Shown here: in pieces, positions 1 through 64,000 of the stretch
Position numbering within the stretch: the stretch's first letter is position 1
Layout: every line of letters begins with the position of its first letter
Source: an uncultured Sphingobacteriaceae bacterium
Lineage (GTDB): Bacteria; Bacteroidota; Bacteroidia; Sphingobacteriales; Sphingobacteriaceae
Assembly: GCA_946887045.1 (NCBI GenBank)
Contig: CAMPKC010000003.1
Location: 88,687 to 152,686 of the forward strand
Length of the DNA stretch: 64,000 nt
Reading direction: 5' to 3'
Made by a program: the position numbers and the translations under genes
Notes under the pieces: model-generated
The model's input: only the letters and a program-made list of their open reading frames with translations
Told to the model about the DNA's origin: nothing
Database searches by the model: none

Positions 1-138
1 AATTGATAAACTCATTATCCTTGCCATTTCCTCTATAGAAGTCCGAAGCACTACTACGTTTTGAGTGATCGTTCTCAAATCGGATTATACAATAAAGAAG
101 GTTTCCCGGTAGTGTTTGTTAGAATAGATGGCATTTAA
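1..138 (+). pseudogene. possible 3' relic of a sialate O-acetylesterase-like gene
   Basis: A short reading frame ends at the TAA at 136-138. Its last residues include SDRSQIGLYNKEGFPVVF, which resembles the C-terminal end of SASA-type carbohydrate esterases (typically ...LYNKEGLPA.PFRTD). The frame is blocked by TGA and TAA at positions 4-9. A second frame at about 35-56 reads I-E-V-R-S, which would fit the residues expected just before it, so a frameshift near 45-58 is suspected. The gene body would lie outside the window. This rests on remembered family C-termini over about 25 residues, so it is weak. It could be a chance match. Confidence 0.28.
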
Positions 139-457
139 TGTGGTCGGGTTTGTGTAAAAAAAAGTCTAGTTAAGGCAATTGTTTGGAGAAATGAGTGTCT
201 AATTTTAGAAAATAATGAGCCGCCTTTTAATGATTAGCCACACTAAGATGAAACAGTGCAGCAACTTTCAAGGATTTTACTTGCTCAGAGAAACCTAACT
301 ATAACTAACAATTAGACCATGCTACAACTTTATCCAACGTAATTACGCAGCCCTTGCAGCCTGGGCTTTAAAAGGCCAGAAACTCACCCGTCAAAAATGA
401 ATATTCTGGCCTCGGCTTCAAATAAGCAATACTCATTCAAAAAACCAATGTAAATCT
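139..457. other. intergenic leader before the first SusC operon
   Basis: About 320 AT-rich bases without a credible gene. I see no clear TAnnTTTG -7 box, no strong terminator and no convincing operator. It must hold the promoter of the downstream SusC operon. Confidence 0.5.
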
Positions 458-3400
458 ATGACATTTTCGTTATTAAAGAGTAACGGCAGATATTATTTGC
501 AGTTAACTCTGTTAAGGAATTTAGTAAAAATTCTGAAATCCTCTGTATTACCCTTTCTGTTAGTGATCGGCTGTTCTAGCTTGTCAAACGCAGAGGGTAG
601 TAAGGCAATTAATCACTATTTCATTGAAGATATTACCATTAAAGGAGTTGTTAGAGACAAAGATGGCATCCTGCCCGGAGTATCTGTGGTTTTAAAAAAT
701 AACCCTAAAGTTGGCACCACAACCAATGATAAAGGTTTTTATACTATGAAGGCCCCGGCTAATGGTACTCTCATTTTTACCATGGTAGGCTACAAGCCAA
801 TGGAGGTTAGGATAGCAGGCGAGAGCACTATAAATGCGGTAATGGAACCCGTATCAAACCAGTTAAATGAAGTGGCAATTGTTGCTTTTGGTACCCAGAA
901 AAAATCCAGTATGGTGAGCTCTATTGAAACTATCAACCCTAAAGAGTTAAAAGTAGCTTCTAGTAACCTTACAACTGCATTGGCTGGTAAATTGGCAGGT
1001 GTAATTGCTTACCAAAGAAGTGGCGAGCCCGGGCAAGACAATGCCTCTTTTTTCATCAGGGGAGTAACCACCTTCGGGTACAAAAAAGACCCCCTTATTT
1101 TAATTGATGGTATTGAAGTTACTTCGACCGACCTGGCCAGGATGCAGCCTGATGATATCAGCAGTTTTTCAATTATGAAAGATGCAACTGCAACTTCCCT
1201 CTACGGGGCGAGGGGAGCAAACGGTGTAATATTGATAACCACTAAAGCAGGGGTTGAGGGTCCGGCAAAAATATCTATCAGATATGAAAACTCAGTTTCT
1301 TCCAATATCAGGAATATTGATTTTGTTGACCCGGTTCAGTATATGTTATTGGAAAACGAGTCGGTTTTAACTCGCAATCCCTTGGGATTGCTGCCTTATT
1401 CGCAGAATAAAATAGACCAGACGATTGCTGGCAGCAATTCAATGGTCTATCCAGCGGTTAACTGGATGGATATGTTAATAAGGGATTATACTACAAATCA
1501 GCGCTTTAATTTCAGTGCCAACGGTGGTGGTAAAATTGCAAGGTACTATATCGCCGGAACTATAAACGATGATAACGGGAATCTAAAAATAGACAAGCGG
1601 AATAATTTTAATACGAATATCAACCTTAAGTCTTATCAGCTCAGGTCGAACGTTAATGTTAATTTATCGAATACCACAGAAGGCATTGTCAGATTGTCCG
1701 GTTCATTTGACGATTACAATGGTCCGATCGATGGTGGAAAGGGAGTTTATAACAAGATTGTACGCTCAAATCCGGTATTATTTCCGGCTTTTTATCCGGC
1801 TTCAGCTATGCCAAATGTTAACCATATTTTGTTTGGTAACTCAGGTTCGGGTAGTAACTTTTCTCCCAACTATACCAATCCATATGCCGATATGGTGAAG
1901 GGATATAAGGATTATTCCCGCTCCACAATGAATGCGCAGTTCGAGCTTAAACAGAACTTTTCATTTATTACTCCGGGGCTTTCGGCACGCGGTATGTTCA
2001 ACACCTCGCGCTATGCTTATTTCGATGTTACCAGAAATTATAATCCTTTTTTTTATGCAGCAGCCGGAGCTAATAATCAGGCAGACAACTATGTTTTAAA
2101 TTTACTAAATGAAGGGTCCGCAACAGAGTATTTAAATTTCAACGAAGGCTCAAAGGATATCACCACTACCACTTACATGGAGGCGGCTGTTAATTACAAC
2201 AAAACCTTTGCTAAAAGACACGATGTTTCAGGTTTGTTAGTATACCAGAGGCGAGCACAGTTGCTTGCTAACCAGGGCACCCTCCAAAAGTCACTTCCTT
2301 ACCGCAACCAGGGAGTCTCCGGTAGGTTTACTTATGGTTTTGATAACCGATACCTGGCTGAATTAAATTTCGGATACAACGGCTCTGAGCGCTTTTACAA
2401 ATCCCAGCGATATGGCTTGTTCCCAGCTGCTGGCTTGGGCTGGTATGTTTCTAACGAAAAGTTCTGGGATGGCTTAAGGAACACAATCGGTAAATTAAAG
2501 TTGAAAGCTACCTATGGGCTGGTTGGAAACGATGCCATTGGAAGTGCAGATGACCGCTTCTTTTACCTTTCGGAAGTGAACATGAACGACTGGAGCAAGG
2601 GATTCGCTTTTGGCGAGAATTTCAACTATGCGAAAAGCGGAATCACCGTTAACCGATACGATAACGTTAATATTACCTGGGAAAAAGCAAGGAAATTTAA
2701 CACAGGGATAGAGCTTAACCTTTTTAACTCATTAGAGCTTCAGGTTGACTATTTTACCGAACACCGGAAAAACATCTTAATGGACAGGGCTGCCATTCCC
2801 ACAACAATGGGCTTGTCTGCAAACGTTAGGGCCAATGTTGGAGAAGCCAAAGCACAGGGTATTGATATCTCATCAGATTACACTAAGAACTTTGCAAATT
2901 CTTCCTGGTTAAAAGTTCATGGCAATTTTACGTACGCACAAAGTGAATTTCTAAAATATGAAGAGCCCGAATATAATGAGAAATATAAGCTGCACCCAGG
3001 AAACTCCCTGAATCAGGTTTATGGATTGATTGCTGAAAGGCTTTTCGTTGATGATGAAGAAGTAGCCAATTCTCCCAAACAAAATTTCGGAGAATATAGA
3101 GGTGGAGATATTAAATACAGGGACGTAAACGGAGATGGCCAGATAACAAACCTGGATCAGGTACCGTTAGGGCTTCCTACCGTTCCTGAAATTATCTATG
3201 GATTTGGTTTTTCTTATGGAATCAAGAACTTTGATATTTCAGCTTTTTGCCAGGGTTCTGCCCGTTCTTCCTTTTGGATAAATGCCACTTCAACGGCCCC
3301 CTTTGTTAACAGTACCGCAATGCTGCAAGCCTATGCCGACAACTACTGGTCTGAAGAAAACCGTAATCTTTATGCTTTATGGCCCAGGTTAAGCAACACC

Positions 3401-3661
3401 ATTAATACCAACAATACCCAAAGCAATTCCTGGTTTATGCGCAACGGAGCGTTCCTAAGGCTTAAAACTGTTGAGCTGGGCTATTCGCTGCCTAAAAAGC
3501 TTGTTAGCAGATGGCATGGAAATAATGCAAGGCTGTATGTGAGCGGAATTAATCTGGCTACACTAAGCGGATTTAAACTTTGGGACATAGAAATGGGTGG
3601 CGATGGTCTTGGGTATCCTGTTCAAAGGGTTTTTAACATGGGAGTACAGATTGGCTTCTAA
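458..3661 (+). CDS. SusC-family TonB-dependent outer-membrane transporter
   Basis: A 1067-residue SusC/RagA-type receptor that would import oligosaccharides across the outer membrane, powered by TonB. After an N-terminal hydrophobic segment (about residues 28-45) comes a carboxypeptidase-regulatory-like beta domain (about 60-135, IKGVVRDKDGILPGVSVVLK). Next is the SusC signature N-E-V-A-I-V-A-F-G-T-Q-K-K (about 137-149), then a plug domain with ILIDGIEV and SLYGARGANGVILITTK, and a long beta-barrel. There is no N-terminal STN domain, so transport is not obviously tied to a FecR/sigma cascade. The exact start is uncertain because the N-terminus is longer than a usual signal peptide. The SusD partner follows directly. 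No glycoside hydrolase is seen in the operon, so the substrate cannot be told. Confidence 0.93.
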   Translation: MTFSLLKSNGRYYLQLTLLRNLVKILKSSVLPFLLVIGCSSLSNAEGSKAINHYFIEDITIKGVVRDKDGILPGVSVVLKNNPKVGTTTNDKGFYTMKAPANGTLIFTMVGYKPMEVRIAGESTINAVMEPVSNQLNEVAIVAFGTQKKSSMVSSIETINPKELKVASSNLTTALAGKLAGVIAYQRSGEPGQDNASFFIRGVTTFGYKKDPLILIDGIEVTSTDLARMQPDDISSFSIMKDATATSLYGARGANGVILITTKAGVEGPAKISIRYENSVSSNIRNIDFVDPVQYMLLENESVLTRNPLGLLPYSQNKIDQTIAGSNSMVYPAVNWMDMLIRDYTTNQRFNFSANGGGKIARYYIAGTINDDNGNLKIDKRNNFNTNINLKSYQLRSNVNVNLSNTTEGIVRLSGSFDDYNGPIDGGKGVYNKIVRSNPVLFPAFYPASAMPNVNHILFGNSGSGSNFSPNYTNPYADMVKGYKDYSRSTMNAQFELKQNFSFITPGLSARGMFNTSRYAYFDVTRNYNPFFYAAAGANNQADNYVLNLLNEGSATEYLNFNEGSKDITTTTYMEAAVNYNKTFAKRHDVSGLLVYQRRAQLLANQGTLQKSLPYRNQGVSGRFTYGFDNRYLAELNFGYNGSERFYKSQRYGLFPAAGLGWYVSNEKFWDGLRNTIGKLKLKATYGLVGNDAIGSADDRFFYLSEVNMNDWSKGFAFGENFNYAKSGITVNRYDNVNITWEKARKFNTGIELNLFNSLELQVDYFTEHRKNILMDRAAIPTTMGLSANVRANVGEAKAQGIDISSDYTKNFANSSWLKVHGNFTYAQSEFLKYEEPEYNEKYKLHPGNSLNQVYGLIAERLFVDDEEVANSPKQNFGEYRGGDIKYRDVNGDGQITNLDQVPLGLPTVPEIIYGFGFSYGIKNFDISAFCQGSARSSFWINATSTAPFVNSTAMLQAYADNYWSEENRNLYALWPRLSNTINTNNTQSNSWFMRNGAFLRLKTVELGYSLPKKLVSRWHGNNARLYVSGINLATLSGFKLWDIEMGGDGLGYPVQRVFNMGVQIGF

Positions 3662-3722
3662 AATCAGAGAAATTAACCCTGTAAAGGAATGTTTTACAGA
3701 ATCCAAATCAAAAAATAATTAC

Positions 3723-5624
3723 ATGGCAATTCGAAATATCAAAATACAAATTCTGGTTCTGTGCATGGCTATCATGTCATCTTGTAAGAACGATTTTTTA
3801 GATGTGGTGCCTGATAATGTGGCAACAATCGACAATGCTTTCACGAACCGTATAGAGGCAGAAAAATTTCTGTTCACCTGTTACTCATATCTTCCAAATG
3901 AGAGTGACATCTATGTTAATCCGGCTATTTTGGCTGGAGACGAATTTTGGACATACTGGCCTATTACTTCGCTAAGCCGTCTTCCGGTAGATCCGCAACA
4001 AATTGCACGAGGAAACCAGAACATCGTTGATCCTTTCTTAAATTATTGGGATGGAAACCGCGGAGGTCAGCCGTTGTTCAGGGCACTGCGTGACTGTAAT
4101 ATTTTTCTCGACAATGTCGATAAAGTGGTTGACCTCGATCCGGTAATGAAAACGAGATGGATTGGAGAAGTACAGTTTTTAAAGGCGTACTACCATTTTT
4201 ATCTTCTAAGGATGTATGGACCGATACATGTTATTGATAAAAATATTCCCATTTCGGCTTCAACCGAAGAAGTACGGGTTAGACGGGACCCTGTTGACAA
4301 GGTGGTTAATTATATAGTTGCATTATTAGATTCTGCAGCTACTAATCTTCCATCAAAAATAGCCAACCGTTCTTCAGAGCTTGGGCATGCAACTAAGCCC
4401 GCCGCGCTGTCTCTCAAAGCTAAGACTCTGGTTATGGCTGCCAGCCCTTTATTTAATGGCAATTCAGATTATGGACAGTTGAAGAATGCAGACGGCTCGC
4501 AGCTTTTCAACACACAGTACGATGCTGAAAAATGGGTACAGGCCGCAAAGGCCTGCAAGGAAGCGATTACAGAATGCGAAACGGCCGGATTAAAGCTTTA
4601 TGAATTCAACAGCAGCCTGGTAAACATTCCGGATACACTCAAAAGACAAATGACTATCCGCAATAGCGTGACCGAGCCATGGAACGCTGAACTGATTTGG
4701 GGATATAGCAACTCGCAGCTGGGTAGAATTCAGACACAGGCAATGCCAAGGCTTGATCCAGGCAGAACCACCAACGAATCTGCGCTGGGACAACTGGCCC
4801 CCACCTTGAAAATGGCTGAACTGTTTTATACCGAAAACGGAGTGCCCATCACAGAGGATAAAGAATGGGATTATGCAGAAAGGTACAGTCTTAAAAAAGC
4901 TGAAGGGAATGATAAAAACTATATTCTAAACGGCTATACTACCGCATACCTGCATTTTAACAGGGAAGCACGGTTTTATGCAGACATGGCATTTGATGGC
5001 TCTATATGGTATATGCAGAACCGGACCTGGGATGTAAAAGCAAAACTAGGACAGGCGCAATCCAGAAAGTCAGCTTTTGGATACTCAATTACAGGCTACT
5101 TTACAAAAAAACTTGTTAACTGGAAGTTTGTGATTCAGGATGGACAGGCATACACTACAGAACTCTATCCCTGGCCTATGATTCGCCTCGCTGATTTATA
5201 CCTGTTATATGCGGAGGCATTGAATGAATCAGGCAAGCCTTACGCTGAGGCGTTGGAATATCTAAATAAAGTTAGAAGCAGATCCGGTCTTCCAACAGTG
5301 GAAAATTCATGGACAAACTTCTCTACAAATCCTACAAAATTCACTACCAAAGAGGGCCTGAGAGAAATTATTCATCGGGAGAGAGCGATCGAACTGGCAT
5401 TTGAAGGTCAACGTTTTTGGGATTTGCGCAGATGGAAAGAAGCTTCGGCTGCCTTGAACGCCTCGGTAGCAGGCTGGGATATCGAGCAGGCTGAGGAAGC
5501 TGCCTATTACAGACCGAAATTGCTTTATAGTCAGAAGTTCATCGCCCCCAGAGATTATTTCTGGCCAATAAGGGAGCACGATATTATCGTTAACCCGAAC
5601 ATACTTCAAAACCAAGGATGGTAA
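3723..5624 (+). CDS. SusD-family surface glycan-binding lipoprotein
   Basis: A 633-residue RagB/SusD protein that caps the upstream SusC and binds the glycan at the cell surface. I chose the ATG at 3723 because it gives a clean lipoprotein signal peptide, MAIRNIKIQILVLCMAIMSSC, with the lipobox cysteine followed by KNDFLD, the usual SusD start. An in-frame start further upstream would run into the SusC gene. Conserved SusD elements are a TPR-like N-terminal part (WIGEVQFLKAYYHFYLLRMYG), the R-L-A-D-L-Y-L-L-Y-A-E-A-L-N motif, and a C-terminal RERAIELAFEGQRFWDLRRW block. It is longer than many SusD proteins. It starts 61 bases after the SusC stop, in the same operon. Confidence 0.93.
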   Translation: MAIRNIKIQILVLCMAIMSSCKNDFLDVVPDNVATIDNAFTNRIEAEKFLFTCYSYLPNESDIYVNPAILAGDEFWTYWPITSLSRLPVDPQQIARGNQNIVDPFLNYWDGNRGGQPLFRALRDCNIFLDNVDKVVDLDPVMKTRWIGEVQFLKAYYHFYLLRMYGPIHVIDKNIPISASTEEVRVRRDPVDKVVNYIVALLDSAATNLPSKIANRSSELGHATKPAALSLKAKTLVMAASPLFNGNSDYGQLKNADGSQLFNTQYDAEKWVQAAKACKEAITECETAGLKLYEFNSSLVNIPDTLKRQMTIRNSVTEPWNAELIWGYSNSQLGRIQTQAMPRLDPGRTTNESALGQLAPTLKMAELFYTENGVPITEDKEWDYAERYSLKKAEGNDKNYILNGYTTAYLHFNREARFYADMAFDGSIWYMQNRTWDVKAKLGQAQSRKSAFGYSITGYFTKKLVNWKFVIQDGQAYTTELYPWPMIRLADLYLLYAEALNESGKPYAEALEYLNKVRSRSGLPTVENSWTNFSTNPTKFTTKEGLREIIHRERAIELAFEGQRFWDLRRWKEASAALNASVAGWDIEQAEEAAYYRPKLLYSQKFIAPRDYFWPIREHDIIVNPNILQNQGW

Positions 5625-5640
5625 TTTAAAACTTAAAGAA

Positions 5641-6819
5641 ATGAAAAGAAATGTATTTTTTGTTTTATTCATACTTATTGCCATTGCATTCAGCAATTGC
5701 AAAGAAGATGAACTGAAGGCTATTGAAAGCGACAAGTCTGCTCCCGGTACTATTGCAAACCCGGTAGTTGAAAGCCAGGCCGGGGCGGTTAAAATAGCTT
5801 ATTCCTTACCAACGGATAAGGACCTTTTATACGTCGTTGCCGAGTATACAAACAAGTATGGGAAGTTAATCCAGAGCAAAGCTTCATCTTATACGAGTAC
5901 GTTAATTGTTAATGGTTTTGCTGATACTTCCGTGTATAATGTCAACCTGTATGCTGTAGATCGTAGTGAAAACAGATCGGCGCCTGTAGTTGTCCAGGTG
6001 AAGCCTCTGGAACCCCCAATTCTGGGAATTTACAAAAACATGCGTCTTGCAGAAGATTTTGGCGGCATTAATATACAGTTTGATAATCCAACGGAGGCTG
6101 AAGTCGCTGTCGTTATTTGCTTCAAGGATTCAACCGGTAATATGAACCTTAAAGAGACATATTACACCAAACAAAAGAATGTCAACTTTGCATCACGTGG
6201 ATTTGAATCGAAAGAAACGGTTTTTGGGGTATATATCAGGGACCGGTGGAGTAACCGGACTGACACCCTGAAGAAAGCATTAACCCCTATCTATGAAAAA
6301 TTATTGGACAGAACCAAATTCAGAACCGTGTCATTGCCCACTGATGCGCCAACCGGATGGGGACTGTCCATGCCGGGAATGTGGGATGGCAAGATTACCG
6401 CCGAAGGTAACATGTGGCATTCGGCGGATGTAGGAATGCCAATGCATATCACCTTTGATTTAGGTGTTACCGCAAAATTAAGCCGTTTTACACTTTGGCA
6501 AAGGCAAGGGGTTTGGATCTACAATCATGGCAATCCGAAGAGATACGAAATTTGGGGTTCAACTAATCCTCCTTCAAATGGAAGTTGGGATAATTGGGTA
6601 ATGCTTAAATCCTGCATCTCTGTTAAGCCTTCAGGGTCGCCTTCAGGGTCTAATATGAATGAAGATGTACAGGCAGCTGCTAGAGGAGAAGAATTTACGG
6701 TTCCGCTGGATGCACCAAAAGTGCGGTATATACGAGTGAGAATTTTGGAAGCCTGGGTTGGAGCCGGAGGATTGGCCGCTCATATTTCGGAGATGAATTT
6801 TCATGGCAACGATCAGTAG
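5641..6819 (+). CDS. DUF4959/DUF5000-type surface lipoprotein
   Basis: A 392-residue lipoprotein beginning MKRNVFFVLFILIAIAFSNC, with the cysteine at residue 20 as acyl site. The order of parts fits the DUF4959 - DUF5126 - DUF5000 family often encoded right after SusCD pairs. These are Ig-like beta domains (about residues 35-120 and 120-215) and a discoidin-like C-terminal domain (about 225-390: WHSADVGMPMHITFDLG, then LSRFTLWQRQ and YIRVRI). Proteins of this type are thought to be surface glycan-binding proteins. It starts 16 bases after the SusD stop. The ligand is unknown. The family assignment is from remembered architecture. Confidence 0.75.
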   Translation: MKRNVFFVLFILIAIAFSNCKEDELKAIESDKSAPGTIANPVVESQAGAVKIAYSLPTDKDLLYVVAEYTNKYGKLIQSKASSYTSTLIVNGFADTSVYNVNLYAVDRSENRSAPVVVQVKPLEPPILGIYKNMRLAEDFGGINIQFDNPTEAEVAVVICFKDSTGNMNLKETYYTKQKNVNFASRGFESKETVFGVYIRDRWSNRTDTLKKALTPIYEKLLDRTKFRTVSLPTDAPTGWGLSMPGMWDGKITAEGNMWHSADVGMPMHITFDLGVTAKLSRFTLWQRQGVWIYNHGNPKRYEIWGSTNPPSNGSWDNWVMLKSCISVKPSGSPSGSNMNEDVQAAARGEEFTVPLDAPKVRYIRVRILEAWVGAGGLAAHISEMNFHGNDQ

Positions 6820-6921
6820 TTGTAAAATGAAATTCAATCCTTTCTTTCTATTTAAACAAATAACTCAATGGAAAACTATCAAGTATGTACTTGATTGCCA
6901 CTTAAAGACAAATTAATTCGG

Positions 6922-8109
6922 ATGAAAACTTTGAAATATGTATATATAGTCATCTTACTGGCAGCTTTTTTTTCAAGCTGTTCTAAGATGGACGAATACA
7001 AGAAATTTACTAATGGTAAAGAAATCCTTTATATGCCAAAAGCAGATTCTGTCAAGCTTTACCCTGGCAGGAATAGGGTGAAGTTAAGCTGGAGATTAAT
7101 TGCAGACCCTAAAATCGTTAAAACAAAGATATATTGGAATAACCGGACTAAATATTTAGATGTTCCTGTAAATACTAACGTTTCTGGCGCAAGGGTGTTT
7201 TCGGTAATAGTTCCTAACCTGGAAGAAGGCAACTATAATTTTGAGTTGTTTAATTTTGATATGGATGGCAATTCTTCAATTGCATCTCTGGTGTCAGGCT
7301 CCGTTTATGGCAATGTTTATGAAAATGCATTGCTTAGCCGCGTGTTAAAAATGTTACGTCTGGAACAAGATGGTTCAAGTTCAATAGGTTGGCTTAGTTC
7401 GGAAAGTAGCTCTGTCGGAGTAGAGTTAAGCTATTTGAATAAATCGGGACTTGCCAGGAAATTTACGATACCTGCAGAGGGTAATACTACCCTGTTGCCC
7501 GATTATGACTACAGTCAACCTTTGAGCTATCGAACTATTTTTTTACCTGATAGCAATGCTATAGATACATTCTATTCTGCCATCAAATTGCAAGCTATTA
7601 ATGAGATAGCTTTGAAGAATGCTGGTTCACCCTTTAAGAGCGTAAATGTTCCGGTAAGATGGGGGATTTTACAAGATTGGATAACTACAGATCCTGTAAA
7701 AAACCAGTCTGGGCTGGGTGGCTTCGACAATAACAATACAGCCGGCGCTGGCTTCCTTTCTTTTGAATATTGGGGAAGTAATGCTGCAATAAACAACGGT
7801 AAGATTTTTCAGACTTTAATTTTAGATCCGGGTTCTTACCGTTTTGTAAGTTCCGTTTCGAATCTACATGGAACATGCGAGGCCACATATGCAAGCGTGG
7901 CTTTGGGAAACTCGCTTCCCGATGTTAATGCTATTTCCGGCTCTTTAGGCTCTTATAGGCTGACAAATAATTCTCTCAACGGCAAAGATATAACTGTCTC
8001 TTTTGTGTTAACAGAAAGAAAAGAGGTCGCGCTGGGATTTGTTGCTACAATGTCCACGAATAGAAATACCAGTCTTAGGATAAGTAAGGTAAGGCTTTTT
8101 AAGGATTAG
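6922..8109 (+). CDS. DUF4998-like surface lipoprotein
   Basis: A 395-residue lipoprotein. I use the ATG at 6922, giving MKTLKYVYIVILLAAFFSSC with a lipobox cysteine; an in-frame start 27 bases upstream would add a polar extension before the signal peptide. The N-terminal half (YKKFTNGKEILYMPKADSVK, then GRNRVKLSW and YNFELFNFDMDGNSS) is typical of DUF4998, a two-fibronectin-like-repeat domain often found after a DUF5000 gene. The C-terminal half is a beta-rich domain (about 250-395) that I do not recognise with certainty. It is the last gene of the first SusCD operon and is followed by a strong terminator. It is probably a surface glycan-binding accessory. Confidence 0.7.
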   Translation: MKTLKYVYIVILLAAFFSSCSKMDEYKKFTNGKEILYMPKADSVKLYPGRNRVKLSWRLIADPKIVKTKIYWNNRTKYLDVPVNTNVSGARVFSVIVPNLEEGNYNFELFNFDMDGNSSIASLVSGSVYGNVYENALLSRVLKMLRLEQDGSSSIGWLSSESSSVGVELSYLNKSGLARKFTIPAEGNTTLLPDYDYSQPLSYRTIFLPDSNAIDTFYSAIKLQAINEIALKNAGSPFKSVNVPVRWGILQDWITTDPVKNQSGLGGFDNNNTAGAGFLSFEYWGSNAAINNGKIFQTLILDPGSYRFVSSVSNLHGTCEATYASVALGNSLPDVNAISGSLGSYRLTNNSLNGKDITVSFVLTERKEVALGFVATMSTNRNTSLRISKVRLFKD

Positions 8110-8152
8110 CACCCGTAAGCACTACACATTCATGAAAATGAGAATACTTTGT

Positions 8153-8185
8153 AAGGAGGCTACTTTAAAGAGGTAGTCTCCTTTT
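8153..8185 (+). terminator. terminator between the first SusCD operon and the araC-type gene
   Basis: The stem AAGGAGGCTAC (8153-8163) pairs with GTAGTCTCCTT (8173-8183) with one G-T wobble and a 9-base loop, followed by T residues. It lies 43 bases past the last operon stop and could serve both convergent units. Confidence 0.8.
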
Positions 8186-8406
8186 CAATTAAAGCAGAAG
8201 ATTTTTGACGACAATTCGTATACATTTCAGCAGTAACAGGAATGATGCCCAATAATAAAGGATTATTCAGAGAGAAGAAGGATTGAGTCTTTTTTAAGAT
8301 AGTAGGACAGCTAAAATAAACCTGACATGTTTCCTTTCAGGTATGCTCCTTCTATGAACTTATATCAATTTGCAAACGGTCTTAGCGAGTTTTAAGGGCA
8401 AATCCT

Positions 8407-9348
8407 TTAAACGGTATTAATATTCTGGTTTTTCCTTTTATACTCACTTGGTGTCATACCTATAAGCTTTTTAAAAATCTTCGAAAAATAAGGCAGGTGC
8501 TCAAAGCCTATTTCTTTTGCGATATCACTGTAAGGCATGTTGGTTGTTGTGATTAGGTACTGTGCCCTTTCAATACGCTTGTCATTGATATAAGATAAAG
8601 GCCGATCGCCTGTGTATTGACAAAATAATCTCGAGAAATAGTCAGGATGGTGGTTCGCCCTTTCTGCTAAGAAAGCAACAGTAAGATTCTGTTGAAGGTT
8701 AAGCTGAATGTAACTAATTGCATCTAAAATTTTTGAAGAAATTGAGCAGAGTTTATTTTGCTTAAAAGTTTCTGAGGTGAGGAATCTTGATGTTAATTGC
8801 AAAATAATACCCTGGCTTTCCATAAAAGAAGACATGCTTTGCATGTTATTTAACTCTTGGTATTCTTTATAATATGCGTTTTTCTCATAAACTCTTGGAT
8901 TGTAAGACCGGTTAATACCTCTGCCTGGATTGATAGTAAGTAATCTCTTGAAGTTTTCAACATCCAGTGAACTTGCCTTTAATTTCATCAGTGTTCGGTT
9001 ATTATAGAATAAGGAGATACCGTCTGACGAGTCTTCAAAAAACTGTACAAAGTATTGGCTTAAAAAACTAGAACAGTGTAAATTACATAAAGTAAAGCTG
9101 GGGATAAGATATATATAACCCGCTTCGAGCTTTACCGTGTTTTCCAGGTGTGATATAAATCCTTCGCCTTCATCTATCAGGTATAAGCGATAATAAGGAC
9201 TAATTACGTTGGTATAGTTCCATTTGTTGTCTAGTTTAACACGGTCAACGTGTAATAATGAAAAAGAGTGTTTTAAAATTCTTCGGCTCATGAACTGGTT
9301 CTTGACAAAGATTGAGGAGTTCTGTAAGATACCCTGCATTCGTTTCAC
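8407..9348 (-). CDS. AraC-family transcriptional regulator
   Basis: A 313-residue regulator with an N-terminal cupin-like sensing domain (about residues 40-190) and a C-terminal AraC double helix-turn-helix (about 210-308). The second helix-turn-helix shows the usual pattern YSDIAKEIGFEHLPYFSKIFKK followed within a few residues by G-M-T-P-S-E-Y-K-R. It is convergent with the first SusCD operon and lies downstream of the second SusCD pair, so either could be its target. The AraC type suggests a sugar ligand, but none can be named. The start is uncertain by a few residues; the ATG of MKRMQG is used, with a second Met three residues later. Confidence 0.88.
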   Translation of the reverse strand: MKRMQGILQNSSIFVKNQFMSRRILKHSFSLLHVDRVKLDNKWNYTNVISPYYRLYLIDEGEGFISHLENTVKLEAGYIYLIPSFTLCNLHCSSFLSQYFVQFFEDSSDGISLFYNNRTLMKLKASSLDVENFKRLLTINPGRGINRSYNPRVYEKNAYYKEYQELNNMQSMSSFMESQGIILQLTSRFLTSETFKQNKLCSISSKILDAISYIQLNLQQNLTVAFLAERANHHPDYFSRLFCQYTGDRPLSYINDKRIERAQYLITTTNMPYSDIAKEIGFEHLPYFSKIFKKLIGMTPSEYKRKNQNINTV

Positions 9349-9649
9349 AAAAACCTCATTCGCTTTTGTAAGGAATCTGGGTTAAGCCAGTCTCTGAATG
9401 GGGAAATAAATTCAAAAGGGCAATTGGCTTCTTTGCAGCATCAGATAATTCACGAAGAGTCTCGCCACCATTCAAGCGTTGGTTCCTAAAAAACTTTCTT
9501 GTAGTATTAATTGTGTAATTGTAATAAGTAAATAAAGAAATTAACGGCGCTTGTTCTTATATAAGAAATAATGGGAGACCGCATATCTCTACACCAGTCA
9601 TCCCATTATCTTTTTGATATGCTTATGTATAAGCTAGCTTATTATAAGG
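9349..9649. other. intergenic region between SusD and araC-type genes
   Basis: About 300 bases without a gene. It holds the terminator-like hairpin of the second SusCD operon (9568-9609), next to a perfect 14-bp palindrome TTCTTATATAAGAA (9554-9567). It must also carry the promoter of the araC-type gene. I see no clear -7 box. Confidence 0.5.
9568..9609 (-). terminator. terminator-like hairpin after the second SusD
   Basis: Perfect 9-bp arms ATAATGGGA (9568-9576) and TCCCATTAT (9601-9609). It lies 41 bases beyond the SusD stop on the - strand, and the - strand then runs into a T-rich stretch (TTTCTTATA). Confidence 0.65.
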
Positions 9650-11281
9650 CTAATAACCAAAATTCTGTGTTAAATTCTTATTAATATCCCGTTCTGATTG
9701 TGGGATAGGCCATAACTCGTTTGTTCCTGCCTTGAAGTTTCTTCTACCCATAATAAAATAGCCTTCGCTATCCACAGGAAAGTCTGTGAAAGTTGCTGGG
9801 GTATTTGTCAGTTTCATTCCCGTAAATTGACGATTAAGCTCGGTTGCAGCAATTCCCCAACGAAGAATGTCATAGTATCTCAAGCCTTCAAAAGCGAACT
9901 CAACTCTACGTTCTCTTCTCACAATTTTTCTTAATTCAACAGGATCTGTAGTAGTTACCATTGGCATATTTACAGCTGCGCGACCACGCACCTTATTGAT
10001 TGTTTCATTAAGCAATGTCTGATCGATCGCTGCACCCGACTCTAATTTCGATTCCAGATAACTTAAAAGAACTTCCGCATAACGGATTATTGAAAAATTA
10101 CCGCCGTAACTCCACTGATTTTGTGTAGGATCATCTTCCAGAAATTTCATGATACAGTATCCGCTCCATACCGGATACCTATCTTTCCTATCTGGAGAAG
10201 AGGTTCCTGGTCGGGATATATACGTTTTTCCTCTATAAGAAGTCCGATCAGAAATCATGATAGTAGCATCCAATCTTGGATCGCGATTATTGTACGGATC
10301 TGCCGGATTGTATAAGGGCGAAACATCAATTGTTTTGCCGTCTGTACATTCAAAATCTTTAACTAATTCGTTATAAGGAGAAAACTGATGCCAGCCTCCC
10401 CATGTTTCCGGTAGCATATAAGTAAGAAGAACATGTCCATAAACATCTTTTTGATATTGTGAAGTCAGGATAAACTCTTTACTTAATTCATTAGCCTCAA
10501 AGAATAATTCTCTAAACTTAGGATCAATAGCATAGTGATTATAATCTATGATTGTTTTATAACTTGTAGCAGCTTCAGTCCATTTTTTCTGGGCCATTTG
10601 CAAGCGTCCCAATATTGCTAAAGTAGCGGCTGATGTGATCCTGCCATTTTCACTATTAGGTCGGGATGACGGGAGAACAGGATAGCTTTCTTTTAACTCC
10701 TTTTCTACAAACGCCCAAACATCCGCCTTCGGAGTACGGCTTACGCTGTTTGCTTCCGCAATTGTAAGAACATGCTGTATTAAAGGGACATCACCAAAAT
10801 ATAGGGCCAGGTTAAAATACTCATAAGCCCTCAGCGTACGAACTTCCGCAATCATAACAGCCTTTTTTGAGGCATCCATATTTATATTACCTACATGATC
10901 CAGGAAGTTATTGCAGGTAGTTATTTTCTGATAGGAATTCTGCCAGTATGCGCCGGTAACCCAATATGCAGAGTTTAGCGTTCCATCAGTTACATGATCA
11001 GGAATGAGTTCTTTTTCCGAGCCGTTTCCTGCCATAAGGTCAAGATATAAGAGGGATCTGGGTGTCCAAAAATCCTCACCCTTCCAACCAGCCCCTGTGT
11101 GATAACATCCTACAAGTGCCAGTTGAGCATCTCCTTCTGTTTTCCAGAAAGTTGCGTCAGAAGCTTCAGCTAAAGGTTGTTTATCAAAAAAATCCTTTTT
11201 ACAGCCAAAACTAAACGTCGCCAGCAAAACTAAAATAATCCATATTTTGGGTAATCGTGAATTGATATATCTCTTTTTCAT
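9650..11281 (-). CDS. SusD-family surface lipoprotein
   Basis: A 543-residue RagB/SusD protein, partner of the SusC encoded just upstream. The N-terminus MKKRYINSRLPKIWIILVLL leads to the lipobox ATFSFGC with KKDFFDKQP after it, as in most SusD proteins. The TPR-like part (MIAEVRTLRAYEYFNLALYFGDVPL) and the C-terminal block (RRERRVEFAFEGLRYYDILRW, then LWPIPQSERDINKNLTQNFGY) are intact. It ends 41 bases before a terminator-like hairpin. No enzyme genes follow, so this is an SusCD pair without a full PUL. Its regulation should run through FecR (15113-16294). Confidence 0.93.
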   Translation of the reverse strand: MKKRYINSRLPKIWIILVLLATFSFGCKKDFFDKQPLAEASDATFWKTEGDAQLALVGCYHTGAGWKGEDFWTPRSLLYLDLMAGNGSEKELIPDHVTDGTLNSAYWVTGAYWQNSYQKITTCNNFLDHVGNINMDASKKAVMIAEVRTLRAYEYFNLALYFGDVPLIQHVLTIAEANSVSRTPKADVWAFVEKELKESYPVLPSSRPNSENGRITSAATLAILGRLQMAQKKWTEAATSYKTIIDYNHYAIDPKFRELFFEANELSKEFILTSQYQKDVYGHVLLTYMLPETWGGWHQFSPYNELVKDFECTDGKTIDVSPLYNPADPYNNRDPRLDATIMISDRTSYRGKTYISRPGTSSPDRKDRYPVWSGYCIMKFLEDDPTQNQWSYGGNFSIIRYAEVLLSYLESKLESGAAIDQTLLNETINKVRGRAAVNMPMVTTTDPVELRKIVRRERRVEFAFEGLRYYDILRWGIAATELNRQFTGMKLTNTPATFTDFPVDSEGYFIMGRRNFKAGTNELWPIPQSERDINKNLTQNFGY

Positions 11282-11311
11282 TTGAATATTTTTTTTAATG
11301 GCTATGAAGCT

Positions 11312-11355
11312 ATCATGAGCATATTCATCTCGGTTTATGACGGGATGCTCATGAT
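11312..11355 (-). promoter_or_regulatory. intercistronic hairpin between SusC and SusD
   Basis: Perfect 11-bp arms ATCATGAGCAT (11312-11322) and ATGCTCATGAT (11345-11355) in the 196-base gap between the SusC stop and the SusD start. There is no long T tract, though the - strand downstream becomes A-rich. It may stabilise the SusC or SusD transcript end or partly terminate, setting the SusC:SusD ratio. The function is inferred. Confidence 0.55.
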
Positions 11356-11477
11356 GGTTTCATTAGAATTTTATTTTAATAAATGATAATGAGTCTTCCC
11401 CTGATCTTTACGTCTCCGTTTTGAGCGGGGGTTCCTCGAAGTTTCATTTTAATTATTTTCAAAATGTTCGTTAAGCT

Positions 11478-14400
11478 TTAAAATTTAACATTCATCCCAA
11501 ACGTATAGACGCTTGTGATTGGATAGAATGGAGTATTATCGCCACCCCGTTGGTCGCCTCCACCTTGGCTCATTTCAGGATCCCAGCCGGTATAAAAATG
11601 ATTCGCCGAAAAAAGATTTTGTCCGCCGAAGAAAAGCCTCAATTGGCTTATACTGAGTTTTTGGATAGCACTTTTAGGGAGGGTATAACCCACCTGTACA
11701 TTCTTAACCCTTAGGAAACTCGCGTTTCTGTTCCAGAATGTTGACGTTTGAACATTTTGACTTCCCAAACCCAGGCTTGTTAGCTTAGGATATAATGCAT
11801 TGGGGTTAGGATTCGCTTCTGTCCAGGCATTATCAGCCTGCCATCTCTGTATATTTCCGCCGTTATAAAATGCGAAGGCCTGATAATTACCCATTTGCTT
11901 TTCCAATCCAGCTAGCCCTTGCAGCAACAATGAAAAATCAAATCCTTTATAGTCAGCATTAACAGTAGCACCATAAGAATATTTGGGAAATGTTGAGGCT
12001 AGCACTTTTCTATCGTAAGTAGCATCCACCTTACCATCCGGAACTCCATCAGGTCCGCTGATATCTTTAAAACGAATAACTCCTGGCTGGCCAGCAATAG
12101 GCTGAGTAGGATAACTTGCTACATCCGCAGCATCTACAAACAGTCCATCTGCCACATAACCATAAATAGGACGCAACGACTCACCGACAAAAAGTCCCTT
12201 ACCAATATCTCGCATTTTACCATCCGCAAGTTTGGTTACCCTGTTTTTAATGTATGAAAAATTAGGTGCCAGCCCAATATTTAGTTTACCTATAGAGGTT
12301 TTATAATTGAACATAAGTTCAAATCCTGTGTTCTTTACCTCTCCGGCATTTACATCAGATGTAGCCAAACCCAACACACTTGAAACAGATATAGGATAAA
12401 GAATATCAGATGTAGTTTTGTCGAAAAAATCCAACGTTACATCTAGTTTTCCATTTAAAATCCCTAAATCTAAACCGATGTCCGTAATTTGTGTCGTTTC
12501 CCAAGTAACATCTGCGTTAGCCAATCTGTTTACCTTTGCCCCCGGTGCAAGTGTTCCTCCAAAGGTATAGTTCTGACCTAAAGCTAATACGTTTTGATAT
12601 GGGTAATCAGAAATGTTCTGGTTTCCTAATTGGCCCCATGAAGCACGAAGCTTAAGGTTGTCGATCCAGCTTAAGTTATCTTTAATAAAGGATTCTTCTG
12701 ATATTCTCCATCCTGCAGAAACTGAAGGAAAAAATCCCCATCTGCCTTTTTTTGGAAAACGGGAAGTTCCGTCATACCGGGCATTTGCTTCCAAAAGATA
12801 TTTTCCGGCAAAGGAATAATTTACCCGGCCAAAATAAGATCTCAAGGCCCATTCCGTTCCAGAACCAGACGATTGCATATTGCTTGCTGCACCTGCATTC
12901 AATTCGTATAATGAATTATTAGCAAATCTATCCCGTGAGGCAGACATCCAGTCTTGCTGATATTCTTCCTGGGAATATCCTGCCAAAACATTAAAACTAT
13001 GTTGCTTTATTGCTTTAGAATATTGAAGCAAAGACTGCAAAGTGAGTAAGGAATTATCCCCTGTTCCTATCGATAAACGATTAGGGCCAACTGTTTTATT
13101 TTTATCAAAAACGACCTCCGAAATAAAGTCATTATCTGTATAATTAAAATATCTATACCCTCCTTTTCCACTTAAACTCAAGCCCTTGACTATTTCCCAC
13201 GAGAGTTCTACCCCTCCTAAAAAATTCTTATTCTTTCTATTTATAAACGATTCGCTTGCCAACCATGCCTCCGGACTAAAATTATCCTGATATCCATAGG
13301 TTCCGTCAGATTTTGCACCTGCGAATATTGCAGGTTCCCGAACAGCGAAAGCTATCATATTTGTCATATCTCCACTGGAATGACGTGGCTCGTTGGTACC
13401 GGCACTAAATCCGCTTAAATTAAATTTAAGGCTCAGGTTCTTTTTAAGTTTGCTATCATAATTTAATAGAAAATTATACTTATCGTACGTATTTTCGGCT
13501 ACAATGCCGTCCTGTTTCAGATACCCCAGAGAAAAGAGATATGAATTATTTTCATTACCGCCCATAAAATTAAGGCTATGGTTGGTTTGAAATCCCGAAC
13601 CGGAGTTCAGCAATTTTTTAAGATGAGGTACATTGGGATAGTTATCAGGGTCTGAACCTGATTTATACAGGGCTATTTGCTCGGCGGTATAACCTCCTCT
13701 TAATTCAGCATATTCCCATGAATCAAGGAATTGCGGCAACTCAGTAACTTTTTGCCATCCTGCATAGTTATTGTAGTTAATCTGGAGTTTCCCGGCTTGC
13801 CCGCGTTTGGTTTCAATTAGTATTACCCCGTTTGCAGCCCGGGTTCCATAAATAGATGCTGAGGCGGCATCTTTTAATACCGAGATACTCTTTATATTAT
13901 TGGGGTCAACATCATTGATTGATGACGCTAAACCATCAACCAATACCAAGGCATCAGTTCCCGCATTCGAGAATGTACCCAGCCCACGAACTGTAATTGA
14001 AGACCCGTCATTGCCCGGACGACCAGATCCTTGCGAAACAGTAACACCTGTAGCCAGACCTGCCAATGCCTGAGATGCTTGTGTTATGGGCCTGCTTTCC
14101 AGTTCATTCGCAGATATGCTGGATACAGAACCCGTTAAATTGACTTTCTTTTGTGTTCCATAGCCAACTACAACCACTTCTTGCAACTTGCTGGCTATTT
14201 CATCAATCTGCATAACCACATCAATTCTGGTTTTTCCGCTTACAGCAATTTTTTGTGAAGCAAAGCCGATATAAGAAAACAATAAAGTAGCACCTTCCTC
14301 CACATTAATTTCATACTCGCCCTTAAAGTTAGTAACAGTACCAACATTAGTGGTTTCAACCTTAATACTCACTCCTGGAAGAACATTGCCTTTATCATCC

Positions 14401-14825
14401 GTTACGATTCCTTTAACTTTATGAACCTCACTAGATTTTATCGATCTTTCAGAGTTTTTCTCAATGTCTTTTCTTTTAAGAGCAACTGTTTTTTGAACTA
14501 TTATATAGTTAATAGGAAGATTTGAAAAGCATTGGTCAAGTACTTTATCAATCGATTGATTGTCTACATCGATATTTAATGTTCTTGTTTTAAGGCCTTC
14601 AAGCTTACTATCATATATAAATTGATAGCCGGTTTGCTTTTCTATTAATATTAAAACCTTTTTAAGAGTCGTATTTTTTTGATGAAGAGTTACGTTTTGA
14701 CCATATGTTTTAGCACTTACCTGAGCAAGAGCCAAAACCATAAAAACGACGATGAGTTTCATAACCATTAAAATTTTGGATACGCCGGGCCAGACCGCTA
14801 GTGCGCAGTTCCACTTTAATTTCAT
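11478..14825 (-). CDS. SusC-family TonB-dependent transducer with STN domain
   Basis: A 1115-residue SusC-type receptor with an extra N-terminal signalling domain. After a hydrophobic segment (about 22-40) comes an STN domain (about 50-115, with TTLKKVLILIEKQTGYQFIY). It is followed by the carboxypeptidase-regulatory-like domain (about 137-212), the signature EVVVVGYGTQKK, the plug (RGLGTFSNAGTDALVLVDG, SIYGTRAANGVILIETK) and the barrel. STN domains contact a FecR anti-sigma factor in the periplasm, and a fecR gene lies 287 bases upstream on the same strand. So ligand binding should signal transcription, but no ECF sigma gene is nearby. The SusD gene follows. The start gives a long basic N-terminus (MKLKWNCALAVWPG); a later Met near residue 20 is also possible. 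Confidence 0.93.
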   Translation of the reverse strand: MKLKWNCALAVWPGVSKILMVMKLIVVFMVLALAQVSAKTYGQNVTLHQKNTTLKKVLILIEKQTGYQFIYDSKLEGLKTRTLNIDVDNQSIDKVLDQCFSNLPINYIIVQKTVALKRKDIEKNSERSIKSSEVHKVKGIVTDDKGNVLPGVSIKVETTNVGTVTNFKGEYEINVEEGATLLFSYIGFASQKIAVSGKTRIDVVMQIDEIASKLQEVVVVGYGTQKKVNLTGSVSSISANELESRPITQASQALAGLATGVTVSQGSGRPGNDGSSITVRGLGTFSNAGTDALVLVDGLASSINDVDPNNIKSISVLKDAASASIYGTRAANGVILIETKRGQAGKLQINYNNYAGWQKVTELPQFLDSWEYAELRGGYTAEQIALYKSGSDPDNYPNVPHLKKLLNSGSGFQTNHSLNFMGGNENNSYLFSLGYLKQDGIVAENTYDKYNFLLNYDSKLKKNLSLKFNLSGFSAGTNEPRHSSGDMTNMIAFAVREPAIFAGAKSDGTYGYQDNFSPEAWLASESFINRKNKNFLGGVELSWEIVKGLSLSGKGGYRYFNYTDNDFISEVVFDKNKTVGPNRLSIGTGDNSLLTLQSLLQYSKAIKQHSFNVLAGYSQEEYQQDWMSASRDRFANNSLYELNAGAASNMQSSGSGTEWALRSYFGRVNYSFAGKYLLEANARYDGTSRFPKKGRWGFFPSVSAGWRISEESFIKDNLSWIDNLKLRASWGQLGNQNISDYPYQNVLALGQNYTFGGTLAPGAKVNRLANADVTWETTQITDIGLDLGILNGKLDVTLDFFDKTTSDILYPISVSSVLGLATSDVNAGEVKNTGFELMFNYKTSIGKLNIGLAPNFSYIKNRVTKLADGKMRDIGKGLFVGESLRPIYGYVADGLFVDAADVASYPTQPIAGQPGVIRFKDISGPDGVPDGKVDATYDRKVLASTFPKYSYGATVNADYKGFDFSLLLQGLAGLEKQMGNYQAFAFYNGGNIQRWQADNAWTEANPNPNALYPKLTSLGLGSQNVQTSTFWNRNASFLRVKNVQVGYTLPKSAIQKLSISQLRLFFGGQNLFSANHFYTGWDPEMSQGGGDQRGGDNTPFYPITSVYTFGMNVKF

Positions 14826-14897
14826 AATTTTGCTTAATTTGGGTTAAAACGTTAGTTTATAAATTCTTACTTCTGATGATTGGCACCCAGATATTTG

Positions 14898-14932
14898 CCG
14901 GGAAAGTGTTAGAGCACTTCCCGGTTTTTTTT
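14898..14932 (+). terminator. intrinsic terminator pointing along the + strand
   Basis: CCGGGAAAGTG (14898-14908) pairs with the arm ending in ACTTCCCGG (14916-14924) with a small bulge, followed by eight T residues (14925-14932). The U tract is on the + strand although both flanking genes are on the - strand, so it would end an antisense transcript rather than fecR mRNA. Confidence 0.6.
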
Positions 14933-15112
14933 AATAATAGTTATGTAGATAATAATGACAACTGTTTCTACATTATATTATCGGGCACACCGTTTAAATG
15001 AGCTTTCGTATCTCTTTCTTCATGATTTTGGTTTAAATGATTAATTATACTATTTATTAATGCAGCTCAACTGGTTGCTTATCCGAGGATGCTTATCCGA
15101 GATCACCCGGAA

Positions 15113-16294
15113 TTAATTGATAACGGTTACTTTTCTTCCTTCAATCCGGAATTTTATCCCCTCAAACTCCAGTATTTTTATCAATCCAGACAGATTAACA
15201 TTTCTGGACATTCTGCCGCTAAGTTCTGTTGTGGGAATGCCCCCTTCATATTTAACTTCTATATCATACCATCGTGCTACACCGCGCATAATATCCTCAA
15301 TTCCAGCATCTCTGAAATTAAAAAATCCATTTTTCCAGGCTATTTCGCCTTCTGCATCTATGTCATTCCGCACTTTAAATTGCGAGTTACTTATTACTGC
15401 TTGCTCACCTGGTTTTAAAACTGCAGCACCTTTTACACCTTTTACTTTAACAGCACCTTCAATTAATGTAGTCTTTGTTTCATCATCAGCGTAAGCAGAG
15501 ACATTAAAGTGTGTGCCTAAAACCTTCACATCGGCTTTATCAGTCTTTACTATAAATGGCATAGATGCATTCTTAGCTACTTCAAAATAAGCCTCACCCT
15601 TTAAATATACCTTACGTTCTGTGCCGTTAAACTCTATTGGATAGCGCAATTCAGACTTCGAATTCATCCATACTTTTGTACCATCAGCAAGTATTAACCT
15701 ATATTCCCCACCGGCCGGAATCAGGACAGTATTAAAAAATTCTTTTTTCCCGGTTTGTGATTGTTTACTTGTATTATAAGACAGGATATCATTATTGTTA
15801 TTTATAAAAGTGCCATTGTCTTCATCAATGTTCCTGCGAACACCTGAATCAAGTACAACACGCTCACCGTTGCTTAAGGTCAGTATCGCACGTTTACTTC
15901 CCGGCTTAATGTCGTTAGGGGCTGATTGAGCCGATTTCTTTTCCGTTTCTCCTTTTTTTCCATCTGACAAATAAAACAAAAGACCAAAAGTTATAAGAAC
16001 AGGGATAAGAATGGCTGCATATTTTAATATACCGGAATAAAGAGGCCGAGATTGGGGAGTATTATAAATTCTTCGATAAAGCTTGTTCCATGCCTGGTTT
16101 GAATCAATCGCCCTAAAAATATTTTGTTGGTTTTCCAGGTAAGTACTATCAACAAACTTCTTAAAAAACGTCCGATTCTCATGGTGCTCATTCACCCACT
16201 TTTGAAGATACAAATCCTCTGCTTCGGTAATATCTCCTCTCAATAATTTACTGATTAAATCAGCAATCTGAAAATTTTGGTTAGTCCTGTCCAT
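15113..16294 (-). CDS. FecR-family anti-sigma factor
   Basis: A 393-residue inner-membrane signalling protein. The cytoplasmic N-terminal part (about residues 1-75) would bind an ECF sigma factor. A single membrane segment (about 88-108, YAAILIPVLITFGLLFYLS) follows. The periplasmic side has a FecR domain (about 185-295: ADGTKVWMNSKSELRYP, then VYLKGEAYFEVAKN and VLGTHFNVSAY) and a C-terminal DUF4974-like domain (about 320-393). It would receive the signal from the STN domain of the SusC encoded next. The expected ECF sigma gene is not upstream: the next gene is an unrelated SnoaL-like protein, 150 bases away. Confidence 0.93.
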   Translation of the reverse strand: MDRTNQNFQIADLISKLLRGDITEAEDLYLQKWVNEHHENRTFFKKFVDSTYLENQQNIFRAIDSNQAWNKLYRRIYNTPQSRPLYSGILKYAAILIPVLITFGLLFYLSDGKKGETEKKSAQSAPNDIKPGSKRAILTLSNGERVVLDSGVRRNIDEDNGTFINNNNDILSYNTSKQSQTGKKEFFNTVLIPAGGEYRLILADGTKVWMNSKSELRYPIEFNGTERKVYLKGEAYFEVAKNASMPFIVKTDKADVKVLGTHFNVSAYADDETKTTLIEGAVKVKGVKGAAVLKPGEQAVISNSQFKVRNDIDAEGEIAWKNGFFNFRDAGIEDIMRGVARWYDIEVKYEGGIPTTELSGRMSRNVNLSGLIKILEFEGIKFRIEGRKVTVIN

Positions 16295-16444
16295 CCGGGT
16301 TTATACATATACAAACAACTATAGTTAAAAACCGGGTGACAATGGGAAATACTTTTTTTAAATCATTAGTTTCAACAGCAGCCTTTGATCAATCAAGGGA
16401 GCAATATGCTCCCTGACCCGCCCTCTTGTGATTGTGACTAAATG

Positions 16445-16831
16445 TTATTTCCAAAACTCATCTTCAGCAGGCTGATCTTCAGAAAAAAGCCATACTTGAA
16501 CTATTTTTCCACCTACCACTTCATACAAATCGTTACCATTCATGTCTATCGATTTGTCACCGGTCTTCGCACTAAAACGAACAGGGCAAGAAACAAAATT
16601 TCCATTAACCATCATTGCACCCGCAGGTTTGATAACTAATGAACCTTGTGTTGCACCCATCATATCGCCAAGCATTTTGCCAATAGCATCGAGTCCTGTC
16701 TTTGTTCCAGAAAACTTATTGTTTCCGGGTTGATGCCATTTTGCTTCAGGGCTGAAATACGAAAATGCTGCGGGAATATCTCCTTTTGAAAGAGCTATTG
16801 AATAAGACTCTACTACTTCTTTTGCTGTCAT
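16445..16831 (-). CDS. SnoaL/NTF2-like protein
   Basis: A 128-residue NTF2-fold protein of the SnoaL / ketosteroid-isomerase-related type. It begins MTAKEVVESYSIALSKGDIP, the usual first helix, followed by FSYFSPEAKWHQPG and a C-terminal beta-sheet ending in an acidic tail. Members bind small hydrophobic molecules, and some are isomerases or hydratases. The substrate here is unknown. It is the second gene of a pair with a similar protein 32 bases upstream, divergent from an HxlR regulator that may control both. Confidence 0.8.
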   Translation of the reverse strand: MTAKEVVESYSIALSKGDIPAAFSYFSPEAKWHQPGNNKFSGTKTGLDAIGKMLGDMMGATQGSLVIKPAGAMMVNGNFVSCPVRFSAKTGDKSIDMNGNDLYEVVGGKIVQVWLFSEDQPAEDEFWK

Positions 16832-16863
16832 GTTTTCAATTATTTAATGGATAAATATTACTA

Positions 16864-17241
16864 TTAGAACATCGGATTATTATTACCACGATTATCAGGC
16901 ATCTGCATCATAGCGTCCCAATGCTCGGCTAATTTTCCATTTTCTATACGATAAATATCGATAAACCTCCATTCCTTTCCTGCCATTTCATAACGAGAAT
17001 GAAGGAAAACAATATCACCATCTGCAACAACGTGTTTGAATACTATTTTTTGTTTTGGTACACCTTGTGAGATAAGCATTTGAACAAGTGCCTTTACTCC
17101 TTCCGGACCGTCGGCTGTTGTTGGATTATGTTGTAAGAAATCCTTACTCATATATTCATCTACCCCAGTGATGTCTAAATCACCAAAAATTCTTTGATAA
17201 GCTGTAATAGCGATTTGCTTATTGGTTTCTACCTGTGACAT
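16864..17241 (-). CDS. SnoaL-like polyketide cyclase family protein
   Basis: A 125-residue SnoaL-like protein. Features are the first helix with AITAYQRIFGDLDITGVDEY, then LQHNPTTADGPEGVKALV, the typical substrate-pocket segment, and FIDIYRIENGKLAEHWDAMM, a hallmark of the SnoaL family. The family includes cyclases and hydrolases of small aromatic or polyketide compounds, but many members have no known reaction. It is the first gene of a two-gene unit transcribed away from hxlR-type and isochorismatase genes. A role in handling a quinone-like or aromatic compound is only an inference. Confidence 0.85.
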   Translation of the reverse strand: MSQVETNKQIAITAYQRIFGDLDITGVDEYMSKDFLQHNPTTADGPEGVKALVQMLISQGVPKQKIVFKHVVADGDIVFLHSRYEMAGKEWRFIDIYRIENGKLAEHWDAMMQMPDNRGNNNPMF

Positions 17242-17285
17242 ACTATTTTATTTTAAAGTTATTTTCACAAAAGTATTGTGAACCT

Positions 17286-17323
17286 TACCTTTGTACAAGT
17301 ACCTACCTGAAAGTTTGGTACTT
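17286..17323 (+). promoter_or_regulatory. promoter and operator-like repeat before the HxlR gene
   Basis: TACCTTTG (17286-17293) matches the Bacteroidota -7 box TAnnTTTG. Just downstream lie the perfect inverted arms AAGTACC (17297-17303) and GGTACTT (17317-17323) with a 13-base spacer, well placed for autorepression by the HxlR protein. Similar elements recur before the isochorismatase-like gene (18621-18659). Confidence 0.6.
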
Positions 17324-17351
17324 ACTAAATAGTTAGAAATGCTGAATATCA

Positions 17352-17684
17352 ATGGAAAAAAATCAGAAAATTATCTTACAATCAGACGAAAATTGCCCGG
17401 TAAGGAAGTCACTATATATACTGAGTGGTAAATGGAGATTGCTAATATTATTTCAAATAAATGAAAGAGTATTAAGATATGGGGAACTCAAAAGAACCAT
17501 TCCAGGTATTAGCGAAAAAATGCTAATTCAAGAGTTGAATTTTTTAGTAGAACATAAATTCATTTCTAAAAAGTCATTTCCAGAAATACCTCCAAGAGTT
17601 GAATACAGTTTGACTAAGCTTGGACTGAACACCTTGCCCATTGTTGACAAACTTGCTGAATTTGCTTTAGAAAACTTAAATTAA
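17352..17684 (+). CDS. HxlR-family winged-helix regulator
   Basis: A 110-residue HxlR/DUF24 protein. The family core is clear: CPVRKSLYILSGKWRLLILF (about residues 15-34), then RYGELKRTIPGISEKMLIQELN (recognition region), and the wing with R-V-E-Y-S-L-T-K-L-G. The cysteine before P-V-R is the conserved position used by many relatives to sense electrophiles or oxidants. An operator-like inverted repeat lies in its promoter, and related sequence lies before the isochorismatase-like gene. It is likely a repressor of the divergent SnoaL pair, its own gene, or the hydrolase. Confidence 0.92.
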   Translation: MEKNQKIILQSDENCPVRKSLYILSGKWRLLILFQINERVLRYGELKRTIPGISEKMLIQELNFLVEHKFISKKSFPEIPPRVEYSLTKLGLNTLPIVDKLAEFALENLN

Positions 17685-17745
17685 AATGCTTAATGCGAAC
17701 AAGGAATTGTAAAACCCATGACTACAACCTAAAAAGAACGCCCAA

Positions 17746-18618
17746 TTGAAAACAATCAAGTTTCATAAGAAAGATTGCGGAGTTGATTTCCTGTTGAATG
17801 TATTACCATCAGAAGAAATCAAAGAAAACTACTTAAGCAATGAAATATTTAATACGGACTTTTTTGAAATTGTCTTTTTCAAAACGGGTAAGGGATCAAT
17901 CGTACTAAATCAGCAAAACATTACTATTAAAGATAATTCTGTTGTTTTTATATCACCCTTTCAAAAAAGAAAGTGGAACTTAAATAGAACAGACTTGGAT
18001 TTTAAGGTTCTCGTTTTCCAAGAGGACTTCCTGAATGACTTTTTTGCTGATAAACTATTTACATATCGTCTCTTCTATTTTTATCAATTAGATTATCCCT
18101 TGCTAATGCAAATCGACAAAATTTCGTTTAAAAAGCTTTGGGAACAGCTAAACGAAATTAAAATTGAACTTGTAAATACAAAAGCAGATAGCGTACATAT
18201 CGTAAGATCATTATTGTACTATTTACTGCAAAAACTAAACCGTAAATACGCTCAAAATCATAATCTATCAAATGAAAATTCCGCTAATAACTACGCATTT
18301 CAGTTTAAAAAGCTACTTGAACTACATATCAAAGAAAAACAGCGAATAAGTGATTATACTCAGTTACTTAAAATCAGCCGCATTACTTTAAACAAGGCAG
18401 TGAAAGACCAATTTAATGTAACTGCTAGCAGTATTTTAAAGCAACGATTACTGTTTGAAATTAAAAATTTATTGATTCATTCTGACATGAATATTGGCGA
18501 GATTGCCTACGAATTAAACTTTTCAGCACCTAATCACCTGATGCGCTTTTTCAAAACACAAACGGGAAATACCACTACTGAATTCATGGACAGTTATCAA
18601 AATGGTATCAATTCATAA
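17746..18618 (+). CDS. AraC-family transcriptional regulator (TTG start)
   Basis: A 290-residue regulator. The first usable start is a TTG at 17746, because a TGA in the same frame lies 25 bases upstream and the first internal Met comes far too late. An N-terminal cupin-like domain (about residues 15-150) precedes an AraC double helix-turn-helix (about 190-285), with ISRITLNKAVKDQF in the first and IGEIAYELNFSAPNHLMRFFK in the second. It sits 61 bases after the hxlR-type gene and 66 bases before the isochorismatase-like gene, so it may activate the latter. Confidence 0.87.
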   Translation: MKTIKFHKKDCGVDFLLNVLPSEEIKENYLSNEIFNTDFFEIVFFKTGKGSIVLNQQNITIKDNSVVFISPFQKRKWNLNRTDLDFKVLVFQEDFLNDFFADKLFTYRLFYFYQLDYPLLMQIDKISFKKLWEQLNEIKIELVNTKADSVHIVRSLLYYLLQKLNRKYAQNHNLSNENSANNYAFQFKKLLELHIKEKQRISDYTQLLKISRITLNKAVKDQFNVTASSILKQRLLFEIKNLLIHSDMNIGEIAYELNFSAPNHLMRFFKTQTGNTTTEFMDSYQNGINS

Positions 18619-18620
18619 CC

Positions 18621-18659
18621 AGTTGGTACCTGAATAAATACCTTTTCTTAAGACCTTTG
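18621..18659 (+). promoter_or_regulatory. promoter and operator-like element before the isochorismatase-like gene
   Basis: GACCTTTG (18652-18659) is a one-mismatch -7 box (TAnnTTTG). AGTTGGTACC and a downstream TACC (18621-18642) resemble the arm GGTACTT and its flank in the hxlR promoter. Both promoters share ACCTTTGTAC at the box. Common control is likely but inferred. Confidence 0.45.
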
Positions 18660-18684
18660 TACTAAGTATTTAAATTTAAAAATC

Positions 18685-19230
18685 ATGAACAAAGCATTAA
18701 TTATTATCGATATTCAGAACGATTATTTTGCGGGTGGTGCAATGGAACTCCACAACCCAATTCAAGCAAGTGAGAATGCAAAACAGTTGTTAGTTAAGTT
18801 CAGAAAAGATAAGTCTCCGGTTATTCACGTTAAGCATTTAGCAGCTACACCAGAAGTAGGGTTCTTTTTACCTGAAACCGAAGGAGCCGAAATTCACGAA
18901 AATGTAAAACCCAATGAAGGAGAAAAAGTAATCACTAAATACTTCCCAAATGCGTTTAGGGATACTGACCTTTTGGAATATTTACAATTAAAAAATGTAA
19001 CTGAATTGGTTTTTTCAGGTATGATGACTCAAATGTGTATAGATGCAACCGTTCGTGCAGCAAAAGATTTTGGGTTTGAGTGTACCGTTATTGGAGATGC
19101 TTGTGCCACAAGAGACCTTGAAATCAATGGAAATCAAGTAAAAGCATCTGACGTACATAATGCTTTTTTAGCTGGATTGAACTTTTTCTATGCTGAAATC
19201 AAAAATACTAATGATTATCTTTCAACTTAA
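18685..19230 (+). CDS. isochorismatase-family cysteine hydrolase
   Basis: A 181-residue cysteine hydrolase of the isochorismatase/nicotinamidase superfamily. The expected triad is visible: Asp9 in IIIDIQNDYF, Lys85 in KVITKYFPNAF and Cys118 in SGMMTQMCIDATVRAAKDFG. The length and the cysteine loop fit the single-domain family. The substrate cannot be told; relatives hydrolyse isochorismate, amides or ureido compounds. Its promoter resembles that of the hxlR-type gene, so it is the probable output gene of this regulator pair. A strong terminator follows. Confidence 0.92.
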   Translation: MNKALIIIDIQNDYFAGGAMELHNPIQASENAKQLLVKFRKDKSPVIHVKHLAATPEVGFFLPETEGAEIHENVKPNEGEKVITKYFPNAFRDTDLLEYLQLKNVTELVFSGMMTQMCIDATVRAAKDFGFECTVIGDACATRDLEINGNQVKASDVHNAFLAGLNFFYAEIKNTNDYLST

Positions 19231-19260
19231 ACTACGAAAGCTAGCAGCCCACAATTTATA

Positions 19261-19303
19261 AACGCAACAGGATTTAAGTGCAAATTTGAATCCCTATTGC
19301 GTT
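19261..19303 (+). terminator. terminator after the isochorismatase-like gene
   Basis: AACGCAACAGGATT (19261-19274) pairs with AATCCCTATTGCGTT (19289-19303) with one bulge, followed by a T-rich run. It lies 30 bases after the stop codon. Confidence 0.75.
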
Positions 19304-19457
19304 TAATTTCGCAAACCGAATCAGTTCTAAAAATCCGGCGCTGCGTTTATATGAGACCGTTATGCAATTTTCTAACAATCCTCCTTTACTTCCCTCTGTT
19401 AATCCTGTCAACATCATTGAAAAGCGTTATTGTTATAAACCATCGTAAATTTGAGAC

Positions 19458-19658
19458 GTGGAAAGGTTAACCATAAATGTTCCAGAAGATAAAAGCTTAC
19501 TGGTTAAGCAAATTTTAAATGAGCTTGGAGTGATTACCCTGTCAGAAAAAAAAGTGAATAAATCAGACCTTAGAAAGCAGCTCGCTAATATTTCCGTTTG
19601 GCCTGATGACAACTTGAAGGTTTTTGCGAAAAATAGAAATTCATTTAGAAACTTTTAA
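19458..19658 (+). CDS. small antitoxin-like hypothetical protein
   Basis: A 66-residue protein with a GTG start. The N-terminal MERLTINVPEDKSLLVKQIL followed by NELGVITLSEKK looks like the small ribbon-helix-type antitoxin partners common in Bacteroidota, and the C-terminus is basic. I cannot name a family. No toxin gene follows; the next gene is the AbiEii toxin on the opposite strand, ending 9 bases away. It may be an orphan antitoxin or not a real gene. Confidence 0.45.
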   Translation: MERLTINVPEDKSLLVKQILNELGVITLSEKKVNKSDLRKQLANISVWPDDNLKVFAKNRNSFRNF

Positions 19659-19667
19659 CTGGAGATA

Positions 19668-20624
19668 TTACAGCCGCCCAATAAGCTCCTCTAATCGTCC
19701 AATCACCTCATCAAAATCCGGTTGTCCTTTATAATACAAGGCTCTTGTAAGCTGATATCGTTTTCTGAATGCTGCACGTTGTTCTGGCTTGGAAAGTAAA
19801 AACGCCTCATTCTCCGCTATAGGAATCTCAAGATCTTTCTTTGGAAACCGGGTTTCTTTATGTGCTGTATACTCCGCAGTGCCAATGAAGTCTAATACCT
19901 GCGGATGTTCTAAAAGACAGTATACGTCGTAATATTGCCGCATATAGTTGGGCTTTTGCGTTCCATCTTCCTGTTCCTGGCGAAATTTAGTAGCAATGGT
20001 CTGTAGCTTTTCTACAAACGTATAGCCGGGATGATAGCAACTAACATCCATTGCTCGGTTATCGACAATCTTGATAGATTCTGTTTCACTAGCTTTGTCA
20101 TACGCCCATGAACTGATTGAGATACTTTGGTTAGGAGTTACTGTGTCAAATCCAGCTTCTAATAGAATACCTTCTTTAATGCCTTCTATTGAAGAGGTAG
20201 TGGTTTCATAGTGTAACCTGATGCCTCCGCTACGGTAATTTTCCGGGTCGTCAAAAGCCACGTCTCGTTCAACGGAAACAATACCGTCTATTTTAATCGT
20301 TTTAGCCAGCCAGTCATAAAAGTCTTTGCGGGCCTTAACATTATTAGGCTTGTTGTTTTTAGGATTCTCGTTGATTCCGAATTCCTTTGGAGGAGTAATA
20401 TGAATATCAATATCTTCAGAAAAACGGTGTATTACTTTAAAGCCTTTGGACAGCGAGGTTCCGCCCTTTAGTTCAAAGCTAAATCCCTGGGCTTTCAGGC
20501 CGTACAAAACATGCATCAGCCAGTAATCTTTTTCGATTAAAGTAGCCTGTATGCCCGACTCGTCTTCGAGTATCCGCAGTAACTCAGGGAAGTCTTTTCG
20601 GTCGTGCAAATAACTAAGAGGCAT
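19668..20624 (-). CDS. AbiEii-family nucleotidyltransferase toxin
   Basis: A 318-residue type IV toxin of the AbiEii/AbiGii group. The nucleotidyltransferase signature is complete: GGTSLSKGFKVIHRFSEDID (about residues 58-77), a GT/S motif followed by D-x-D. In studied members (DUF1814 family) the toxin adds nucleotides to a tRNA or other acceptor and blocks growth upon phage infection. The start overlaps the end of the antitoxin gene by 11 bases, so translation is coupled. It lies at the left side of the accessory island. Confidence 0.92.
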   Translation of the reverse strand: MPLSYLHDRKDFPELLRILEDESGIQATLIEKDYWLMHVLYGLKAQGFSFELKGGTSLSKGFKVIHRFSEDIDIHITPPKEFGINENPKNNKPNNVKARKDFYDWLAKTIKIDGIVSVERDVAFDDPENYRSGGIRLHYETTTSSIEGIKEGILLEAGFDTVTPNQSISISSWAYDKASETESIKIVDNRAMDVSCYHPGYTFVEKLQTIATKFRQEQEDGTQKPNYMRQYYDVYCLLEHPQVLDFIGTAEYTAHKETRFPKKDLEIPIAENEAFLLSKPEQRAAFRKRYQLTRALYYKGQPDFDEVIGRLEELIGRL

Positions 20625-21210
20625 CCTGTTTAATTGGGGACTCTAATAATGGCGTTAATATTTTCTTTGCCTTTGCAGTTCCGTACTGAGACACATAGCG
20701 TTTCAACTTTTTGGTGTCCATGGTACGAACCTTTAAAGCTATGTTTTTTAATACTTCTGTCGGGTCTTCGGCAAGAGTTTCAAGGTTATTTACCAGGTCA
20801 ACCAACAGGAATTCTTTGGTTACTTTACTCGGAAAATGTGGTTTCATGCGAAAGCTGAATTTCCTGTTTCCCAGTTTGAATTCACCGTGCCTTTTGTGAT
20901 TGTATACGGTTCTCTCGTTATATAACTGCGTAGTACCAACCCCTAAACTATTATAGGAGCTTGGCGAAGTAAGCAAGAACCTGTCATCTTTAAGAAAGCT
21001 TCGTATTAAGACATCTTCCTCCGGTGGAGTTTTGCCGAAGGCGCTTAATTTGGGGTAATAGTATAAACCCTGAGAAAGTTTTTGAAGGGTATTTTCCTCA
21101 ACCAGAGCATCAAGATGCCGATCAACTGATTTAGACCATTTGGCTAAATCATCCCGCCGATACACCTGACCTCTTTTAAGATGCCTTTTTAATTCTTCAA
21201 GTCTGTTCAT
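20614..21210 (-). CDS. AbiEi-type antitoxin / transcriptional regulator
   Basis: A 198-residue partner of the AbiEii toxin. The N-terminal winged-helix part reads LKRHLKRGQVYRRDDLAKWS and then VDRHLDALVEENTLQKLSQG, ending in LYYYPK as usual in AbiEi-like (DUF6088-type) antitoxins. The basic C-terminal half (about 110-198) fits the antitoxin domain. AbiEi proteins repress their own operon by binding inverted repeats. A TTTACA-AAG-TGTAAA repeat lies 32 bases upstream of the start. The gene is first in the pair and overlaps the toxin. Confidence 0.87.
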   Translation of the reverse strand: MNRLEELKRHLKRGQVYRRDDLAKWSKSVDRHLDALVEENTLQKLSQGLYYYPKLSAFGKTPPEEDVLIRSFLKDDRFLLTSPSSYNSLGVGTTQLYNERTVYNHKRHGEFKLGNRKFSFRMKPHFPSKVTKEFLLVDLVNNLETLAEDPTEVLKNIALKVRTMDTKKLKRYVSQYGTAKAKKILTPLLESPIKQDAS

Positions 21211-21223
21211 GCTTTCTTTAGTA

Positions 21224-21256
21224 CAAAAATAGTGCTAATACTTTACAAAGTGTAAA
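21224..21256 (-). promoter_or_regulatory. AbiE promoter and operator-like palindrome
   Basis: On the - strand TATTTTTG (21231-21224) matches TAnnTTTG and lies 14 bases before the antitoxin ATG. Upstream of it is the inverted repeat TTTACAAAGTGTAAA (21242-21256). Its position fits autorepression by the AbiEi-like antitoxin. Confidence 0.5.
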
Positions 21257-21654
21257 TATTTTTATTTAAAATTCATGCAATATTTAGGTGTATCTATCTC
21301 GTAGTAAGATGATAAACTAGTATGTTGATATAACTGTAATTTTCACGAGTCCTCAAGAGATAAGAGTACATACCTCTTTAAAAAAACTCATACACCATCC
21401 CATTTCTTTGTTAAGCCGCTCTCCTCCTAAGTGCATGAACCTGTCAAGAGAACATGGAATAAATCGGACTGACGAAGGAAGGAGAATTTATGCCGTGAAA
21501 GCTCTTGACGGGTGAAATAAACGTGAGACCTTCGCTTCTCAAAGAATGGGGTTAATTTCTGATGATTATTAGATAGCGAAAAACCACATACCTCCGGTAT
21601 AAGGTGTGAAGAATCTATCTAATGCTTTCTCAACTTCGAACTAAAATTCGAACT
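21257..21654. other. gene-free stretch left of the mobile-element relics
   Basis: About 400 bases between the AbiE promoter and the frameshifted excisionase-like gene. I see no gene, tRNA or clear repeat. It may have lost mobile-element genes. Confidence 0.4.
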
Positions 21655-21970
21655 ATGGAAAAGACAAATAACACTACTATCTCAAACCTGCATGCTCCGG
21701 TTTTTCGAGATCAAATCTTAACTGTTTCGCATCGATATCAAAGAGCTCCTTGAGCGACAACCATCAGCACAATCCAAGTTGCAGAAGCAGTGGCTTAAAG
21801 CTTTTGAAATAAGAAAGCTTCTAAGACTGTCAGCGGGAAAGCTTCAATATTTGAGGGATCAGGGCGTCATCCCATTCAAGAAGTTGGGGAACGTTACTTA
21901 TTACGATCTGGAAAAGATTCAGGACCTGATGGAAGATGAGGGCTTTAAACAGAAGTTGAGATTGGCATGA
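21655..21970 (+). pseudogene. frameshifted excisionase-like helix-turn-helix gene
   Basis: The 3' part encodes KQWLKAFEIRKLLRLSAGKL, then LQYLRDQGVIPFKKLG and YYDLEKIQDLMED. This is the helix-turn-helix/excisionase-like protein (about 95-105 residues) of Bacteroidota integrative elements. The in-frame upstream part (F-R-I-D-I-K-E-L-L-E-R-Q) has no ATG and hits a TAA near 21720. A plausible N-terminus, MEKTNNTTISNLHAPVFRDQ, starts at the ATG 21655 in another frame. So a frameshift is inferred near 21720-21735. A rare TTG start giving only 63 residues is the alternative. The stop overlaps the next gene's ATG. Confidence 0.55.
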
Positions 21971-22250
21971 AGAAGAGAAAGGCCCGAAAGAGGATTTCGC
22001 CGGAAAAGCCGGTACACAAAGTTTCTGGTCCAGCTGGATTCGGGTATCAGGTTCCTCCGGACTTTGATTCAGTACATATTTACTTTAATCAAAAAGGTTA
22101 CGCGAAAACCGCCGGGAACTTTTACCAGCACTTTGATGAACTGGGATGGCTGACCAAAACAAAAACTGGAAGGTCCTGGCTACCGACTGGATATTCGACT
22201 ATTCACAATCAGTGAAACTCGCCCAAAGCAAATTAGAAAACATCATATGA
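21967..22250 (+). pseudogene. frameshifted small mobile-element protein gene
   Basis: It starts MKKRKARKRISPEKPVHKV and continues VHIYFNQKGYAKTAGNFYQH, then FDELGW, a pattern I know from small proteins encoded beside excisionase and mob genes in Bacteroidota. The open frame gives 82 residues and a poor end. A one-base shift at about 22145-22150 gives NKNWKVLATDWIFDYSQSVK up to a TGA at 22248-22250. This restores the usual K-x-W-x3-A-x2-W-I ending. A one-base deletion is therefore likely. The start ATG overlaps the stop of the preceding gene (ATGA). Confidence 0.5.
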
Positions 22251-22292
22251 AAATTATAAAGGAGAGGAGACTGCCCTTCTTGGAAGCAGTCA

Positions 22293-22393
22293 GCAAGATG
22301 TACCATTGTGATACAACGGATCTTGCCCTTCGGGAGAAGCCCCGATTTTCGGGCTTCAGCAAGATGTACGTTTGTCATACAAACGAATCTTGC
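22293..22393 (+). repeat. twin GCAAGAT hairpins upstream of mobC (oriT candidate)
   Basis: Two copies of a hairpin with identical outer arms GCAAGAT/ATCTTGC lie at 22293-22326 and 22359-22393, their starts 66 bases apart. In the second copy the inner arms CGTTTGT/ACAAACG are also perfect; in the first they carry changes. A smaller hairpin GAAGCCC/GGGCTTC (22336-22357) sits between. The block ends 70 bases before mobC, where mobilisable elements often keep oriT. Confidence 0.55.
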
Positions 22394-22412
22394 ACCTCCT
22401 TCCAAAGTCAGT

Positions 22413-22436
22413 CGGAGGATGATTAAAAATCCTCCG
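22413..22436 (+). terminator. hairpin before mobC
   Basis: Perfect 8-bp arms CGGAGGAT (22413-22420) and ATCCTCCG (22429-22436). A run of six T follows 10 bases later. It is terminator-like and lies in the leader of the mobC gene, so attenuation is possible. Confidence 0.5.
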
Positions 22437-22463
22437 AAGTTGGATTTTTTAAAGATCTAGCTT

Positions 22464-22889
22464 ATGAAACAAAAAGAGGAAAATCGTGCAAGGCGAATGA
22501 TTGTTCGCCTGAATATTGAGGAGCATGAAAGGCTTGATAAAAGATTTAAAAAGACAACCTGCAGATGTCTCAGTGAATATGTTCGAAACGTTTTATTTAA
22601 CAAGCCAGTCACTGTCTATTACAGGAATCAATCCATGGACAACTGGTTTGAAGAATTAATACTACTTAGGAACGAACTCAATTCCATCGGTATCAATTTT
22701 AACCAGGCTGTGCGTAAGCTCAACAGCGTGAGTGGAATGCCTGAATCCCACAAATGGCAAACCATGCTAACTGTTTTACGCGATGAGCTGGAACCATCGA
22801 TCAGAAACATCAAAGACCGGATGGATGTATATTCCGAGATTTGGTTGGAGGGCGTTGCTAAGCAAGTTAAAAGTACTACTACTGACTGA
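22464..22889 (+). CDS. MobC-like relaxosome accessory protein
   Basis: A 141-residue protein with a ribbon-helix-helix-like N-terminus (about residues 8-50: RARRMIVRLNIEEHERLDKR, then SEYVRNVLFNKPV). The MobC signature follows at about 70-90 (ELNSIGINFNQAVRKLNS). Such proteins bind oriT and help the relaxase nick it. Here the relaxase gene that normally overlaps mobC is missing: the next gene is a RadC-like gene 200 bases on. The element can therefore no longer mobilise itself unless a relaxase is supplied. The twin hairpins upstream are the natural binding candidate. Confidence 0.85.
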   Translation: MKQKEENRARRMIVRLNIEEHERLDKRFKKTTCRCLSEYVRNVLFNKPVTVYYRNQSMDNWFEELILLRNELNSIGINFNQAVRKLNSVSGMPESHKWQTMLTVLRDELEPSIRNIKDRMDVYSEIWLEGVAKQVKSTTTD

Positions 22890-23090
22890 TACCTAATTCG
22901 CAGAGCTAAACACAGTTCTTCATTAATCATTAGCACCAAGTTAGGCCAAGGGCTGCTGTGGCGGGCAAAAGCTTCCGGCATAAACCCGCTTGCCCTGGCT
23001 CTTGCCCATTTATTCCTTTTCCTTTTGCCCTTGATTGCCCTCAGCCTGCTGAAGCGCCATGATTAATTCATTAACCTCAAATCATCAATT

Positions 23091-23561
23091 ATGGAAAAGC
23101 TTCAATCTCAAATTTCATTGTTCCAGGTAGCAGAAATCAATGTGACTTACAAACCAAAGTTCAAAGCTTCAGAAAGACCGACAATCTCTAGTTCTAAAGA
23201 CGTTTATAATATCCTATACCAAAACTGGGATACTAATAAACTAGAGCTACTCGAACAATTTAAAGTGCTTTTGCTGAACAGGGCAAACAAAGTATTAGGG
23301 ATATTCGAAGTATCTACCGGTGGCATGGCCGGAACTGTTGCCGATCCCAAGCTTATCTTTTCAACCGCATTAAAAGGTTGCGCGAGTTCAATTATACTCA
23401 GCCACAATCATCCTTCAGGTAATTTAAAACCTAGCCAGGCTGACGTTAATCTAACAAGAAAGATAAAAGATGGAGGAAGCTTACTTGATATTGCGGTGCT
23501 TGACCATGTGATTATTACCTCCGAAAGTTATTATTCATTTGCAGATGAAGGGCTCTTGTAG
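23091..23561 (+). CDS. RadC-like JAB-domain protein
   Basis: A 156-residue JAB/MPN metalloprotease-fold protein. The JAMM-type metal site is complete: H105 and H107 in SHNHPSGNLKPSQAD plus D118. The N-terminal helix-hairpin-helix region of full-length RadC is absent, as usual for the short version carried by Bacteroidota integrative elements and genomic islands. Its activity is unknown; a role in DNA repair has been questioned. It follows mobC in the island and supports a mobile origin. Confidence 0.9.
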   Translation: MEKLQSQISLFQVAEINVTYKPKFKASERPTISSSKDVYNILYQNWDTNKLELLEQFKVLLLNRANKVLGIFEVSTGGMAGTVADPKLIFSTALKGCASSIILSHNHPSGNLKPSQADVNLTRKIKDGGSLLDIAVLDHVIITSESYYSFADEGLL

Positions 23562-23608
23562 CCCTCCATCGCTTTGTAATCGTTGACTAAGAACTCGATT
23601 TCGCCAGC

Positions 23609-24532
23609 CTACTGGTGCTCGTCTAGCCAATGAATGATATTCAAAAGAAATTGCGCGTTCTGCTTAGCGTCAGGATGGTTCATGCCTCTTTTCAAACTAG
23701 TTATTCCTTCTAGCTGTGCGGCAAACGCAGCGCCCTCTGCGAATAAGACAACCCTTCCTTTACCATATTTTAGAATTGCTCCATTTGCATAATTCAAACC
23801 TGATACTCTTGGAGTGGATTCTAAAATCGGACGGTCGACATCCGAAACCTTTACCGGGATATATATATTATACTCTTCACCTAAAGAGGAAATAATCTCT
23901 GCTTCGCGCGGTGCGGTAAAACCCGTACCACCCCATATCCTAATGCTATCGATTTTCGCACCAGGGACATTTGTTATTGTGCTGGATTTTAAGTTATTTC
24001 TCTTCAAAGAAAATATCTCAGGCCGATCATCTTTCCTGATCGCAAAGCCATCAATTAGATTGAAGCCAAATTTTTTGGCCAAGGCATTTACCGAGCCCGA
24101 ATGAGCCTTATGATCGGTGATGATAAATAAGCGTCCCCCTTTGTCTACCCATTGGTGAATAGCATTAATCTCTTTATCGCTAAAGACGGAGGTGGCCGGA
24201 TGGTCCCAGTCCATCGGGGCGTAGATCGCGTTGGCGGTTACATAAATTTTGGTATCTCCTAATACAGCAGCAGTAATTTCAGTCCTTACAGGCCGCAGGG
24301 TATATCCGTCGGAAGACAACAACTTGTTAAATGTGTAATAGGTGCCTTTCAGGATATGGACATTGTTGTGATGCTCATCAAAGCAAATTACAGGGCCTTT
24401 TCCAAGTGCGTACTGGGGTTTAGGAATTTGAAAATGATAGCTGGTGTCGGAAACTTGCTGAGCGGCTGATGAGAAGGGAAGCGCTGTTGATAGAATCATC
24501 AAAAGCGATATGATGCAATAGTTTCTGTTCAT
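23609..24532 (-). CDS. secreted DUF4350 / ThuA-like protein
   Basis: A 307-residue exported protein with an N-terminal signal peptide ending near ALPFSSAAQ (residues 1-24). The rest looks like a class-I glutamine-amidotransferase-like fold of the DUF4350/ThuA type. KGPVICFDEHHNNVH opens the domain, DKEINAIHQWVDKGGRLFII and TDHKAHSG form the typical middle, and KYGKGRVVLFAEGAAF the end. I see no clear catalytic Cys in a nucleophile elbow. The function is unknown. It is the last of three - strand genes that look like one cargo set. Confidence 0.6.
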   Translation of the reverse strand: MNRNYCIISLLMILSTALPFSSAAQQVSDTSYHFQIPKPQYALGKGPVICFDEHHNNVHILKGTYYTFNKLLSSDGYTLRPVRTEITAAVLGDTKIYVTANAIYAPMDWDHPATSVFSDKEINAIHQWVDKGGRLFIITDHKAHSGSVNALAKKFGFNLIDGFAIRKDDRPEIFSLKRNNLKSSTITNVPGAKIDSIRIWGGTGFTAPREAEIISSLGEEYNIYIPVKVSDVDRPILESTPRVSGLNYANGAILKYGKGRVVLFAEGAAFAAQLEGITSLKRGMNHPDAKQNAQFLLNIIHWLDEHQ

Positions 24533-24555
24533 CTTACTTTTTATAGAGGATTATC

Positions 24556-25227
24556 TTACGGTAGTTTATTCCACTCATCATTCTGAAAACATATTAGGCG
24601 GGTGATCTTATCGCCTTCTTCGATAAATTGTATTGGAAATTTTAACTCTTTGTTATAAAAGTCAATTTCGGACAGTGGAGAAAATTGCATTGTCTTCCCG
24701 CTCCAGAGTTCCTTTAAAACAATAGCATTATCAGTTGCGGCGATTTCGAACAATCGTTTTGGATCTTTCTTAAATTGATATTTACCCTCCAGGCGCTTAA
24801 GTTTATCATGGGGCACTATAGCCACTTTGCCTGGATTATAATCGACCTTCTTGAGTATGAGGCGATTTAAAATTTTTAATGCAACTATCTTCCCAGAATC
24901 ATCTTTCATGAATTCACCCTTATATTCTTCATCTCTCGACTCGAAAACCAATGGTGACTTTTTTAGAAGGACATATTGTTTTCCATCCCATTGCTGTTTT
25001 GCGATTAAACCATTATCGCGGTTCACAATTTCGAGATAGGCCACATTGTTGGGCAATCGGTAGAAGCCTTGGAGGTAATTTAAAGCAGTATCAAGAAGCA
25101 CAGCTTGTACCTTTCGCCGATTTGCTTGCGCAGGAGAGGTTAGTAAACTTGCAGATAGCACCGCCGCACTAAGTAACAGTGTTCCATACAATCTTAATTT
25201 TAAGTAATACGTTTTCATTGAACTCAT
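24556..25227 (-). CDS. uncharacterised secreted protein with DUF3471-like repeats
   Basis: A 223-residue exported protein; the hydrophobic signal spans about residues 13-35 (LLLSAAVLSASLLTSPAQA). After it come two similar beta-rich units, YLQGFYRLPNNVAYLEIVNR and KRLEGKYQFKKDPKRLFEIA, of the lipocalin-like DUF3471 sort that usually follows a serine beta-lactamase-type domain. Here no catalytic domain is attached. A start three residues downstream (second Met) is equally good. It lies 23 bases upstream of the DUF4350-like gene in one unit. No role can be given. Confidence 0.6.
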   Translation of the reverse strand: MSSMKTYYLKLRLYGTLLLSAAVLSASLLTSPAQANRRKVQAVLLDTALNYLQGFYRLPNNVAYLEIVNRDNGLIAKQQWDGKQYVLLKKSPLVFESRDEEYKGEFMKDDSGKIVALKILNRLILKKVDYNPGKVAIVPHDKLKRLEGKYQFKKDPKRLFEIAATDNAIVLKELWSGKTMQFSPLSEIDFYNKELKFPIQFIEEGDKITRLICFQNDEWNKLP

Positions 25228-25335
25228 AATTTTAGTTGTTTATGAGACAATGATACGTTCGCACAGGCCGGGTTACGTTCGTGTGGATACAGTTGAACAC
25301 CTTTCCGGTCAAAGCATCTGAATGTGAGATTCTAC

Positions 25336-26445
25336 TTAACTATTCGTCTTTTCAGGCTTCAGGAATTCAGTGGGTGTTTGGCCGGTCAGCCTCTTAAATG
25401 TGGTATTGAATGTAGTTTTTGAGTTAAACCCTGCACGAATAGCGATTCCAACCATATCCAGGTGCCTGTGCTGTTCGGACAGGAGGATCTTCTTGGCTTC
25501 GGCTATCCTCATTTCATTAATAAGACTGTAGAAATTCTTGCTAAACCCATTATTAATTACATAAGACAACTCATGAATACCGACACCAACCTCCTTGCTT
25601 AATGCAGGTAAAGTCAGAGTAGGATCTAAAAATAACTGCTTACTTTCCAGTGCTAAGAGTACCTTATTCTTCAGTTCATCTACCTGATCAGTACTCAGCC
25701 TTTCTGAACTTTTCTTCTCGTGTATGACGGATTGGACCTGCGGCAAATCCGATGCTATAATAGGGTATAAAATCCGCTGCTTCAGAGAATAGAAAGCGAT
25801 ATAAAAGATACCTGCGCTGTACAAAACAAGCGTTAGCGCCGAGATTGTGCCATTATTATGCGCTGCGATCCTTATTATAAGTAACACAATGGTACCGAGT
25901 AAAAGATGTTTGACCCAGAAAAGGTCTATATTTTCAATGTTAGATGAAATCAATCGTATATTTTTCGAGTGAGAGTTTATTAGTTTGAATGATAAGAGCC
26001 AGTATATAATAGCTTGCAAAATTGAGAAGTAACGAAAGAAAAAGCCTAATGAAGCCGATAATTCTACTGCTGGTTGAGCGCTGAAAAAACGCGGAGTTAT
26101 AAATAAGAAAGAGAATATTACAAACCCTGCCATCGGAATAAAATGTGCCAGTATTATCGGTGACTTTTTCCCAGGATTTACGAAATATAGAAGAGCGATA
26201 TAAAAGCATGGAGCGAGCGCCCATCTGCTGAGTTCAAGACCGTGAACAAACGCCGGCGATTGTTCAGCCAGACCTGTTTTCTCCATAAATTGTTGAAACA
26301 GCGCGAGAGCCAAAAAAAGATAAAATGCGCCCAGCCATCTGTTCGCCAGAGTATTCACTCCGGTGAAATTGAATAAAAGGAGTACTGAAAGGAGACAGAG
26401 ACTCCCCGCTGAAACGGAGAAAAGTGAATATATTACCTCCCACAT
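25336..26445 (-). CDS. membrane-bound AraC-family regulator
   Basis: A 369-residue regulator with about seven N-terminal hydrophobic segments (roughly residues 5-235). It has a C-terminal AraC double helix-turn-helix (about 262-365: LPALSKEVGVGIHELSYVIN, then VGIAIRAGFNSKTTFNTTFK and RLTGQTPTEFLKP). This 7TM-plus-AraC design is common in Bacteroidota and suggests direct sensing in the membrane. The two secreted-protein genes downstream on the same strand are its likely targets, with 108 bases between. The ligand is unknown. Confidence 0.88.
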   Translation of the reverse strand: MWEVIYSLFSVSAGSLCLLSVLLLFNFTGVNTLANRWLGAFYLFLALALFQQFMEKTGLAEQSPAFVHGLELSRWALAPCFYIALLYFVNPGKKSPIILAHFIPMAGFVIFSFLFITPRFFSAQPAVELSASLGFFFRYFSILQAIIYWLLSFKLINSHSKNIRLISSNIENIDLFWVKHLLLGTIVLLIIRIAAHNNGTISALTLVLYSAGIFYIAFYSLKQRILYPIIASDLPQVQSVIHEKKSSERLSTDQVDELKNKVLLALESKQLFLDPTLTLPALSKEVGVGIHELSYVINNGFSKNFYSLINEMRIAEAKKILLSEQHRHLDMVGIAIRAGFNSKTTFNTTFKRLTGQTPTEFLKPEKTNS

Positions 26446-27038
26446 ACCGTCATTTTCATTTTCTCGAGTATTTGCAAATTATAAATTCCAGATTGTACGC
26501 CTATCTAACCATACTTGAAAAGTAGGCAATTTAAAAAATATGGGCAAGACATTAAAGACTAAAAGCCCCTTCATCCACCACCCTGGTATTTCGTGCCACC
26601 TTCTATAAAGTAGAGAGTCGTGGAATTGAAAGGCTTTTGTTGATAATTCACATCGCTATAGATTAAGGCTCACCAATATTAAGGCAGATAGCCGCTTTTG
26701 ATGTTCCAATGTATCCATTTGAACAACATATTAGAATGTAGGTAACCATATTAGGTCGTATCTCTTTCATTCATTTTGGCTTTTGTATCGGCAAAGGTAA
26801 ACCGCTGCGGCAGGCAAGGCCGAGCCCTTCGGGTTTGGGCCAGAAAATCTCCACACCTCCGCTTTGCTCCGGGTAGTATTTTCATAGCCGCAAAGTCTTG
26901 CCTCGCCAGGCCGGCGCTCATTTTTTTTGCCTCTACCAAAAGCCAAAAGGGACGTGTGCAAAGATGGTTGACTAAGGATCGAGAGATAGCACCAGAATTT
27001 CAATCGCACTGTTAAATAGAGAATGATATCTGTACCAA
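26446..27038. other. gene-free region with a GC-rich mobile-element-like block
   Basis: About 590 bases without a credible gene. The first half is AT-rich and holds the promoter of the membrane AraC gene. At about 26767-26960 composition changes to a GC-rich block with short hairpins (GAGCCC-TTC-GGGTTTGGGCC near 26822-26845). Both strands have open frames of arginine- and proline-rich peptides that look non-coding. It resembles conserved non-coding DNA I associate with conjugative elements of this phylum, but I cannot prove it. Confidence 0.4.
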
Positions 27039-30000
27039 TCAATAATCCAGTTTATCACGCTCTGCCCGCTCATCTTCATATTTCGCCTGGTGCTCAAAAT
27101 CTTTAGCCAAATCTTCAAGAAGAGCGGTGATATGAGGAAATTTCGCTGATTTTATTTGGCCGAGTGTTCTGAAATATTTGCCAATGTGCCATTCCCTAGC
27201 ACCGCCATCAAAGGGTCCTCTTGATGAAAACCCCCTTTTATTATATGTGCTTGTTCTAAAACTCTCAAAAAGCGAATTCGAATTTATGCCTTCCATGATT
27301 TCGCATAAAATATCCGGTGGCCAGTTTAGCTCTTTTTGTGGGTCCATTTCTTTATTGATTTCTGGATATTTTGCGAATACATCACCAATTTTACCTTCAG
27401 CAAACGTCAGACGGTCACTTTCCTTGGCAAGCTCCAGAACACGATTTACCCAGTTGTTCAATTTATCAGCATCAATATCTCCCTGTATATCCGTTCCCGG
27501 AATAGCATGCCACGTTTGAAACAATTTGTAGGCAGATTGTGCCATTTGTGCCTTTTGCTGTATTTGCTCCTCAGTCAATTCAGCCTCCTGTTCATCGTCA
27601 GTTTCTGTTTTGTAAAGTTGTTCTAAAACCTGTATGAAGAATTCGGGATTTTCCGCCATCTCTCGATGAAGTATCGGAGTATTGCCATGATCAAAACCCT
27701 GATCTAGGAGCGGCAAGTATAGCCATTCGAGTCTTATGAGAGTATTATGGTCGGGTGTGTTTTTTTTGCGCAGTTCTTCAAAGATGTGCTGGATTTCATA
27801 CGAGTCCAAGCGTACATTTTCTTCCAGCTTATTGCTTATAAAATTAGTTAATACTTCAACCAATAAGGATTCGTCTAACTGTTCGGCAGCGTTGGAAGCT
27901 ACGTGTATTGCTGATGTAAACCTATTGTATTGCATCAACTTGGAAATTGCCTTGGATAAGTCTTCCGTAGGAGCATAAAAGTAGAAAGAATCCACCCTTT
28001 TCCAATACTCATCACTTACCTCCTGACTTGTTGTATCAATAAAATCCCACAGCACTCCGCCTGCAACTAACTTTAAAAATACATTTGTAAGGGCCATGGG
28101 TCCAAATCCTTTAGCTCGGAGTTTTTCATAAAGCTCGAAAACTGGTTGATTTCCATGCAATCGTCGTTTTCTATCAATAATCGATTGTGCAAATATTGTT
28201 TTCGTACCATCTGTTTTTAAACCTTCCCATATCTCTGAAAGTTCATTTTCGTCGTTTATTACATCTGCAACAGCAAAACCAAACGTTTGTAATTCAATGC
28301 CCGATAATTGGCTTCTAATCTCAAGTATCTTACCTAAACCATAATTATCATAAAGAAATTTGACAGCGTTAACTTTTTTATCATGAATAATTTTGGCCTG
28401 TTCTTCGTGACCAAGCCTTCGGGGTTTGCCCTCAATTGCTTCAGGCCAATGCTCCCGTAATATCCAAGTGTTTTGGTCAAGTGGATCAGCGGGAGTTAAC
28501 GAATTGTATAATTTTTCATAGCGCAATAGCACCTCCTCTGGTAGCGACCAATCTGCATCAGGATAAGTGCGGTGTCTCCCTACCATTTTGCGTAGCGTAT
28601 GCCATGATTTATTAGTTGCATGATCGACCTTGTCTAAGTGCTGTTCTAAAAAATCTAACACTTTTTCCCTGTCCCAGGGATTTAGATCAAAAGATTTCTC
28701 AACAAGTAGATCAAAACTTGCTTCTGTATCGTCAAACTGGTCAAACAGCAATTCAATTGCCAATGAATACGTATTGTAAAGCTCTTCATAACTTACTCCA
28801 TGTGGAATGGTTTCATCTGAAAGTCTCCAGCGCATTCGGTGAGTGGGACTTGCAGTACCATGACCAGAAGGCAATAAGCTTTTGACAACGGTTTTACCTA
28901 TTTCCTTATAAGCTTTCATCATCAGTTTTAGTGCTTCTATCCGGTCTGTTAACTTACCTAAGCTTTGGGGGAACCAAGACTTAAATATTTCGCGTAAACT
29001 ATTAATGGGCCTGTTAGCAAGGCTTCCACCAGGGTCATTTTGTGCTAAATTGGCTAAGACCAGTGCAACTCGGGTTAAGTGCTCCGGCATCCAAGCTAGA
29101 TTTTCCAAAGCCCATAACAAGCCAGTATGATAGGAGTTAGAATGGAGAAACCCCTTCTCTTCCTCAAACAATTGTTGCAAAGGGCCATTCTCAATTTTTA
29201 GTAGATCTTCAACTCTTGCCACAAAAGAGGCGGGCGATGCTTCGGCCAATAGTGGAAGCTCATGGTCGAGGGATTTCCATAATGCTGGATTTTCTGTTGC
29301 CAAGAGATTTGCTATAATATAATCCACCCACTTATCTGGGCGATCTGGTAGGTCAATTTTTATCTTATCACCATACATGGAAACAAGAATGATGCTTTGA
29401 ATCAAGCCCTCTCGCATCCACCTTGAATTTACAGGTCGAACACCTAACCAAGAAGCCCTATGCCGTTCTTCCGCTTCAAGGTTAAACTTTGGGTCTATCT
29501 CGCTATAGATATCAGTAAAAGCTTGTTTTAACTTATCGAAATCCGCTCGCGTACAGTACTTGCCGGCATGTGTCCAGGCATCAAGTGGAGAAGTCAGCCT
29601 CCAGGAGCCTCCGATTTGTACTACAGGGGCATCTGGTGTGTATATCCATCTTTTAAGTTTAGCGGTATACTTGTCGTAGTCTTCGTTGGCAAATAATTCA
29701 ATGACTTTCTTGTCTCCCTCGATATTTTCATCCCATCTTCCAGCAAGCATGGCTGGAATGAGGTCTCTAACATTTTTTGGATGCGCCCACTCGGGTATTA
29801 AACGGTTAAACTCAAGTTGTCTTCTTAAAACCGACAGGTTTCTGGCTGATCTTTTTGAAATTTTTTCAGCTTCAGTCCTTTCAAGACCGCTATCGACTAA
29901 AGCTTCTAGAAATTCTTCTCTTTCCAATGCTGGAAGGTTTATCCGGTCCTCCCATTGTCCGGAATTATCTATTCCCAACGGCACGTATACCACATGGCCC

Positions 30001-30839
30001 TTGCTTTTAGCTCTATTGATGATATTGTCATCCTCAAAGCGAACAAACAAGTACAAACGTTTATTTGCAACTAAGATTTCTCTGAAAGCGTCTGGACTAT
30101 CAACAATTAGTGCTCGGGCAAAAAAGTCTTCAACGACGACATCGTCGTTCTTGTAAGCGGCTATAACAAATGCAATCGCTTCCTCACGAGAAGTGCCTCT
30201 AATTGGTATTAGTGAAGGATGCTTTGATTGTGAAAAAAGAGCTTCTACCTGTTTCTGACGTCCTGCTAATACAACATTCGGTGTGAATTTAATTTTATTT
30301 CCCGTCGACCATTCCTCCCAAAAATCGTCTGCCGGTTGAATACCTTTTGGTAAAATAGATAGATGGTTGACAGCCAACCAAGCACCAACTGAAGGGGCTG
30401 TTTCGATCCATTCTTCCAAATCCTGTGCATCATAGACTCGTACTTCTTTCCAAAATAACTCTAAATTCTTTTCAGCGATCCATTCATCTTTCTTGGTCCA
30501 TAGCCTGGGTGTTACAAAAATATAGGTAGCATCTGCAGGGTTAAATCCCAGTGCATTTCCCTTGCGCTTTTCATAATCGCCATCTGCCTTGCCTTTAATA
30601 TCACTGGCAGTTCCAAATTCCCAAAGAGATGTTCCTAACGTCAAATAATCTGTTTCTTCAGATACTTCCAAAATGCCATCCCAACCTCCAATCAATACAT
30701 TTTCGCCCGCTGGAAAGCTAATTTTTTTAATGCTGCTCGATGTCGCCCTAATCAACTTTCTAACTAGCAGAGGCAGTTGATCTTGACAATCCCTTCTTGA
30801 AGCCCAGCTACGTAGATTAGCTGTATCTATCCATTTCAT
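27039..30839 (-). CDS. giant uncharacterised protein, candidate defence factor
   Basis: A 1266-residue soluble protein from a single gene. Residues about 1-180 look like a restriction-endonuclease-like domain: the GGWDG core (D54), then SLWEFG (E74) and K-G-K-A (K82-A85) with a conserved-looking DYEKR. This recalls PD-(D/E)xK nucleases, though the E-x-K spacing is unusual. Residues about 185-320 resemble a STAND-like NTPase with a decayed P-loop (IPIRGTSREEAIAF, lacking G-K-[ST]) and GHVVYVPLG. The rest (about 330-1266) is a long, mostly helical, probably repeat-rich region. The size and architecture suit a sensor-plus-effector abortive-infection protein. The context is an island with AbiE and mobile relics. 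I know homologous-looking hypothetical proteins but no established function. It has its own promoter region. Confidence 0.6.
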   Translation of the reverse strand: MKWIDTANLRSWASRRDCQDQLPLLVRKLIRATSSSIKKISFPAGENVLIGGWDGILEVSEETDYLTLGTSLWEFGTASDIKGKADGDYEKRKGNALGFNPADATYIFVTPRLWTKKDEWIAEKNLELFWKEVRVYDAQDLEEWIETAPSVGAWLAVNHLSILPKGIQPADDFWEEWSTGNKIKFTPNVVLAGRQKQVEALFSQSKHPSLIPIRGTSREEAIAFVIAAYKNDDVVVEDFFARALIVDSPDAFREILVANKRLYLFVRFEDDNIINRAKSKGHVVYVPLGIDNSGQWEDRINLPALEREEFLEALVDSGLERTEAEKISKRSARNLSVLRRQLEFNRLIPEWAHPKNVRDLIPAMLAGRWDENIEGDKKVIELFANEDYDKYTAKLKRWIYTPDAPVVQIGGSWRLTSPLDAWTHAGKYCTRADFDKLKQAFTDIYSEIDPKFNLEAEERHRASWLGVRPVNSRWMREGLIQSIILVSMYGDKIKIDLPDRPDKWVDYIIANLLATENPALWKSLDHELPLLAEASPASFVARVEDLLKIENGPLQQLFEEEKGFLHSNSYHTGLLWALENLAWMPEHLTRVALVLANLAQNDPGGSLANRPINSLREIFKSWFPQSLGKLTDRIEALKLMMKAYKEIGKTVVKSLLPSGHGTASPTHRMRWRLSDETIPHGVSYEELYNTYSLAIELLFDQFDDTEASFDLLVEKSFDLNPWDREKVLDFLEQHLDKVDHATNKSWHTLRKMVGRHRTYPDADWSLPEEVLLRYEKLYNSLTPADPLDQNTWILREHWPEAIEGKPRRLGHEEQAKIIHDKKVNAVKFLYDNYGLGKILEIRSQLSGIELQTFGFAVADVINDENELSEIWEGLKTDGTKTIFAQSIIDRKRRLHGNQPVFELYEKLRAKGFGPMALTNVFLKLVAGGVLWDFIDTTSQEVSDEYWKRVDSFYFYAPTEDLSKAISKLMQYNRFTSAIHVASNAAEQLDESLLVEVLTNFISNKLEENVRLDSYEIQHIFEELRKKNTPDHNTLIRLEWLYLPLLDQGFDHGNTPILHREMAENPEFFIQVLEQLYKTETDDEQEAELTEEQIQQKAQMAQSAYKLFQTWHAIPGTDIQGDIDADKLNNWVNRVLELAKESDRLTFAEGKIGDVFAKYPEINKEMDPQKELNWPPDILCEIMEGINSNSLFESFRTSTYNKRGFSSRGPFDGGAREWHIGKYFRTLGQIKSAKFPHITALLEDLAKDFEHQAKYEDERAERDKLDY

Positions 30840-31108
30840 AAGACTTATAATTTGATCTATAAAAATGCTAATTTTTCGCGAACCTCTTACTGATCAATAC
30901 GGTGCTGCTCCTGTCCCGCTTCTGTTTATAAAAGCTTATCTTCTCCGGGCGCGTAGACAAAAAGATTGAAATACGTTGGAACGCCACCAATATTTGACCT
31001 CCCTATTTTTTTGTCTTACCTTTATACCGTCGTTTTGGTCGGTTACCAAACCAACTACCAGCACATTTTTGCTCTTTGTATTTAATTGATATTTAGCTAT
31101 TTACAGCA
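30840..31108. other. gene-free stretch upstream of the giant gene
   Basis: About 270 bases between the giant gene's start and the tRNA-end-like sequence. It should hold the giant gene's promoter. I see one small hairpin (TTTGGTcggttACCAAA, about 31035-31050) and no gene. Confidence 0.4.
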
Positions 31109-31111
31109 ATA

Positions 31112-31135
31112 GGTTCGAGCCCAGGTGGGCGCACC
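31112..31135 (+). other. tRNA 3'-end-like sequence, possible attachment site
   Basis: GGTTCGAGCCC followed by AGGTGGGCGCACC looks like the T-loop and acceptor 3' strand of a tRNA gene. There is no matching 5' half upstream, and the T stem would pair poorly beyond two base pairs. A strong terminator and an integrase relic follow at once, as at attachment sites of integrative elements. I found no second copy in the window. Confidence 0.35.
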
Positions 31136-31140
31136 GGTTC

Positions 31141-31176
31141 AAAAGGTCTGTTTTACATCAAAACAGGCCTTTTTTC
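31141..31176 (+). terminator. intrinsic terminator after the tRNA-end-like sequence
   Basis: AAAAGGTCTGTTTT (31141-31154) pairs with AAAACAGGCCTTTT with one G-T wobble and a 5-base loop, ending in a T run to 31175. It is a classic terminator with the U tract on the + strand. Confidence 0.85.
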
Positions 31177-31268
31177 GTTTCTAAACGCAGATTTAACCTT
31201 CTGCGACAGTGGCTCAGGCAGTCGCCCTGATGTCAGGATTTACATAATTTTTTGTTGAACTTAACGCG

Positions 31269-31288
31269 AATACGTCACAAATACGTCA
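31269..31288 (+). repeat. tandem AATACGTCA repeats before the integrase relic
   Basis: AATACGTCA occurs at 31269-31277 and 31280-31288, an 11-bp period. It lies 31 bases before the integrase-relic ATG, where arm-type integrase sites are often found. The role is inferred. Confidence 0.45.
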
Positions 31289-31318
31289 TAACGAATTTGC
31301 GTGCTAAAGAAAGAAATT

Positions 31319-31732
31319 ATGGCAACTGTTAGCGCAGTAGTATATGAACATCAAAGAAAAGCAGACGGAACCTACAATGTAAAATTCGTGATTACCACAA
31401 AAATGAACGAAAATTTATCGATACCTCTCATTTTGTAACCTCTAAACAGCTGACTCAAAAAACACGTATTGTTTTGATGAACGAGTCTGGTGTAACAGAG
31501 ATTGCATCAATTCCAGCCAAGAACTGAGCAGAGTCAGGAAAATCAGAGAACCCTGTTGTATGCGTGCAAATACCTGAGCTTAAATCGAGTTGATCTCAAA
31601 TGCAAATAAAGAAATCTGTGATACAGAAATCTGATAGGCCATGGCCGGGAGTTTGACTTTGTTGGCTCGAAAATCATCGAAACCCTGATCAATACACTGC
31701 TTAGCACAGGATTGAATAAGCATAAATTTCTT
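31319..31732 (+). pseudogene. decayed tyrosine integrase, N-terminal part
   Basis: The ATG at 31319 opens MATVSAVVYEHQRKADGTYN, the hallmark N-terminus of Bacteroidota tyrosine recombinases. The frame then slips near 31405-31412: ERKFIDTSHFVTSKQLTQK continues in another frame, as in intact family members. Further scraps such as GREFDFVGSKIIETL appear near 31640-31690, separated by stop codons. The core-binding and catalytic domains (R-H-R-Y) are not found; the next 3 kb is a regulator gene on the other strand. It is a dead integrase that once moved an element here. Confidence 0.7.
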
Positions 31733-34669
31733 TTATTCCTTCTGTTTTTCAGATACATTCCGCTCACCTATCTCACTTTCAGCTAGCTTAAAATCCTTAA
31801 AAAAATTAAACAAATTGATCTCTCCGGTGATGTAAAGTTTTTTTCTTAGCCTGTAACGGCTAATTTCTACTCCCCTTGGAGAAATTTGCATAAGCTGTGC
31901 TATTTCCTTGGTAGACAAGTTCATCTTTAAGTATGCACATAAACGAAGATCATTAGTTGTCAGATTGGGATAAGCCGACTTAATATTATTCAGAAAGTTG
32001 GTATGTACCTTATCAAAGTAGATAGAAAACTGCTCCCATCCGCCATCAGCTTTCTCTTCTTGGCTTAGAGTTCGCAGTATTTTTTGAATATCCGTATGCG
32101 CTTTGTCCTCTAAAATACGCTTATTCAAATTGCTTAACTCTCCCTTTATCTTGCCCAAAAGCTCAGCCTTATGCCCAAGATGCATGGCAATAGAGGCGAG
32201 GTCGGAGTTCTTTGCTTCTATTTCGGTTTCAAGCTTTTCATTTTTAAGCTTTATAATTTCCCTTTCAGACTTATCAATTTCCAACTGGTGCAGATATTCC
32301 AGGTTCTTTTGCTCTTCCTCGAAGCGCTTTTGCTGAGTAAGTAATTTTTTATGCTGGTATTTGTAAATGCGGTAAATAACAAAAAGAGCTAGCAAGCAGT
32401 ACGTGAGATAGGCCCATACTGTTTTATACCATGGCGGACTTATCGAAATCTTATAGACGGCGGCTTCCGATTCGACCCCGAAATTTTTTCGCGCTTTTAC
32501 TTTAAAGATAAAGTCTCCGTGAGGCAAGTTAGTGTAATCTTTTTCCGTTTTCTTGCTGTATTCCGACCAGCCTTTATCAAATCCTTCAAGATAATAACTA
32601 TACTGAATATTCGACTGATTCTTATTTACAATAGCTGAGTACTCGAAATGAAGTGAATTTAGGGCATACTTTATCTTAGGGATATTTCGCTGTTTTCTAA
32701 TCTCGTTAACTTCGCCAAAATATCCCCCGAAAAGCAACGAATCTGCTTTACCAATCGTTTTAATCAGGCTAAACTGCACCTTAATGGAATTACCTCCGCC
32801 GACGTATTTATCAAAATTGACATGATAAAACCCCTTCTGTGCACCCACTAAAACATTGTATTTGTTAATAGGATTAATGTGCTCAAATCCGCTTACTAAT
32901 TTCCCATTGAGCTCCGGAATATAAAGCAATTCCATCTGTCCTTTACTGAACCTGCAGACACCAAGGTTCTTATCCTCTATAAACCAGATATTTCCGTCCG
33001 AATCTTCTTTTAAATACCGGATATATAACTTTTTGAAAATAGTCCTGAAATAGACGGAGGGTTCAAACCGATCCTTTCGGGCATTGTACTCATAGATGCC
33101 GTTTTCCGTACAGATAACGATGCGTCCTTTTACCTTGTATACGTGGTTGTTAAAAGATGAGGGAAGTCCGCCGTTCTTTGTATATAAGCTAACAACCGGA
33201 TTATCAAAATCGGTAATATTGATTTTGTAAACGCCTTTATATGGATGCGAGGCCCATAGCAGATTATTATCACCTACCGTGATAAAACGGGCTGATTCGG
33301 CAAAGTTTTTTATTTTCCCTAGCAGTTGGTATCTCGAAGAGCCCAAACCGAAGACATCAATTCCATTGTAATTTCCGGCCAGAACCACCGGTTTGTTAAA
33401 CTTTGGATGTCGGTATGAGATGAATTTCCAATAGCCTTTATCGGTTGAAAGCGGTTGAGCCTTCCCACCTGTCAAGGAAAATGCGCCCTCATGCTTGCCC
33501 AGAAATAAACGTTGGCCTACCACGTCCATTCCCCATACCTGACCAAGGGTATTTTCCACATAACTGATATCACCGTTTGCATAACTCAGATCGGTGTTAT
33601 CTTTTACTTTCAAAGAATATACCGCGCTCGATAGTCCGAAATACAAAGTATTGTTAAAGATAAGGGACGAATGCCCTACTCCTTCAGCGAAGATATCCGG
33701 GTTCACATGTTTAATAGCATTACTTGTCGCTATAATATCGATTCCGTTATTTGAGCCAAGCCATATGTTTTTATTGTGATCTTCATACATGCATAATACT
33801 GTGCTGTTTTGCAGCCCGGTATTCTTGGAAAAATTGTAAATAGTCTGACCGTTTTTATTCAGAATATAAAGTCCGTTATAATTTGTTGCAACTACCAGCA
33901 TACCATTTGCATCCTTAAACGCCTGCAAAATCTGCTTCCCCTTTAAACTGGCCGCCTGGTAAGAATTTAAAGGACTTAAACGCCCCTGAGAATAGGAAAA
34001 CAGTCCATGATTCATTGAACTGATCAAGATAGAATCTCCGCTAAAGCGGGACATAGAGGTAGCAACAAAATTTGGAGGTGTGGCCGCGAAACTCTCTGTT
34101 ATAGCTCCACTGTTCAGAATTGTTAAGCCTCTTTGTCTATCCTGCGCTATCACCTTTTTATTAGCTAAACCCAGAAAAACCCATTGCGAGCTCGAGGAAA
34201 TCACCTTAACACTATTACCAAATAACCTGAATATGGCATTGTCGGTCCTAAAATACACCTCCTTTCCGTATGCAACAATATCCCATATATCCGCAAAGGA
34301 ACGGTACTTGGTCGGCAACATAGGTTTTAAGCTATGGAATATTAGTTTGCCGTTAACCGCTGGAGAAAAATAACCAAATTCGTCTTGTCCACCCACGTAA
34401 ATTCGGTTATCTGCTCCAATAGCAATAGACCGAATAATAGTCTTGTTTGGCAGAGGGTAAAGCTTCCAGTAAGTGCCATCAAAGGTGAGAAGCCCCTCAT
34501 TATTGGCGAAGTACATTATTCCGTTGCGATCCTGCTGAATATCCCAACTTTGTGTTCCTCCGTTATATGCAGTTTTAGGGTAATTAGCAATTTCCGGTAA
34601 GCCGATTGGATTTTGACCGGAAGCACTTAGGTGCGTACAGAAAAACAGCAAAAGCAGAAACCGGAACAT
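31733..34669 (-). CDS. Reg_prop/Y_Y_Y membrane one-component regulator
   Basis: A 978-residue regulator with a signal peptide, then a periplasmic double beta-propeller (about residues 25-650) containing two-component-regulator propeller repeats such as NGLLTFDGTYWKLYPLP and DHNKNIWLGSNNGID. A Y_Y_Y domain (about 670-735) is followed by one membrane segment (about 742-764, VWAYLTYCLLALFVIYRIYK), a coiled coil (about 765-830), and a C-terminal LuxR-type helix-turn-helix (about 910-960, LSTKEIAQLMQISPRGVEIS). No histidine kinase or receiver is present, so it is a shortened relative of hybrid two-component systems. It is divergent from the glucan locus and most likely activates it. Tandem repeats in the shared promoter are its candidate site. 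Confidence 0.9.
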   Translation of the reverse strand: MFRFLLLLFFCTHLSASGQNPIGLPEIANYPKTAYNGGTQSWDIQQDRNGIMYFANNEGLLTFDGTYWKLYPLPNKTIIRSIAIGADNRIYVGGQDEFGYFSPAVNGKLIFHSLKPMLPTKYRSFADIWDIVAYGKEVYFRTDNAIFRLFGNSVKVISSSSQWVFLGLANKKVIAQDRQRGLTILNSGAITESFAATPPNFVATSMSRFSGDSILISSMNHGLFSYSQGRLSPLNSYQAASLKGKQILQAFKDANGMLVVATNYNGLYILNKNGQTIYNFSKNTGLQNSTVLCMYEDHNKNIWLGSNNGIDIIATSNAIKHVNPDIFAEGVGHSSLIFNNTLYFGLSSAVYSLKVKDNTDLSYANGDISYVENTLGQVWGMDVVGQRLFLGKHEGAFSLTGGKAQPLSTDKGYWKFISYRHPKFNKPVVLAGNYNGIDVFGLGSSRYQLLGKIKNFAESARFITVGDNNLLWASHPYKGVYKINITDFDNPVVSLYTKNGGLPSSFNNHVYKVKGRIVICTENGIYEYNARKDRFEPSVYFRTIFKKLYIRYLKEDSDGNIWFIEDKNLGVCRFSKGQMELLYIPELNGKLVSGFEHINPINKYNVLVGAQKGFYHVNFDKYVGGGNSIKVQFSLIKTIGKADSLLFGGYFGEVNEIRKQRNIPKIKYALNSLHFEYSAIVNKNQSNIQYSYYLEGFDKGWSEYSKKTEKDYTNLPHGDFIFKVKARKNFGVESEAAVYKISISPPWYKTVWAYLTYCLLALFVIYRIYKYQHKKLLTQQKRFEEEQKNLEYLHQLEIDKSEREIIKLKNEKLETEIEAKNSDLASIAMHLGHKAELLGKIKGELSNLNKRILEDKAHTDIQKILRTLSQEEKADGGWEQFSIYFDKVHTNFLNNIKSAYPNLTTNDLRLCAYLKMNLSTKEIAQLMQISPRGVEISRYRLRKKLYITGEINLFNFFKDFKLAESEIGERNVSEKQKE

Positions 34670-34761
34670 TGATCTATAATAAGTTGATTAAATCTACTGA
34701 AATTTCGGCTGAGTACCGAATGTTGTAGGTAAAAATCGCGTCATGTGCTGATTTATGAGTC

Positions 34762-34821
34762 TTGATGTAGTTTTGATGTACCCCTAAATACCGCATTTCG
34801 CTGGAAGTAGCTCTACATTTG
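34762..34821 (+). promoter_or_regulatory. promoter of the glucan locus with tandem repeats
   Basis: TACATTTG (34814-34821) is a perfect TAnnTTTG -7 box 27 bases before the first gene. Direct repeats TTGATGTA at 34762-34769 and 34773-34780 are exactly 11 bp apart, one helix turn, centred about 46 bases upstream of the box. This fits a dimeric activator such as the divergently encoded regulator. Confidence 0.55.
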
Positions 34822-34847
34822 TTCTGAAATAAAACCAATTAACCGTT

Positions 34848-35678
34848 ATGAGTATTAAACCGATATTGACCAGAGGCTACCTTTACGTACCGCTGATTTT
34901 TGCATGTCTATTTTCGGGATGCAAAGAAACTGAAGGAGATTTGGGAATACCAGCAAAGGCTGGATTCAACATAACTCCAGTTGGTGGTAAAGCCAACACT
35001 TACCTATTAGAAAGTAACTCTGAAAATGCCTTTCGCTATCAATGGGACATTGGAGCGGGGCAGGGCCTGAGAGCAGGTAAATCGACAGGCACAGCTTATT
35101 ATTTAAAAAAAGGAACGTATGAGATTAAACTTTACGCTTACGGTAACGGAGGCTATGATATTGCCAGCAAACAGATAATTGTAGCTAATGATGATCTGTC
35201 GCCGATCCTGAACAACCCAATTTTTCAAAAACTCACTGCACATCCCTGGAAGCTTGACGCTAACTCTACAGCACCAATCATCGTAGGTACTGAGGGTAAC
35301 CCTGCTGAATATTTCCAGGGAGGCCCGCTGGCTGATTGCCAAAAAGATGATGTCTACACCTTTGGATTTGTAAATAACGACTTCAAGGTTACGTACAAGG
35401 CCAACGGCGCTACTTTCAATGGCGGAAACATAGCTCCTAATTACAACTGTGCGGCCGACCGTTCTTACAGCGACGTGATTTTTACGTTCAGCACAGCAGT
35501 TTCCGGAGCCGGAATTGCTACGATTACTATGCCGGGTAACCCGCCATCGAACTTCATAGGAGTTACCGATGTATCATCCAATAATTATCGTATCATTTCG
35601 ATTTCTGATACACAAATGGTTCTAAGATCGGGTAAAACCAACGAGGCTGTCCACCAAATGAGATTTATAGCTCAATAA
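34848..35678 (+). CDS. surface glycan-binding lipoprotein with PKD domain
   Basis: A 276-residue lipoprotein with the lipobox ACLFSGC before KETEGD. Residues about 35-110 form a PKD domain (RYQWDIGAGQGL, then YYLKKGTYEIKLYAYG). The C-terminal part (about 125-276, with HPWKLDANSTAPIIVG) resembles lipocalin-like/DUF5004-type domains that carry W-K-L near their start. It is the first gene of the locus, before SusC and SusD, and probably a surface glycan-binding protein that captures beta-glucan. No catalytic motif is seen. Confidence 0.75.
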   Translation: MSIKPILTRGYLYVPLIFACLFSGCKETEGDLGIPAKAGFNITPVGGKANTYLLESNSENAFRYQWDIGAGQGLRAGKSTGTAYYLKKGTYEIKLYAYGNGGYDIASKQIIVANDDLSPILNNPIFQKLTAHPWKLDANSTAPIIVGTEGNPAEYFQGGPLADCQKDDVYTFGFVNNDFKVTYKANGATFNGGNIAPNYNCAADRSYSDVIFTFSTAVSGAGIATITMPGNPPSNFIGVTDVSSNNYRIISISDTQMVLRSGKTNEAVHQMRFIAQ

Positions 35679-35701
35679 CAATATTAACTAACCAAATAGC
35701 C

Positions 35702-38700
35702 ATGGAAAAATTAAAGCATTTCATAGTATTGCTGCTAACATGCTGTTTTATGCAGCAAGCTTCAGCACAAAGTATCACCGTTACCGGAACGGTTTCCGAC
35801 AAACAGGGAGCACCGCTTCCGGGAGTGTCAGTAGTTTTAAAAGGTTCAAAAACAGGTACTACAACAAGTATAACAGGCACTTTTTCTCTCGTTTTACCCA
35901 AACCAGGGTCTACCCTGGTATTCAGCTTCATCGGAATGGCCGAACAGGAAATCATTGTATCCCAAGCCGGCGATTTAAATATCATCATGGATGAACAGGC
36001 TACCACTATGAACGAAGTCGTAATAGTTGGATACGGAAGGCAGCGCAGAGAAAGCCTAACCGGCTCTATCGCCACAGTAACTACCAAAGAACTGGTACAA
36101 AGTCCGGTGGGCGACCTAAGTAATGCTATTGCAGGCCGCGTTTCGGGAGTGATTACGAAGCAACCCGCAGGCGAGCCGGGAGCGGATGGGGCACAGATCT
36201 ACATCAGAGGTAATTCTACTTTCGGAAGCGGAAGCATGGAACCTCTTGTGGTAGTTGACGGGATAGTACGGTCATTCCGCGATTTTTCACAAATGGATCC
36301 AAACGAGATCGAATCCGTGAGCGTATTAAAAGATGCCTCCTCGGCTGCCATCTTCGGGGTAAAAGGTGCCAACGGTGTGATTCTAGTTACCTCAAAAAGA
36401 GGCAAAGCCGGAAAAATGACGGCTAACTACTCTTTCAATTTCGGACAGTCCCAGGTTACCCGTTTACCGAAGAATCTTGGTTCATACGAATATGCAGTGT
36501 TGTTTAATGAAGCAAAGCTTAATGATAACCCGAATGCATCGCCTGAATTTTCAATGGAGCGTTTAGAGGGATTTAGAGCAGGAGCAGACCGCGAGCTTTA
36601 TCCAAACACCGATTGGATGGATTTGGTATTAGGCGGGTCGGCACCGCGGATGCAGCACAACATCTCTTTAAGCGGCGGCGCCGAAAAGGTAAAGTACTTT
36701 GCCTCCTTAGGCTATCTCAACGAAGATGGCTTATATGAATCGTTAAACTATAAACGTTATAATGTTCGAACAAACCTCGACCTCCAGGCCACCCCTACAA
36801 CAAAAATCTCTGTCGACCTGTCGGGACGTTTAGAAAACCGCACAACTCCCCCATCGGGTAATATTTTTGAACACACCATGCGGAACCCTCCTATCCTGCC
36901 GGCTCAGTTTTCAGACGGACGCTTAGCTAGCCCGGGATCGTATCCAAACCCTCTTGCATTGGTAAGCCCTGAAAGCGGCTACAACAGAACTTCAGGAAAT
37001 TACCTTTTAACAAACTTCCAAATCACTCAGGATATTCCATGGGTGAAAGGAATGTCGGTAAAAGGAGTTCTTGCCTTCGACAGAAACTTCAACTATAACA
37101 AAGTATGGAACTCCTGGGTGCCGCTGTATGTAAAAAATACTGATGGATCCTTTGGCACGACAGCTCCCACAAAATCCTCTGTTAACAAAAACTTCGGCGA
37201 AGGAAAAGGTATAGAATTACAGGGGCATATCAATTATGAAAACCGTTTTGGTGAGCACGGAATCTCTGCTCTGGCACTCTTCCTCCAAAAGCAAAACGAA
37301 GACAGTGGCCTTTACGGGGGCAGAAACTCATTCGAAAGCTCTGCGTTGGAATTAATAAATTTCGGTCCCGCGTTGAATGAAACTCTGGGAGATTTCGAAA
37401 ACAAAACTGGCTTACAAAGTGCCGCATTTCGTATCAATTACGATTTTGCCAGCAAGTATTTTCTTCAAGCGAGTCTGCGCCGTGACCAGTCAGAAAATTT
37501 CGCTCCCGGAAACAGAACAGGCTATTTCCCTGCTGTATCCGCAGGTTGGGTATTAAGCAAAGAAAACTTCATAGCCGGGCTGAAGCCTGTAACCTATTTA
37601 AAGCTCAAAGGTTCTTACGGAAAGCTGGGTAGTGATCGTATCGGCAGCCGCTTCGGCTATTACAACCGGTATAACCTTGTTAACAACAACTATATATTTG
37701 GAAATACACTTGTTAATGGTCTGACACCCGGGGCAATCGCTAACCCTGATTTGACTTGGGAGACTTCTACAAAGAGTGATATTGGCTTTGAGTCAAGATT
37801 TTTCGGAAACCTGCTTGGAATCGACTTCACCTATTTTGCAGAGAAGCGTGATGATATTCTCGCAACACGCAGCTTATCTGTGCCGCTATCATTTGGTGCG
37901 GCTCTGCCAAGCGAAAACATCGGCACAGTTAAAAACAAGGGTATTGAGCTGAATTTAAGTCATGACAACCAAATCAATAACAACCTTAACTATTTCCTGA
38001 GAGGCAATTTCACCATCGCCAGAAATAAGATTACTGAAGCGGCAGAAGCGGCAAACGTGCCAGAGGGTAAAAAAATTACTGGACGGCCTAACAATGGTTA
38101 TTACGGCTATCAGGCGATTGGGATTTTCAAAGATCAGAACGATTACAACAATTCGCCCAAACCTACAGCCTTCTTAAACTCCACCGGCCCGGGCGATATT
38201 AAATATCAGGACATCAGCGGACCTGCGGGAACGCCTGATGGTAAAATTGATGATTTTGACATCACCTATTTGGGTGGCGGTCCGCTTCCTGAAATTATTT
38301 ATGGTATCAATGGAGGACTCAACTTCAAAGGCATCGAATTCAACTTTTTGCTTCAGGGAGCCTCTAAATCTCAGCAATTACTCACCCAGAACGCGGCTTG
38401 GGCGTTTTATAACAGCGGAAGAGTTACAGAAGAGTGGCTCGACAGATGGACACCGTCTAACCCCGATGCAGCTTTACCGCGATTATCCCTCAATGCAAAT
38501 GGGAACAACAATCTGACTAGTAGCTTCTGGGTTAAGAATTCGAGCTACCTGCGACTTAAAAATGCGGAGATCGCCTATACCATCAAGAACAAGTTACTCC
38601 AAAAATATACTCCCGGAGGGATAAGGATTTTCGCAACAGCGCAAAACCTCTTCACGATAACAGACATCCTTAACGTTGACCCCGAAAACACAGCAGCAAA

Positions 38701-38758
38701 CGGATGGTATTACCCGCAGCAGAAGACTTATACAATGGGATTGAATGTGCAGTTCTAA
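35702..38758 (+). CDS. SusC-family TonB-dependent glucan transporter
   Basis: A 1018-residue SusC-type receptor. The signal peptide ends near MQQASAQ (residues 16-22), followed by the carboxypeptidase-regulatory-like domain (about 24-100, VTGTVSDKQGAPLPGVSVVL). The signature NEVVIVGYGRQRRESLTGSI comes next, then the plug (YIRGNSTFGSG, PLVVVDGIVR, AIFGVKGANGVILVTSK) and the barrel. There is no STN domain. It imports oligosaccharides released by the surface enzymes of the same locus, judged to be beta-1,3-glucan fragments. The SusD gene starts 39 bases after. Confidence 0.95.
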   Translation: MEKLKHFIVLLLTCCFMQQASAQSITVTGTVSDKQGAPLPGVSVVLKGSKTGTTTSITGTFSLVLPKPGSTLVFSFIGMAEQEIIVSQAGDLNIIMDEQATTMNEVVIVGYGRQRRESLTGSIATVTTKELVQSPVGDLSNAIAGRVSGVITKQPAGEPGADGAQIYIRGNSTFGSGSMEPLVVVDGIVRSFRDFSQMDPNEIESVSVLKDASSAAIFGVKGANGVILVTSKRGKAGKMTANYSFNFGQSQVTRLPKNLGSYEYAVLFNEAKLNDNPNASPEFSMERLEGFRAGADRELYPNTDWMDLVLGGSAPRMQHNISLSGGAEKVKYFASLGYLNEDGLYESLNYKRYNVRTNLDLQATPTTKISVDLSGRLENRTTPPSGNIFEHTMRNPPILPAQFSDGRLASPGSYPNPLALVSPESGYNRTSGNYLLTNFQITQDIPWVKGMSVKGVLAFDRNFNYNKVWNSWVPLYVKNTDGSFGTTAPTKSSVNKNFGEGKGIELQGHINYENRFGEHGISALALFLQKQNEDSGLYGGRNSFESSALELINFGPALNETLGDFENKTGLQSAAFRINYDFASKYFLQASLRRDQSENFAPGNRTGYFPAVSAGWVLSKENFIAGLKPVTYLKLKGSYGKLGSDRIGSRFGYYNRYNLVNNNYIFGNTLVNGLTPGAIANPDLTWETSTKSDIGFESRFFGNLLGIDFTYFAEKRDDILATRSLSVPLSFGAALPSENIGTVKNKGIELNLSHDNQINNNLNYFLRGNFTIARNKITEAAEAANVPEGKKITGRPNNGYYGYQAIGIFKDQNDYNNSPKPTAFLNSTGPGDIKYQDISGPAGTPDGKIDDFDITYLGGGPLPEIIYGINGGLNFKGIEFNFLLQGASKSQQLLTQNAAWAFYNSGRVTEEWLDRWTPSNPDAALPRLSLNANGNNNLTSSFWVKNSSYLRLKNAEIAYTIKNKLLQKYTPGGIRIFATAQNLFTITDILNVDPENTAANGWYYPQQKTYTMGLNVQF

Positions 38759-38797
38759 GAGAACAATCAGATCATAAACCAGTTAAATCGACGAAAA

Positions 38798-40468
38798 ATG
38801 AAATACTTAAAATATAAATGGACGATAGGGGCCTTTGTTATTGCATCGCTCACCTATTCCTGCAAGAAAGATGTGTTGGATATCAAGCCAACAGACTTTG
38901 TTTCGGATGCCGCCGTTTTCAGCGATATCAACCTTACCAGCCAGTTTGTGACCAATATCTATTCAAGCTTACTGAGCGGCTTCGAGCGCCGGGATGCGGG
39001 ACTTGGACAAGATTGGTCTGTAGGATTCGGGCTGCTGGATATGGCAACTGACGACATAGAAGGGCATGCATCACTGAACGTAAATTCTATTCAAAACGGG
39101 GATCTGAATCCCTCCAATTTTAACTTCAGTATCGAAATGTGGCAGGCAAATTATATAGTCATCAGAAAAGCCAACACCCTGCTGGCAAGAATTGATGCTG
39201 TATCTACAACAGATGCAAGCCTGAAAGCCCGCTTAAAGGCTGAAGGCAGATTTCTGCGTGCCTTTGCTTACCAGGAATTAATCAAGGCCTTTGGCGGAGT
39301 TCCGCTTATCACCACAGAACAAAAAGTAAGTGATGACCTATTTGTACCAAGAAGCACGTTTGATGAATGTGTAAACTTCATTGTAAAAGAATGCGACGAA
39401 GCAGCCGCTAATCTCCCGCTAACTTACCCGGACACTGAACTTGGCCATGCTACAAAAGGTGCTGCGCTGGCTTTAAAGGCCAGGGTACTGTTATATCATG
39501 CTAGTCCTTTGCACAACCCTGCAAATGATGCGGCACGCTGGAAAAAAGCGGCAGATGCGGCTAAGGCGGTGATGAACTTAAATGCTTATGAACTATATCC
39601 AAATTACTACCGCTTGTTCCTGGACAAAACCGGAAACAAGGAAGTGATCTTTGCAAAAAAATACGGCAGACCTGGAAGGATTCATGAGACGCCATGGAAA
39701 CTTGGAATGAGTATTCAGGCACCAGCTGTAATTGGCGGTGTTTGGGGGGCTTTTCATGCTACTCAAAACCTTGTAGACTCTTACGAGATGAAAAACGGCA
39801 AACCTATCTCCGACCCTACATCCGGCTATGACCCCCAAAATCCCTACAACAATCGCGACAACCGTCTTGACCAATCATTACTCCGCAATGGCACTCAATG
39901 GAAAGGTGTAACAATAGAAACTTTCGAAGGTGGGAATGCAAATATGGCATCCAATGGCGACAGAACCAAAACCGGATATGGCCTTAAAAAGATGGTAGAC
40001 GAGAAATATGTTACCCCCGACCAGGTATATCAGGGTGGAGATAACGACTGGCTGTTTATGCGTTATGCAGAAGTTCTGCTCAATTATGCTGAAGCACAGA
40101 ACGAAGCTGTTGGTCCGGATGGTACTATTTTCGATGCATTGAATGAAGTGCGGAGAAGAGCCGATCAGCCCGCTTTAAGCGGATTGAGCCAGACCGAACT
40201 GCGCGCGAGGATCAGAAACGAGCGCCGTGTAGAGCTGTCTTTCGAGGAGCACCGCTTTTTCGATGTCAGAAGATGGAAGCAAGGCACCCTATATTTCAAC
40301 CAGCCTGTAAAACGGATAAAAATCGTTAAGAACAGTAATGGAACGTTAACTCATACAGTTGAAAATCTTGAGAACCGCATCTATAAAGAGGATTTCAATC
40401 TTTTGCCTATCCCTCAAATGGAACGGGAGAGAAATCCAAAACTAGGTCAAAACCCTGGATATAATTAA
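38798..40468 (+). CDS. SusD-family glucan-binding lipoprotein
   Basis: A 556-residue SusD protein with the signal MKYLKYKWTIGAFVIASLTY and lipobox cysteine followed by KKDVLDIKP. Conserved elements are LKAEGRFLRAFAYQELIKAF with GGVPLIT, FMRYAEVLLNYAEAQNEAVG, and RIRNERRVELSFEEHRFFDV. The end LNLLPIPQ-type motif (FNLLPIPQMERERNPKLGQN) is complete. It would form the lid of the SusC barrel and bind the glucan at the surface. Confidence 0.95.
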   Translation: MKYLKYKWTIGAFVIASLTYSCKKDVLDIKPTDFVSDAAVFSDINLTSQFVTNIYSSLLSGFERRDAGLGQDWSVGFGLLDMATDDIEGHASLNVNSIQNGDLNPSNFNFSIEMWQANYIVIRKANTLLARIDAVSTTDASLKARLKAEGRFLRAFAYQELIKAFGGVPLITTEQKVSDDLFVPRSTFDECVNFIVKECDEAAANLPLTYPDTELGHATKGAALALKARVLLYHASPLHNPANDAARWKKAADAAKAVMNLNAYELYPNYYRLFLDKTGNKEVIFAKKYGRPGRIHETPWKLGMSIQAPAVIGGVWGAFHATQNLVDSYEMKNGKPISDPTSGYDPQNPYNNRDNRLDQSLLRNGTQWKGVTIETFEGGNANMASNGDRTKTGYGLKKMVDEKYVTPDQVYQGGDNDWLFMRYAEVLLNYAEAQNEAVGPDGTIFDALNEVRRRADQPALSGLSQTELRARIRNERRVELSFEEHRFFDVRRWKQGTLYFNQPVKRIKIVKNSNGTLTHTVENLENRIYKEDFNLLPIPQMERERNPKLGQNPGYN

Positions 40469-40506
40469 GCAGAAAATGATTGTGAATAAGAGCGGTTATC
40501 CCACCT

Positions 40507-40539
40507 CCCAAACCTTCCCTTCCCGGGAGAAGGTTTGGG
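40507..40539 (+). promoter_or_regulatory. intercistronic hairpin between SusD and the glycosidase genes
   Basis: Perfect 11-bp arms CCCAAACCTTC (40507-40517) and GAAGGTTTGGG (40529-40539) in the 131-base gap. No T run follows directly. It probably protects the SusCD mRNA or partly terminates before the enzyme genes, so less enzyme than transporter would be made. Confidence 0.55.
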
Positions 40540-40599
40540 ATTAGAGAAAAAGAAGCTTCAGCGCACACCAGTTTCAAACATGTAAAACACAACGTAAGG

Positions 40600-41907
40600 A
40601 TGAAAATAAGCACCATATTCACGGCAATGGCCGCATGCCTTTTATACGGCAAGAGTTATTCCGGCGTCAGATCGAACGATCTGAGCAAGCCACAGAAGGC
40701 TATCAAAGTAGAAATTGTAAAGACCCAATCCGGCTACCAACTCTTACGCGATGGCAAGCCCTATTTTGTGAAAGGTGCCGGCGGAGACAAATACTTAGGC
40801 CGCCTGGCTTCTTACGGTGGTAACTCTATCAGGACATGGAGCACAGATAATGCGCAGCAGGTACTTGACTCTGCTCAAAAATATGGGTTAACTGTTTTGA
40901 TGGGACTTCCTGCTGTTGCGGAACGGCATGGTTTTAATTACAATGATGCAGTTGCCGTAAAAAAGCAACTTGACCGGATAAAAAATGAAGTCTTAAAATT
41001 CAAAGACCATCCTGCTTTACTCGGCTGGGGAATTGGTAACGAGCTGAACTTATCATACAAGAACCCTAAAGTTTGGGATGCAGTGGACGATATTGCACAA
41101 TTGATTCATGAACTTGACCCAAACCATCCTGCAACCACCGTTTTAGCGGGGATTAACAAGAGTGAAATTGACTACATTAAAGTAAAGACTACAAACATCG
41201 ATTTCTTATCCATCAATAGCTATGGCGATCTAGCCGAATTGCCCGACCGCGTGGCTGAATTAGGCTGGAATGGTCCTTATATGATAACAGAATGGGGGCC
41301 AACCGGGCACTGGCAGGGTCTGTCAACCAGTTGGAACGCTCCTGTAGAAGAAACAAGCAGCGAAAAAGCAGCCGTTTACCAAAGCCGCTATTCATACTCA
41401 GTAGAAAAAGACAAAGACAAATGTCTTGGTTCCTACGTTTTCCTTTGGGGACAAAAGCAGGAACGTACGCCTACCTGGTATGGCCTGTTTACTGACAAAG
41501 GCGAGGAATCAGAAGTTGTGGATGTGATGCAATACCTGTGGAAAGGCAAATATCCCAGTAATAAAGCTCCACATGTTTATGCTTTCCAGCTTGACGGCAA
41601 AAAATCAAATCTGAACGTGCAGCTGAAGGCAGGTAAAACGTATTCTGCTAAGGTTGTAGCTTACGATCCGGATAACGATAAAATCACCTATTTCTGGGAA
41701 CTGTTGCCTGAAGCAACTAAAGTTGGCGAAGGCGGCGATCATGAGGATAAACCTGAGGCGGCGAGCTTTAGTTTTAAGAAAGAAGGCAATGGCAAAATAA
41801 GCTTTCCCTCTCCTTCCACAGCGGGAGCGTATCGTTTATTTGTATATGTAAGGGACGGAAAGAACAAGGTGGCAACAGCCAACATACCCTTTTTCGTAAA
41901 TCAATAG
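40600..41907 (+). CDS. GH158-like endo-beta-glucanase
   Basis: A 435-residue exported glycoside hydrolase. A (beta/alpha)8 barrel of clan GH-A type spans about residues 35-310. The acid/base should be Glu148 in GWGIGNELN and the nucleophile Glu231 in MITEWGP, a spacing of 83 residues. An Ig-like beta domain follows (about 325-435). As I recall, the characterised Bacteroides GH158 laminarinase has this same barrel-plus-Ig design and similar spacing. The neighbours GH16 and GH3 fit a beta-1,3-glucan pathway. A GH2-like or GH5-like assignment is the alternative. The N-terminal signal is short, and a cysteine at residue 13 leaves lipidation possible. Confidence 0.7.
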   Translation: MKISTIFTAMAACLLYGKSYSGVRSNDLSKPQKAIKVEIVKTQSGYQLLRDGKPYFVKGAGGDKYLGRLASYGGNSIRTWSTDNAQQVLDSAQKYGLTVLMGLPAVAERHGFNYNDAVAVKKQLDRIKNEVLKFKDHPALLGWGIGNELNLSYKNPKVWDAVDDIAQLIHELDPNHPATTVLAGINKSEIDYIKVKTTNIDFLSINSYGDLAELPDRVAELGWNGPYMITEWGPTGHWQGLSTSWNAPVEETSSEKAAVYQSRYSYSVEKDKDKCLGSYVFLWGQKQERTPTWYGLFTDKGEESEVVDVMQYLWKGKYPSNKAPHVYAFQLDGKKSNLNVQLKAGKTYSAKVVAYDPDNDKITYFWELLPEATKVGEGGDHEDKPEAASFSFKKEGNGKISFPSPSTAGAYRLFVYVRDGKNKVATANIPFFVNQ

Positions 41908-41920
41908 TAAAAAAGATAAG

Positions 41921-43024
41921 ATGAACGTGACCAGATTAATCAGCTATAGTGTATTGTTTCTGATCTTTTGCCCCCTGCTGGTGCAGAGCTGCAAAAAGAG
42001 TACAGAGGCGGCCGGGGTTAGCAATCTGAGCCTTGATACCCAGGTAAGCAACGATGGTTCAGGTACCGTAGTTTTTACTGCAACGGCGGGCAATGCCGAT
42101 CGCTACTACTTCAACTTTGGCGTTTCGGCAACGGAAGAAGGCACCCGCTCTTCTACAGGCAAGGTATCTTATAAATATACTTCGGGCGGCACCTACACCG
42201 TGAAAGTCACCGCGTACTCGGCCGACAACAAATCTGCGGTTATCGCAAAGCAGGTATCAGTTACGGTAAACCAAAATACTGAGGAAAATACCTCTCCTGA
42301 AGCCTACCCGGGGATGACTCTCGCCTGGCGGGATGAGTTTAACGCCTCTGCATTGAATACATCAGACTGGACCTTTGAAACCGGAACTAGAAGTAATGGT
42401 TGGGGAAACAATGAACTCCAATATTATCGACCGGAAAACGTAACGGTATCAGACGGATTACTAACCATCACCGCTAAACGCGAAAGTTTTGGCGGTAGGG
42501 AATACACTTCCTCCAGGATAAAAACCCAGGATAAAAAGACGTTCCGGTATGGAAGAATTGATATCCGTGCCAAACTCCCAAAGGGCAAAGGTATCTGGCC
42601 TGCATTGTGGATGCTTGGCAATAACATAAATACCGTCTCCTGGCCTGCTTCCGGCGAAATTGACATTATGGAACTGGTAGGTGGCGGTCCCGGAAAAGAC
42701 AACGTCGTTCATGGAACTATTCACTATGATAATGACGGGGCTTATGCAACTACCGGCAAGGCTTTCACTCTTCCGAGCGGCGATTTTTCGGACAAGTTCC
42801 ATGTGTTTTCCATTATATGGGAAGCTGGCAGAATCAAATGGCTTGTGGATAATCTGGAGTTTAATTCGGTTGATACCTCTGCCCCTGCTATGAATGAATT
42901 TAATGACCAATTTTTTCTGCTAATTAACCTTGCCGTAGGTGGCAACTGGCCGGGAAGTCCGGATGCGAGTACTATTTTACCTCAAAAGATGATGGTAGAT
43001 TATGTACGAGTGTTTCAGCAGTAA
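41921..43024 (+). CDS. GH16 beta-glucanase (laminarinase-type) with PKD domain
   Basis: A 367-residue lipoprotein (lipobox LLVQSC, then KKSTEA) that would act at the cell surface. Residues about 35-118 form a PKD domain (YYFNFG, then YTSGGTYTVKVTAYS). The GH16 jelly roll (about 130-367) shows WRDEFNASALNTSDW, WGNNELQYY and the catalytic loop GEIDIMELVG with E246, D248 and E251. This E-I-D-I-M-E (beta-bulge) form is typical of laminarinases (endo-beta-1,3-glucanases). It starts 14 bases after the GH158-like gene. It would cut long glucan into pieces for SusCD. Confidence 0.93.
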   Translation: MNVTRLISYSVLFLIFCPLLVQSCKKSTEAAGVSNLSLDTQVSNDGSGTVVFTATAGNADRYYFNFGVSATEEGTRSSTGKVSYKYTSGGTYTVKVTAYSADNKSAVIAKQVSVTVNQNTEENTSPEAYPGMTLAWRDEFNASALNTSDWTFETGTRSNGWGNNELQYYRPENVTVSDGLLTITAKRESFGGREYTSSRIKTQDKKTFRYGRIDIRAKLPKGKGIWPALWMLGNNINTVSWPASGEIDIMELVGGGPGKDNVVHGTIHYDNDGAYATTGKAFTLPSGDFSDKFHVFSIIWEAGRIKWLVDNLEFNSVDTSAPAMNEFNDQFFLLINLAVGGNWPGSPDASTILPQKMMVDYVRVFQQ

Positions 43025-43046
43025 TATACAAATACCAAACACAGAC

Positions 43047-45350
43047 ATGAAGAAGAGTATTATTGCATTAGTAATCACAGCGGTGTCTGCAACTGGTTTG
43101 CATGCACAAAAGGCAAAGCAGCCCGGGCCTTTGATCGAAGCTAAAGTTCAGGCATTGCTGTCGAAAATGACCCTACAAGAGAAGGTTGGCCAAATGACGC
43201 AGCTTACGCTAGACGTAATCACAAAAGGTCCAGATCGTTTCAGCAGCGCTGAACCGGTTGAACTCGACCCTGTTCAGCTTGACAAAGCTTTTACCAAATA
43301 TAAAGTCGGCTCGGTGTTGAACACAGCTAATAACCGGGCACGCAGTATTGAGGTGTGGCACAAGATTATTAGCGGCATTCAAAATGCTAATAACAAAGAC
43401 CTGAAGATACCGGTTATCTATGGGGTTGATGCGATTCATGGAGCAACCTATACCTCGGGAGCAACCATGTTCCCGCAACAAATAGCAATGGCAGCCAGCC
43501 GGAATCGTGAGCTGGTGTTTAAAGGTGCTGAAATCACAGCTTACGAAACAAGGGCAAGCTCTATTCCATGGAATTTTTCTCCGGTGTTAGATTTGTGTCC
43601 GGATCCGCGCTTTCCGAGACAATGGGAAACTTTTGGTGAAGATCCGTACCTAATCGCAGAGCTAGGAAAACAGATGATCAAAGGATATGAAGGTCCGGAG
43701 AATAATATTTCCGACCCCTTCCGGGTAGCATCCTGTATAAAACATTTCTTAGGTTATCAGGTATCACAGTCAGGAAAAGACAGAACGCCAGCGAATATTT
43801 CTGACCAGGCCTTGCGTGAATATCACTTACCTGCTTTCAAAGCAGCAATTGATGCAGGAGCTCATACTATCATGATTAATTCGGGTATTATTAATGGTAT
43901 TCCGGTGCATGCCAATCCAAATTTGCTGATTAAGTTATTGCGGGATGAGCTGGGATTTAAGGGGTTGGTAGTAACAGACTGGGGAGACATTGAAAACCTT
44001 CATCTGCGCGATAAGATTGCCAAGGATCATAAGGAAGCGATTATGATGTCGATTAATGCAGGGATAGACATGAGCATGGTAGCGTATGAATATGAGCGTT
44101 TTTGCGATAATCTAATCGAATTGGTGGAAGAGGGTAAAGTGAAAGAAGCGCGTATAAACGAAGCGGTAAGTAGGGTGCTTACACTTAAATACAAATTGGG
44201 ACTTTTTGAACGAGGCGTTTCTGACTACAAGAAGTACACTAAGTTTGGGGGAGCAGAATTTGCCCGTTCGGCCTACCTGGCGGCTACCGAATCTATAACC
44301 TTATTAAAAAACACCAATAATAGATTGCCGCTTAATAAGAATGCAAAAATACTTATAACGGGTCCGAATGCAAATTCTATGCGCACGTTAAATGGTGGAT
44401 GGACTTATTCCTGGCAGGGTGAAAAGGTAGAAGAGTTTGCTGGAAAATATAATACTATTGTAGAAGCGTTCACCAAAAAAGCAGGAGCTAATCAGGTAAC
44501 TTATATTCCAGGACTGAGCTACAAAATGGACGGAAAGTACTTTGAAGAGTATGCTGATAAAATGGAAGAAGCTGTGAAGGCTGCGTCCGCTTCAGATGTA
44601 GTTATACTTTGCCTTGGAGAAAACTCTTATACAGAAACTCCCGGAAACTTAAGCGACCTATACATCTCTGACTTGCAAACAGAATTTGCAAAGAAGCTTG
44701 CCGCTACAGGGAAACCCATAATACTTATTTTAAACGAAGGAAGACCTAGAATAATCAGCAAGTTCGAACCACAAATGGCGGCTATACTGCAAACCTACCT
44801 CCCCGGAAATCATGGTGCAGACGCTCTCGCTGACATCATTTATGGCGATGTAAGTCCTTCCGGGAAATTGCCGTATAACTATCCAAAGTTCCCTAATTCT
44901 TTAGTGCCATATAACCATAAGCCTTCAGAAAGCAGAGATGTAGTACAGGGTGTTTATAATTACGATGCTGATTACAATCCGCAATGGGAATTTGGACACG
45001 GACTTAGTTACACCACATTTAGCTATAGCAATCTCAAGTTAAGTTCTGACATAATTGCAACAGGCGGAAATATTACCGTGTCGGTAGATGTAAAAAACAC
45101 GGGACAAATGGAAGGAAAAGAGACTGTAGAGTTATATTTAAGTGATTTGTACGCCTCTATCACCCCTGACGTAAAAAGGTTAAAAGGTTTTGAAAAAATA
45201 AGCCTGAAGCCAGGTGAAACTAAAACAGTACTTTTTACAATCGGTCAGGAACATATGTCATTTGTTGGCAAACACAACATAGCGGCTGTAGAACCTGGAG
45301 AATTCAGAGTAGAAATCGCTAAATTAATCAAAAACTTTACTGTTCATTAG
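43047..45350 (+). CDS. GH3 beta-glucosidase
   Basis: A 767-residue periplasmic GH3 enzyme that would release glucose from imported glucan oligomers. The start at 43047 gives a clean signal peptide, MKKSIIALVITAVSATGLHAQ; an earlier in-frame start overlaps the GH16 gene. Motifs are VGQMTQLTLD, IYGVDAIHGATY, FGEDPYLIAELG, IKHFLGY, and GLVVTDWGDI, in which the aspartate (about D311) is the nucleophile. The (alpha/beta)6 domain (about 415-640) and a C-terminal fibronectin-like domain (about 690-767) are present, with WEFGHGLSYTTF between, as in BglX-like enzymes. It is the last gene of the locus; a hairpin follows. Confidence 0.94.
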   Translation: MKKSIIALVITAVSATGLHAQKAKQPGPLIEAKVQALLSKMTLQEKVGQMTQLTLDVITKGPDRFSSAEPVELDPVQLDKAFTKYKVGSVLNTANNRARSIEVWHKIISGIQNANNKDLKIPVIYGVDAIHGATYTSGATMFPQQIAMAASRNRELVFKGAEITAYETRASSIPWNFSPVLDLCPDPRFPRQWETFGEDPYLIAELGKQMIKGYEGPENNISDPFRVASCIKHFLGYQVSQSGKDRTPANISDQALREYHLPAFKAAIDAGAHTIMINSGIINGIPVHANPNLLIKLLRDELGFKGLVVTDWGDIENLHLRDKIAKDHKEAIMMSINAGIDMSMVAYEYERFCDNLIELVEEGKVKEARINEAVSRVLTLKYKLGLFERGVSDYKKYTKFGGAEFARSAYLAATESITLLKNTNNRLPLNKNAKILITGPNANSMRTLNGGWTYSWQGEKVEEFAGKYNTIVEAFTKKAGANQVTYIPGLSYKMDGKYFEEYADKMEEAVKAASASDVVILCLGENSYTETPGNLSDLYISDLQTEFAKKLAATGKPIILILNEGRPRIISKFEPQMAAILQTYLPGNHGADALADIIYGDVSPSGKLPYNYPKFPNSLVPYNHKPSESRDVVQGVYNYDADYNPQWEFGHGLSYTTFSYSNLKLSSDIIATGGNITVSVDVKNTGQMEGKETVELYLSDLYASITPDVKRLKGFEKISLKPGETKTVLFTIGQEHMSFVGKHNIAAVEPGEFRVEIAKLIKNFTVH

Positions 45351-45370
45351 ATGTACTGCTGAGCTATTTA

Positions 45371-45405
45371 TACCCTGGCTCTTTGTTAAACAAAGTGTCA
45401 GGGTA
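45371..45405 (+). terminator. terminator-like hairpin after the GH3 gene
   Basis: TACCCTG and CTTTG (45371-45385) pair with CAAAG and CAGGGTA (45391-45405), with a small internal loop of three bases each side. It lies 20 bases after the GH3 stop; the T tract is short. Confidence 0.7.
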
Positions 45406-45759
45406 CTTATCTAGCAAACAGCACCCTACTTCGGATAATTTCTGTCCGGCTTAAGTTCAATTGATTTTCCATATTAAGCAGCTGCTTAAATTCTTCTTAT
45501 GTTAGTCCGGCTTTAATGATTCTGATCCGGTTATTGCTATTCTTATCAGGCATGATTAGAAGTAATTTGTTCCATGGTTAGAAAAAAGCTAAAGAAAAAC
45601 AAGTCGCGCCGTTTTTCGCTCCTTAAGCTTTGCTGATACCCTAAGGCTCAGCAATGTTTAAGGCAAGTCGTTTTTGGGGTTAGCAGAGATGGTTGTATTT
45701 ACCTCATTACAACAAGGGTTTTTTTCCGGTGAATCTCACTAAATATCACAAACGGGTTG
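45406..45759. other. gene-free region between the glucan locus and redox region
   Basis: About 350 bases. No gene or clear transposon ends are seen. A stretch near 45645-45665 (AAGGCTCAGCAATGTTTAAG) resembles one near 26665-26685 (AAGGCTCACCAATATTAAGG), which may be chance or a shared worn repeat. Confidence 0.4.
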
Positions 45760-46146
45760 TTAAAGTGAATTAATTGCTTCGTTCAATTTTGAACTGACTT
45801 CTTTAGCAATTAATTCCAAATTTGAGTTCTGAACCGCCGACATAGTTTCCATGGGATTAACGGCTGATACTTCAATCTTTCCATCCAAGCGCTCTTGAAC
45901 AACAACATTGCAAGGTAACAATACGCCTATTTTATCCTCTTGCTCAATGGCCTGATAGGCCATCTTTGGGTTACAGGCGCCTAAGATCCGATACTCTCGA
46001 AATTCGATATTTAGTTTTTCTTTAAACTTTTCCTTCAAATCAATTTCGGAAATAACTCCAAAACCCTTTTCAACCAAGGCTTGCTTTGTTTTAGCAAGTG
46101 CGTCTTCGAATGAAGAATTCAATTCCTTTGTGTAATAATAATTCAT
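45760..46146 (-). CDS. DUF302 domain protein
   Basis: A 128-residue protein of the DUF302 family. SFEDALAKTKQALVEKGFGV is the typical first helix, then FREYRILGACNPKMAYQAIE and GVLLPCNVVVQE. The two conserved cysteines in ACNP and LPCN are kept. The function of DUF302 is unknown, but it often occurs with thioredoxin, rhodanese and metal-efflux genes, as here. It is the last gene of the RND/TlpA unit, 63 bases after a DUF2892-like gene. Confidence 0.9.
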   Translation of the reverse strand: MNYYYTKELNSSFEDALAKTKQALVEKGFGVISEIDLKEKFKEKLNIEFREYRILGACNPKMAYQAIEQEDKIGVLLPCNVVVQERLDGKIEVSAVNPMETMSAVQNSNLELIAKEVSSKLNEAINSL

Positions 46147-46209
46147 AGCTTCTATTATTAAACTTTGCTTATCGGATTGTAAACACTAAAGATGTCGTGT
46201 TTCAAAACA

Positions 46210-46659
46210 TTATATTGATACTGCTGCATATAGCCTATCAGGATTAGAAGTGACCTCATTGTTCACATCGCCAAAATCACCTCTCAAGTATTTCAATGCA
46301 AATCGCTCGCGATCAATTTCTTTGAAAGAACGAACTCCCAGCTTTCGGAACAGCGGAAGCGGGGGACACCAGCCCTGCACTCCATGCTGTAACAGAAAAG
46401 TAAGAACAACTCCCGGCAAGATGAGCCATTTCTTATGTACCGTTGCCGCCAGTAATACACCGATTCCGGCCAGACTGCTTGCATTAGTAATCAGCATTCT
46501 GTCCATGTACCATTCTTTCTCCAGCTCAGCAATACGTTGCGACAATGTAGATTTATCCGCCGTAGCGTATTTGCGTATATTATCTCTCAACTGAAGTTCA
46601 ATTTCATCGTTTATAGAATCTGGTGTATTGTCTTCAACTCGGTCTTTTTGCGTTGTCAT
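46210..46659 (-). CDS. DUF2892-like membrane protein
   Basis: A 149-residue protein with two close hydrophobic segments (about residues 58-95: MLITNASSLAGIGVLLAATV and WLILPGVVLTFLLQHGV). GWCPPLPLFRKLGVRS follows, the usual YgaP-like DUF2892 ending. An acidic and helical N-terminal part (1-55) is added. YgaP-type domains sit with rhodanese modules in sulfur handling. The C-P-P motif may be a redox or metal site. It lies between tlpA-like and DUF302 genes in one unit. Confidence 0.75.
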   Translation of the reverse strand: MTTQKDRVEDNTPDSINDEIELQLRDNIRKYATADKSTLSQRIAELEKEWYMDRMLITNASSLAGIGVLLAATVHKKWLILPGVVLTFLLQHGVQGWCPPLPLFRKLGVRSFKEIDRERFALKYLRGDFGDVNNEVTSNPDRLYAAVSI

Positions 46660-46716
46660 AGGAGCAGCGTTTGATGTAGAAGTTTAACATTCTTATTTTG
46701 TAATGGTTTGCTAACT

Positions 46717-47289
46717 CTACTCCTCCAGCAACTGCTTAATAAAGCCCTTCGTTTCCTCCGTGTTGTAATCTGCTATACCATTATGCTGGTAAACCATGTC
46801 TCCATTCTTGTTAATTATAATTGTGGTTGGTAAAGTTCCTTGGAAAATATTTTGGGGAATTGTTTCGGCTGGGATAAATGCAGGTAAGGGATAATTATTT
46901 TTTTTAAAGTAATCTTGTGACGCCTTCAGTTCTCCATCCACATTGGCCATTAAGAACAGGAGATCCTTCTCGCCTTTAAAATGTATTGCGAGATTACTTA
47001 TTGAGGGCATTTCAGCAAGACATGGCGGGCACCACTCTGCCCAGAAATTTAAGAAAATCACTTTCCCTTTGCTATTAGCAACATCAATTAGTTCGCCGTT
47101 TACAGATTTGAAAAGTGCGGAGGGAGCCGTACGATCACCTTCGGCTTTTGCCGGAACAAAATCCGGCTCATACAAGCCAGATTTTATAAGTCCCTTAAGG
47201 ATAAAACTTTTTGCCTCAGGATTGAGCGCAATTACTGCCAGCAGCACCATGCTGATGATGAAGCCAATATTCGATTTGATGTATTTCAC
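46717..47289 (-). CDS. TlpA-like membrane-anchored thioredoxin
   Basis: A 190-residue periplasmic thiol reductant with one N-terminal membrane anchor (about residues 8-24) and a TlpA/ResA-type thioredoxin fold. The active site is NFWAEWCPPCLAEMPS (C-P-P-C), and LPTTIIINKNGDMVYQHNGI holds the cis-Pro region. It reduces disulfides or metal-bound cysteines in the periplasm. Its start is next to the stop of the efflux adaptor gene (1 base apart), so it belongs to the efflux operon. A similar protein is encoded at 61843-62454. Confidence 0.92.
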   Translation of the reverse strand: MKYIKSNIGFIISMVLLAVIALNPEAKSFILKGLIKSGLYEPDFVPAKAEGDRTAPSALFKSVNGELIDVANSKGKVIFLNFWAEWCPPCLAEMPSISNLAIHFKGEKDLLFLMANVDGELKASQDYFKKNNYPLPAFIPAETIPQNIFQGTLPTTIIINKNGDMVYQHNGIADYNTEETKGFIKQLLEE

Positions 47290-47290
47290 G

Positions 47291-48391
47291 TTAATTTCTT
47301 ATTTGAACAGGCGTACCTTCTTGAAGTTCTTCTGTTCCAGTTTTCAAAATTTTATCCGCAGAAGTTACTTCTCCAAAAATTTCCTGCAGTTCTTTATTTC
47401 TGATTCCTAGTGTCACAGGTATTCTCTTAGTAATCCCATTTTCTACCTTTAAAACAAACACTCCGGACTGGGCCTGAACCACACTGGTAACAGGAAGCCA
47501 TAAAGTTGAATCAGGCCGTTTAAGCATTAGTTTTACCTGGGCATATTCACCTCCTGAAAGCAGGTGATCGCGGTTGTCAACATCGAACTCCACTGCCATT
47601 GAGCGGCTTTCCTGATCAAGTAAACCGCTGTTTCTTGATAAGGGAGCCTTGTACATTTTACCAGGGCGATTGCTGACAGAAAAATTTGCATCGATGTTCT
47701 TAGTCATTGAATGAGCATGTTTTTCGGGGACCGCTACTGTTAAGCGCAGGCGTTCCTGCTGCGCTACCGAGAACAGTGGACTGGAATTATTATCGCCCAC
47801 TAATGCACCTACAGATACGTTTCTGGAAACGATTATTCCGCTAAAAGGTGCAGTGATTCGCAGGTAATCTTTTAATTGAGCTGAAGCTCCGGTTGATGCC
47901 CTTGCAGAATGGTACCCAGCACTGTCACTGCGAAGCTGGGACTTTGCGCGGTCGAGCTCAATCTCTGCAACAGCACCATTTTTCAGGGATGCCTTTAGCA
48001 GTCGTTTATAAGCTTGCCTGCTGTAAAAGAAGTTCTCGTACAATTTTCGCTCATTCGATTGAACCGCGAGATGTTGCTGACTTATTTCGGGTGCTTCCAG
48101 TATCGCCAGTAACTGCCCCTTTTTTACCTTGCTACCCCTGTCTACATAGATCATTTTAACAAAGCCTTTAGCCTTTGCGAAAATATTCACCTGCTCAAAG
48201 GGTTTGAGTTCTCCGGGTAAGGAAAGCGGATAGAGAGGCTGATCTGACACAGGCGATATCACTTCAGCGACGATCCTTGAAATAACTTTTTCAGCAGTTC
48301 TTGCTTCTTCACTTTTGCCGCTGGTGCAAGCACCTAAAACGGTAGCTGCGCCAAATGTGATAATTAACGCTGCAATATTTCTAGACTTCAT
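47291..48391 (-). CDS. RND efflux periplasmic adaptor (MFP)
   Basis: A 366-residue membrane-fusion protein linking the RND pump to the TolC-like channel. The start at 48391 gives a lipoprotein signal, MKSRNIAALIITFGAATVLG with the next residues ACTSGK; an earlier start would run inside the pump gene. The halves of the lipoyl domain (VKKGQLLAILEAPE and ITAPFSGIIVSRNVSVGALV) flank a helical hairpin. Beta-barrel and membrane-proximal parts follow. It overlaps the pump gene by 11 bases, so translation is coupled. Substrates are unknown; linkage to thiol genes hints at a metal or oxidised thiol compound. Confidence 0.92.
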   Translation of the reverse strand: MKSRNIAALIITFGAATVLGACTSGKSEEARTAEKVISRIVAEVISPVSDQPLYPLSLPGELKPFEQVNIFAKAKGFVKMIYVDRGSKVKKGQLLAILEAPEISQQHLAVQSNERKLYENFFYSRQAYKRLLKASLKNGAVAEIELDRAKSQLRSDSAGYHSARASTGASAQLKDYLRITAPFSGIIVSRNVSVGALVGDNNSSPLFSVAQQERLRLTVAVPEKHAHSMTKNIDANFSVSNRPGKMYKAPLSRNSGLLDQESRSMAVEFDVDNRDHLLSGGEYAQVKLMLKRPDSTLWLPVTSVVQAQSGVFVLKVENGITKRIPVTLGIRNKELQEIFGEVTSADKILKTGTEELQEGTPVQIRN

Positions 48392-51300
48392 AAACTTCTT
48401 TTTTTGTAATGAGTTGATTAATTTCTTGTGATAAACTTTTTCTTTCCGGATCATCCGGATCAAGAGAATTGCTTGTTCTCGATGCTTTATTGCGCACCAG
48501 CACGAATAAATGAGGTAGAACTAATAGAGATGTAATGGTTGAAAGTATAAGGCCTCCAATCACTGCCTGTCCGAGCGGAGCCACTTGCTCTCCTCCGTCA
48601 CCCATACCCGCAGCCATTGGAATCATACCGGCGATCATGGCTAAGGTGGTCATCAGAATAGGTCGCAACCTGGAAGAAACCGCAAGGAAGGCTGAGAGCG
48701 AAGCTTCCATTCCTCTTTGCTTTCTGTTTAGTTCTGCCTGATTTACCATTAGTACTGCGTTGGAGACAGAAACCCCGACAGACATAATTATACCCATGTA
48801 AGATTGAAGGTTCAGGGTACTGCCGAAAGCCAGCAACATCAGCAAACTTCCACCTAGTACGGCCGGTACTACCGACAGTATAAGCGCCGATACGGCAAAT
48901 GATTGGTAGTAGGCAGTAAGCAAGAGGAATATGACAACAACGGCTACCAACAACCCGGTTTGTAAACCGTCTAAAGTTTCCCGTAGCAACTGCAGGGTGC
49001 CCTCTGTTTTAACCAGTATTCCGCGTGGCGGTTCTCCTACGCTTTTCAGTGCCTGTTCCACAGCCTTCGAAGCAGCTCCAAGATCGCTTTTATAGGTATT
49101 TGCCTGAACCGTAACATACCGGTTTGGCCCCTGCCTGTTTACCTGGCCTGGTTGCTTAGTCAAACGTATGTTTGCCACATCTTCCAGAATAGGCCTGGCT
49201 GAACCAGATTTCAGGGGAAGAGAACGTAAATTATCCAGTGACTGCATATCGCCCTCGGGTACCTGAACCTGTACCTGAAACACCAGCCCTGATTTCGGAT
49301 CGACCCATAGATTTTTGTTCGTAAACCGGGTAGATGAAGTGGCAATGGTAAGGGCTTTCGAAACATCCTGCATGGTTAAACCAAACTGCGCCGCCAGCTC
49401 CCTGTCGACGTCTATTTGTACACTGGGGTATTGAACAGGCTCTACAACCCTCACATCTCTAAGGAAGGGTATTTTTTCAAGTTCGGACGCTATTTTGCCC
49501 GCGTGATTTACCGCAATTTTCAGAGGGCCGGCAGCAACCTTGATTTGAATTGGTGTATTTGCACCCTGGCTCATAATCTTTTGGACCATTTCCATAGGTT
49601 CGAATGTTAACAGCAGCTCCGGATATTTTTTATTAATCGATTTTCGGAGCTCGTCTTTCAGCTCTTCTACCGAACCTGTATACAATTCCTGGTCGATAGA
49701 TACTTGCAGGACTGCCTCATGTGACCCGCTCGTAAACAAGAAAATGGGATTGATTGCAGTGGACGACGGTTGAAGTCCAACATAACCTGAACTGATTTTT
49801 ACAGCATTTTCCGGAAGTTCCTTTCTGATAAGCAAGGTTACCTCTTTCAAATACCGTTCGGCTTTTTCCAGTCTGGTGCCTTGGGGTGCGGCGATGCGTA
49901 ACTGTATATCACCGCTATTGCTGGTAGGTAGAATATCTGTTCCAATTGCCCATGAACCTAGTGAAATCATCGCAACTACTGCAATGGCATATACAAAAAC
50001 GACCGTTTTTCTTTTATTACCTGCTTTATGCGTTAACAGCAAATAAGAACGTTTGAATTTTTCGAAACGTCCATATTTGGGTTTATCGGTTTTCTTGTGC
50101 TGTTTGATTGTATCCGTTTTCATAAGCCAGTTAGCCAGAATCGGCACAAAGGTTTGAGATGCTATGAATGAAGCAATCATAGCGAAGGCTACGGCCAACG
50201 ATAAGGGTAAGAACATATCCTTAGGAATTCCTGTCATCATAAATGAAGGAACCAGCACTGCCAGAATACATAGTAAGATTAGCAATTTAGGAATGGAAAT
50301 TTCAAGGAGAGCATCCAGTATAGCCCTGTCTTTAGATTTTTGCATTTCAAAATGCTGATGGATGTTTTCAATCGTGACTGTAGTTTCGTCGACCAGTATC
50401 CCGATGGCCAGGGCCAGCCCACTTAAGGTCATGATATTTATTGTCTGCCCGACAATGTAAAGCCCAATCACAGCGGAAAGGATGGCAATAGGGATGGTAA
50501 GCACTACGATTAGAGCACCCCGCTTATCGCCAAGAAAAAGCAGAACCATTAGCCCGGTAAGCAATGCACCCAAAATGCCTTCGTGAACCAGATTATTCAA
50601 CGCCCTTGAGATATATCCCGATTGGTCAAATACATAATTTACTTTTACATCCTCTGGTAAAGCATCCTCCAGCATTGGGATGGATTTCTTCAAATTATCT
50701 ACTACAGTTAGCGTAGAAGCGTCTGCCTTTTTAATTACCGGAAGATAAACCGAACGCTTACCATTAATGATAGCGTAGCCGGTAGTAATGTCTGCAGCAT
50801 CTTCCACACTGCCAATATCCCGTACAAATACAGTGGTGCCCGATCCGGTGCGAAGAGGAATATTTAGAAACTCCTCAGGTCCTTTGGCCATTGTATTTAC
50901 AGGACTCATCAGGTTTTTATCGCCTATGCGGATATTTCCTGCGGGAGAGGGAAAACTGTTTTTTGCTATGGCTGCAGTAATTTCTTCAGCAGACAGGCCG
51001 TAAGACTGCATTTGCCGGGGATCGACCTTAACGACAATTGTTCTGACGTTCCCGCCGAACGGCGCCGGAGCTGTAACCCCCGGAATGTTGACGAACATGG
51101 GCCGGATCTTTGTCAGAGCAAGAGTTTGAAGTTCGGTAATTGTGCGTTTCGGACTCTCGAACACCAGTTGCCCTACCGGTTGAGAGCTAGCATCGAAACG
51201 TACTACCTGTGGCGGAATCGCTCCCGGTGGCAGCAGAGCCATAGCCCGTGATACCTGTGCAGAAAGCTCGGCCGAAGACTGGGCCATATTGGTACCGGGA

Positions 51301-51587
51301 TAAAACGTGAGTTTCATCAGCGTGAAACCCTGTATACTTTTAAAATCGATATCCTTCACACCGCTTACGAATATGAGAAGCTTCTGGAATTCGTTCGCCA
51401 TAAAGCCATCCATGTAAGCCGGGGTCAGTCCTCCGTAGGGCATTGCGATATAAATTGCAGGTGACTCTATTTCCGGGAATATATCGACATTGATTTTTTT
51501 AATCGCTGTAAAGGAAAAGTAGGCGATGGCGAGCACCGCTACCATAATAGTTATGGGTTTTCTCAAAGCAAGTCTTATGATATTCAT
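48381..51587 (-). CDS. RND efflux permease
   Basis: A 1068-residue inner-membrane RND pump with 12 predicted membrane helices and two large periplasmic loops. It begins MNIIRLALRKPITIMVAVLA as usual. The TM4 region has the proton-relay-like stretch MTLSGLALAIGILVDETTVT; a charged D-E pair after GILV is typical. TM10-12 show SYMGIIMSVGVSVSNAVLMV and PMAAGMGDGGEQVAPLGQAV. The sequence is closer to the broad HAE1-like group than to CusA, because I see no methionine-rich metal path. It forms a tripartite system with the adjacent adaptor and TolC-like genes. Confidence 0.94.
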   Translation of the reverse strand: MNIIRLALRKPITIMVAVLAIAYFSFTAIKKINVDIFPEIESPAIYIAMPYGGLTPAYMDGFMANEFQKLLIFVSGVKDIDFKSIQGFTLMKLTFYPGTNMAQSSAELSAQVSRAMALLPPGAIPPQVVRFDASSQPVGQLVFESPKRTITELQTLALTKIRPMFVNIPGVTAPAPFGGNVRTIVVKVDPRQMQSYGLSAEEITAAIAKNSFPSPAGNIRIGDKNLMSPVNTMAKGPEEFLNIPLRTGSGTTVFVRDIGSVEDAADITTGYAIINGKRSVYLPVIKKADASTLTVVDNLKKSIPMLEDALPEDVKVNYVFDQSGYISRALNNLVHEGILGALLTGLMVLLFLGDKRGALIVVLTIPIAILSAVIGLYIVGQTINIMTLSGLALAIGILVDETTVTIENIHQHFEMQKSKDRAILDALLEISIPKLLILLCILAVLVPSFMMTGIPKDMFLPLSLAVAFAMIASFIASQTFVPILANWLMKTDTIKQHKKTDKPKYGRFEKFKRSYLLLTHKAGNKRKTVVFVYAIAVVAMISLGSWAIGTDILPTSNSGDIQLRIAAPQGTRLEKAERYLKEVTLLIRKELPENAVKISSGYVGLQPSSTAINPIFLFTSGSHEAVLQVSIDQELYTGSVEELKDELRKSINKKYPELLLTFEPMEMVQKIMSQGANTPIQIKVAAGPLKIAVNHAGKIASELEKIPFLRDVRVVEPVQYPSVQIDVDRELAAQFGLTMQDVSKALTIATSSTRFTNKNLWVDPKSGLVFQVQVQVPEGDMQSLDNLRSLPLKSGSARPILEDVANIRLTKQPGQVNRQGPNRYVTVQANTYKSDLGAASKAVEQALKSVGEPPRGILVKTEGTLQLLRETLDGLQTGLLVAVVVIFLLLTAYYQSFAVSALILSVVPAVLGGSLLMLLAFGSTLNLQSYMGIIMSVGVSVSNAVLMVNQAELNRKQRGMEASLSAFLAVSSRLRPILMTTLAMIAGMIPMAAGMGDGGEQVAPLGQAVIGGLILSTITSLLVLPHLFVLVRNKASRTSNSLDPDDPERKSLSQEINQLITKKEVYEV

Positions 51588-51593
51588 CTGGTT

Positions 51594-52967
51594 TTATTTG
51601 AAGTGATTTGAGAGATAGCTAAAGTCGCCTGTTAATTCCGATCGGGCAATCAATTGTTCCCAGAATTGTTGGTATGCTTCGATGTTTACCTTCTCGGACT
51701 GCTGAAGAAGAAGCTGGATCTGCAACAGCTCAGTGAGGTTGATCAGGCCATTTTGATAGCGAGATAGATACAGTTCATAAGCTTTTCGGGCCTTGCCAAC
51801 AGCGCTTTTGGTCTTGTCGACCTGTTTTCTGCTTTCGCTTAAGCGGCTACTGACAGATTGAAGACCGGTTTTTAACTGCAGGGTCTGCGCCTCGTATCTG
51901 GATTGAGTAGCTGCCTGTTGTTGTCTAATCCTGTTCCGTTCCGTAATGCTATTGAAAGCATTGCTTATATTCCAGGTCAGGCCGAGACCAATCAGGTAAT
52001 TGCTGCTCTGATTATTAAAGCCGGACGACAAACCTGATTTTACCAAACCATTAGTTCCAATGCCACTACCCCGCGAACTAAGTCCCCCAAGAATCGACAG
52101 ACTCGGAAACCGTTTTCGGGCGGCAACTTCGGCCCTTAGCTTGTCGTTGTCCAGTTGGTCAGAAATAACATTTAAATAAGGGTGACCAGCGGTGGATGTG
52201 TCAGCTAGCGGAAGTAGAGATGCTTTAAGATAATTAGTAAAAGCAAAATCGATACTTTGGGGACTTAGGGGAACAAGCTCTGTTAAACGGATTTTACTTG
52301 CTCCAAGACGACCCGTCCAGTCGTCAAGTTCACCCAAAGTTTGCAAGTATGAAGATCCCGAAAGTAATGTGTCGGCGCCGGGTTTTAAACCCGCTTCAGC
52401 TAATGTTTTAGACAGTTCAAAGATTTCATTTACCCTTTCTGCATTATCTTTTGCCCATTGCCGCTTTGAGCCTGTATAAAGAATTTCCGAATACAGCCGA
52501 CTTACCTTTGCCTTTACGGACAGTTTGGTTGCATCAAAAATACTTTCCGCTTTTTGAATATTCGCTTGTGCTGCTTGTACAGCTTTTCTTTGCCTCCCGA
52601 ATTCAAAAACACGCCAGTCCATCAAAACCGAGCCGAATGTGCTAGAAGCAGTTGTTTGCCCCGGAATAGACGTATTTCCACTTACACTGAACGTTCCCGG
52701 TAAAGGGAAGAATGCGCCTGTACTGCCGGCAAAAGTTCCGTAAGTATTCTGTACCTGCAACTGAACTTTGGGTAGAAAGTCGTTTTGTGTTTCCCTTTTC
52801 AGATATTCTGATTCCCGTATCAGGGCTTGTTTTTCCGTCAAGCCGGGATATTCTGCTAAGGCTGCTTCCCATGCCTCAGAAAGGGATAATTGTCTCTCCT
52901 GAGAGAAAGACTTAAGGTTGAAAAGCAGCATGAAAACTGCCATCAAATAAAGCTTCTGCTTTATCAT
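51594..52967 (-). CDS. TolC-family outer-membrane efflux channel
   Basis: A 457-residue TolC-like protein with signal peptide (about residues 1-22, ending LKSFSQ) and two long coiled-coil repeats. The first is at about 25-230 (LSLSEAWEAALAEYPGLTEK), the second at about 270-450 (LSESRKQVDKTKSAVGKARK, YLSRYQNGLINLTELLQIQL). The Y-x-x-G-x-x-x-L-x-E-L motif is typical of the family. It stands 6 bases before the pump gene, in one operon. It is the outer-membrane exit for the RND pump. Confidence 0.93.
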   Translation of the reverse strand: MIKQKLYLMAVFMLLFNLKSFSQERQLSLSEAWEAALAEYPGLTEKQALIRESEYLKRETQNDFLPKVQLQVQNTYGTFAGSTGAFFPLPGTFSVSGNTSIPGQTTASSTFGSVLMDWRVFEFGRQRKAVQAAQANIQKAESIFDATKLSVKAKVSRLYSEILYTGSKRQWAKDNAERVNEIFELSKTLAEAGLKPGADTLLSGSSYLQTLGELDDWTGRLGASKIRLTELVPLSPQSIDFAFTNYLKASLLPLADTSTAGHPYLNVISDQLDNDKLRAEVAARKRFPSLSILGGLSSRGSGIGTNGLVKSGLSSGFNNQSSNYLIGLGLTWNISNAFNSITERNRIRQQQAATQSRYEAQTLQLKTGLQSVSSRLSESRKQVDKTKSAVGKARKAYELYLSRYQNGLINLTELLQIQLLLQQSEKVNIEAYQQFWEQLIARSELTGDFSYLSNHFK

Positions 52968-53051
52968 ACTTGTAAGATTTTTAAGAAATGAATAGAATGC
53001 AAGCTGCCTATTAAGGCAGGAATGAATAAGCCAGGTCGGCTTAGGGAAAAA

Positions 53052-53498
53052 TCAAATCAGCAGTAATCTATTCTTTATATAGATGGGTGCGCTACTGAAA
53101 GCAAAAGAAGCTTTCGAGAAAGAAATTGAATTGATATTGTGCGATTGGGCGAGCAGAGCACTTCCAACAAATCCAAGCAGGACTGTTAAGAATAGCATCT
53201 GAGGTAATAGTGATCCCAAAGTTTTAGTGCCTTGAAAATCAGCGTTTAGAAACACACCTTGATCACTGACTGAACACAGCAAAGGATTGCCAACTTGTAC
53301 ATTATCAGCTATACGCCTGATCTTCTTGAACCCATTACCCATACCGGACTCTGTACGAACAGAGCCATTAAGAAAAGCTTCGATGCTTTTCCTTACCGTA
53401 CAGTTTGACAGCAGCAGACAAGTAACAAGCAACCCTAAAACGATTGTTTTAAAGCAGCTTGCCTTTTTGATTCTACTGATTATCCTGGGTTTTAACAT
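53052..53498 (-). CDS. small membrane protein, LNGS paralogue family (RND operon)
   Basis: A 148-residue protein I do not recognise. The start at 53498 is chosen because it then aligns with the paralogue at 62573-62974; an in-frame start 45 bases upstream is possible. A lipobox-like hydrophobic stretch (LGLLVTCLLLSNC) is followed by VRKSIEAFLNGSVRTESGMG. In the middle comes a charged linker, then a second hydrophobic segment (LLPQMLFLTVLLGFVGSALL) and a C-terminal PIYIKNRLLLI. The paralogue has the same order: KKAIQVLLNGSAQTEHTGTG and PLYLRNRTFRI. It is the first gene of the RND operon, 84 bases before tolC. Confidence 0.65.
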   Translation of the reverse strand: MLKPRIISRIKKASCFKTIVLGLLVTCLLLSNCTVRKSIEAFLNGSVRTESGMGNGFKKIRRIADNVQVGNPLLCSVSDQGVFLNADFQGTKTLGSLLPQMLFLTVLLGFVGSALLAQSHNINSISFSKASFAFSSAPIYIKNRLLLI

Positions 53499-53543
53499 CG
53501 TGTGCAAAGATAAAGGCTCAAAGGTTAGAACCACAAGTAACAA

Positions 53544-53785
53544 TTAGATTAGGTAAACGCCTAAAAGCCTTTATTTATTACTAATCGGAGCTGGATATAT
53601 TTATAGGATAATGTTTAGCATCAAAAGGATCCCATTAGAGGTCCTTTTGATATTTGATTGGTGATAAATATTGAAGTAATATCGGTCTCGAATATCTGAA
53701 ATCATATGTATCCTTATATTTTTATTATACAGTTGAACAAGCTCGGAAGAGCAATAAAAAAGTAAATCGTCAAAAAGTCGTCCTC
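53544..53785. other. divergent intergenic region
   Basis: About 240 bases between the RND operon and the DUF6132 gene's promoter module. A strong hairpin at 53620-53651 is the only clear feature; it is not explained by either flanking gene. Confidence 0.45.
53620..53651. terminator. hairpin in the divergent region
   Basis: Perfect 10-bp arms ATCAAAAGGA (53620-53629) and TCCTTTTGAT (53642-53651). Both flanking genes are transcribed away from it, so as a terminator it would need an unseen transcript. Confidence 0.45.
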
Positions 53786-53830
53786 GGTGACAAAAGTTAC
53801 CGAATCTCTGTTTTGCCAAAAGTAGCTTTG
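53786..53830 (+). promoter_or_regulatory. Crp/Fnr-like operator and -7 box (site 1)
   Basis: GGTGACAAAAGTTACC (53786-53801) is a near-perfect palindrome, and TAGCTTTG (53823-53830) a perfect TAnnTTTG -7 box. Their centres are 33 nt apart, so the operator centre would lie near -40, the class-II activator position. It precedes the DUF6132 gene at 53850. The same layout recurs at three other sites. Confidence 0.75.
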
Positions 53831-53849
53831 CATTAAAGTTTGAATAGAT

Positions 53850-54062
53850 ATGGGATTTTTAAAAAGAAATATAGGGGTAGTTCCGGGAATTGTATTTGGG
53901 ATGCTGGCGGGCTTTTTATACTGGAACTATGTGGGTTGTGTAAGTGGCACCTGTGCGATTACCTCCAATCCGGTGAACAGTACCTTTTATGGCGCCCTAA
54001 TAGGTGGTTTGCTAGGAAGCATCTTCAAAAAGAAAGACGAAAAAAAAGAAGTGGAAGGTTAA
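53850..54062 (+). CDS. DUF6132-family small membrane protein
   Basis: A 70-residue inner-membrane protein with two hydrophobic helices (about residues 8-28 and 46-60). YVGCVSGTCAITSNPVNSTFY gives the family pattern (two cysteines in G-C-x-S-G-x-C, then ITSNP). This fits DUF6132, a small family of unknown function often near rhodanese genes. It is the only + strand gene of the redox region and has its own Crp/Fnr-like promoter. A terminator overlaps its stop. Confidence 0.88.
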   Translation: MGFLKRNIGVVPGIVFGMLAGFLYWNYVGCVSGTCAITSNPVNSTFYGALIGGLLGSIFKKKDEKKEVEG

Positions 54063-54084
54063 TGTAAACTACCTTCCACTTTAT
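54050..54084 (+). terminator. terminator at the DUF6132 gene end
   Basis: AGTGGAAGGT (54050-54059) pairs perfectly with ACCTTCCACT (54071-54080), followed by T-rich sequence. It starts inside the last codons of the gene, and its other arm can also serve the convergent rhodanese operon. Confidence 0.85.
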
Positions 54085-54170
54085 TTTCCCTTCAGAAGTT
54101 CAAACGGGCCTCATAATGAGAGGTATCATTTCAACTTATAACTGTTAAGTCGCAGTTAGAATCAACAGCC

Positions 54171-54620
54171 TCATTCAACTGGATATCCCTTATTCATCCA
54201 GTCAACCTTAATATTCGTTGGTAGATTGAGAAGTTTTCCATTTCTAAACCCAGCAGCTTGTAGTGCGGTAAACGCCGGACGAATATTCGGACAGCGGTCA
54301 AAAGGACAGCAGCCGCAATAAACAACTACCGTTGATGTTTTTGGAATGGTTGATAAAGCCTTCTTAAACCGACTCAGATTTTCCTTTTCACTAGCACCAC
54401 CCATGTTTTTTGCACCTTTGATATTTTCAACCACACCAATATTGAAAACAATGGGTTTAGTAGCATGTGGATTCTTAATTAAAGCGGCTAATGTTGCCGG
54501 AGCCATCAGTTGACTTTTAGTCCAGGGATCCTTTACTAATTGTGGTTTCGCCGGAAATTGAGCGAAGGATATTGATACGAAGAATATTAGAGTCAGTGTA
54601 CTTAATGTTGTTTTTATCAT
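54171..54620 (-). CDS. exported rhodanese-like protein
   Basis: A 149-residue periplasmic protein with a signal peptide (MIKTTLSTLTLIFFVSISFA) and a rhodanese-like fold (about 25-149). The loop where rhodanese keeps its catalytic cysteine reads VVYCGCCPFDRCPN, with four cysteines in ten residues instead of C-x-x-G-x-R. This could bind metal or relay sulfane sulfur. It is the last gene of the rhodanese/YeeE operon, one base after the second YeeE gene. Confidence 0.85.
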   Translation of the reverse strand: MIKTTLSTLTLIFFVSISFAQFPAKPQLVKDPWTKSQLMAPATLAALIKNPHATKPIVFNIGVVENIKGAKNMGGASEKENLSRFKKALSTIPKTSTVVVYCGCCPFDRCPNIRPAFTALQAAGFRNGKLLNLPTNIKVDWMNKGYPVE

Positions 54621-54621
54621 C

Positions 54622-55035
54622 TTAATGTGGAAGTTTATCTTTGATTATACCATACAAATAAGTGCCAAGAAGTGCACCTATAACGACAATAATCATTGCC
54701 CAGTATCCATAGCCAATATTAACGAACATGGGGCCGGGACATGCTCCCGTTAGGGCCCAGCCAAGTCCGAAGATTGAGCCTCCGATAATATACCGCGGCC
54801 AGCTTTTATCTTTGTCCTGAAATGTAATCGGATTGCCTTGCGTGTCTTTCATCCGGAATTTTTTAATAAGAAACACTGCCAGCACGCCAATTATCACTGC
54901 TGTTCCAATAATTCCGTACATGTGGAACGATTGAAAACGGAACATCTCCTGAATCCGGTACCATGAGATTGCCTCAGACTTGGCCATGATCACGCCGAAA
55001 ACCAGTCCTGTTAAAATATATTTTAATCCCTTCAT
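54622..55035 (-). CDS. YeeE/YedE-type transporter half, second gene
   Basis: A 137-residue membrane protein with four hydrophobic helices. GWALTGACPGPMFVNIGYG carries the conserved cysteine motif of the Sulf_transp (YeeE/YedE) family, thought to pass thiosulfate or related sulfur species through the membrane by transient cysteine contacts. With the first half (55045-55602) it would form the complete two-part transporter seen in many bacteria. The two genes are 9 bases apart. Confidence 0.9.
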   Translation of the reverse strand: MKGLKYILTGLVFGVIMAKSEAISWYRIQEMFRFQSFHMYGIIGTAVIIGVLAVFLIKKFRMKDTQGNPITFQDKDKSWPRYIIGGSIFGLGWALTGACPGPMFVNIGYGYWAMIIVVIGALLGTYLYGIIKDKLPH

Positions 55036-55044
55036 CTTTTCTCC

Positions 55045-55602
55045 TTAAAAAATGATTGGTAATAGTAAATGACTCATTACCAGACCACCTATAAAAAATC
55101 CAATTACTGCTATCAGAGATGGGAGCTGCATATTGGAAAGTCCGCTGATTGCATGACCGGATGTACATCCTCCCGCATACCGGGCTCCGAAGCCCACCAG
55201 CACTCCTCCAATAAGTAATATTAGTATCCCTTTAGGAGACGTAAGAACATCTGCCGCAAAAAGCTGCGATGGGTTTAGTCCGCCGTCGAAGGCTATTCCC
55301 AACCCTTTCAAGTCTTCGACAGTTGCTGCTGATAGCGTAAGCGGATCATCGCTTCGTAGGATAGTTGAGGCAACTACGCCTCCTAACACTGATCCAAATA
55401 AAAAAAGCAGGTTCCATTTTTGCGTTCTCCAGTCGAAGTCGAAGAATTTCACCTTTTTCCCTGCACCTGCGATGGTACACATGGTGCGCAAATTTGCCGA
55501 TACACCGAATGATTTGCCAAAAAAAAGGAGCAATACCATGATGATAGCGATGGCCGGTCCAGATATATACCAGGGCCAGGGCTGTCTAAGTAGTTCAAGC
55601 AT
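55045..55602 (-). CDS. YeeE/YedE-type transporter half, first gene
   Basis: A 185-residue membrane protein with about four to five helices. GFGARYAGGCTSGHAISGLS carries the typical G-C-T-S-G-H motif of the family, whose cysteine is central to thiosulfate transport in YeeE. The start overlaps the end of the Usp gene by 8 bases. Together with the next gene it should import thiosulfate-like sulfur, or export it, between the compartments where the rhodaneses act. Confidence 0.92.
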   Translation of the reverse strand: MLELLRQPWPWYISGPAIAIIMVLLLFFGKSFGVSANLRTMCTIAGAGKKVKFFDFDWRTQKWNLLFLFGSVLGGVVASTILRSDDPLTLSAATVEDLKGLGIAFDGGLNPSQLFAADVLTSPKGILILLIGGVLVGFGARYAGGCTSGHAISGLSNMQLPSLIAVIGFFIGGLVMSHLLLPIIF

Positions 55603-56428
55603 GTTGTTTTTGTAATTGAAATGTTAACAAAGGTTTGATGCAATGATTCACCAAACGCTCGGCAATACTGCCAAATAATAGATGATTAATTCCTTTACGA
55701 CCATTGGTCCTAATACATACCAGGTCCATTTCGGCTTCGCGATTGAAGTTCCTTACCCCATTGGCGACTTTATGATCGCGATAAAGGTGTGTTTCATATT
55801 TTTCAAGCTGATGCTCTTCAGCAAAGAACTTCATCTGAGCTTTAATTTGGTCAGAATGTTTTTCGTCTTCAACCGTCAGAATTTGCAGCAGGTGGATAGT
55901 GCTGTCAAAAGCCCGGGCCAGCTTTTTTATTGATCCAATTTGGACGCCTTTTCCAAAAAGTTCGAAGTCGGCTACCAACAGAATGTTTTTCAGCTCAAGC
56001 ATCGGTGTTCCCGGACGGATTGTAAGCACCGGGATTTGTAGGTGCCGTACCACATGCTGGGCTTCCGAGCCGGATATAAATTCCAGAAAACCTTCAGAGC
56101 CATTTGTTCCCATCACAACTAAATCCGCTTTTAGTTCAAAAGCTGTGTTGTTGATTTGTTCTGTTAATTTTCCTGTGCGCAGGTGTGGCTCGAAGATAAA
56201 TCCCTGAGCTTTCAGAACTTCCATTTTATCCATGGCTGCCTGCTTTCCCTTTTCAAGATCCGAATTTAAAAGGCCTTCCTGAAAGTCGGAGTCCGCGTCG
56301 TTTACCTGTAGCACATGAAGCAGATGAATTTCGATATTCAACTTTCGTGATAATATACTTGACATATCCAATGCCAGAAAAGTCAAGTTTGAGAAGTCGG
56401 TTGGAATCAGAATCGTTAAACTTTCCAT
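55595..56428 (-). CDS. tandem universal stress protein
   Basis: A 277-residue cytoplasmic protein with two Usp domains (about residues 1-145 and 150-277). The first shows LTILIPTDFSNLTFLALDMS and LVVMGTNGSEGFLEFISGSE, the second ILLVADFELF and LVCIRTNGRKGINHLLFGSI. Only part of the ATP loop (G-x2-G-x9-G-S) is kept. The exact role is unknown. It lies in the middle of the sulfur operon, as Usp genes often do with anaerobic/Fnr-controlled genes. Confidence 0.9.
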   Translation of the reverse strand: MESLTILIPTDFSNLTFLALDMSSILSRKLNIEIHLLHVLQVNDADSDFQEGLLNSDLEKGKQAAMDKMEVLKAQGFIFEPHLRTGKLTEQINNTAFELKADLVVMGTNGSEGFLEFISGSEAQHVVRHLQIPVLTIRPGTPMLELKNILLVADFELFGKGVQIGSIKKLARAFDSTIHLLQILTVEDEKHSDQIKAQMKFFAEEHQLEKYETHLYRDHKVANGVRNFNREAEMDLVCIRTNGRKGINHLLFGSIAERLVNHCIKPLLTFQLQKQHA

Positions 56429-56439
56429 CTTATTTTAAA

Positions 56440-56763
56440 TTATGAAACTGGCCATGATGCAACACCGCCAACTAAATTGTATGATTTCAATCCTAGTTTT
56501 TCGAACAGGGATGCTGCGCTTCCACTTCTATTACCGCTACGGCAAAACAGGAAATATGTTTTCTGGCTATCCAGTTTCTGAACCTTCGACTGAAAATCAG
56601 CAGACATCAAATCCATATTTTTAGCTCCCTTAATCGTACCAGACGCAAATTCTGCGGAGGTTCGCACATTAATAAGTTCTGCATTATCTGTTTCTTCAAA
56701 CTTCTGTCTGAAAGTTTTACCGTCTAAATCGTTTTCCTTCTTTGAAAAAAAGCTACCGAACAT
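56440..56763 (-). CDS. single-domain rhodanese
   Basis: A 107-residue cytoplasmic rhodanese. The domain covers almost the whole protein: ELINVRTSAEFASGTIKGAK, then NMDLM, and the active loop YFLFCRSGNRSGSAASLFEK with the catalytic cysteine followed by R-S-G-N-R-S. It would carry sulfane sulfur as a cysteine persulfide. It follows the MBL-rhodanese gene by 43 bases in the same operon. Confidence 0.94.
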   Translation of the reverse strand: MFGSFFSKKENDLDGKTFRQKFEETDNAELINVRTSAEFASGTIKGAKNMDLMSADFQSKVQKLDSQKTYFLFCRSGNRSGSAASLFEKLGLKSYNLVGGVASWPVS

Positions 56764-56806
56764 GACTTATATATTTAATTGTTTACGACTGAATTATTAT
56801 TGCAGG

Positions 56807-58225
56807 CTACGCCATAGTGCTTGCACATACAAACGGGCTTACCTCGAATTTCCCAGATTCTTTCAGTGCTTTGAACCCGCCTTTGATGTCGATAAGGTTA
56901 TCATATCCTCTCGCTCTCAATATGGAGTTGAAAATCATGGAGCGATAACCACCTGCACAGTGCACATAATATGGCTTGTTTTTATCAACTTGGGGCATTG
57001 CCTCATTGATGTAGTCCAGGGCAGCGTTCTCTGAATTGATTAGATGCTCTGAATAATACTCTGTGTTTTTCCGTACATCCAAAATATTCGCGTCCTCCCC
57101 TTTTGCTACTCTTTCTGCCAGCTCATCAGGAGTAATTGACTCAATATGATCTACCTCTTTACCTGCAGCTTTCCATGCATCAATTCCGCCTTTTAGATAT
57201 CCAATAGCATTGTCATAGCCGACTCTTGCTAAGCGGGTTACCACTTCTTCTTCACGCCCTTCATCCATAATGATGAGTAACTCCTGTTTGATGTCTGGTA
57301 TTAAAGTTCCTACCCATGGAGCAAAACTTCCATCGATACCGATATTGATTGAGTTCGGCACAAATCCCTGAGCGAAAGTCTGAGGGTCGCGGGTATCAAG
57401 AAGCAAAGCTCCGGTTTCGTTGGCTGCAGCCTCAAAAGCATCGGGATCTAAAGCCTGTGTTCCTTTTTTCAATACGGACTCAAAGCTTTCGTATCCTTCC
57501 TTATTCAGTTTTACATTTAAAGGAAAGTATGCCGGCGGAGGAGTAAGACCATGAGTCACTTCTTTTATAAATTCCTCCCGCGTTATATTCGCCCTTAAAG
57601 CATAATTCGTTTTCTTCTGATTACCGAGCGTATCGGTGGTCTCTTTGCTCATATTCTTGCCACAGGCTGAACCGGCTCCGTGAGCCGGATAAACGATAAT
57701 GTCATCACTTAAAGGCATGATTTTGGTCCTTAAGGAATCGAAAAGTGTTCCAGCAAGCTGCTCCTGAGTCATGTCGGCTGCTTTTTGAGCAAGATCTGGT
57801 CGCCCAACATCGCCGATAAACAGCGTATCTCCTGAAAATAAGGCGGTCTCTTTTCCCTGCTCGTCTACTAGCAGATAAGAAGTTGACTCCATGGTGTGAC
57901 CGGGGGTATGAAGCACCTTAATGGTCAAATCGCCAATTCTAAATTCTTCATTATCTTTTGCAATGTAAGCGTCGAAGCTTGGATTGGCATTTGGTCCGTA
58001 GATAATAGGAGCGCCTGTTTGTTTAGAAAGATCAACGTGCCCTGAAACAAAATCAGCATGAAAATGCGTTTCGAAAACATACTTGATCGTTGCCTCGTTT
58101 GCTTCGGCTTTTTCTATATAGGGGCTAACTTCGCGTAACGGATCTATAATCGCAGCTTCGTTTCCCGATTGGATATAATAAGCACCCTGTGCTAAACATC
58201 CGGTGTAAATCTGTTCGAGGATCAT
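56807..58225 (-). CDS. MBL-fold persulfide dioxygenase-like protein with two rhodanese domains
   Basis: A 472-residue protein. The metallo-beta-lactamase domain (about residues 1-240) has the iron/zinc motif HFHADFVSGH, then HTPGHT and SGDTLFIGDVGRPDL, as in ETHE1/BlrP-like persulfide dioxygenases. Two rhodanese domains follow (about 270-360 and 370-465). The first has MDEGREEEV where the cysteine should be, so it is inactive. The second has YYVHCAGGYRSM and is probably active. It should oxidise glutathione persulfide-like species to sulfite, matched by the TauE-like exporter next door. First gene of its operon, with a Crp/Fnr-like promoter. Confidence 0.93.
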   Translation of the reverse strand: MILEQIYTGCLAQGAYYIQSGNEAAIIDPLREVSPYIEKAEANEATIKYVFETHFHADFVSGHVDLSKQTGAPIIYGPNANPSFDAYIAKDNEEFRIGDLTIKVLHTPGHTMESTSYLLVDEQGKETALFSGDTLFIGDVGRPDLAQKAADMTQEQLAGTLFDSLRTKIMPLSDDIIVYPAHGAGSACGKNMSKETTDTLGNQKKTNYALRANITREEFIKEVTHGLTPPPAYFPLNVKLNKEGYESFESVLKKGTQALDPDAFEAAANETGALLLDTRDPQTFAQGFVPNSINIGIDGSFAPWVGTLIPDIKQELLIIMDEGREEEVVTRLARVGYDNAIGYLKGGIDAWKAAGKEVDHIESITPDELAERVAKGEDANILDVRKNTEYYSEHLINSENAALDYINEAMPQVDKNKPYYVHCAGGYRSMIFNSILRARGYDNLIDIKGGFKALKESGKFEVSPFVCASTMA

Positions 58226-58258
58226 ATTTTATTATTGTTTAGTTTTATTTTGATTGTA

Positions 58259-58303
58259 CAAATTTCGGTATCTCTTTAAGCGGGATCGGTGACTTTTGTT
58301 ACA
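58259..58303 (-). promoter_or_regulatory. Crp/Fnr-like operator and -7 box (site 2)
   Basis: The operator TGTAACAAAAGTCACC (- strand, 58303-58288) lies upstream of GAAATTTG (58266-58259), a one-mismatch TAnnTTTG box. The centres are again 33 nt apart. It precedes the MBL-rhodanese operon, which starts at 58225. Confidence 0.72.
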
Positions 58304-58310
58304 CAAGAAA

Positions 58311-59105
58311 CTAACCACTTATTTCTCTGAAAATGATGTAAATACCCATTGCCAGCACGAACCATCCAAAGCCTTTTTTAAGCTTTTCGCCTGGGATTTT
58401 CTTGCTCAAAAAACCGCCAACGAATATCCCGGCCATGGCAATTGCAGTAATGGTGAGAAGAAATTTCCAGTCGATATTGAAGTGTCCGACGTCACCTGCG
58501 AATCCGAACAGAGAATTCATGGCTATAATAGCTAGTGATGTTCCAACCGCCTTTTTCATTGGTAGCTTGATTAAGAACACCAGGGCGGGAATTAAAAGAA
58601 AGCCGCCACCTGCACCGAGCAGACCCGTGACCAATCCGATGCTAATACCATAGCCAAGTAACTTGAAAAATTTAATGCAGTCTGAACATTCCTTTTCAGG
58701 TCCGGCACCTGATTTATCCCTAATCATACTAATAGACGCTACCAGCATTAGTAATCCGAAAAGTACCATGGTGAGGAACGACTCTGTAATTGTAAACCCT
58801 CCGACAGTAATTATTTCCTTCGGGATAATGGGCACAAGAAATTTCCGTGTTGCAAATACAGTGATAACCGAAGCTGCACCGAAAAACGCAAGCGCTTTCA
58901 AATTCACAAGGTCCTTACGAAAATTGTCAAAAGAGCCAATAAGACTGGTCGAACCAACGATAAAAAGGGAATAAGATGTTGCTAACAAAGGCTGTACCCC
59001 AAACAGATACACCATCACTGGCACGGTAAGAATAGAACCCCCGCCGCCAATAAGACCCAGAGAAATTCCAATTAAAGCCGACGCAATATATCCTAGTAGT
59101 TCCAT
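58311..59105 (-). CDS. TauE/SafE-family sulfite exporter-like protein
   Basis: A 264-residue membrane protein with about seven to eight helices in two similar halves, each opening with a glycine-rich stretch (GISLGLIGGGGSILTVPVMV and GLVTGLLGAGGGFLLIPALV), the family hallmark. TauE/SafE proteins export sulfite or sulfoacetate or move other sulfur anions. It lies directly upstream of the MBL-rhodanese operon but has its own Crp/Fnr-like promoter, so it is likely co-regulated with it. Confidence 0.93.
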   Translation of the reverse strand: MELLGYIASALIGISLGLIGGGGSILTVPVMVYLFGVQPLLATSYSLFIVGSTSLIGSFDNFRKDLVNLKALAFFGAASVITVFATRKFLVPIIPKEIITVGGFTITESFLTMVLFGLLMLVASISMIRDKSGAGPEKECSDCIKFFKLLGYGISIGLVTGLLGAGGGFLLIPALVFLIKLPMKKAVGTSLAIIAMNSLFGFAGDVGHFNIDWKFLLTITAIAMAGIFVGGFLSKKIPGEKLKKGFGWFVLAMGIYIIFREISG

Positions 59106-59124
59106 TGTTTTGTTTTAATACTAC

Positions 59125-59169
59125 AAAGGTCATGCTTAGAATTTCGGGAGTTTGTGACAAAAGTCACTG
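59125..59169 (-). promoter_or_regulatory. Crp/Fnr-like operator and -7 box (site 3)
   Basis: TGTGACAAAAGTCACT (59154-59169) is a near-perfect palindrome. On the - strand GACCTTTG (59132-59125) is a one-mismatch TAnnTTTG box. The centres are 33 nt apart. It precedes the TauE-like gene that starts at 59105. Confidence 0.75.
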
Positions 59170-59178
59170 GTAGGCTAA

Positions 59179-59634
59179 CTACAGGAAAGGGAAGAATCGG
59201 TAGCTCCGTTTTTGATATTGTTTATATTCAGGAAACTTTTCCACCAGAAGCTTCTCTTCGTACCTTGACTTACAATAGAACAGAACCAGCAAAAGAAAAG
59301 CAATAAAGAGCTTGAACAAACTTTGCTCCCCGATAGCATATGCAAAGAAAAACAGAAACATTCCAGTATAGACAGGGTGCCGTATGTTCTTATACAAACC
59401 GGATTGAATAAGTGTTCCCTGCGATACGGGAGTAGGGAAAGGGCTTAAATTTCTCCGTAGCTGAAAAATGGAGATTGCTGCAACGAATAAGCCAATGATT
59501 GCTACCGCAAAGAAAGATACTCTAATCCAGGAAGCAAGGTACCATCCTTGGTTGGACGGCACCAGAAAAAATAAAATAAAAAGCAAAACCTGAAGACCGA
59601 CGAACAGTATATCTTTTGACTTTAATCGTTTCAT
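59179..59634 (-). CDS. isoprenylcysteine/phospholipid methyltransferase-like membrane protein
   Basis: A 151-residue membrane protein with about four to five helices. The C-terminal half has NIRHPVYTGMFLFFFAYAIG and YEEKLLVEKFPEYKQYQKRS, typical of the ICMT/PEMT-like methyltransferase group (S-adenosylmethionine-binding at the membrane face). The target is unknown. Its start overlaps the end of the dsbD-like gene by 4 bases, so it is the last gene of the Dsb operon. Confidence 0.82.
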   Translation of the reverse strand: MKRLKSKDILFVGLQVLLFILFFLVPSNQGWYLASWIRVSFFAVAIIGLFVAAISIFQLRRNLSPFPTPVSQGTLIQSGLYKNIRHPVYTGMFLFFFAYAIGEQSLFKLFIAFLLLVLFYCKSRYEEKLLVEKFPEYKQYQKRSYRFFPFL

Positions 59635-61334
59635 TGACCTAAAGTACGAATCCTTTCTTCGAAACGAGTTTTCCCTTCATCGAGGAAATCAGCAAATGAC
59701 TCAGGATCGTAATCGGCCCCCCGAGGTTCGTTGAGCATACCGCTATCATGGTCAAGCAGGACATAATAAGGCTGAGAATTCGCATCGAAACGGGCTGCTT
59801 GAAAATCACTCCACTTATTACCAATTGTCTTTATTTTTTTACCACTAAAAGATGAAGTACTTTGCTCATTCGGTGGAAGTTCGGTCTTATCGTCCACGTA
59901 CAGCTGAATCAGCACGTAGTCGTTCTGAAGCCTGCGCAATACCTCCTTCTCGGGCCAGACAGTTGACTCCATTTTTCTGCAATTCACACAAGCATGTCCG
60001 GTAAAATCGATAAGCACAGGCTTGTTTACCTTCTTTGCATAAGCCATACCCTCTTCATAGTCGAAAAAGGCATTCAGATTGAACGGTGCATGAAAAATAT
60101 CTCCGTACTTCTTCGTCGAAGCCTGATCTAACGGTAAACCTTCAGAAGAAATTGAATTAGTATACAGATCGAAATCTTGTGTAGTTTGAGGCGGCAGAAA
60201 TGCCGAAATGGCTTTTAGTGGAGCTCCCCACAAGCCCGGGATCATATAGATCGTAAAAGAAAGGGTCACAATAGCAAGCCCAAGGCGGGGAATGCTGATG
60301 AAAGAGTTATCTGAGTCGTGGGCAAACCTCAGCTTTCCCAGAAGGTAAAATCCCAGGAGGCCGAAAATCACAATCCAGAGAGAAAGAAATACCTCACGAT
60401 CAAACCAATCCCAATGATAAGCCAGATCTACATTTGACAGGAATTTGAGGGCTAAAGCGAGTTCCAAAAAGCCCAGTACCACTTTCACCATATTAAGCCA
60501 TCCACCCGAGCTGGGCAAGGACTTCATCCAGGATGGAAACATCGAAAAGAGCACAAAAGGGATGGCTAATGCCACTGCAAATCCGAACATTCCTGTGGCG
60601 GGTGCTAACAAGGTTCCGGTAGAAGCAGCCTCCACCAGCAGCGTACCAATGATAGGTCCGGTACAGGAGAAAGATACCAAGGCAAGTGTGGCTGCCATGA
60701 AAAAGATTCCCAGCCATCCGCCTTTCTCACTTTTAGCATCCATTTTATTTACCCATGATGCTGGAAGGGTAATTTCAAATGCTCCAAGGAAGGAGGCCGC
60801 GAACACCAGTAGCAACAGGAAGAATGCGAAGTTAAAAATCCCGTTTGTCGATAGAGCATTAAGTGCGTCAGCACCGAAAAGCACCGTTACCAGTAAACCC
60901 AATACCACGTAAATCGCCACAATAGAAATGCCGTATAATAGCGATCGGCCGATCGCTCTCCCTTTGTTATCAGCTGATTTCGTAAAATAGCTGATTGTTA
61001 AAGGCAGCATTGGAAATATACAGGGCATCAAAAAAGCCGCGAAGCCACCAAGTAAGCCAGCCAGAAAGATGGACCATAGAGAACCCGCCGTTTCTTTAAC
61101 TTTCGGAATACTCGCTGGCCGATCGGAAGTATTCAGTTTGGGCTCTCCCGTATCCGACGGGATTTCAGTAAACTCTAATTCTTCTGTTTCGACGCTGCCC
61201 CCTGTCTGCTCAATGGGAGTAAACTGAAGATTTTCGATATCTGCCGATGTAAGCTGAGCAGTATCATCCTGCGAAAAGACTAGCGTTGCATTGGTAAGAA
61301 GTGTTAGTATAACGAGATAGATCAGTCTGATCAT
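59631..61334 (-). CDS. DsbD-like thiol transporter (CcdA-like plus thioredoxin domain)
   Basis: A 567-residue membrane protein that moves electrons from the cytoplasm to periplasmic thiols. The start at 61334 gives the signal MIRLIYLVILTLLTNATLVF; an earlier start lies inside the preceding gene. After a polar stretch (about 23-80) come eight or more helices with redox cysteines in FLMPCIFPMLPLTISYF and SFSCTGPIIGTLL. A C-terminal thioredoxin domain (about 435-567) has the C-V-N-C site in FTGHACVNCRKME. The N-terminal substrate-facing nDsbD domain is missing and is encoded separately just upstream (61363-61809). It should reduce the TlpA-like proteins nearby. Confidence 0.93.
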   Translation of the reverse strand: MIRLIYLVILTLLTNATLVFSQDDTAQLTSADIENLQFTPIEQTGGSVETEELEFTEIPSDTGEPKLNTSDRPASIPKVKETAGSLWSIFLAGLLGGFAAFLMPCIFPMLPLTISYFTKSADNKGRAIGRSLLYGISIVAIYVVLGLLVTVLFGADALNALSTNGIFNFAFFLLLLVFAASFLGAFEITLPASWVNKMDAKSEKGGWLGIFFMAATLALVSFSCTGPIIGTLLVEAASTGTLLAPATGMFGFAVALAIPFVLFSMFPSWMKSLPSSGGWLNMVKVVLGFLELALALKFLSNVDLAYHWDWFDREVFLSLWIVIFGLLGFYLLGKLRFAHDSDNSFISIPRLGLAIVTLSFTIYMIPGLWGAPLKAISAFLPPQTTQDFDLYTNSISSEGLPLDQASTKKYGDIFHAPFNLNAFFDYEEGMAYAKKVNKPVLIDFTGHACVNCRKMESTVWPEKEVLRRLQNDYVLIQLYVDDKTELPPNEQSTSSFSGKKIKTIGNKWSDFQAARFDANSQPYYVLLDHDSGMLNEPRGADYDPESFADFLDEGKTRFEERIRTLGQ

Positions 61335-61362
61335 CTGAGATTCTTTTAGTGAATTAAATAGT

Positions 61363-61809
61363 CTATTTAATTGTAAGGCTAAAATCGACCTCTTCAGGAG
61401 GAAGGCATCTAGAATTGTCGCAGACCATATACTCAATTTTGCCCTTAACTACTGTCGGTAGCTTGGAGAGGCTCACTTTCTGCTGAAAGATGACGGTATT
61501 TGAAAAGTAACTAACTTCCATATCGAAAACCTTTTCAAAAGCGGTAATTGGCTTTGGTTCCATCGTAGCCCCCAGCTTCTTATAAGAAGAAGAGGGAGTA
61601 AAACTGAAACTTGTCTTAACCGGACCACCTTCCCCAACTCTCTGTGAGTAAATATGCCAGCCTTTGTCGATTGTTGCTTTCAAGTAAATAATGGCTTCGT
61701 TTTTTGCGGTTTTCTTTGTGGCATACGACCACTTTACCGGTTTCAAGATCTGGGAATATGATGTAGCACTGAATAACAGTGCTACTATCATGAAAAGGAT
61801 GTATTTCAT
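61363..61809 (-). CDS. stand-alone nDsbD-like domain protein
   Basis: A 148-residue exported protein with signal peptide MKYILFMIVALLFSATSYSQ. It folds like the N-terminal domain of DsbD, with GWHIYSQRVGEGGPVKTSFS near the middle and MVCDNSRCLPPEEVDFSLTI at the end. The two cysteines of the C-x5-C pair are those that take electrons from the thioredoxin domain in full-length DsbD. It lies 28 bases before the dsbD-like gene, which lacks this domain. So the DsbD function is split into two genes. Confidence 0.9.
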   Translation of the reverse strand: MKYILFMIVALLFSATSYSQILKPVKWSYATKKTAKNEAIIYLKATIDKGWHIYSQRVGEGGPVKTSFSFTPSSSYKKLGATMEPKPITAFEKVFDMEVSYFSNTVIFQQKVSLSKLPTVVKGKIEYMVCDNSRCLPPEEVDFSLTIK

Positions 61810-61842
61810 CTTAATGATATTTGTATCCGATGTTGGGACCAG

Positions 61843-62454
61843 TTATTTGCTTGTTAAATCTTTAAAAAACTTCACAAGTTCCGGGTTCATGTAGTCGGCG
61901 CCACCTTCATGCCGGCCAACTACTTTGCCTTCTTTGTCAATTATTACTGTTGTCGGAATGGAGCCAGACAAGAACTCTTGAGGAACCGAGCTAACTGCGG
62001 TATATACAGGCAGGTCATATTTGTTCTTTTCCATAAACTTGCTCGATTTCTTATAGTTATCATCTACATCCACCATGAGGAACAGTATGTCTTTTTCATT
62101 TAGCTGCTTCTTGAGCGTATTGATAGATGGCATCTCCTGAATGCATGGAGGACACCAGGTAGCCCAGAAGTTGATAAAGAGCACCTTTCCCTTTTGTTTG
62201 GAAATATCAATCGTTCTTCCGCTGCCGTCTTTGAATACGACCGAGGGTGCCGTTGGGAACTCTGTAGCTGTGCTGGCCTCTGCATTGTTAACGGATTGAG
62301 CGGAAACTGCCGATTGTTTATTCGATTCGTTTATGTTGTTTTTTGCGTTGCCAAATAATAGTGCCTTTGCATCCGGGCTTATTAGTAAGATTCCCGCAAT
62401 GAGAAGAATAATAGCAGAAATGATTCCTGCTTTAGAAAAGATTTTAGATTTCAT
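61843..62454 (-). CDS. TlpA-like thioredoxin, second copy
   Basis: A 203-residue membrane-anchored periplasmic thioredoxin. Anchor about residues 10-26 (GIISAIILLIAGILLI), polar linker about 35-70, then the TlpA fold with INFWATWCPPCIQEMPS (C-P-P-C) and SIPTTVIIDKEGKVVGRHEG. It is similar in plan to the copy in the RND operon (46717-47289), so the two operons carry paralogous thiol proteins. It is probably a partner of the split DsbD encoded just downstream. Confidence 0.92.
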   Translation of the reverse strand: MKSKIFSKAGIISAIILLIAGILLISPDAKALLFGNAKNNINESNKQSAVSAQSVNNAEASTATEFPTAPSVVFKDGSGRTIDISKQKGKVLFINFWATWCPPCIQEMPSINTLKKQLNEKDILFLMVDVDDNYKKSSKFMEKNKYDLPVYTAVSSVPQEFLSGSIPTTVIIDKEGKVVGRHEGGADYMNPELVKFFKDLTSK

Positions 62455-62572
62455 GTTGAATAATTTAATTGGCTCTACGGAGCCGTAAAATAAAGAGTAA
62501 TTGCCGCCGAACCAGATTTAGTGCAGCCGTTGAAACCTGGACAGGCTTCAGAAATGGAAGTTTGTTAGAATA

Positions 62573-62974
62573 TCAAATCCGGAATGTCCTGTTCCTGAGG
62601 TATAGAGGAACAGGATAAATGGCTAAGAAGCCCGATTGTCTAAAAGAAAGGCTTTTAGACCCTGATCTCGATACAGACCAGATTGCCCAAAAGGCGGTAA
62701 AAAGTATACCAATTAATAGAGGAGCATTCGTCTCGGCCGGACGCTCTGGTAAAGACATTTTTTTACTGAAACTACTTTCTCCGCCTACACATAAAAGGGA
62801 AGCCAAACTCTTGCCATGTCCTGTTCCAGTGTGTTCAGTTTGAGCAGAGCCGTTAAGTAAAACCTGAATTGCCTTTTTCAGAGGACAAGAACCCAGCACA
62901 AGGAAACTTGCTATCAGTACGAATACTGACAAGAAGCGAAAGTGTCCGGAAATGTCTTTGAGCCTAGGAATCAT
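62573..62974 (-). CDS. small membrane protein, LNGS paralogue family (Dsb operon)
   Basis: A 133-residue protein of the same unrecognised family as 53052-53498. An N-terminal hydrophobic segment ends in a lipobox-like V-L-G-S-C, followed by PLKKAIQVLLNGSAQTEHTG. After a polar loop comes a second hydrophobic segment (LLIGILFTAFWAIWSV) and the C-terminal VPLYLRNRTFRI. The shared motif is K-[AS]-I-x3-LNGS-x2-TE. It lies between trx-like and tlpA-like genes. A role in redox or metal handling is suggested by context only. Confidence 0.65.
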   Translation of the reverse strand: MIPRLKDISGHFRFLSVFVLIASFLVLGSCPLKKAIQVLLNGSAQTEHTGTGHGKSLASLLCVGGESSFSKKMSLPERPAETNAPLLIGILFTAFWAIWSVSRSGSKSLSFRQSGFLAIYPVPLYLRNRTFRI

Positions 62975-63027
62975 TGTTTCTTATTAAGGTTGACTACCTT
63001 TTGATTGTTTAACGGGTGAAAAAGTAA

Positions 63028-63324
63028 TTAAGTATGTCTCTCTAATAATGCTTTGAGCTGCGAAGCCTGCATTACTCCGGATTGCCGCCACTTGCTTTCT
63101 CCGTTTTTAAAGATGATTAAAGTCGGAACTCCCTGAACATTATAGGATCGAGCTACCTCCGGGTTTTTATCAACGTCAACCTTCAAGATAGTTGCCTTTT
63201 CGCCAACCATACCCTTCAATTGCTCCAAAATAGGCGCCATCATCTTACACGGACCGCACCACTCTGCCGAGAAGTCGACTAAAACCGGCTTATCAGAATT
63301 TATGATTTCAAAAAAAGTTGCCAT
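63028..63324 (-). CDS. thioredoxin
   Basis: A 98-residue cytoplasmic thioredoxin. [20 protein letters not shown] carries the W-C-G-P-C active site, [20 protein letters not shown] the cis-Pro region, and [11 protein letters not shown] the usual end. It would supply electrons to the DsbD-like protein and to cytoplasmic rhodanese persulfides. It follows the CCGGGAC protein gene by 12 bases in the operon with Crp/Fnr-like site 4. Confidence 0.95.
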
Positions 63325-63336
63325 AGCTGTTTCGTT

Positions 63337-63591
63337 TTATCTGCCCTTAATTTCTTCAAATTCCACATCCATTGTTTTGCTTGAGTTTTGCTTCCTGGAA
63401 CCGGTGTTACATGCACCTCCACCACAGCAAGCAGCATTTGCCAATGCCTGGAAAATAAACAGTCCTGCCAGTATTCCCAGTAATCCGCTTTGCAGTTCGA
63501 AAGCCTGGTATGCAACTATTAGTCCCATTGCCAGTCTTAACCACCTCATAAAATCCCAACCTGTAAATATCGTTTTTCTAAGTGTTTCCAT
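63337..63591 (-). CDS. small membrane protein with CCGGGAC motif
   Basis: An 84-residue protein with two hydrophobic segments (about residues 12-30 and 34-50) followed by A-C-C-G-G-G-A-C, three cysteines in a glycine loop, and a polar tail. It resembles DUF2892/YgaP-like proteins in size and topology, but I do not assign it firmly. The cysteine loop may bind a metal or form disulfides. It is the first gene behind the perfect Crp/Fnr-like palindrome and precedes thioredoxin. Confidence 0.75.
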   Translation of the reverse strand: METLRKTIFTGWDFMRWLRLAMGLIVAYQAFELQSGLLGILAGLFIFQALANAACCGGGACNTGSRKQNSSKTMDVEFEEIKGR

Positions 63592-63611
63592 CTCTATTAC
63601 GTTTTCTTACA

Positions 63612-63656
63612 CAAAGGTCACTAGAATAGAAAGTAATGATTGTGACAATTGTCACA
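63612..63656 (-). promoter_or_regulatory. perfect Crp/Fnr-like palindrome and -7 box (site 4)
   Basis: TGTGACAATTGTCACA (63641-63656) is a perfect 16-bp palindrome, identical to the Crp half-sites TGTGA-N6-TCACA. GACCTTTG (- strand, 63619-63612) is the -7 box. The centres are 33 nt apart. The start of the CCGGGAC gene (63591) is 21 bases downstream of the box. Confidence 0.8.
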
Positions 63657-63689
63657 GAGCAATAAGGGCTTAAGGTACCAACAGCAGAA

Positions 63690-64000
63690 TCACCGAATCC
63701 ATTCGATATAATTACGATGCAATAGCAGATCACCGCGCTGTTCCATTTTCTTTAATAAACGAGAAATTACCTCACGGGACGTACTCAGATCGTTGCAATC
63801 TCCTGGTGGGTGATGTTCAGCTCGCGGGTGTGCAACTTTTCATGCTGTTGTTTGAGATAAAATTCCAGGCGCTGATCCATACTTTTAAAGGCGATGTTAT
63901 CGACCAAAGTAGCAATTCTTCGTACCGATTCATTCTTGCGAGCGGTTGGAATATCATCGTTCAAAAACTACAATTAACACTTTGCAGTGTATAGCCAATC
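63690..64000 (-). pseudogene. Crp/Fnr-family regulator, 3' part with frameshift
   Basis: The C-terminal end of a Crp/Fnr helix-turn-helix regulator runs off the window edge. Upstream frame: FKSMDQRLEFYLKQQHEKLH, then TRELNITHQEIAT, and a TGA at 63787-63785. Downstream frame: DLSTSREVISRLLKKMEQRG, then DLLLHRNYIEWIR and the stop at 63692-63690. The two join into a normal winged helix if one base is restored near 63788-63793. A further in-frame TAG at 63970-63968 blocks the upstream frame. Either the gene is decayed or the sequence has errors. It lies 33 bases from site 4 and is the natural candidate for binding all four sites. Confidence 0.7.

Follow-up and report, generated by a model that had tools for sequence, protein, structure and literature searches.

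Four operator–promoter composites in a Sphingobacteriaceae contig probably belong to a Bacteroidota-wide sulfur regulon of a cysteine-bearing Crp/Fnr protein

The window, a 64,000-nt stretch of contig CAMPKC010000003.1 from an uncultured Sphingobacteriaceae bacterium, contained four palindromic operators, each followed by a −7 box, in a region encoding putative sulfur and thiol-redox proteins (Table 1). Behind the sites, we found a DUF6132-like gene, a run of genes headed by a putative persulfide dioxygenase (PDO), a TauE/SafE exporter gene, and a thioredoxin/Dsb run. The first protein of this last run, which we take to be DUF2892-like, had no match in Pfam or NCBIfam. The original prediction named the adjacent Crp/Fnr protein as the candidate regulator; a Crp/Fnr gene does adjoin the fourth operator, but the copy in the window is frame-broken and cut off by the window end, and a working copy is presumably present in the organism. 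A megablast search against 72,556 plasmids found no close plasmid relative of positions 53001-64000.

Table 1. Operators, −7 boxes and genes of the sulfur/redox region (window coordinates).
Feature	Positions	Strand	Basis or remark
Operator 1, GGTGACAAAAGTTACC	53786..53801	+	Letters and motif search, 22.1 bits; shuffle test
−7 box of operator 1, TAGCTTTG	53823..53830	+	
DUF6132-like small membrane protein	53850..54062	+	Behind operator 1; Pfam 22.1 bits, just below cut-off of 23.2
PDO-run protein, rhodanese-like by eye	54171..54620	-	No Pfam match
Second half-length YeeE-like sulfur transporter (Sulf_transp, DUF6691), PDO run	54622..55035	-	Pfam
Half-length YeeE-like sulfur transporter (Sulf_transp), PDO run	55045..55602	-	Pfam
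Universal stress protein-like, PDO run	55595..56428	-	Putative family
Rhodanese-like protein, PDO run	56440..56763	-	Family by eye
Metallo-beta-lactamase/rhodanese fusion, probably PDO	56807..58225	-	Function assigned from family
−7 box of operator 2, GAAATTTG	58259..58266	-	
Operator 2, TGTAACAAAAGTCACC (minus strand)	58288..58303	-	Motif search, 26.3 bits; shuffle test
TauE/SafE exporter	58311..59105	-	Behind operator 3; Pfam
−7 box of operator 3, GACCTTTG	59124..59131	-	
Operator 3, AGTGACTTTTGTCACA (minus strand)	59153..59168	-	26.6 bits; shuffle test
ICMT/PEMT-like methyltransferase, final gene of thioredoxin/Dsb run	59179..59634	-	Pfam
DsbD-like transmembrane electron carrier, thioredoxin/Dsb run	59631..61334	-	Pfam
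DsbD N-terminal-like protein, thioredoxin/Dsb run	61363..61809	-	By eye and position
TlpA-like redoxin, thioredoxin/Dsb run	61843..62454	-	Pfam
Thioredoxin, thioredoxin/Dsb run	63028..63324	-	WCGPC by eye
Small membrane protein, presumably DUF2892-like, first gene of thioredoxin/Dsb run	63337..63591	-	
−7 box of operator 4, GACCTTTG	63612..63619	-	
Operator 4, TGTGACAATTGTCACA, perfect palindrome	63641..63656	-	25.9 bits; shuffle test
Crp/Fnr regulator gene, C-terminal end	63690..64000	-	Helix SREVISR; frame-broken, cut by window end

All four operators were followed by a TAnnTTTG-like box, with TTTG exactly at +25 after the 16-mer (4/4, site 3 at its corrected coordinate), which confirms the predicted distance of 33 nt between palindrome and box centres. 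The palindrome positions proposed earlier were accurate, except for the third, which lies at 59153-59168 and not at 59154-59169. The module had also been described as identical in the four promoters: its layout is indeed the same, but the half-sites differ (GTGAC or GTAAC), and relatives use a spacing of 25 or 26 nt. A one-mismatch fifth composite, which looks like chance, was observed at 63397 (+), within the DUF2892-like gene.

The same geometry was observed in other Bacteroidota. Across 80 loci, TTTG was located at +25 or +26 in 53 of the 132 operator readings (38 and 15, respectively) and at any other offset in 0-3 readings; in a second set, it was found there in 26 readings out of 64 (21 at +25 and 5 at +26), with 0-2 at other offsets. 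Among 133 composites of related loci, the spacing was 25 nt in 103 and 26 nt in 30, and the second base of the box was A in 128, as in TAnnTTTG. The −33 box, reported as missing from the four promoters, was similarly rare in these composites, with TTTG in the expected zone in only 3 out of the 133. In Flavobacterium psychrophilum, the box is placed at −12 to −5 (PMC9723704), so that the operator centre would lie at −8.5 − 33 = −41.5, a class-II position. Together with the fixed spacing and the absent −33 TTTG, this box position bears out the class-II geometry originally proposed and supports the view, on sequence grounds, that the four sites are class-II activated promoters with an operator near −41.5 and without a −35-type element.

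To describe target genes, loci were picked via the PDO gene and not via the motif; genes were mechanical ORF choices, labelled by BLAST against window or locus proteins, so that OprD and TsdA mean 'like' OprD and TsdA. A composite with at most one mismatch was found upstream of PDO/rhodanese genes (59/112), TauE genes (29/52), genes for OprD-like proteins (14/32) and for TsdA-like proteins, which are SoxA/TsdA-type cytochromes (13/29), as well as thioredoxin (6/32), first-half YeeE (6/62), DUF2892 (3/10), and SoxB-like genes (1/11; the two SoxB-like proteins scanned scored 240 and 223 bits versus a cut-off of 550). The composite might have been equally frequent elsewhere; instead, it preceded about half of the PDO and TauE genes versus 7 of the 1123 other genes. 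With the real spacing, 142 genes were found, and with each of six shifted spacings 1-3 genes. The regulon had been called compact: four sites do lie in the window, but the motif extends far past it, across Bacteroidota. In Leeuwenhoekiella blandensis, for example, exact sites were found before a gene pair ending in a Crp gene, which makes autoregulation possible, and before TauE, a SoxB-/TlpA-/DsbD-like run, and two YeeE pairs. Spirosoma panaciterrae carried five sites in 17.5 kb, three of them with one mismatch, preceding TauE-PDO, a DUF983 gene, a TsdA-like gene, OprD-YeeE-YeeE, and a second PDO. A model scan (0.59 bits per position; 150 first-look candidates scored per genome) gave matches in 12 out of 12 genomes; since many E-values were borderline, the scan served for cluster choice only and not for counts.

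We propose, with a probability of roughly 0.72, that a single Bacteroidota-wide regulon for sulfur oxidation and import, under a cysteine-bearing Crp/Fnr protein that senses reactive sulfur, uses the four sites as class-II activator promoters. A dimeric regulator of this subfamily, often encoded near its targets, would bind GTRACnnnnGTYAC at −41.5 (or −42.5) and serve sigma-A polymerase in place of the −33 element that is missing. Persulfide, polysulfide or sulfane sulfur derived from thiosulfate would probably be the signal, which Cys82 and Cys88 (Pedobacter protein numbering), sited where cAMP binds in CRP, would sense.

The AlphaFold model of this Pedobacter relative (pLDDT 91), with Foldseek and HMMER matches to CRP, NtcA, and FNR, predicts a Crp/Fnr superfamily fold with a cNMP-like beta-roll, a dimer helix, and a C-terminal HTH. 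In the model, Cys82 lies just before and Cys88 within helix 83-90, at the position of the cyclic-nucleotide pocket. The first cysteine was present in all 124 regulator rows, which include a few near-copies from overlapping stretches, and the pair in 104, once as Cx6C. This location suggests that the pair may act as a dithiol sulfur sensor; in ArsR-type sensors, it is established that sulfur can bridge two cysteines (PMC12423496). The pair does not appear to be strictly needed, since a composite site persists in L. nanhaiensis (G023), where the single Crp match carries the first cysteine but not the second.

CRP of Escherichia coli has a TGTGAC-like half-site and a class-II position at −41.5. 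It resembles the present system in fold, recognition helix (SRE..xR), half-site, and an operator centre 41.5 nt upstream; it differs in that, here, a cysteine-bearing stretch replaces the cAMP-contact stretch and the −7 box of the promoter is of the Bacteroidota type. A cAMP-type CRP was rejected: the Pedobacter protein has aC-Alsl aligned where CRP has FIgELGL, which we take to be its cAMP-contact residues, and scored 40.9 bits with the NCBIfam CRP model (cut-off 266). FNR clusters have four cysteine ligands. Only two or three cysteines were counted in 30 out of 34 regulator relatives, and oxygen-type FNR was thus rejected as the likeliest regulator; the Pedobacter protein scored 35.2 bits with the NCBIfam FNR model (cut-off 228). 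Of the sulfur- or oxygen-responsive regulon first envisaged, the sulfur side agrees with the sulfur-centred targets and the oxygen side is weakened.

The same regulon could still respond to oxygen, NO or redox through an Fe-S or heme centre, as in FNR, DNR, and HcpR, with sulfur genes as mere targets. We consider this unlikely, although the Dsb/thioredoxin targets are also compatible with a redox signal and four or more cysteines were found in 4 of the 34 relatives. HcpR and HcpR2 belong to the Crp/Fnr family. The consensus GTAACnnnnGTTAC given for HcpR2 regulators, some of them from Bacteroides, also speaks for this reading, being equal to the Val-type operator described below; on the other hand, hcp is what HcpR controls, and in HcpR2 the place of the Glu or Val seen here is mostly taken by Pro (Rodionov 2005, PMC1274295). 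No hcp was found among the annotated targets, which include a minority of the 7 'other' genes and, from the 12-genome scan, clusters of two genomes. Moreover, the best PDB sequence match, before FNR and DNR, was 3DV8, a Eubacterium rectale Crp/Fnr protein from structural genomics. This nearest solved relative (E 3e-33) carries Cx5C at the same place, but comes from another phylum and has helix HRE versus SRE here.

ArsR and CsoR sulfur sensors are repressors, and FisR is an activator of another kind. By analogy, the Crp/Fnr protein could be a repressor released from its operator upon cysteine modification; the operator does overlap the −33 zone. SqrR, BigR, SoxR, and sHdrR (ArsR), CstR/CsoR, and FisR also control sulfur-oxidation genes, the ArsR type with two conserved cysteines, but belong to other protein families (PMC12423496, PMC9918477), and several known sulfane-sulfur sensors of such genes repress (PMC9918477). 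A repressor would presumably tolerate varied positions, whereas a spacing fixed at 25-26 nt with almost no −33 TTTG would be expected of a promoter that needs an activator; we therefore regard repression as improbable.

The regulator of the sites is very probably the neighbouring Crp/Fnr protein, as one recognition-helix residue tracks an operator base. A gene of the cysteine-bearing kind was present in 34 out of the 80 loci (33 with Cx5C, one with Cx6C). Across 52 genomes or loci, one of them the window, Glu in the helix was associated with mostly GTGAC sites (25, versus 0 with mostly GTAAC and 9 ties) and Val with mostly GTAAC sites (15, versus 0 with mostly GTGAC and 3 ties), i.e., agreement in 40/40 untied cases; ties were excluded from the Fisher test on genomes. 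Only regulators with the cysteine pair were counted, L019 (Cx6C) being added by hand; G114, G137 (both ties), and G148 lack the pair and were uncounted, G148 having Glu but a GTAAC site, against the rule. G036, with both helix types and both operator types, was set aside. For six genomes or loci, the stretches examined contained sites without a regulator gene, and these were uncounted (L048, L059, L060, L067, G091, G160); G023 (one Cys, Val) and G030 (Cx6C, Val) figured in an earlier tally and are absent from the 40/40. The second set omitted G001, G011, and G018, which were already used. Against the assignment, 26 of its 42 genomes with a Cx5C regulator had no exact composite in the fetched stretches; these add nothing to the covariation. 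Independent pairs on well-supported branches numbered only three (5 when all branches are used), and each went the expected way (sign test, p = 0.25); an earlier tree, without the cysteine-pair filter, gave 2 pairs, on average 1.7 in the same direction and none opposite.

NtcA of cyanobacteria, which has a GTA half-site and controls nitrogen genes, is also a Crp/Fnr protein with Val at this specificity position in the PDB alignment, but binds 2-oxoglutarate (PDB titles). As an association, the half-sites appear to match the helix as expected of the superfamily. Another Crp/Fnr paralogue might bind the sites, the neighbouring one being coincidental, as 2-39 loose first-look candidates per genome and the thin phylogenetic support for covariation would allow; the regulator gene in so many loci, the L. 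blandensis site before the Crp gene pair, and the helix/operator agreement make this very unlikely. Chance similarity of the four palindromes can be dismissed: the palindrome alone, with up to two mismatches, showed no excess in the window (8 found versus 10.75 expected), but the window holds 4 exact GTRACN4GTYAC + TTTG(+25/26) composites, 500 dinucleotide shuffles gave a mean of 0.004 and a maximum of 1, with none reaching four, and the layout is conserved in other genomes.

We found no description of a Crp/Fnr regulator of sulfur oxidation in the open-access literature searched, with most subscription journals outside it and the slash spelling perhaps missed; the sulfur regulators named in PMC12423496 and PMC9918477 are of ArsR, CsoR, FisR, NreBC or OxyR/MarR types. 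A broader proposal, to which we give even odds, is that the Crp/Fnr superfamily holds a phylum-wide dithiol sulfane-sulfur sensor, with Cys-x5-Cys replacing the cyclic-nucleotide cassette, in which sulfur bridging would reshape the helix and turn on class-II promoters of persulfide/thiosulfate oxidation genes; such a sensor would correspond, in Bacteroidota, to SqrR, CstR, and FisR, and Firmicutes may share it (3DV8). With an operator, a promoter geometry, a set of targets, and candidate sensor cysteines defined, control of the pathway can be tested directly, and the Glu/Val association with GTGAC/GTAAC may allow regulons to be predicted from regulator sequences. Many Bacteroidota have the PDO-rhodanese protein: in a sample of 149 genomes from one class, 110 gave a match at E <= 1e-100.

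The window contains four operators of 16 nt, all of the form nGTRACnnnnGTYACn, and a TTTG starts 25 nt past each of them, within a TAnnTTTG-like box. An operator with a TTTG box at +25 or +26 is called a composite here. Three of the operators lie exactly where the original prediction had placed them, whereas the third lies one base lower. No exact composite beyond these four was found in the 64-kb window, and 500 dinucleotide shuffles of the window contained on average 0.004 exact composites, with a maximum of 1. The same four operators were the top matches in the window of a 54-site model (22-27 bits), which is not an independent test, as the model was trained with them included. Operator 1 also gave a weaker model match on the opposite strand and may be used divergently, towards the small gene at 53052.

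Features of the window, with positions and strands
Feature	Position	Strand	Remark
Two genes, AbiEi/AbiEii-type pair	19668-21210	-	presumed from their look
1266-aa protein	27039-30839	-	no obvious family by eye
Second TlpA-like thioredoxin	46717-47289	-	by eye; beside efflux genes
RND and TolC efflux genes	48381-52967	-	
Two short proteins, perhaps paralogues	53052-53543 and 62573-62974	-	common C-x(3)-K-x(5)-LNGS-like stretch by eye
Weaker match at operator 1	53753-53800	-	18.7 bits
Operator 1	53786-53801		before DUF6132
54171 protein	54171-54620	-	same run as PDO; no Pfam match
Operator 2	58288-58303		before PDO
Operator 3	59153-59168		before TauE
Operator 4	63641-63656		before DUF2892/thioredoxin-Dsb genes
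Crp/Fnr, C-terminal part	64000 to ~63690	-	two frames, early stop, cut by window end

The spacing between operator and box is conserved in relatives. At least 580 loci encode relatives of PDO, a metallo-beta-lactamase/rhodanese fusion that is probably a persulfide dioxygenase, and we collected the 80 with the closest relatives; nearly all of these 80 carried Bacteroidota names. The exact palindrome gave 132 readings, both directions being counted, with TTTG at offset 25 in 38, at offset 26 in 15 and at every other offset in 0-3. A second set of stretches, for which genomes were sampled by class, gave 64 readings, with 21 at offset 25, 5 at offset 26 and 0-2 at the others. Among 133 composites with at most one mismatch, 128 had A as the second base of the box and 3 had a TTTG in the -33 zone; the box lay a median of 24 nt from the start codon. 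If the box is taken to span -12 to -5, its position in Flavobacterium psychrophilum according to PMC9723704, the operator centre would lie at -41.5 or -42.5 from the predicted starts, in agreement with the class-II placement near -41.5 that had been proposed.

To describe the targets, we counted composites upstream of genes in 109 loci, where six shifted spacings yielded 1-3 genes each, versus 142 for the real spacing. Composites preceded 59 of 112 PDO-rhodanese genes, 29 of 52 TauE genes, 14 of 32 OprD-like porins and 13 of 29 TsdA-like cytochromes. Lower counts were obtained for thioredoxins (6/32), YeeE first halves (6/62), DUF2892 (3/10), small rhodaneses (2/56), SoxB-like proteins and DUF6132 (1/11 each) and Crp genes (1/38); of the 1123 other genes, 7 were preceded by a composite. 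In these loci, no composite was found upstream of the 61 YeeE second halves or of the 13 genes that together form the Usp, TlpA, RND, ICMT and 54171 protein groups. The pairing of half-length YeeE genes is reminiscent of PmpA/PmpB, an arrangement known from the YeeE family (PMC11582611). Each of the four target groups seen in the window has counterparts in other loci: many for PDO and TauE, one for DUF6132 (L063) and two for DUF2892 (L003 and L037).

Two genomes illustrate such clusters. In Leeuwenhoekiella blandensis, exact sites were located ahead of TauE, of two YeeE pairs, of a gene run with SoxB-, TlpA- and DsbD-like proteins, and of a gene pair whose last member is the Crp gene. Its sulfur cluster (L275) is adjoined by RND and TolC efflux genes, as in the window (64% and 31% identity, respectively). 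Spirosoma panaciterrae carries two exact sites and three one-mismatch sites within 17.5 kb; these five lie ahead of TauE-PDO and a second PDO, of OprD-YeeE-YeeE, and of one DUF983 gene and one TsdA-like gene.

A Crp/Fnr gene was present inside the fetched flanks (up to 10 kb, often shorter) in 34 of the 80 loci, with the recognition helix SREVISR, SRVVISR or near variants. A correlation of operator bases with residues 180 and 181 of this family was described by Rodionov and colleagues (PMC1274295). Across the 52 genomes or loci, the window included, that have an exact composite and a single helix type, 93 of the 112 half-sites found with Glu were GTGAC and 48 of the 54 found with Val were GTAAC. 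Per genome, 25 with Glu had mostly GTGAC (9 ties) and 15 with Val mostly GTAAC (3 ties), without reversals in either group. These genomes are related, and the tree requires 5-6 changes; only three independent pairs fell on well-supported branches, all as expected (sign test, p = 0.25). A first tree, built without a cysteine filter, gave two such pairs, on average 1.7 as expected and none opposite. One genome (G148), whose regulator lacks the cysteine pair, is an exception to the Glu/Val rule. At exact-match stringency, the association also falls well short of being universal, since the exact composite was absent from the fetched stretches of 26 of the 42 second-set genomes with a Cx5C regulator.

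This Cx5C pair, Cys82 and Cys88 in the numbering of the Pedobacter protein, is a candidate sensor. Cys82, within a conserved stretch that replaces the cAMP cassette of CRP, is shared by all 124 rows, and 104 of these have a second cysteine, once as Cx6C. Of the 34 first-set proteins, 24 had exactly two cysteines in total, 6 had three and 4 had at least four. In the predicted structure, which is of high confidence (mean pLDDT 91), Cys88 falls within helix 83-90. The distance between helix residues six apart is too large for a direct disulfide without unwinding; on this model, a sulfur bridge at the pair would therefore act as a natural switch. A strict need for the pair is disfavoured because L. 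nanhaiensis keeps the site while its only matched regulator has the first cysteine alone. Crp rows in which the second cysteine is missing (e.g., of the CIMSFLG type) are found repeatedly and may have a different mode of sensing. The same Cx5C is present in the closest solved structure, 3DV8 (Eubacterium rectale Crp/Fnr), which hints at an occurrence of the cysteine-bearing subfamily outside Bacteroidota. Related proteins number at least 7953; within the top 120, wherever a name is given, it is either a generic Crp/Fnr label or 'Global nitrogen regulator'.

Class-II Crp/Fnr activation is already known. In the literature searched, with some query phrasing that may miss the slash spelling, we found no Crp/Fnr sulfur-oxidation regulon with a candidate dithiol sensor. 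The sulfane-sulfur-sensing regulators listed in the introduction of PMC9918477 are CstR, CsoR, SqrR, FisR, OxyR, MexR, MgrA and MarR, with no Crp/Fnr protein among them.

The Crp/Fnr fragment at the end of the window may be a pseudogene or result from an error in sequencing, and another copy may exist elsewhere in this genome. Finally, some genomes encode at least two Crp paralogues of this family (L117 and L118 in G028, L126 in G036 and L113 in G022).
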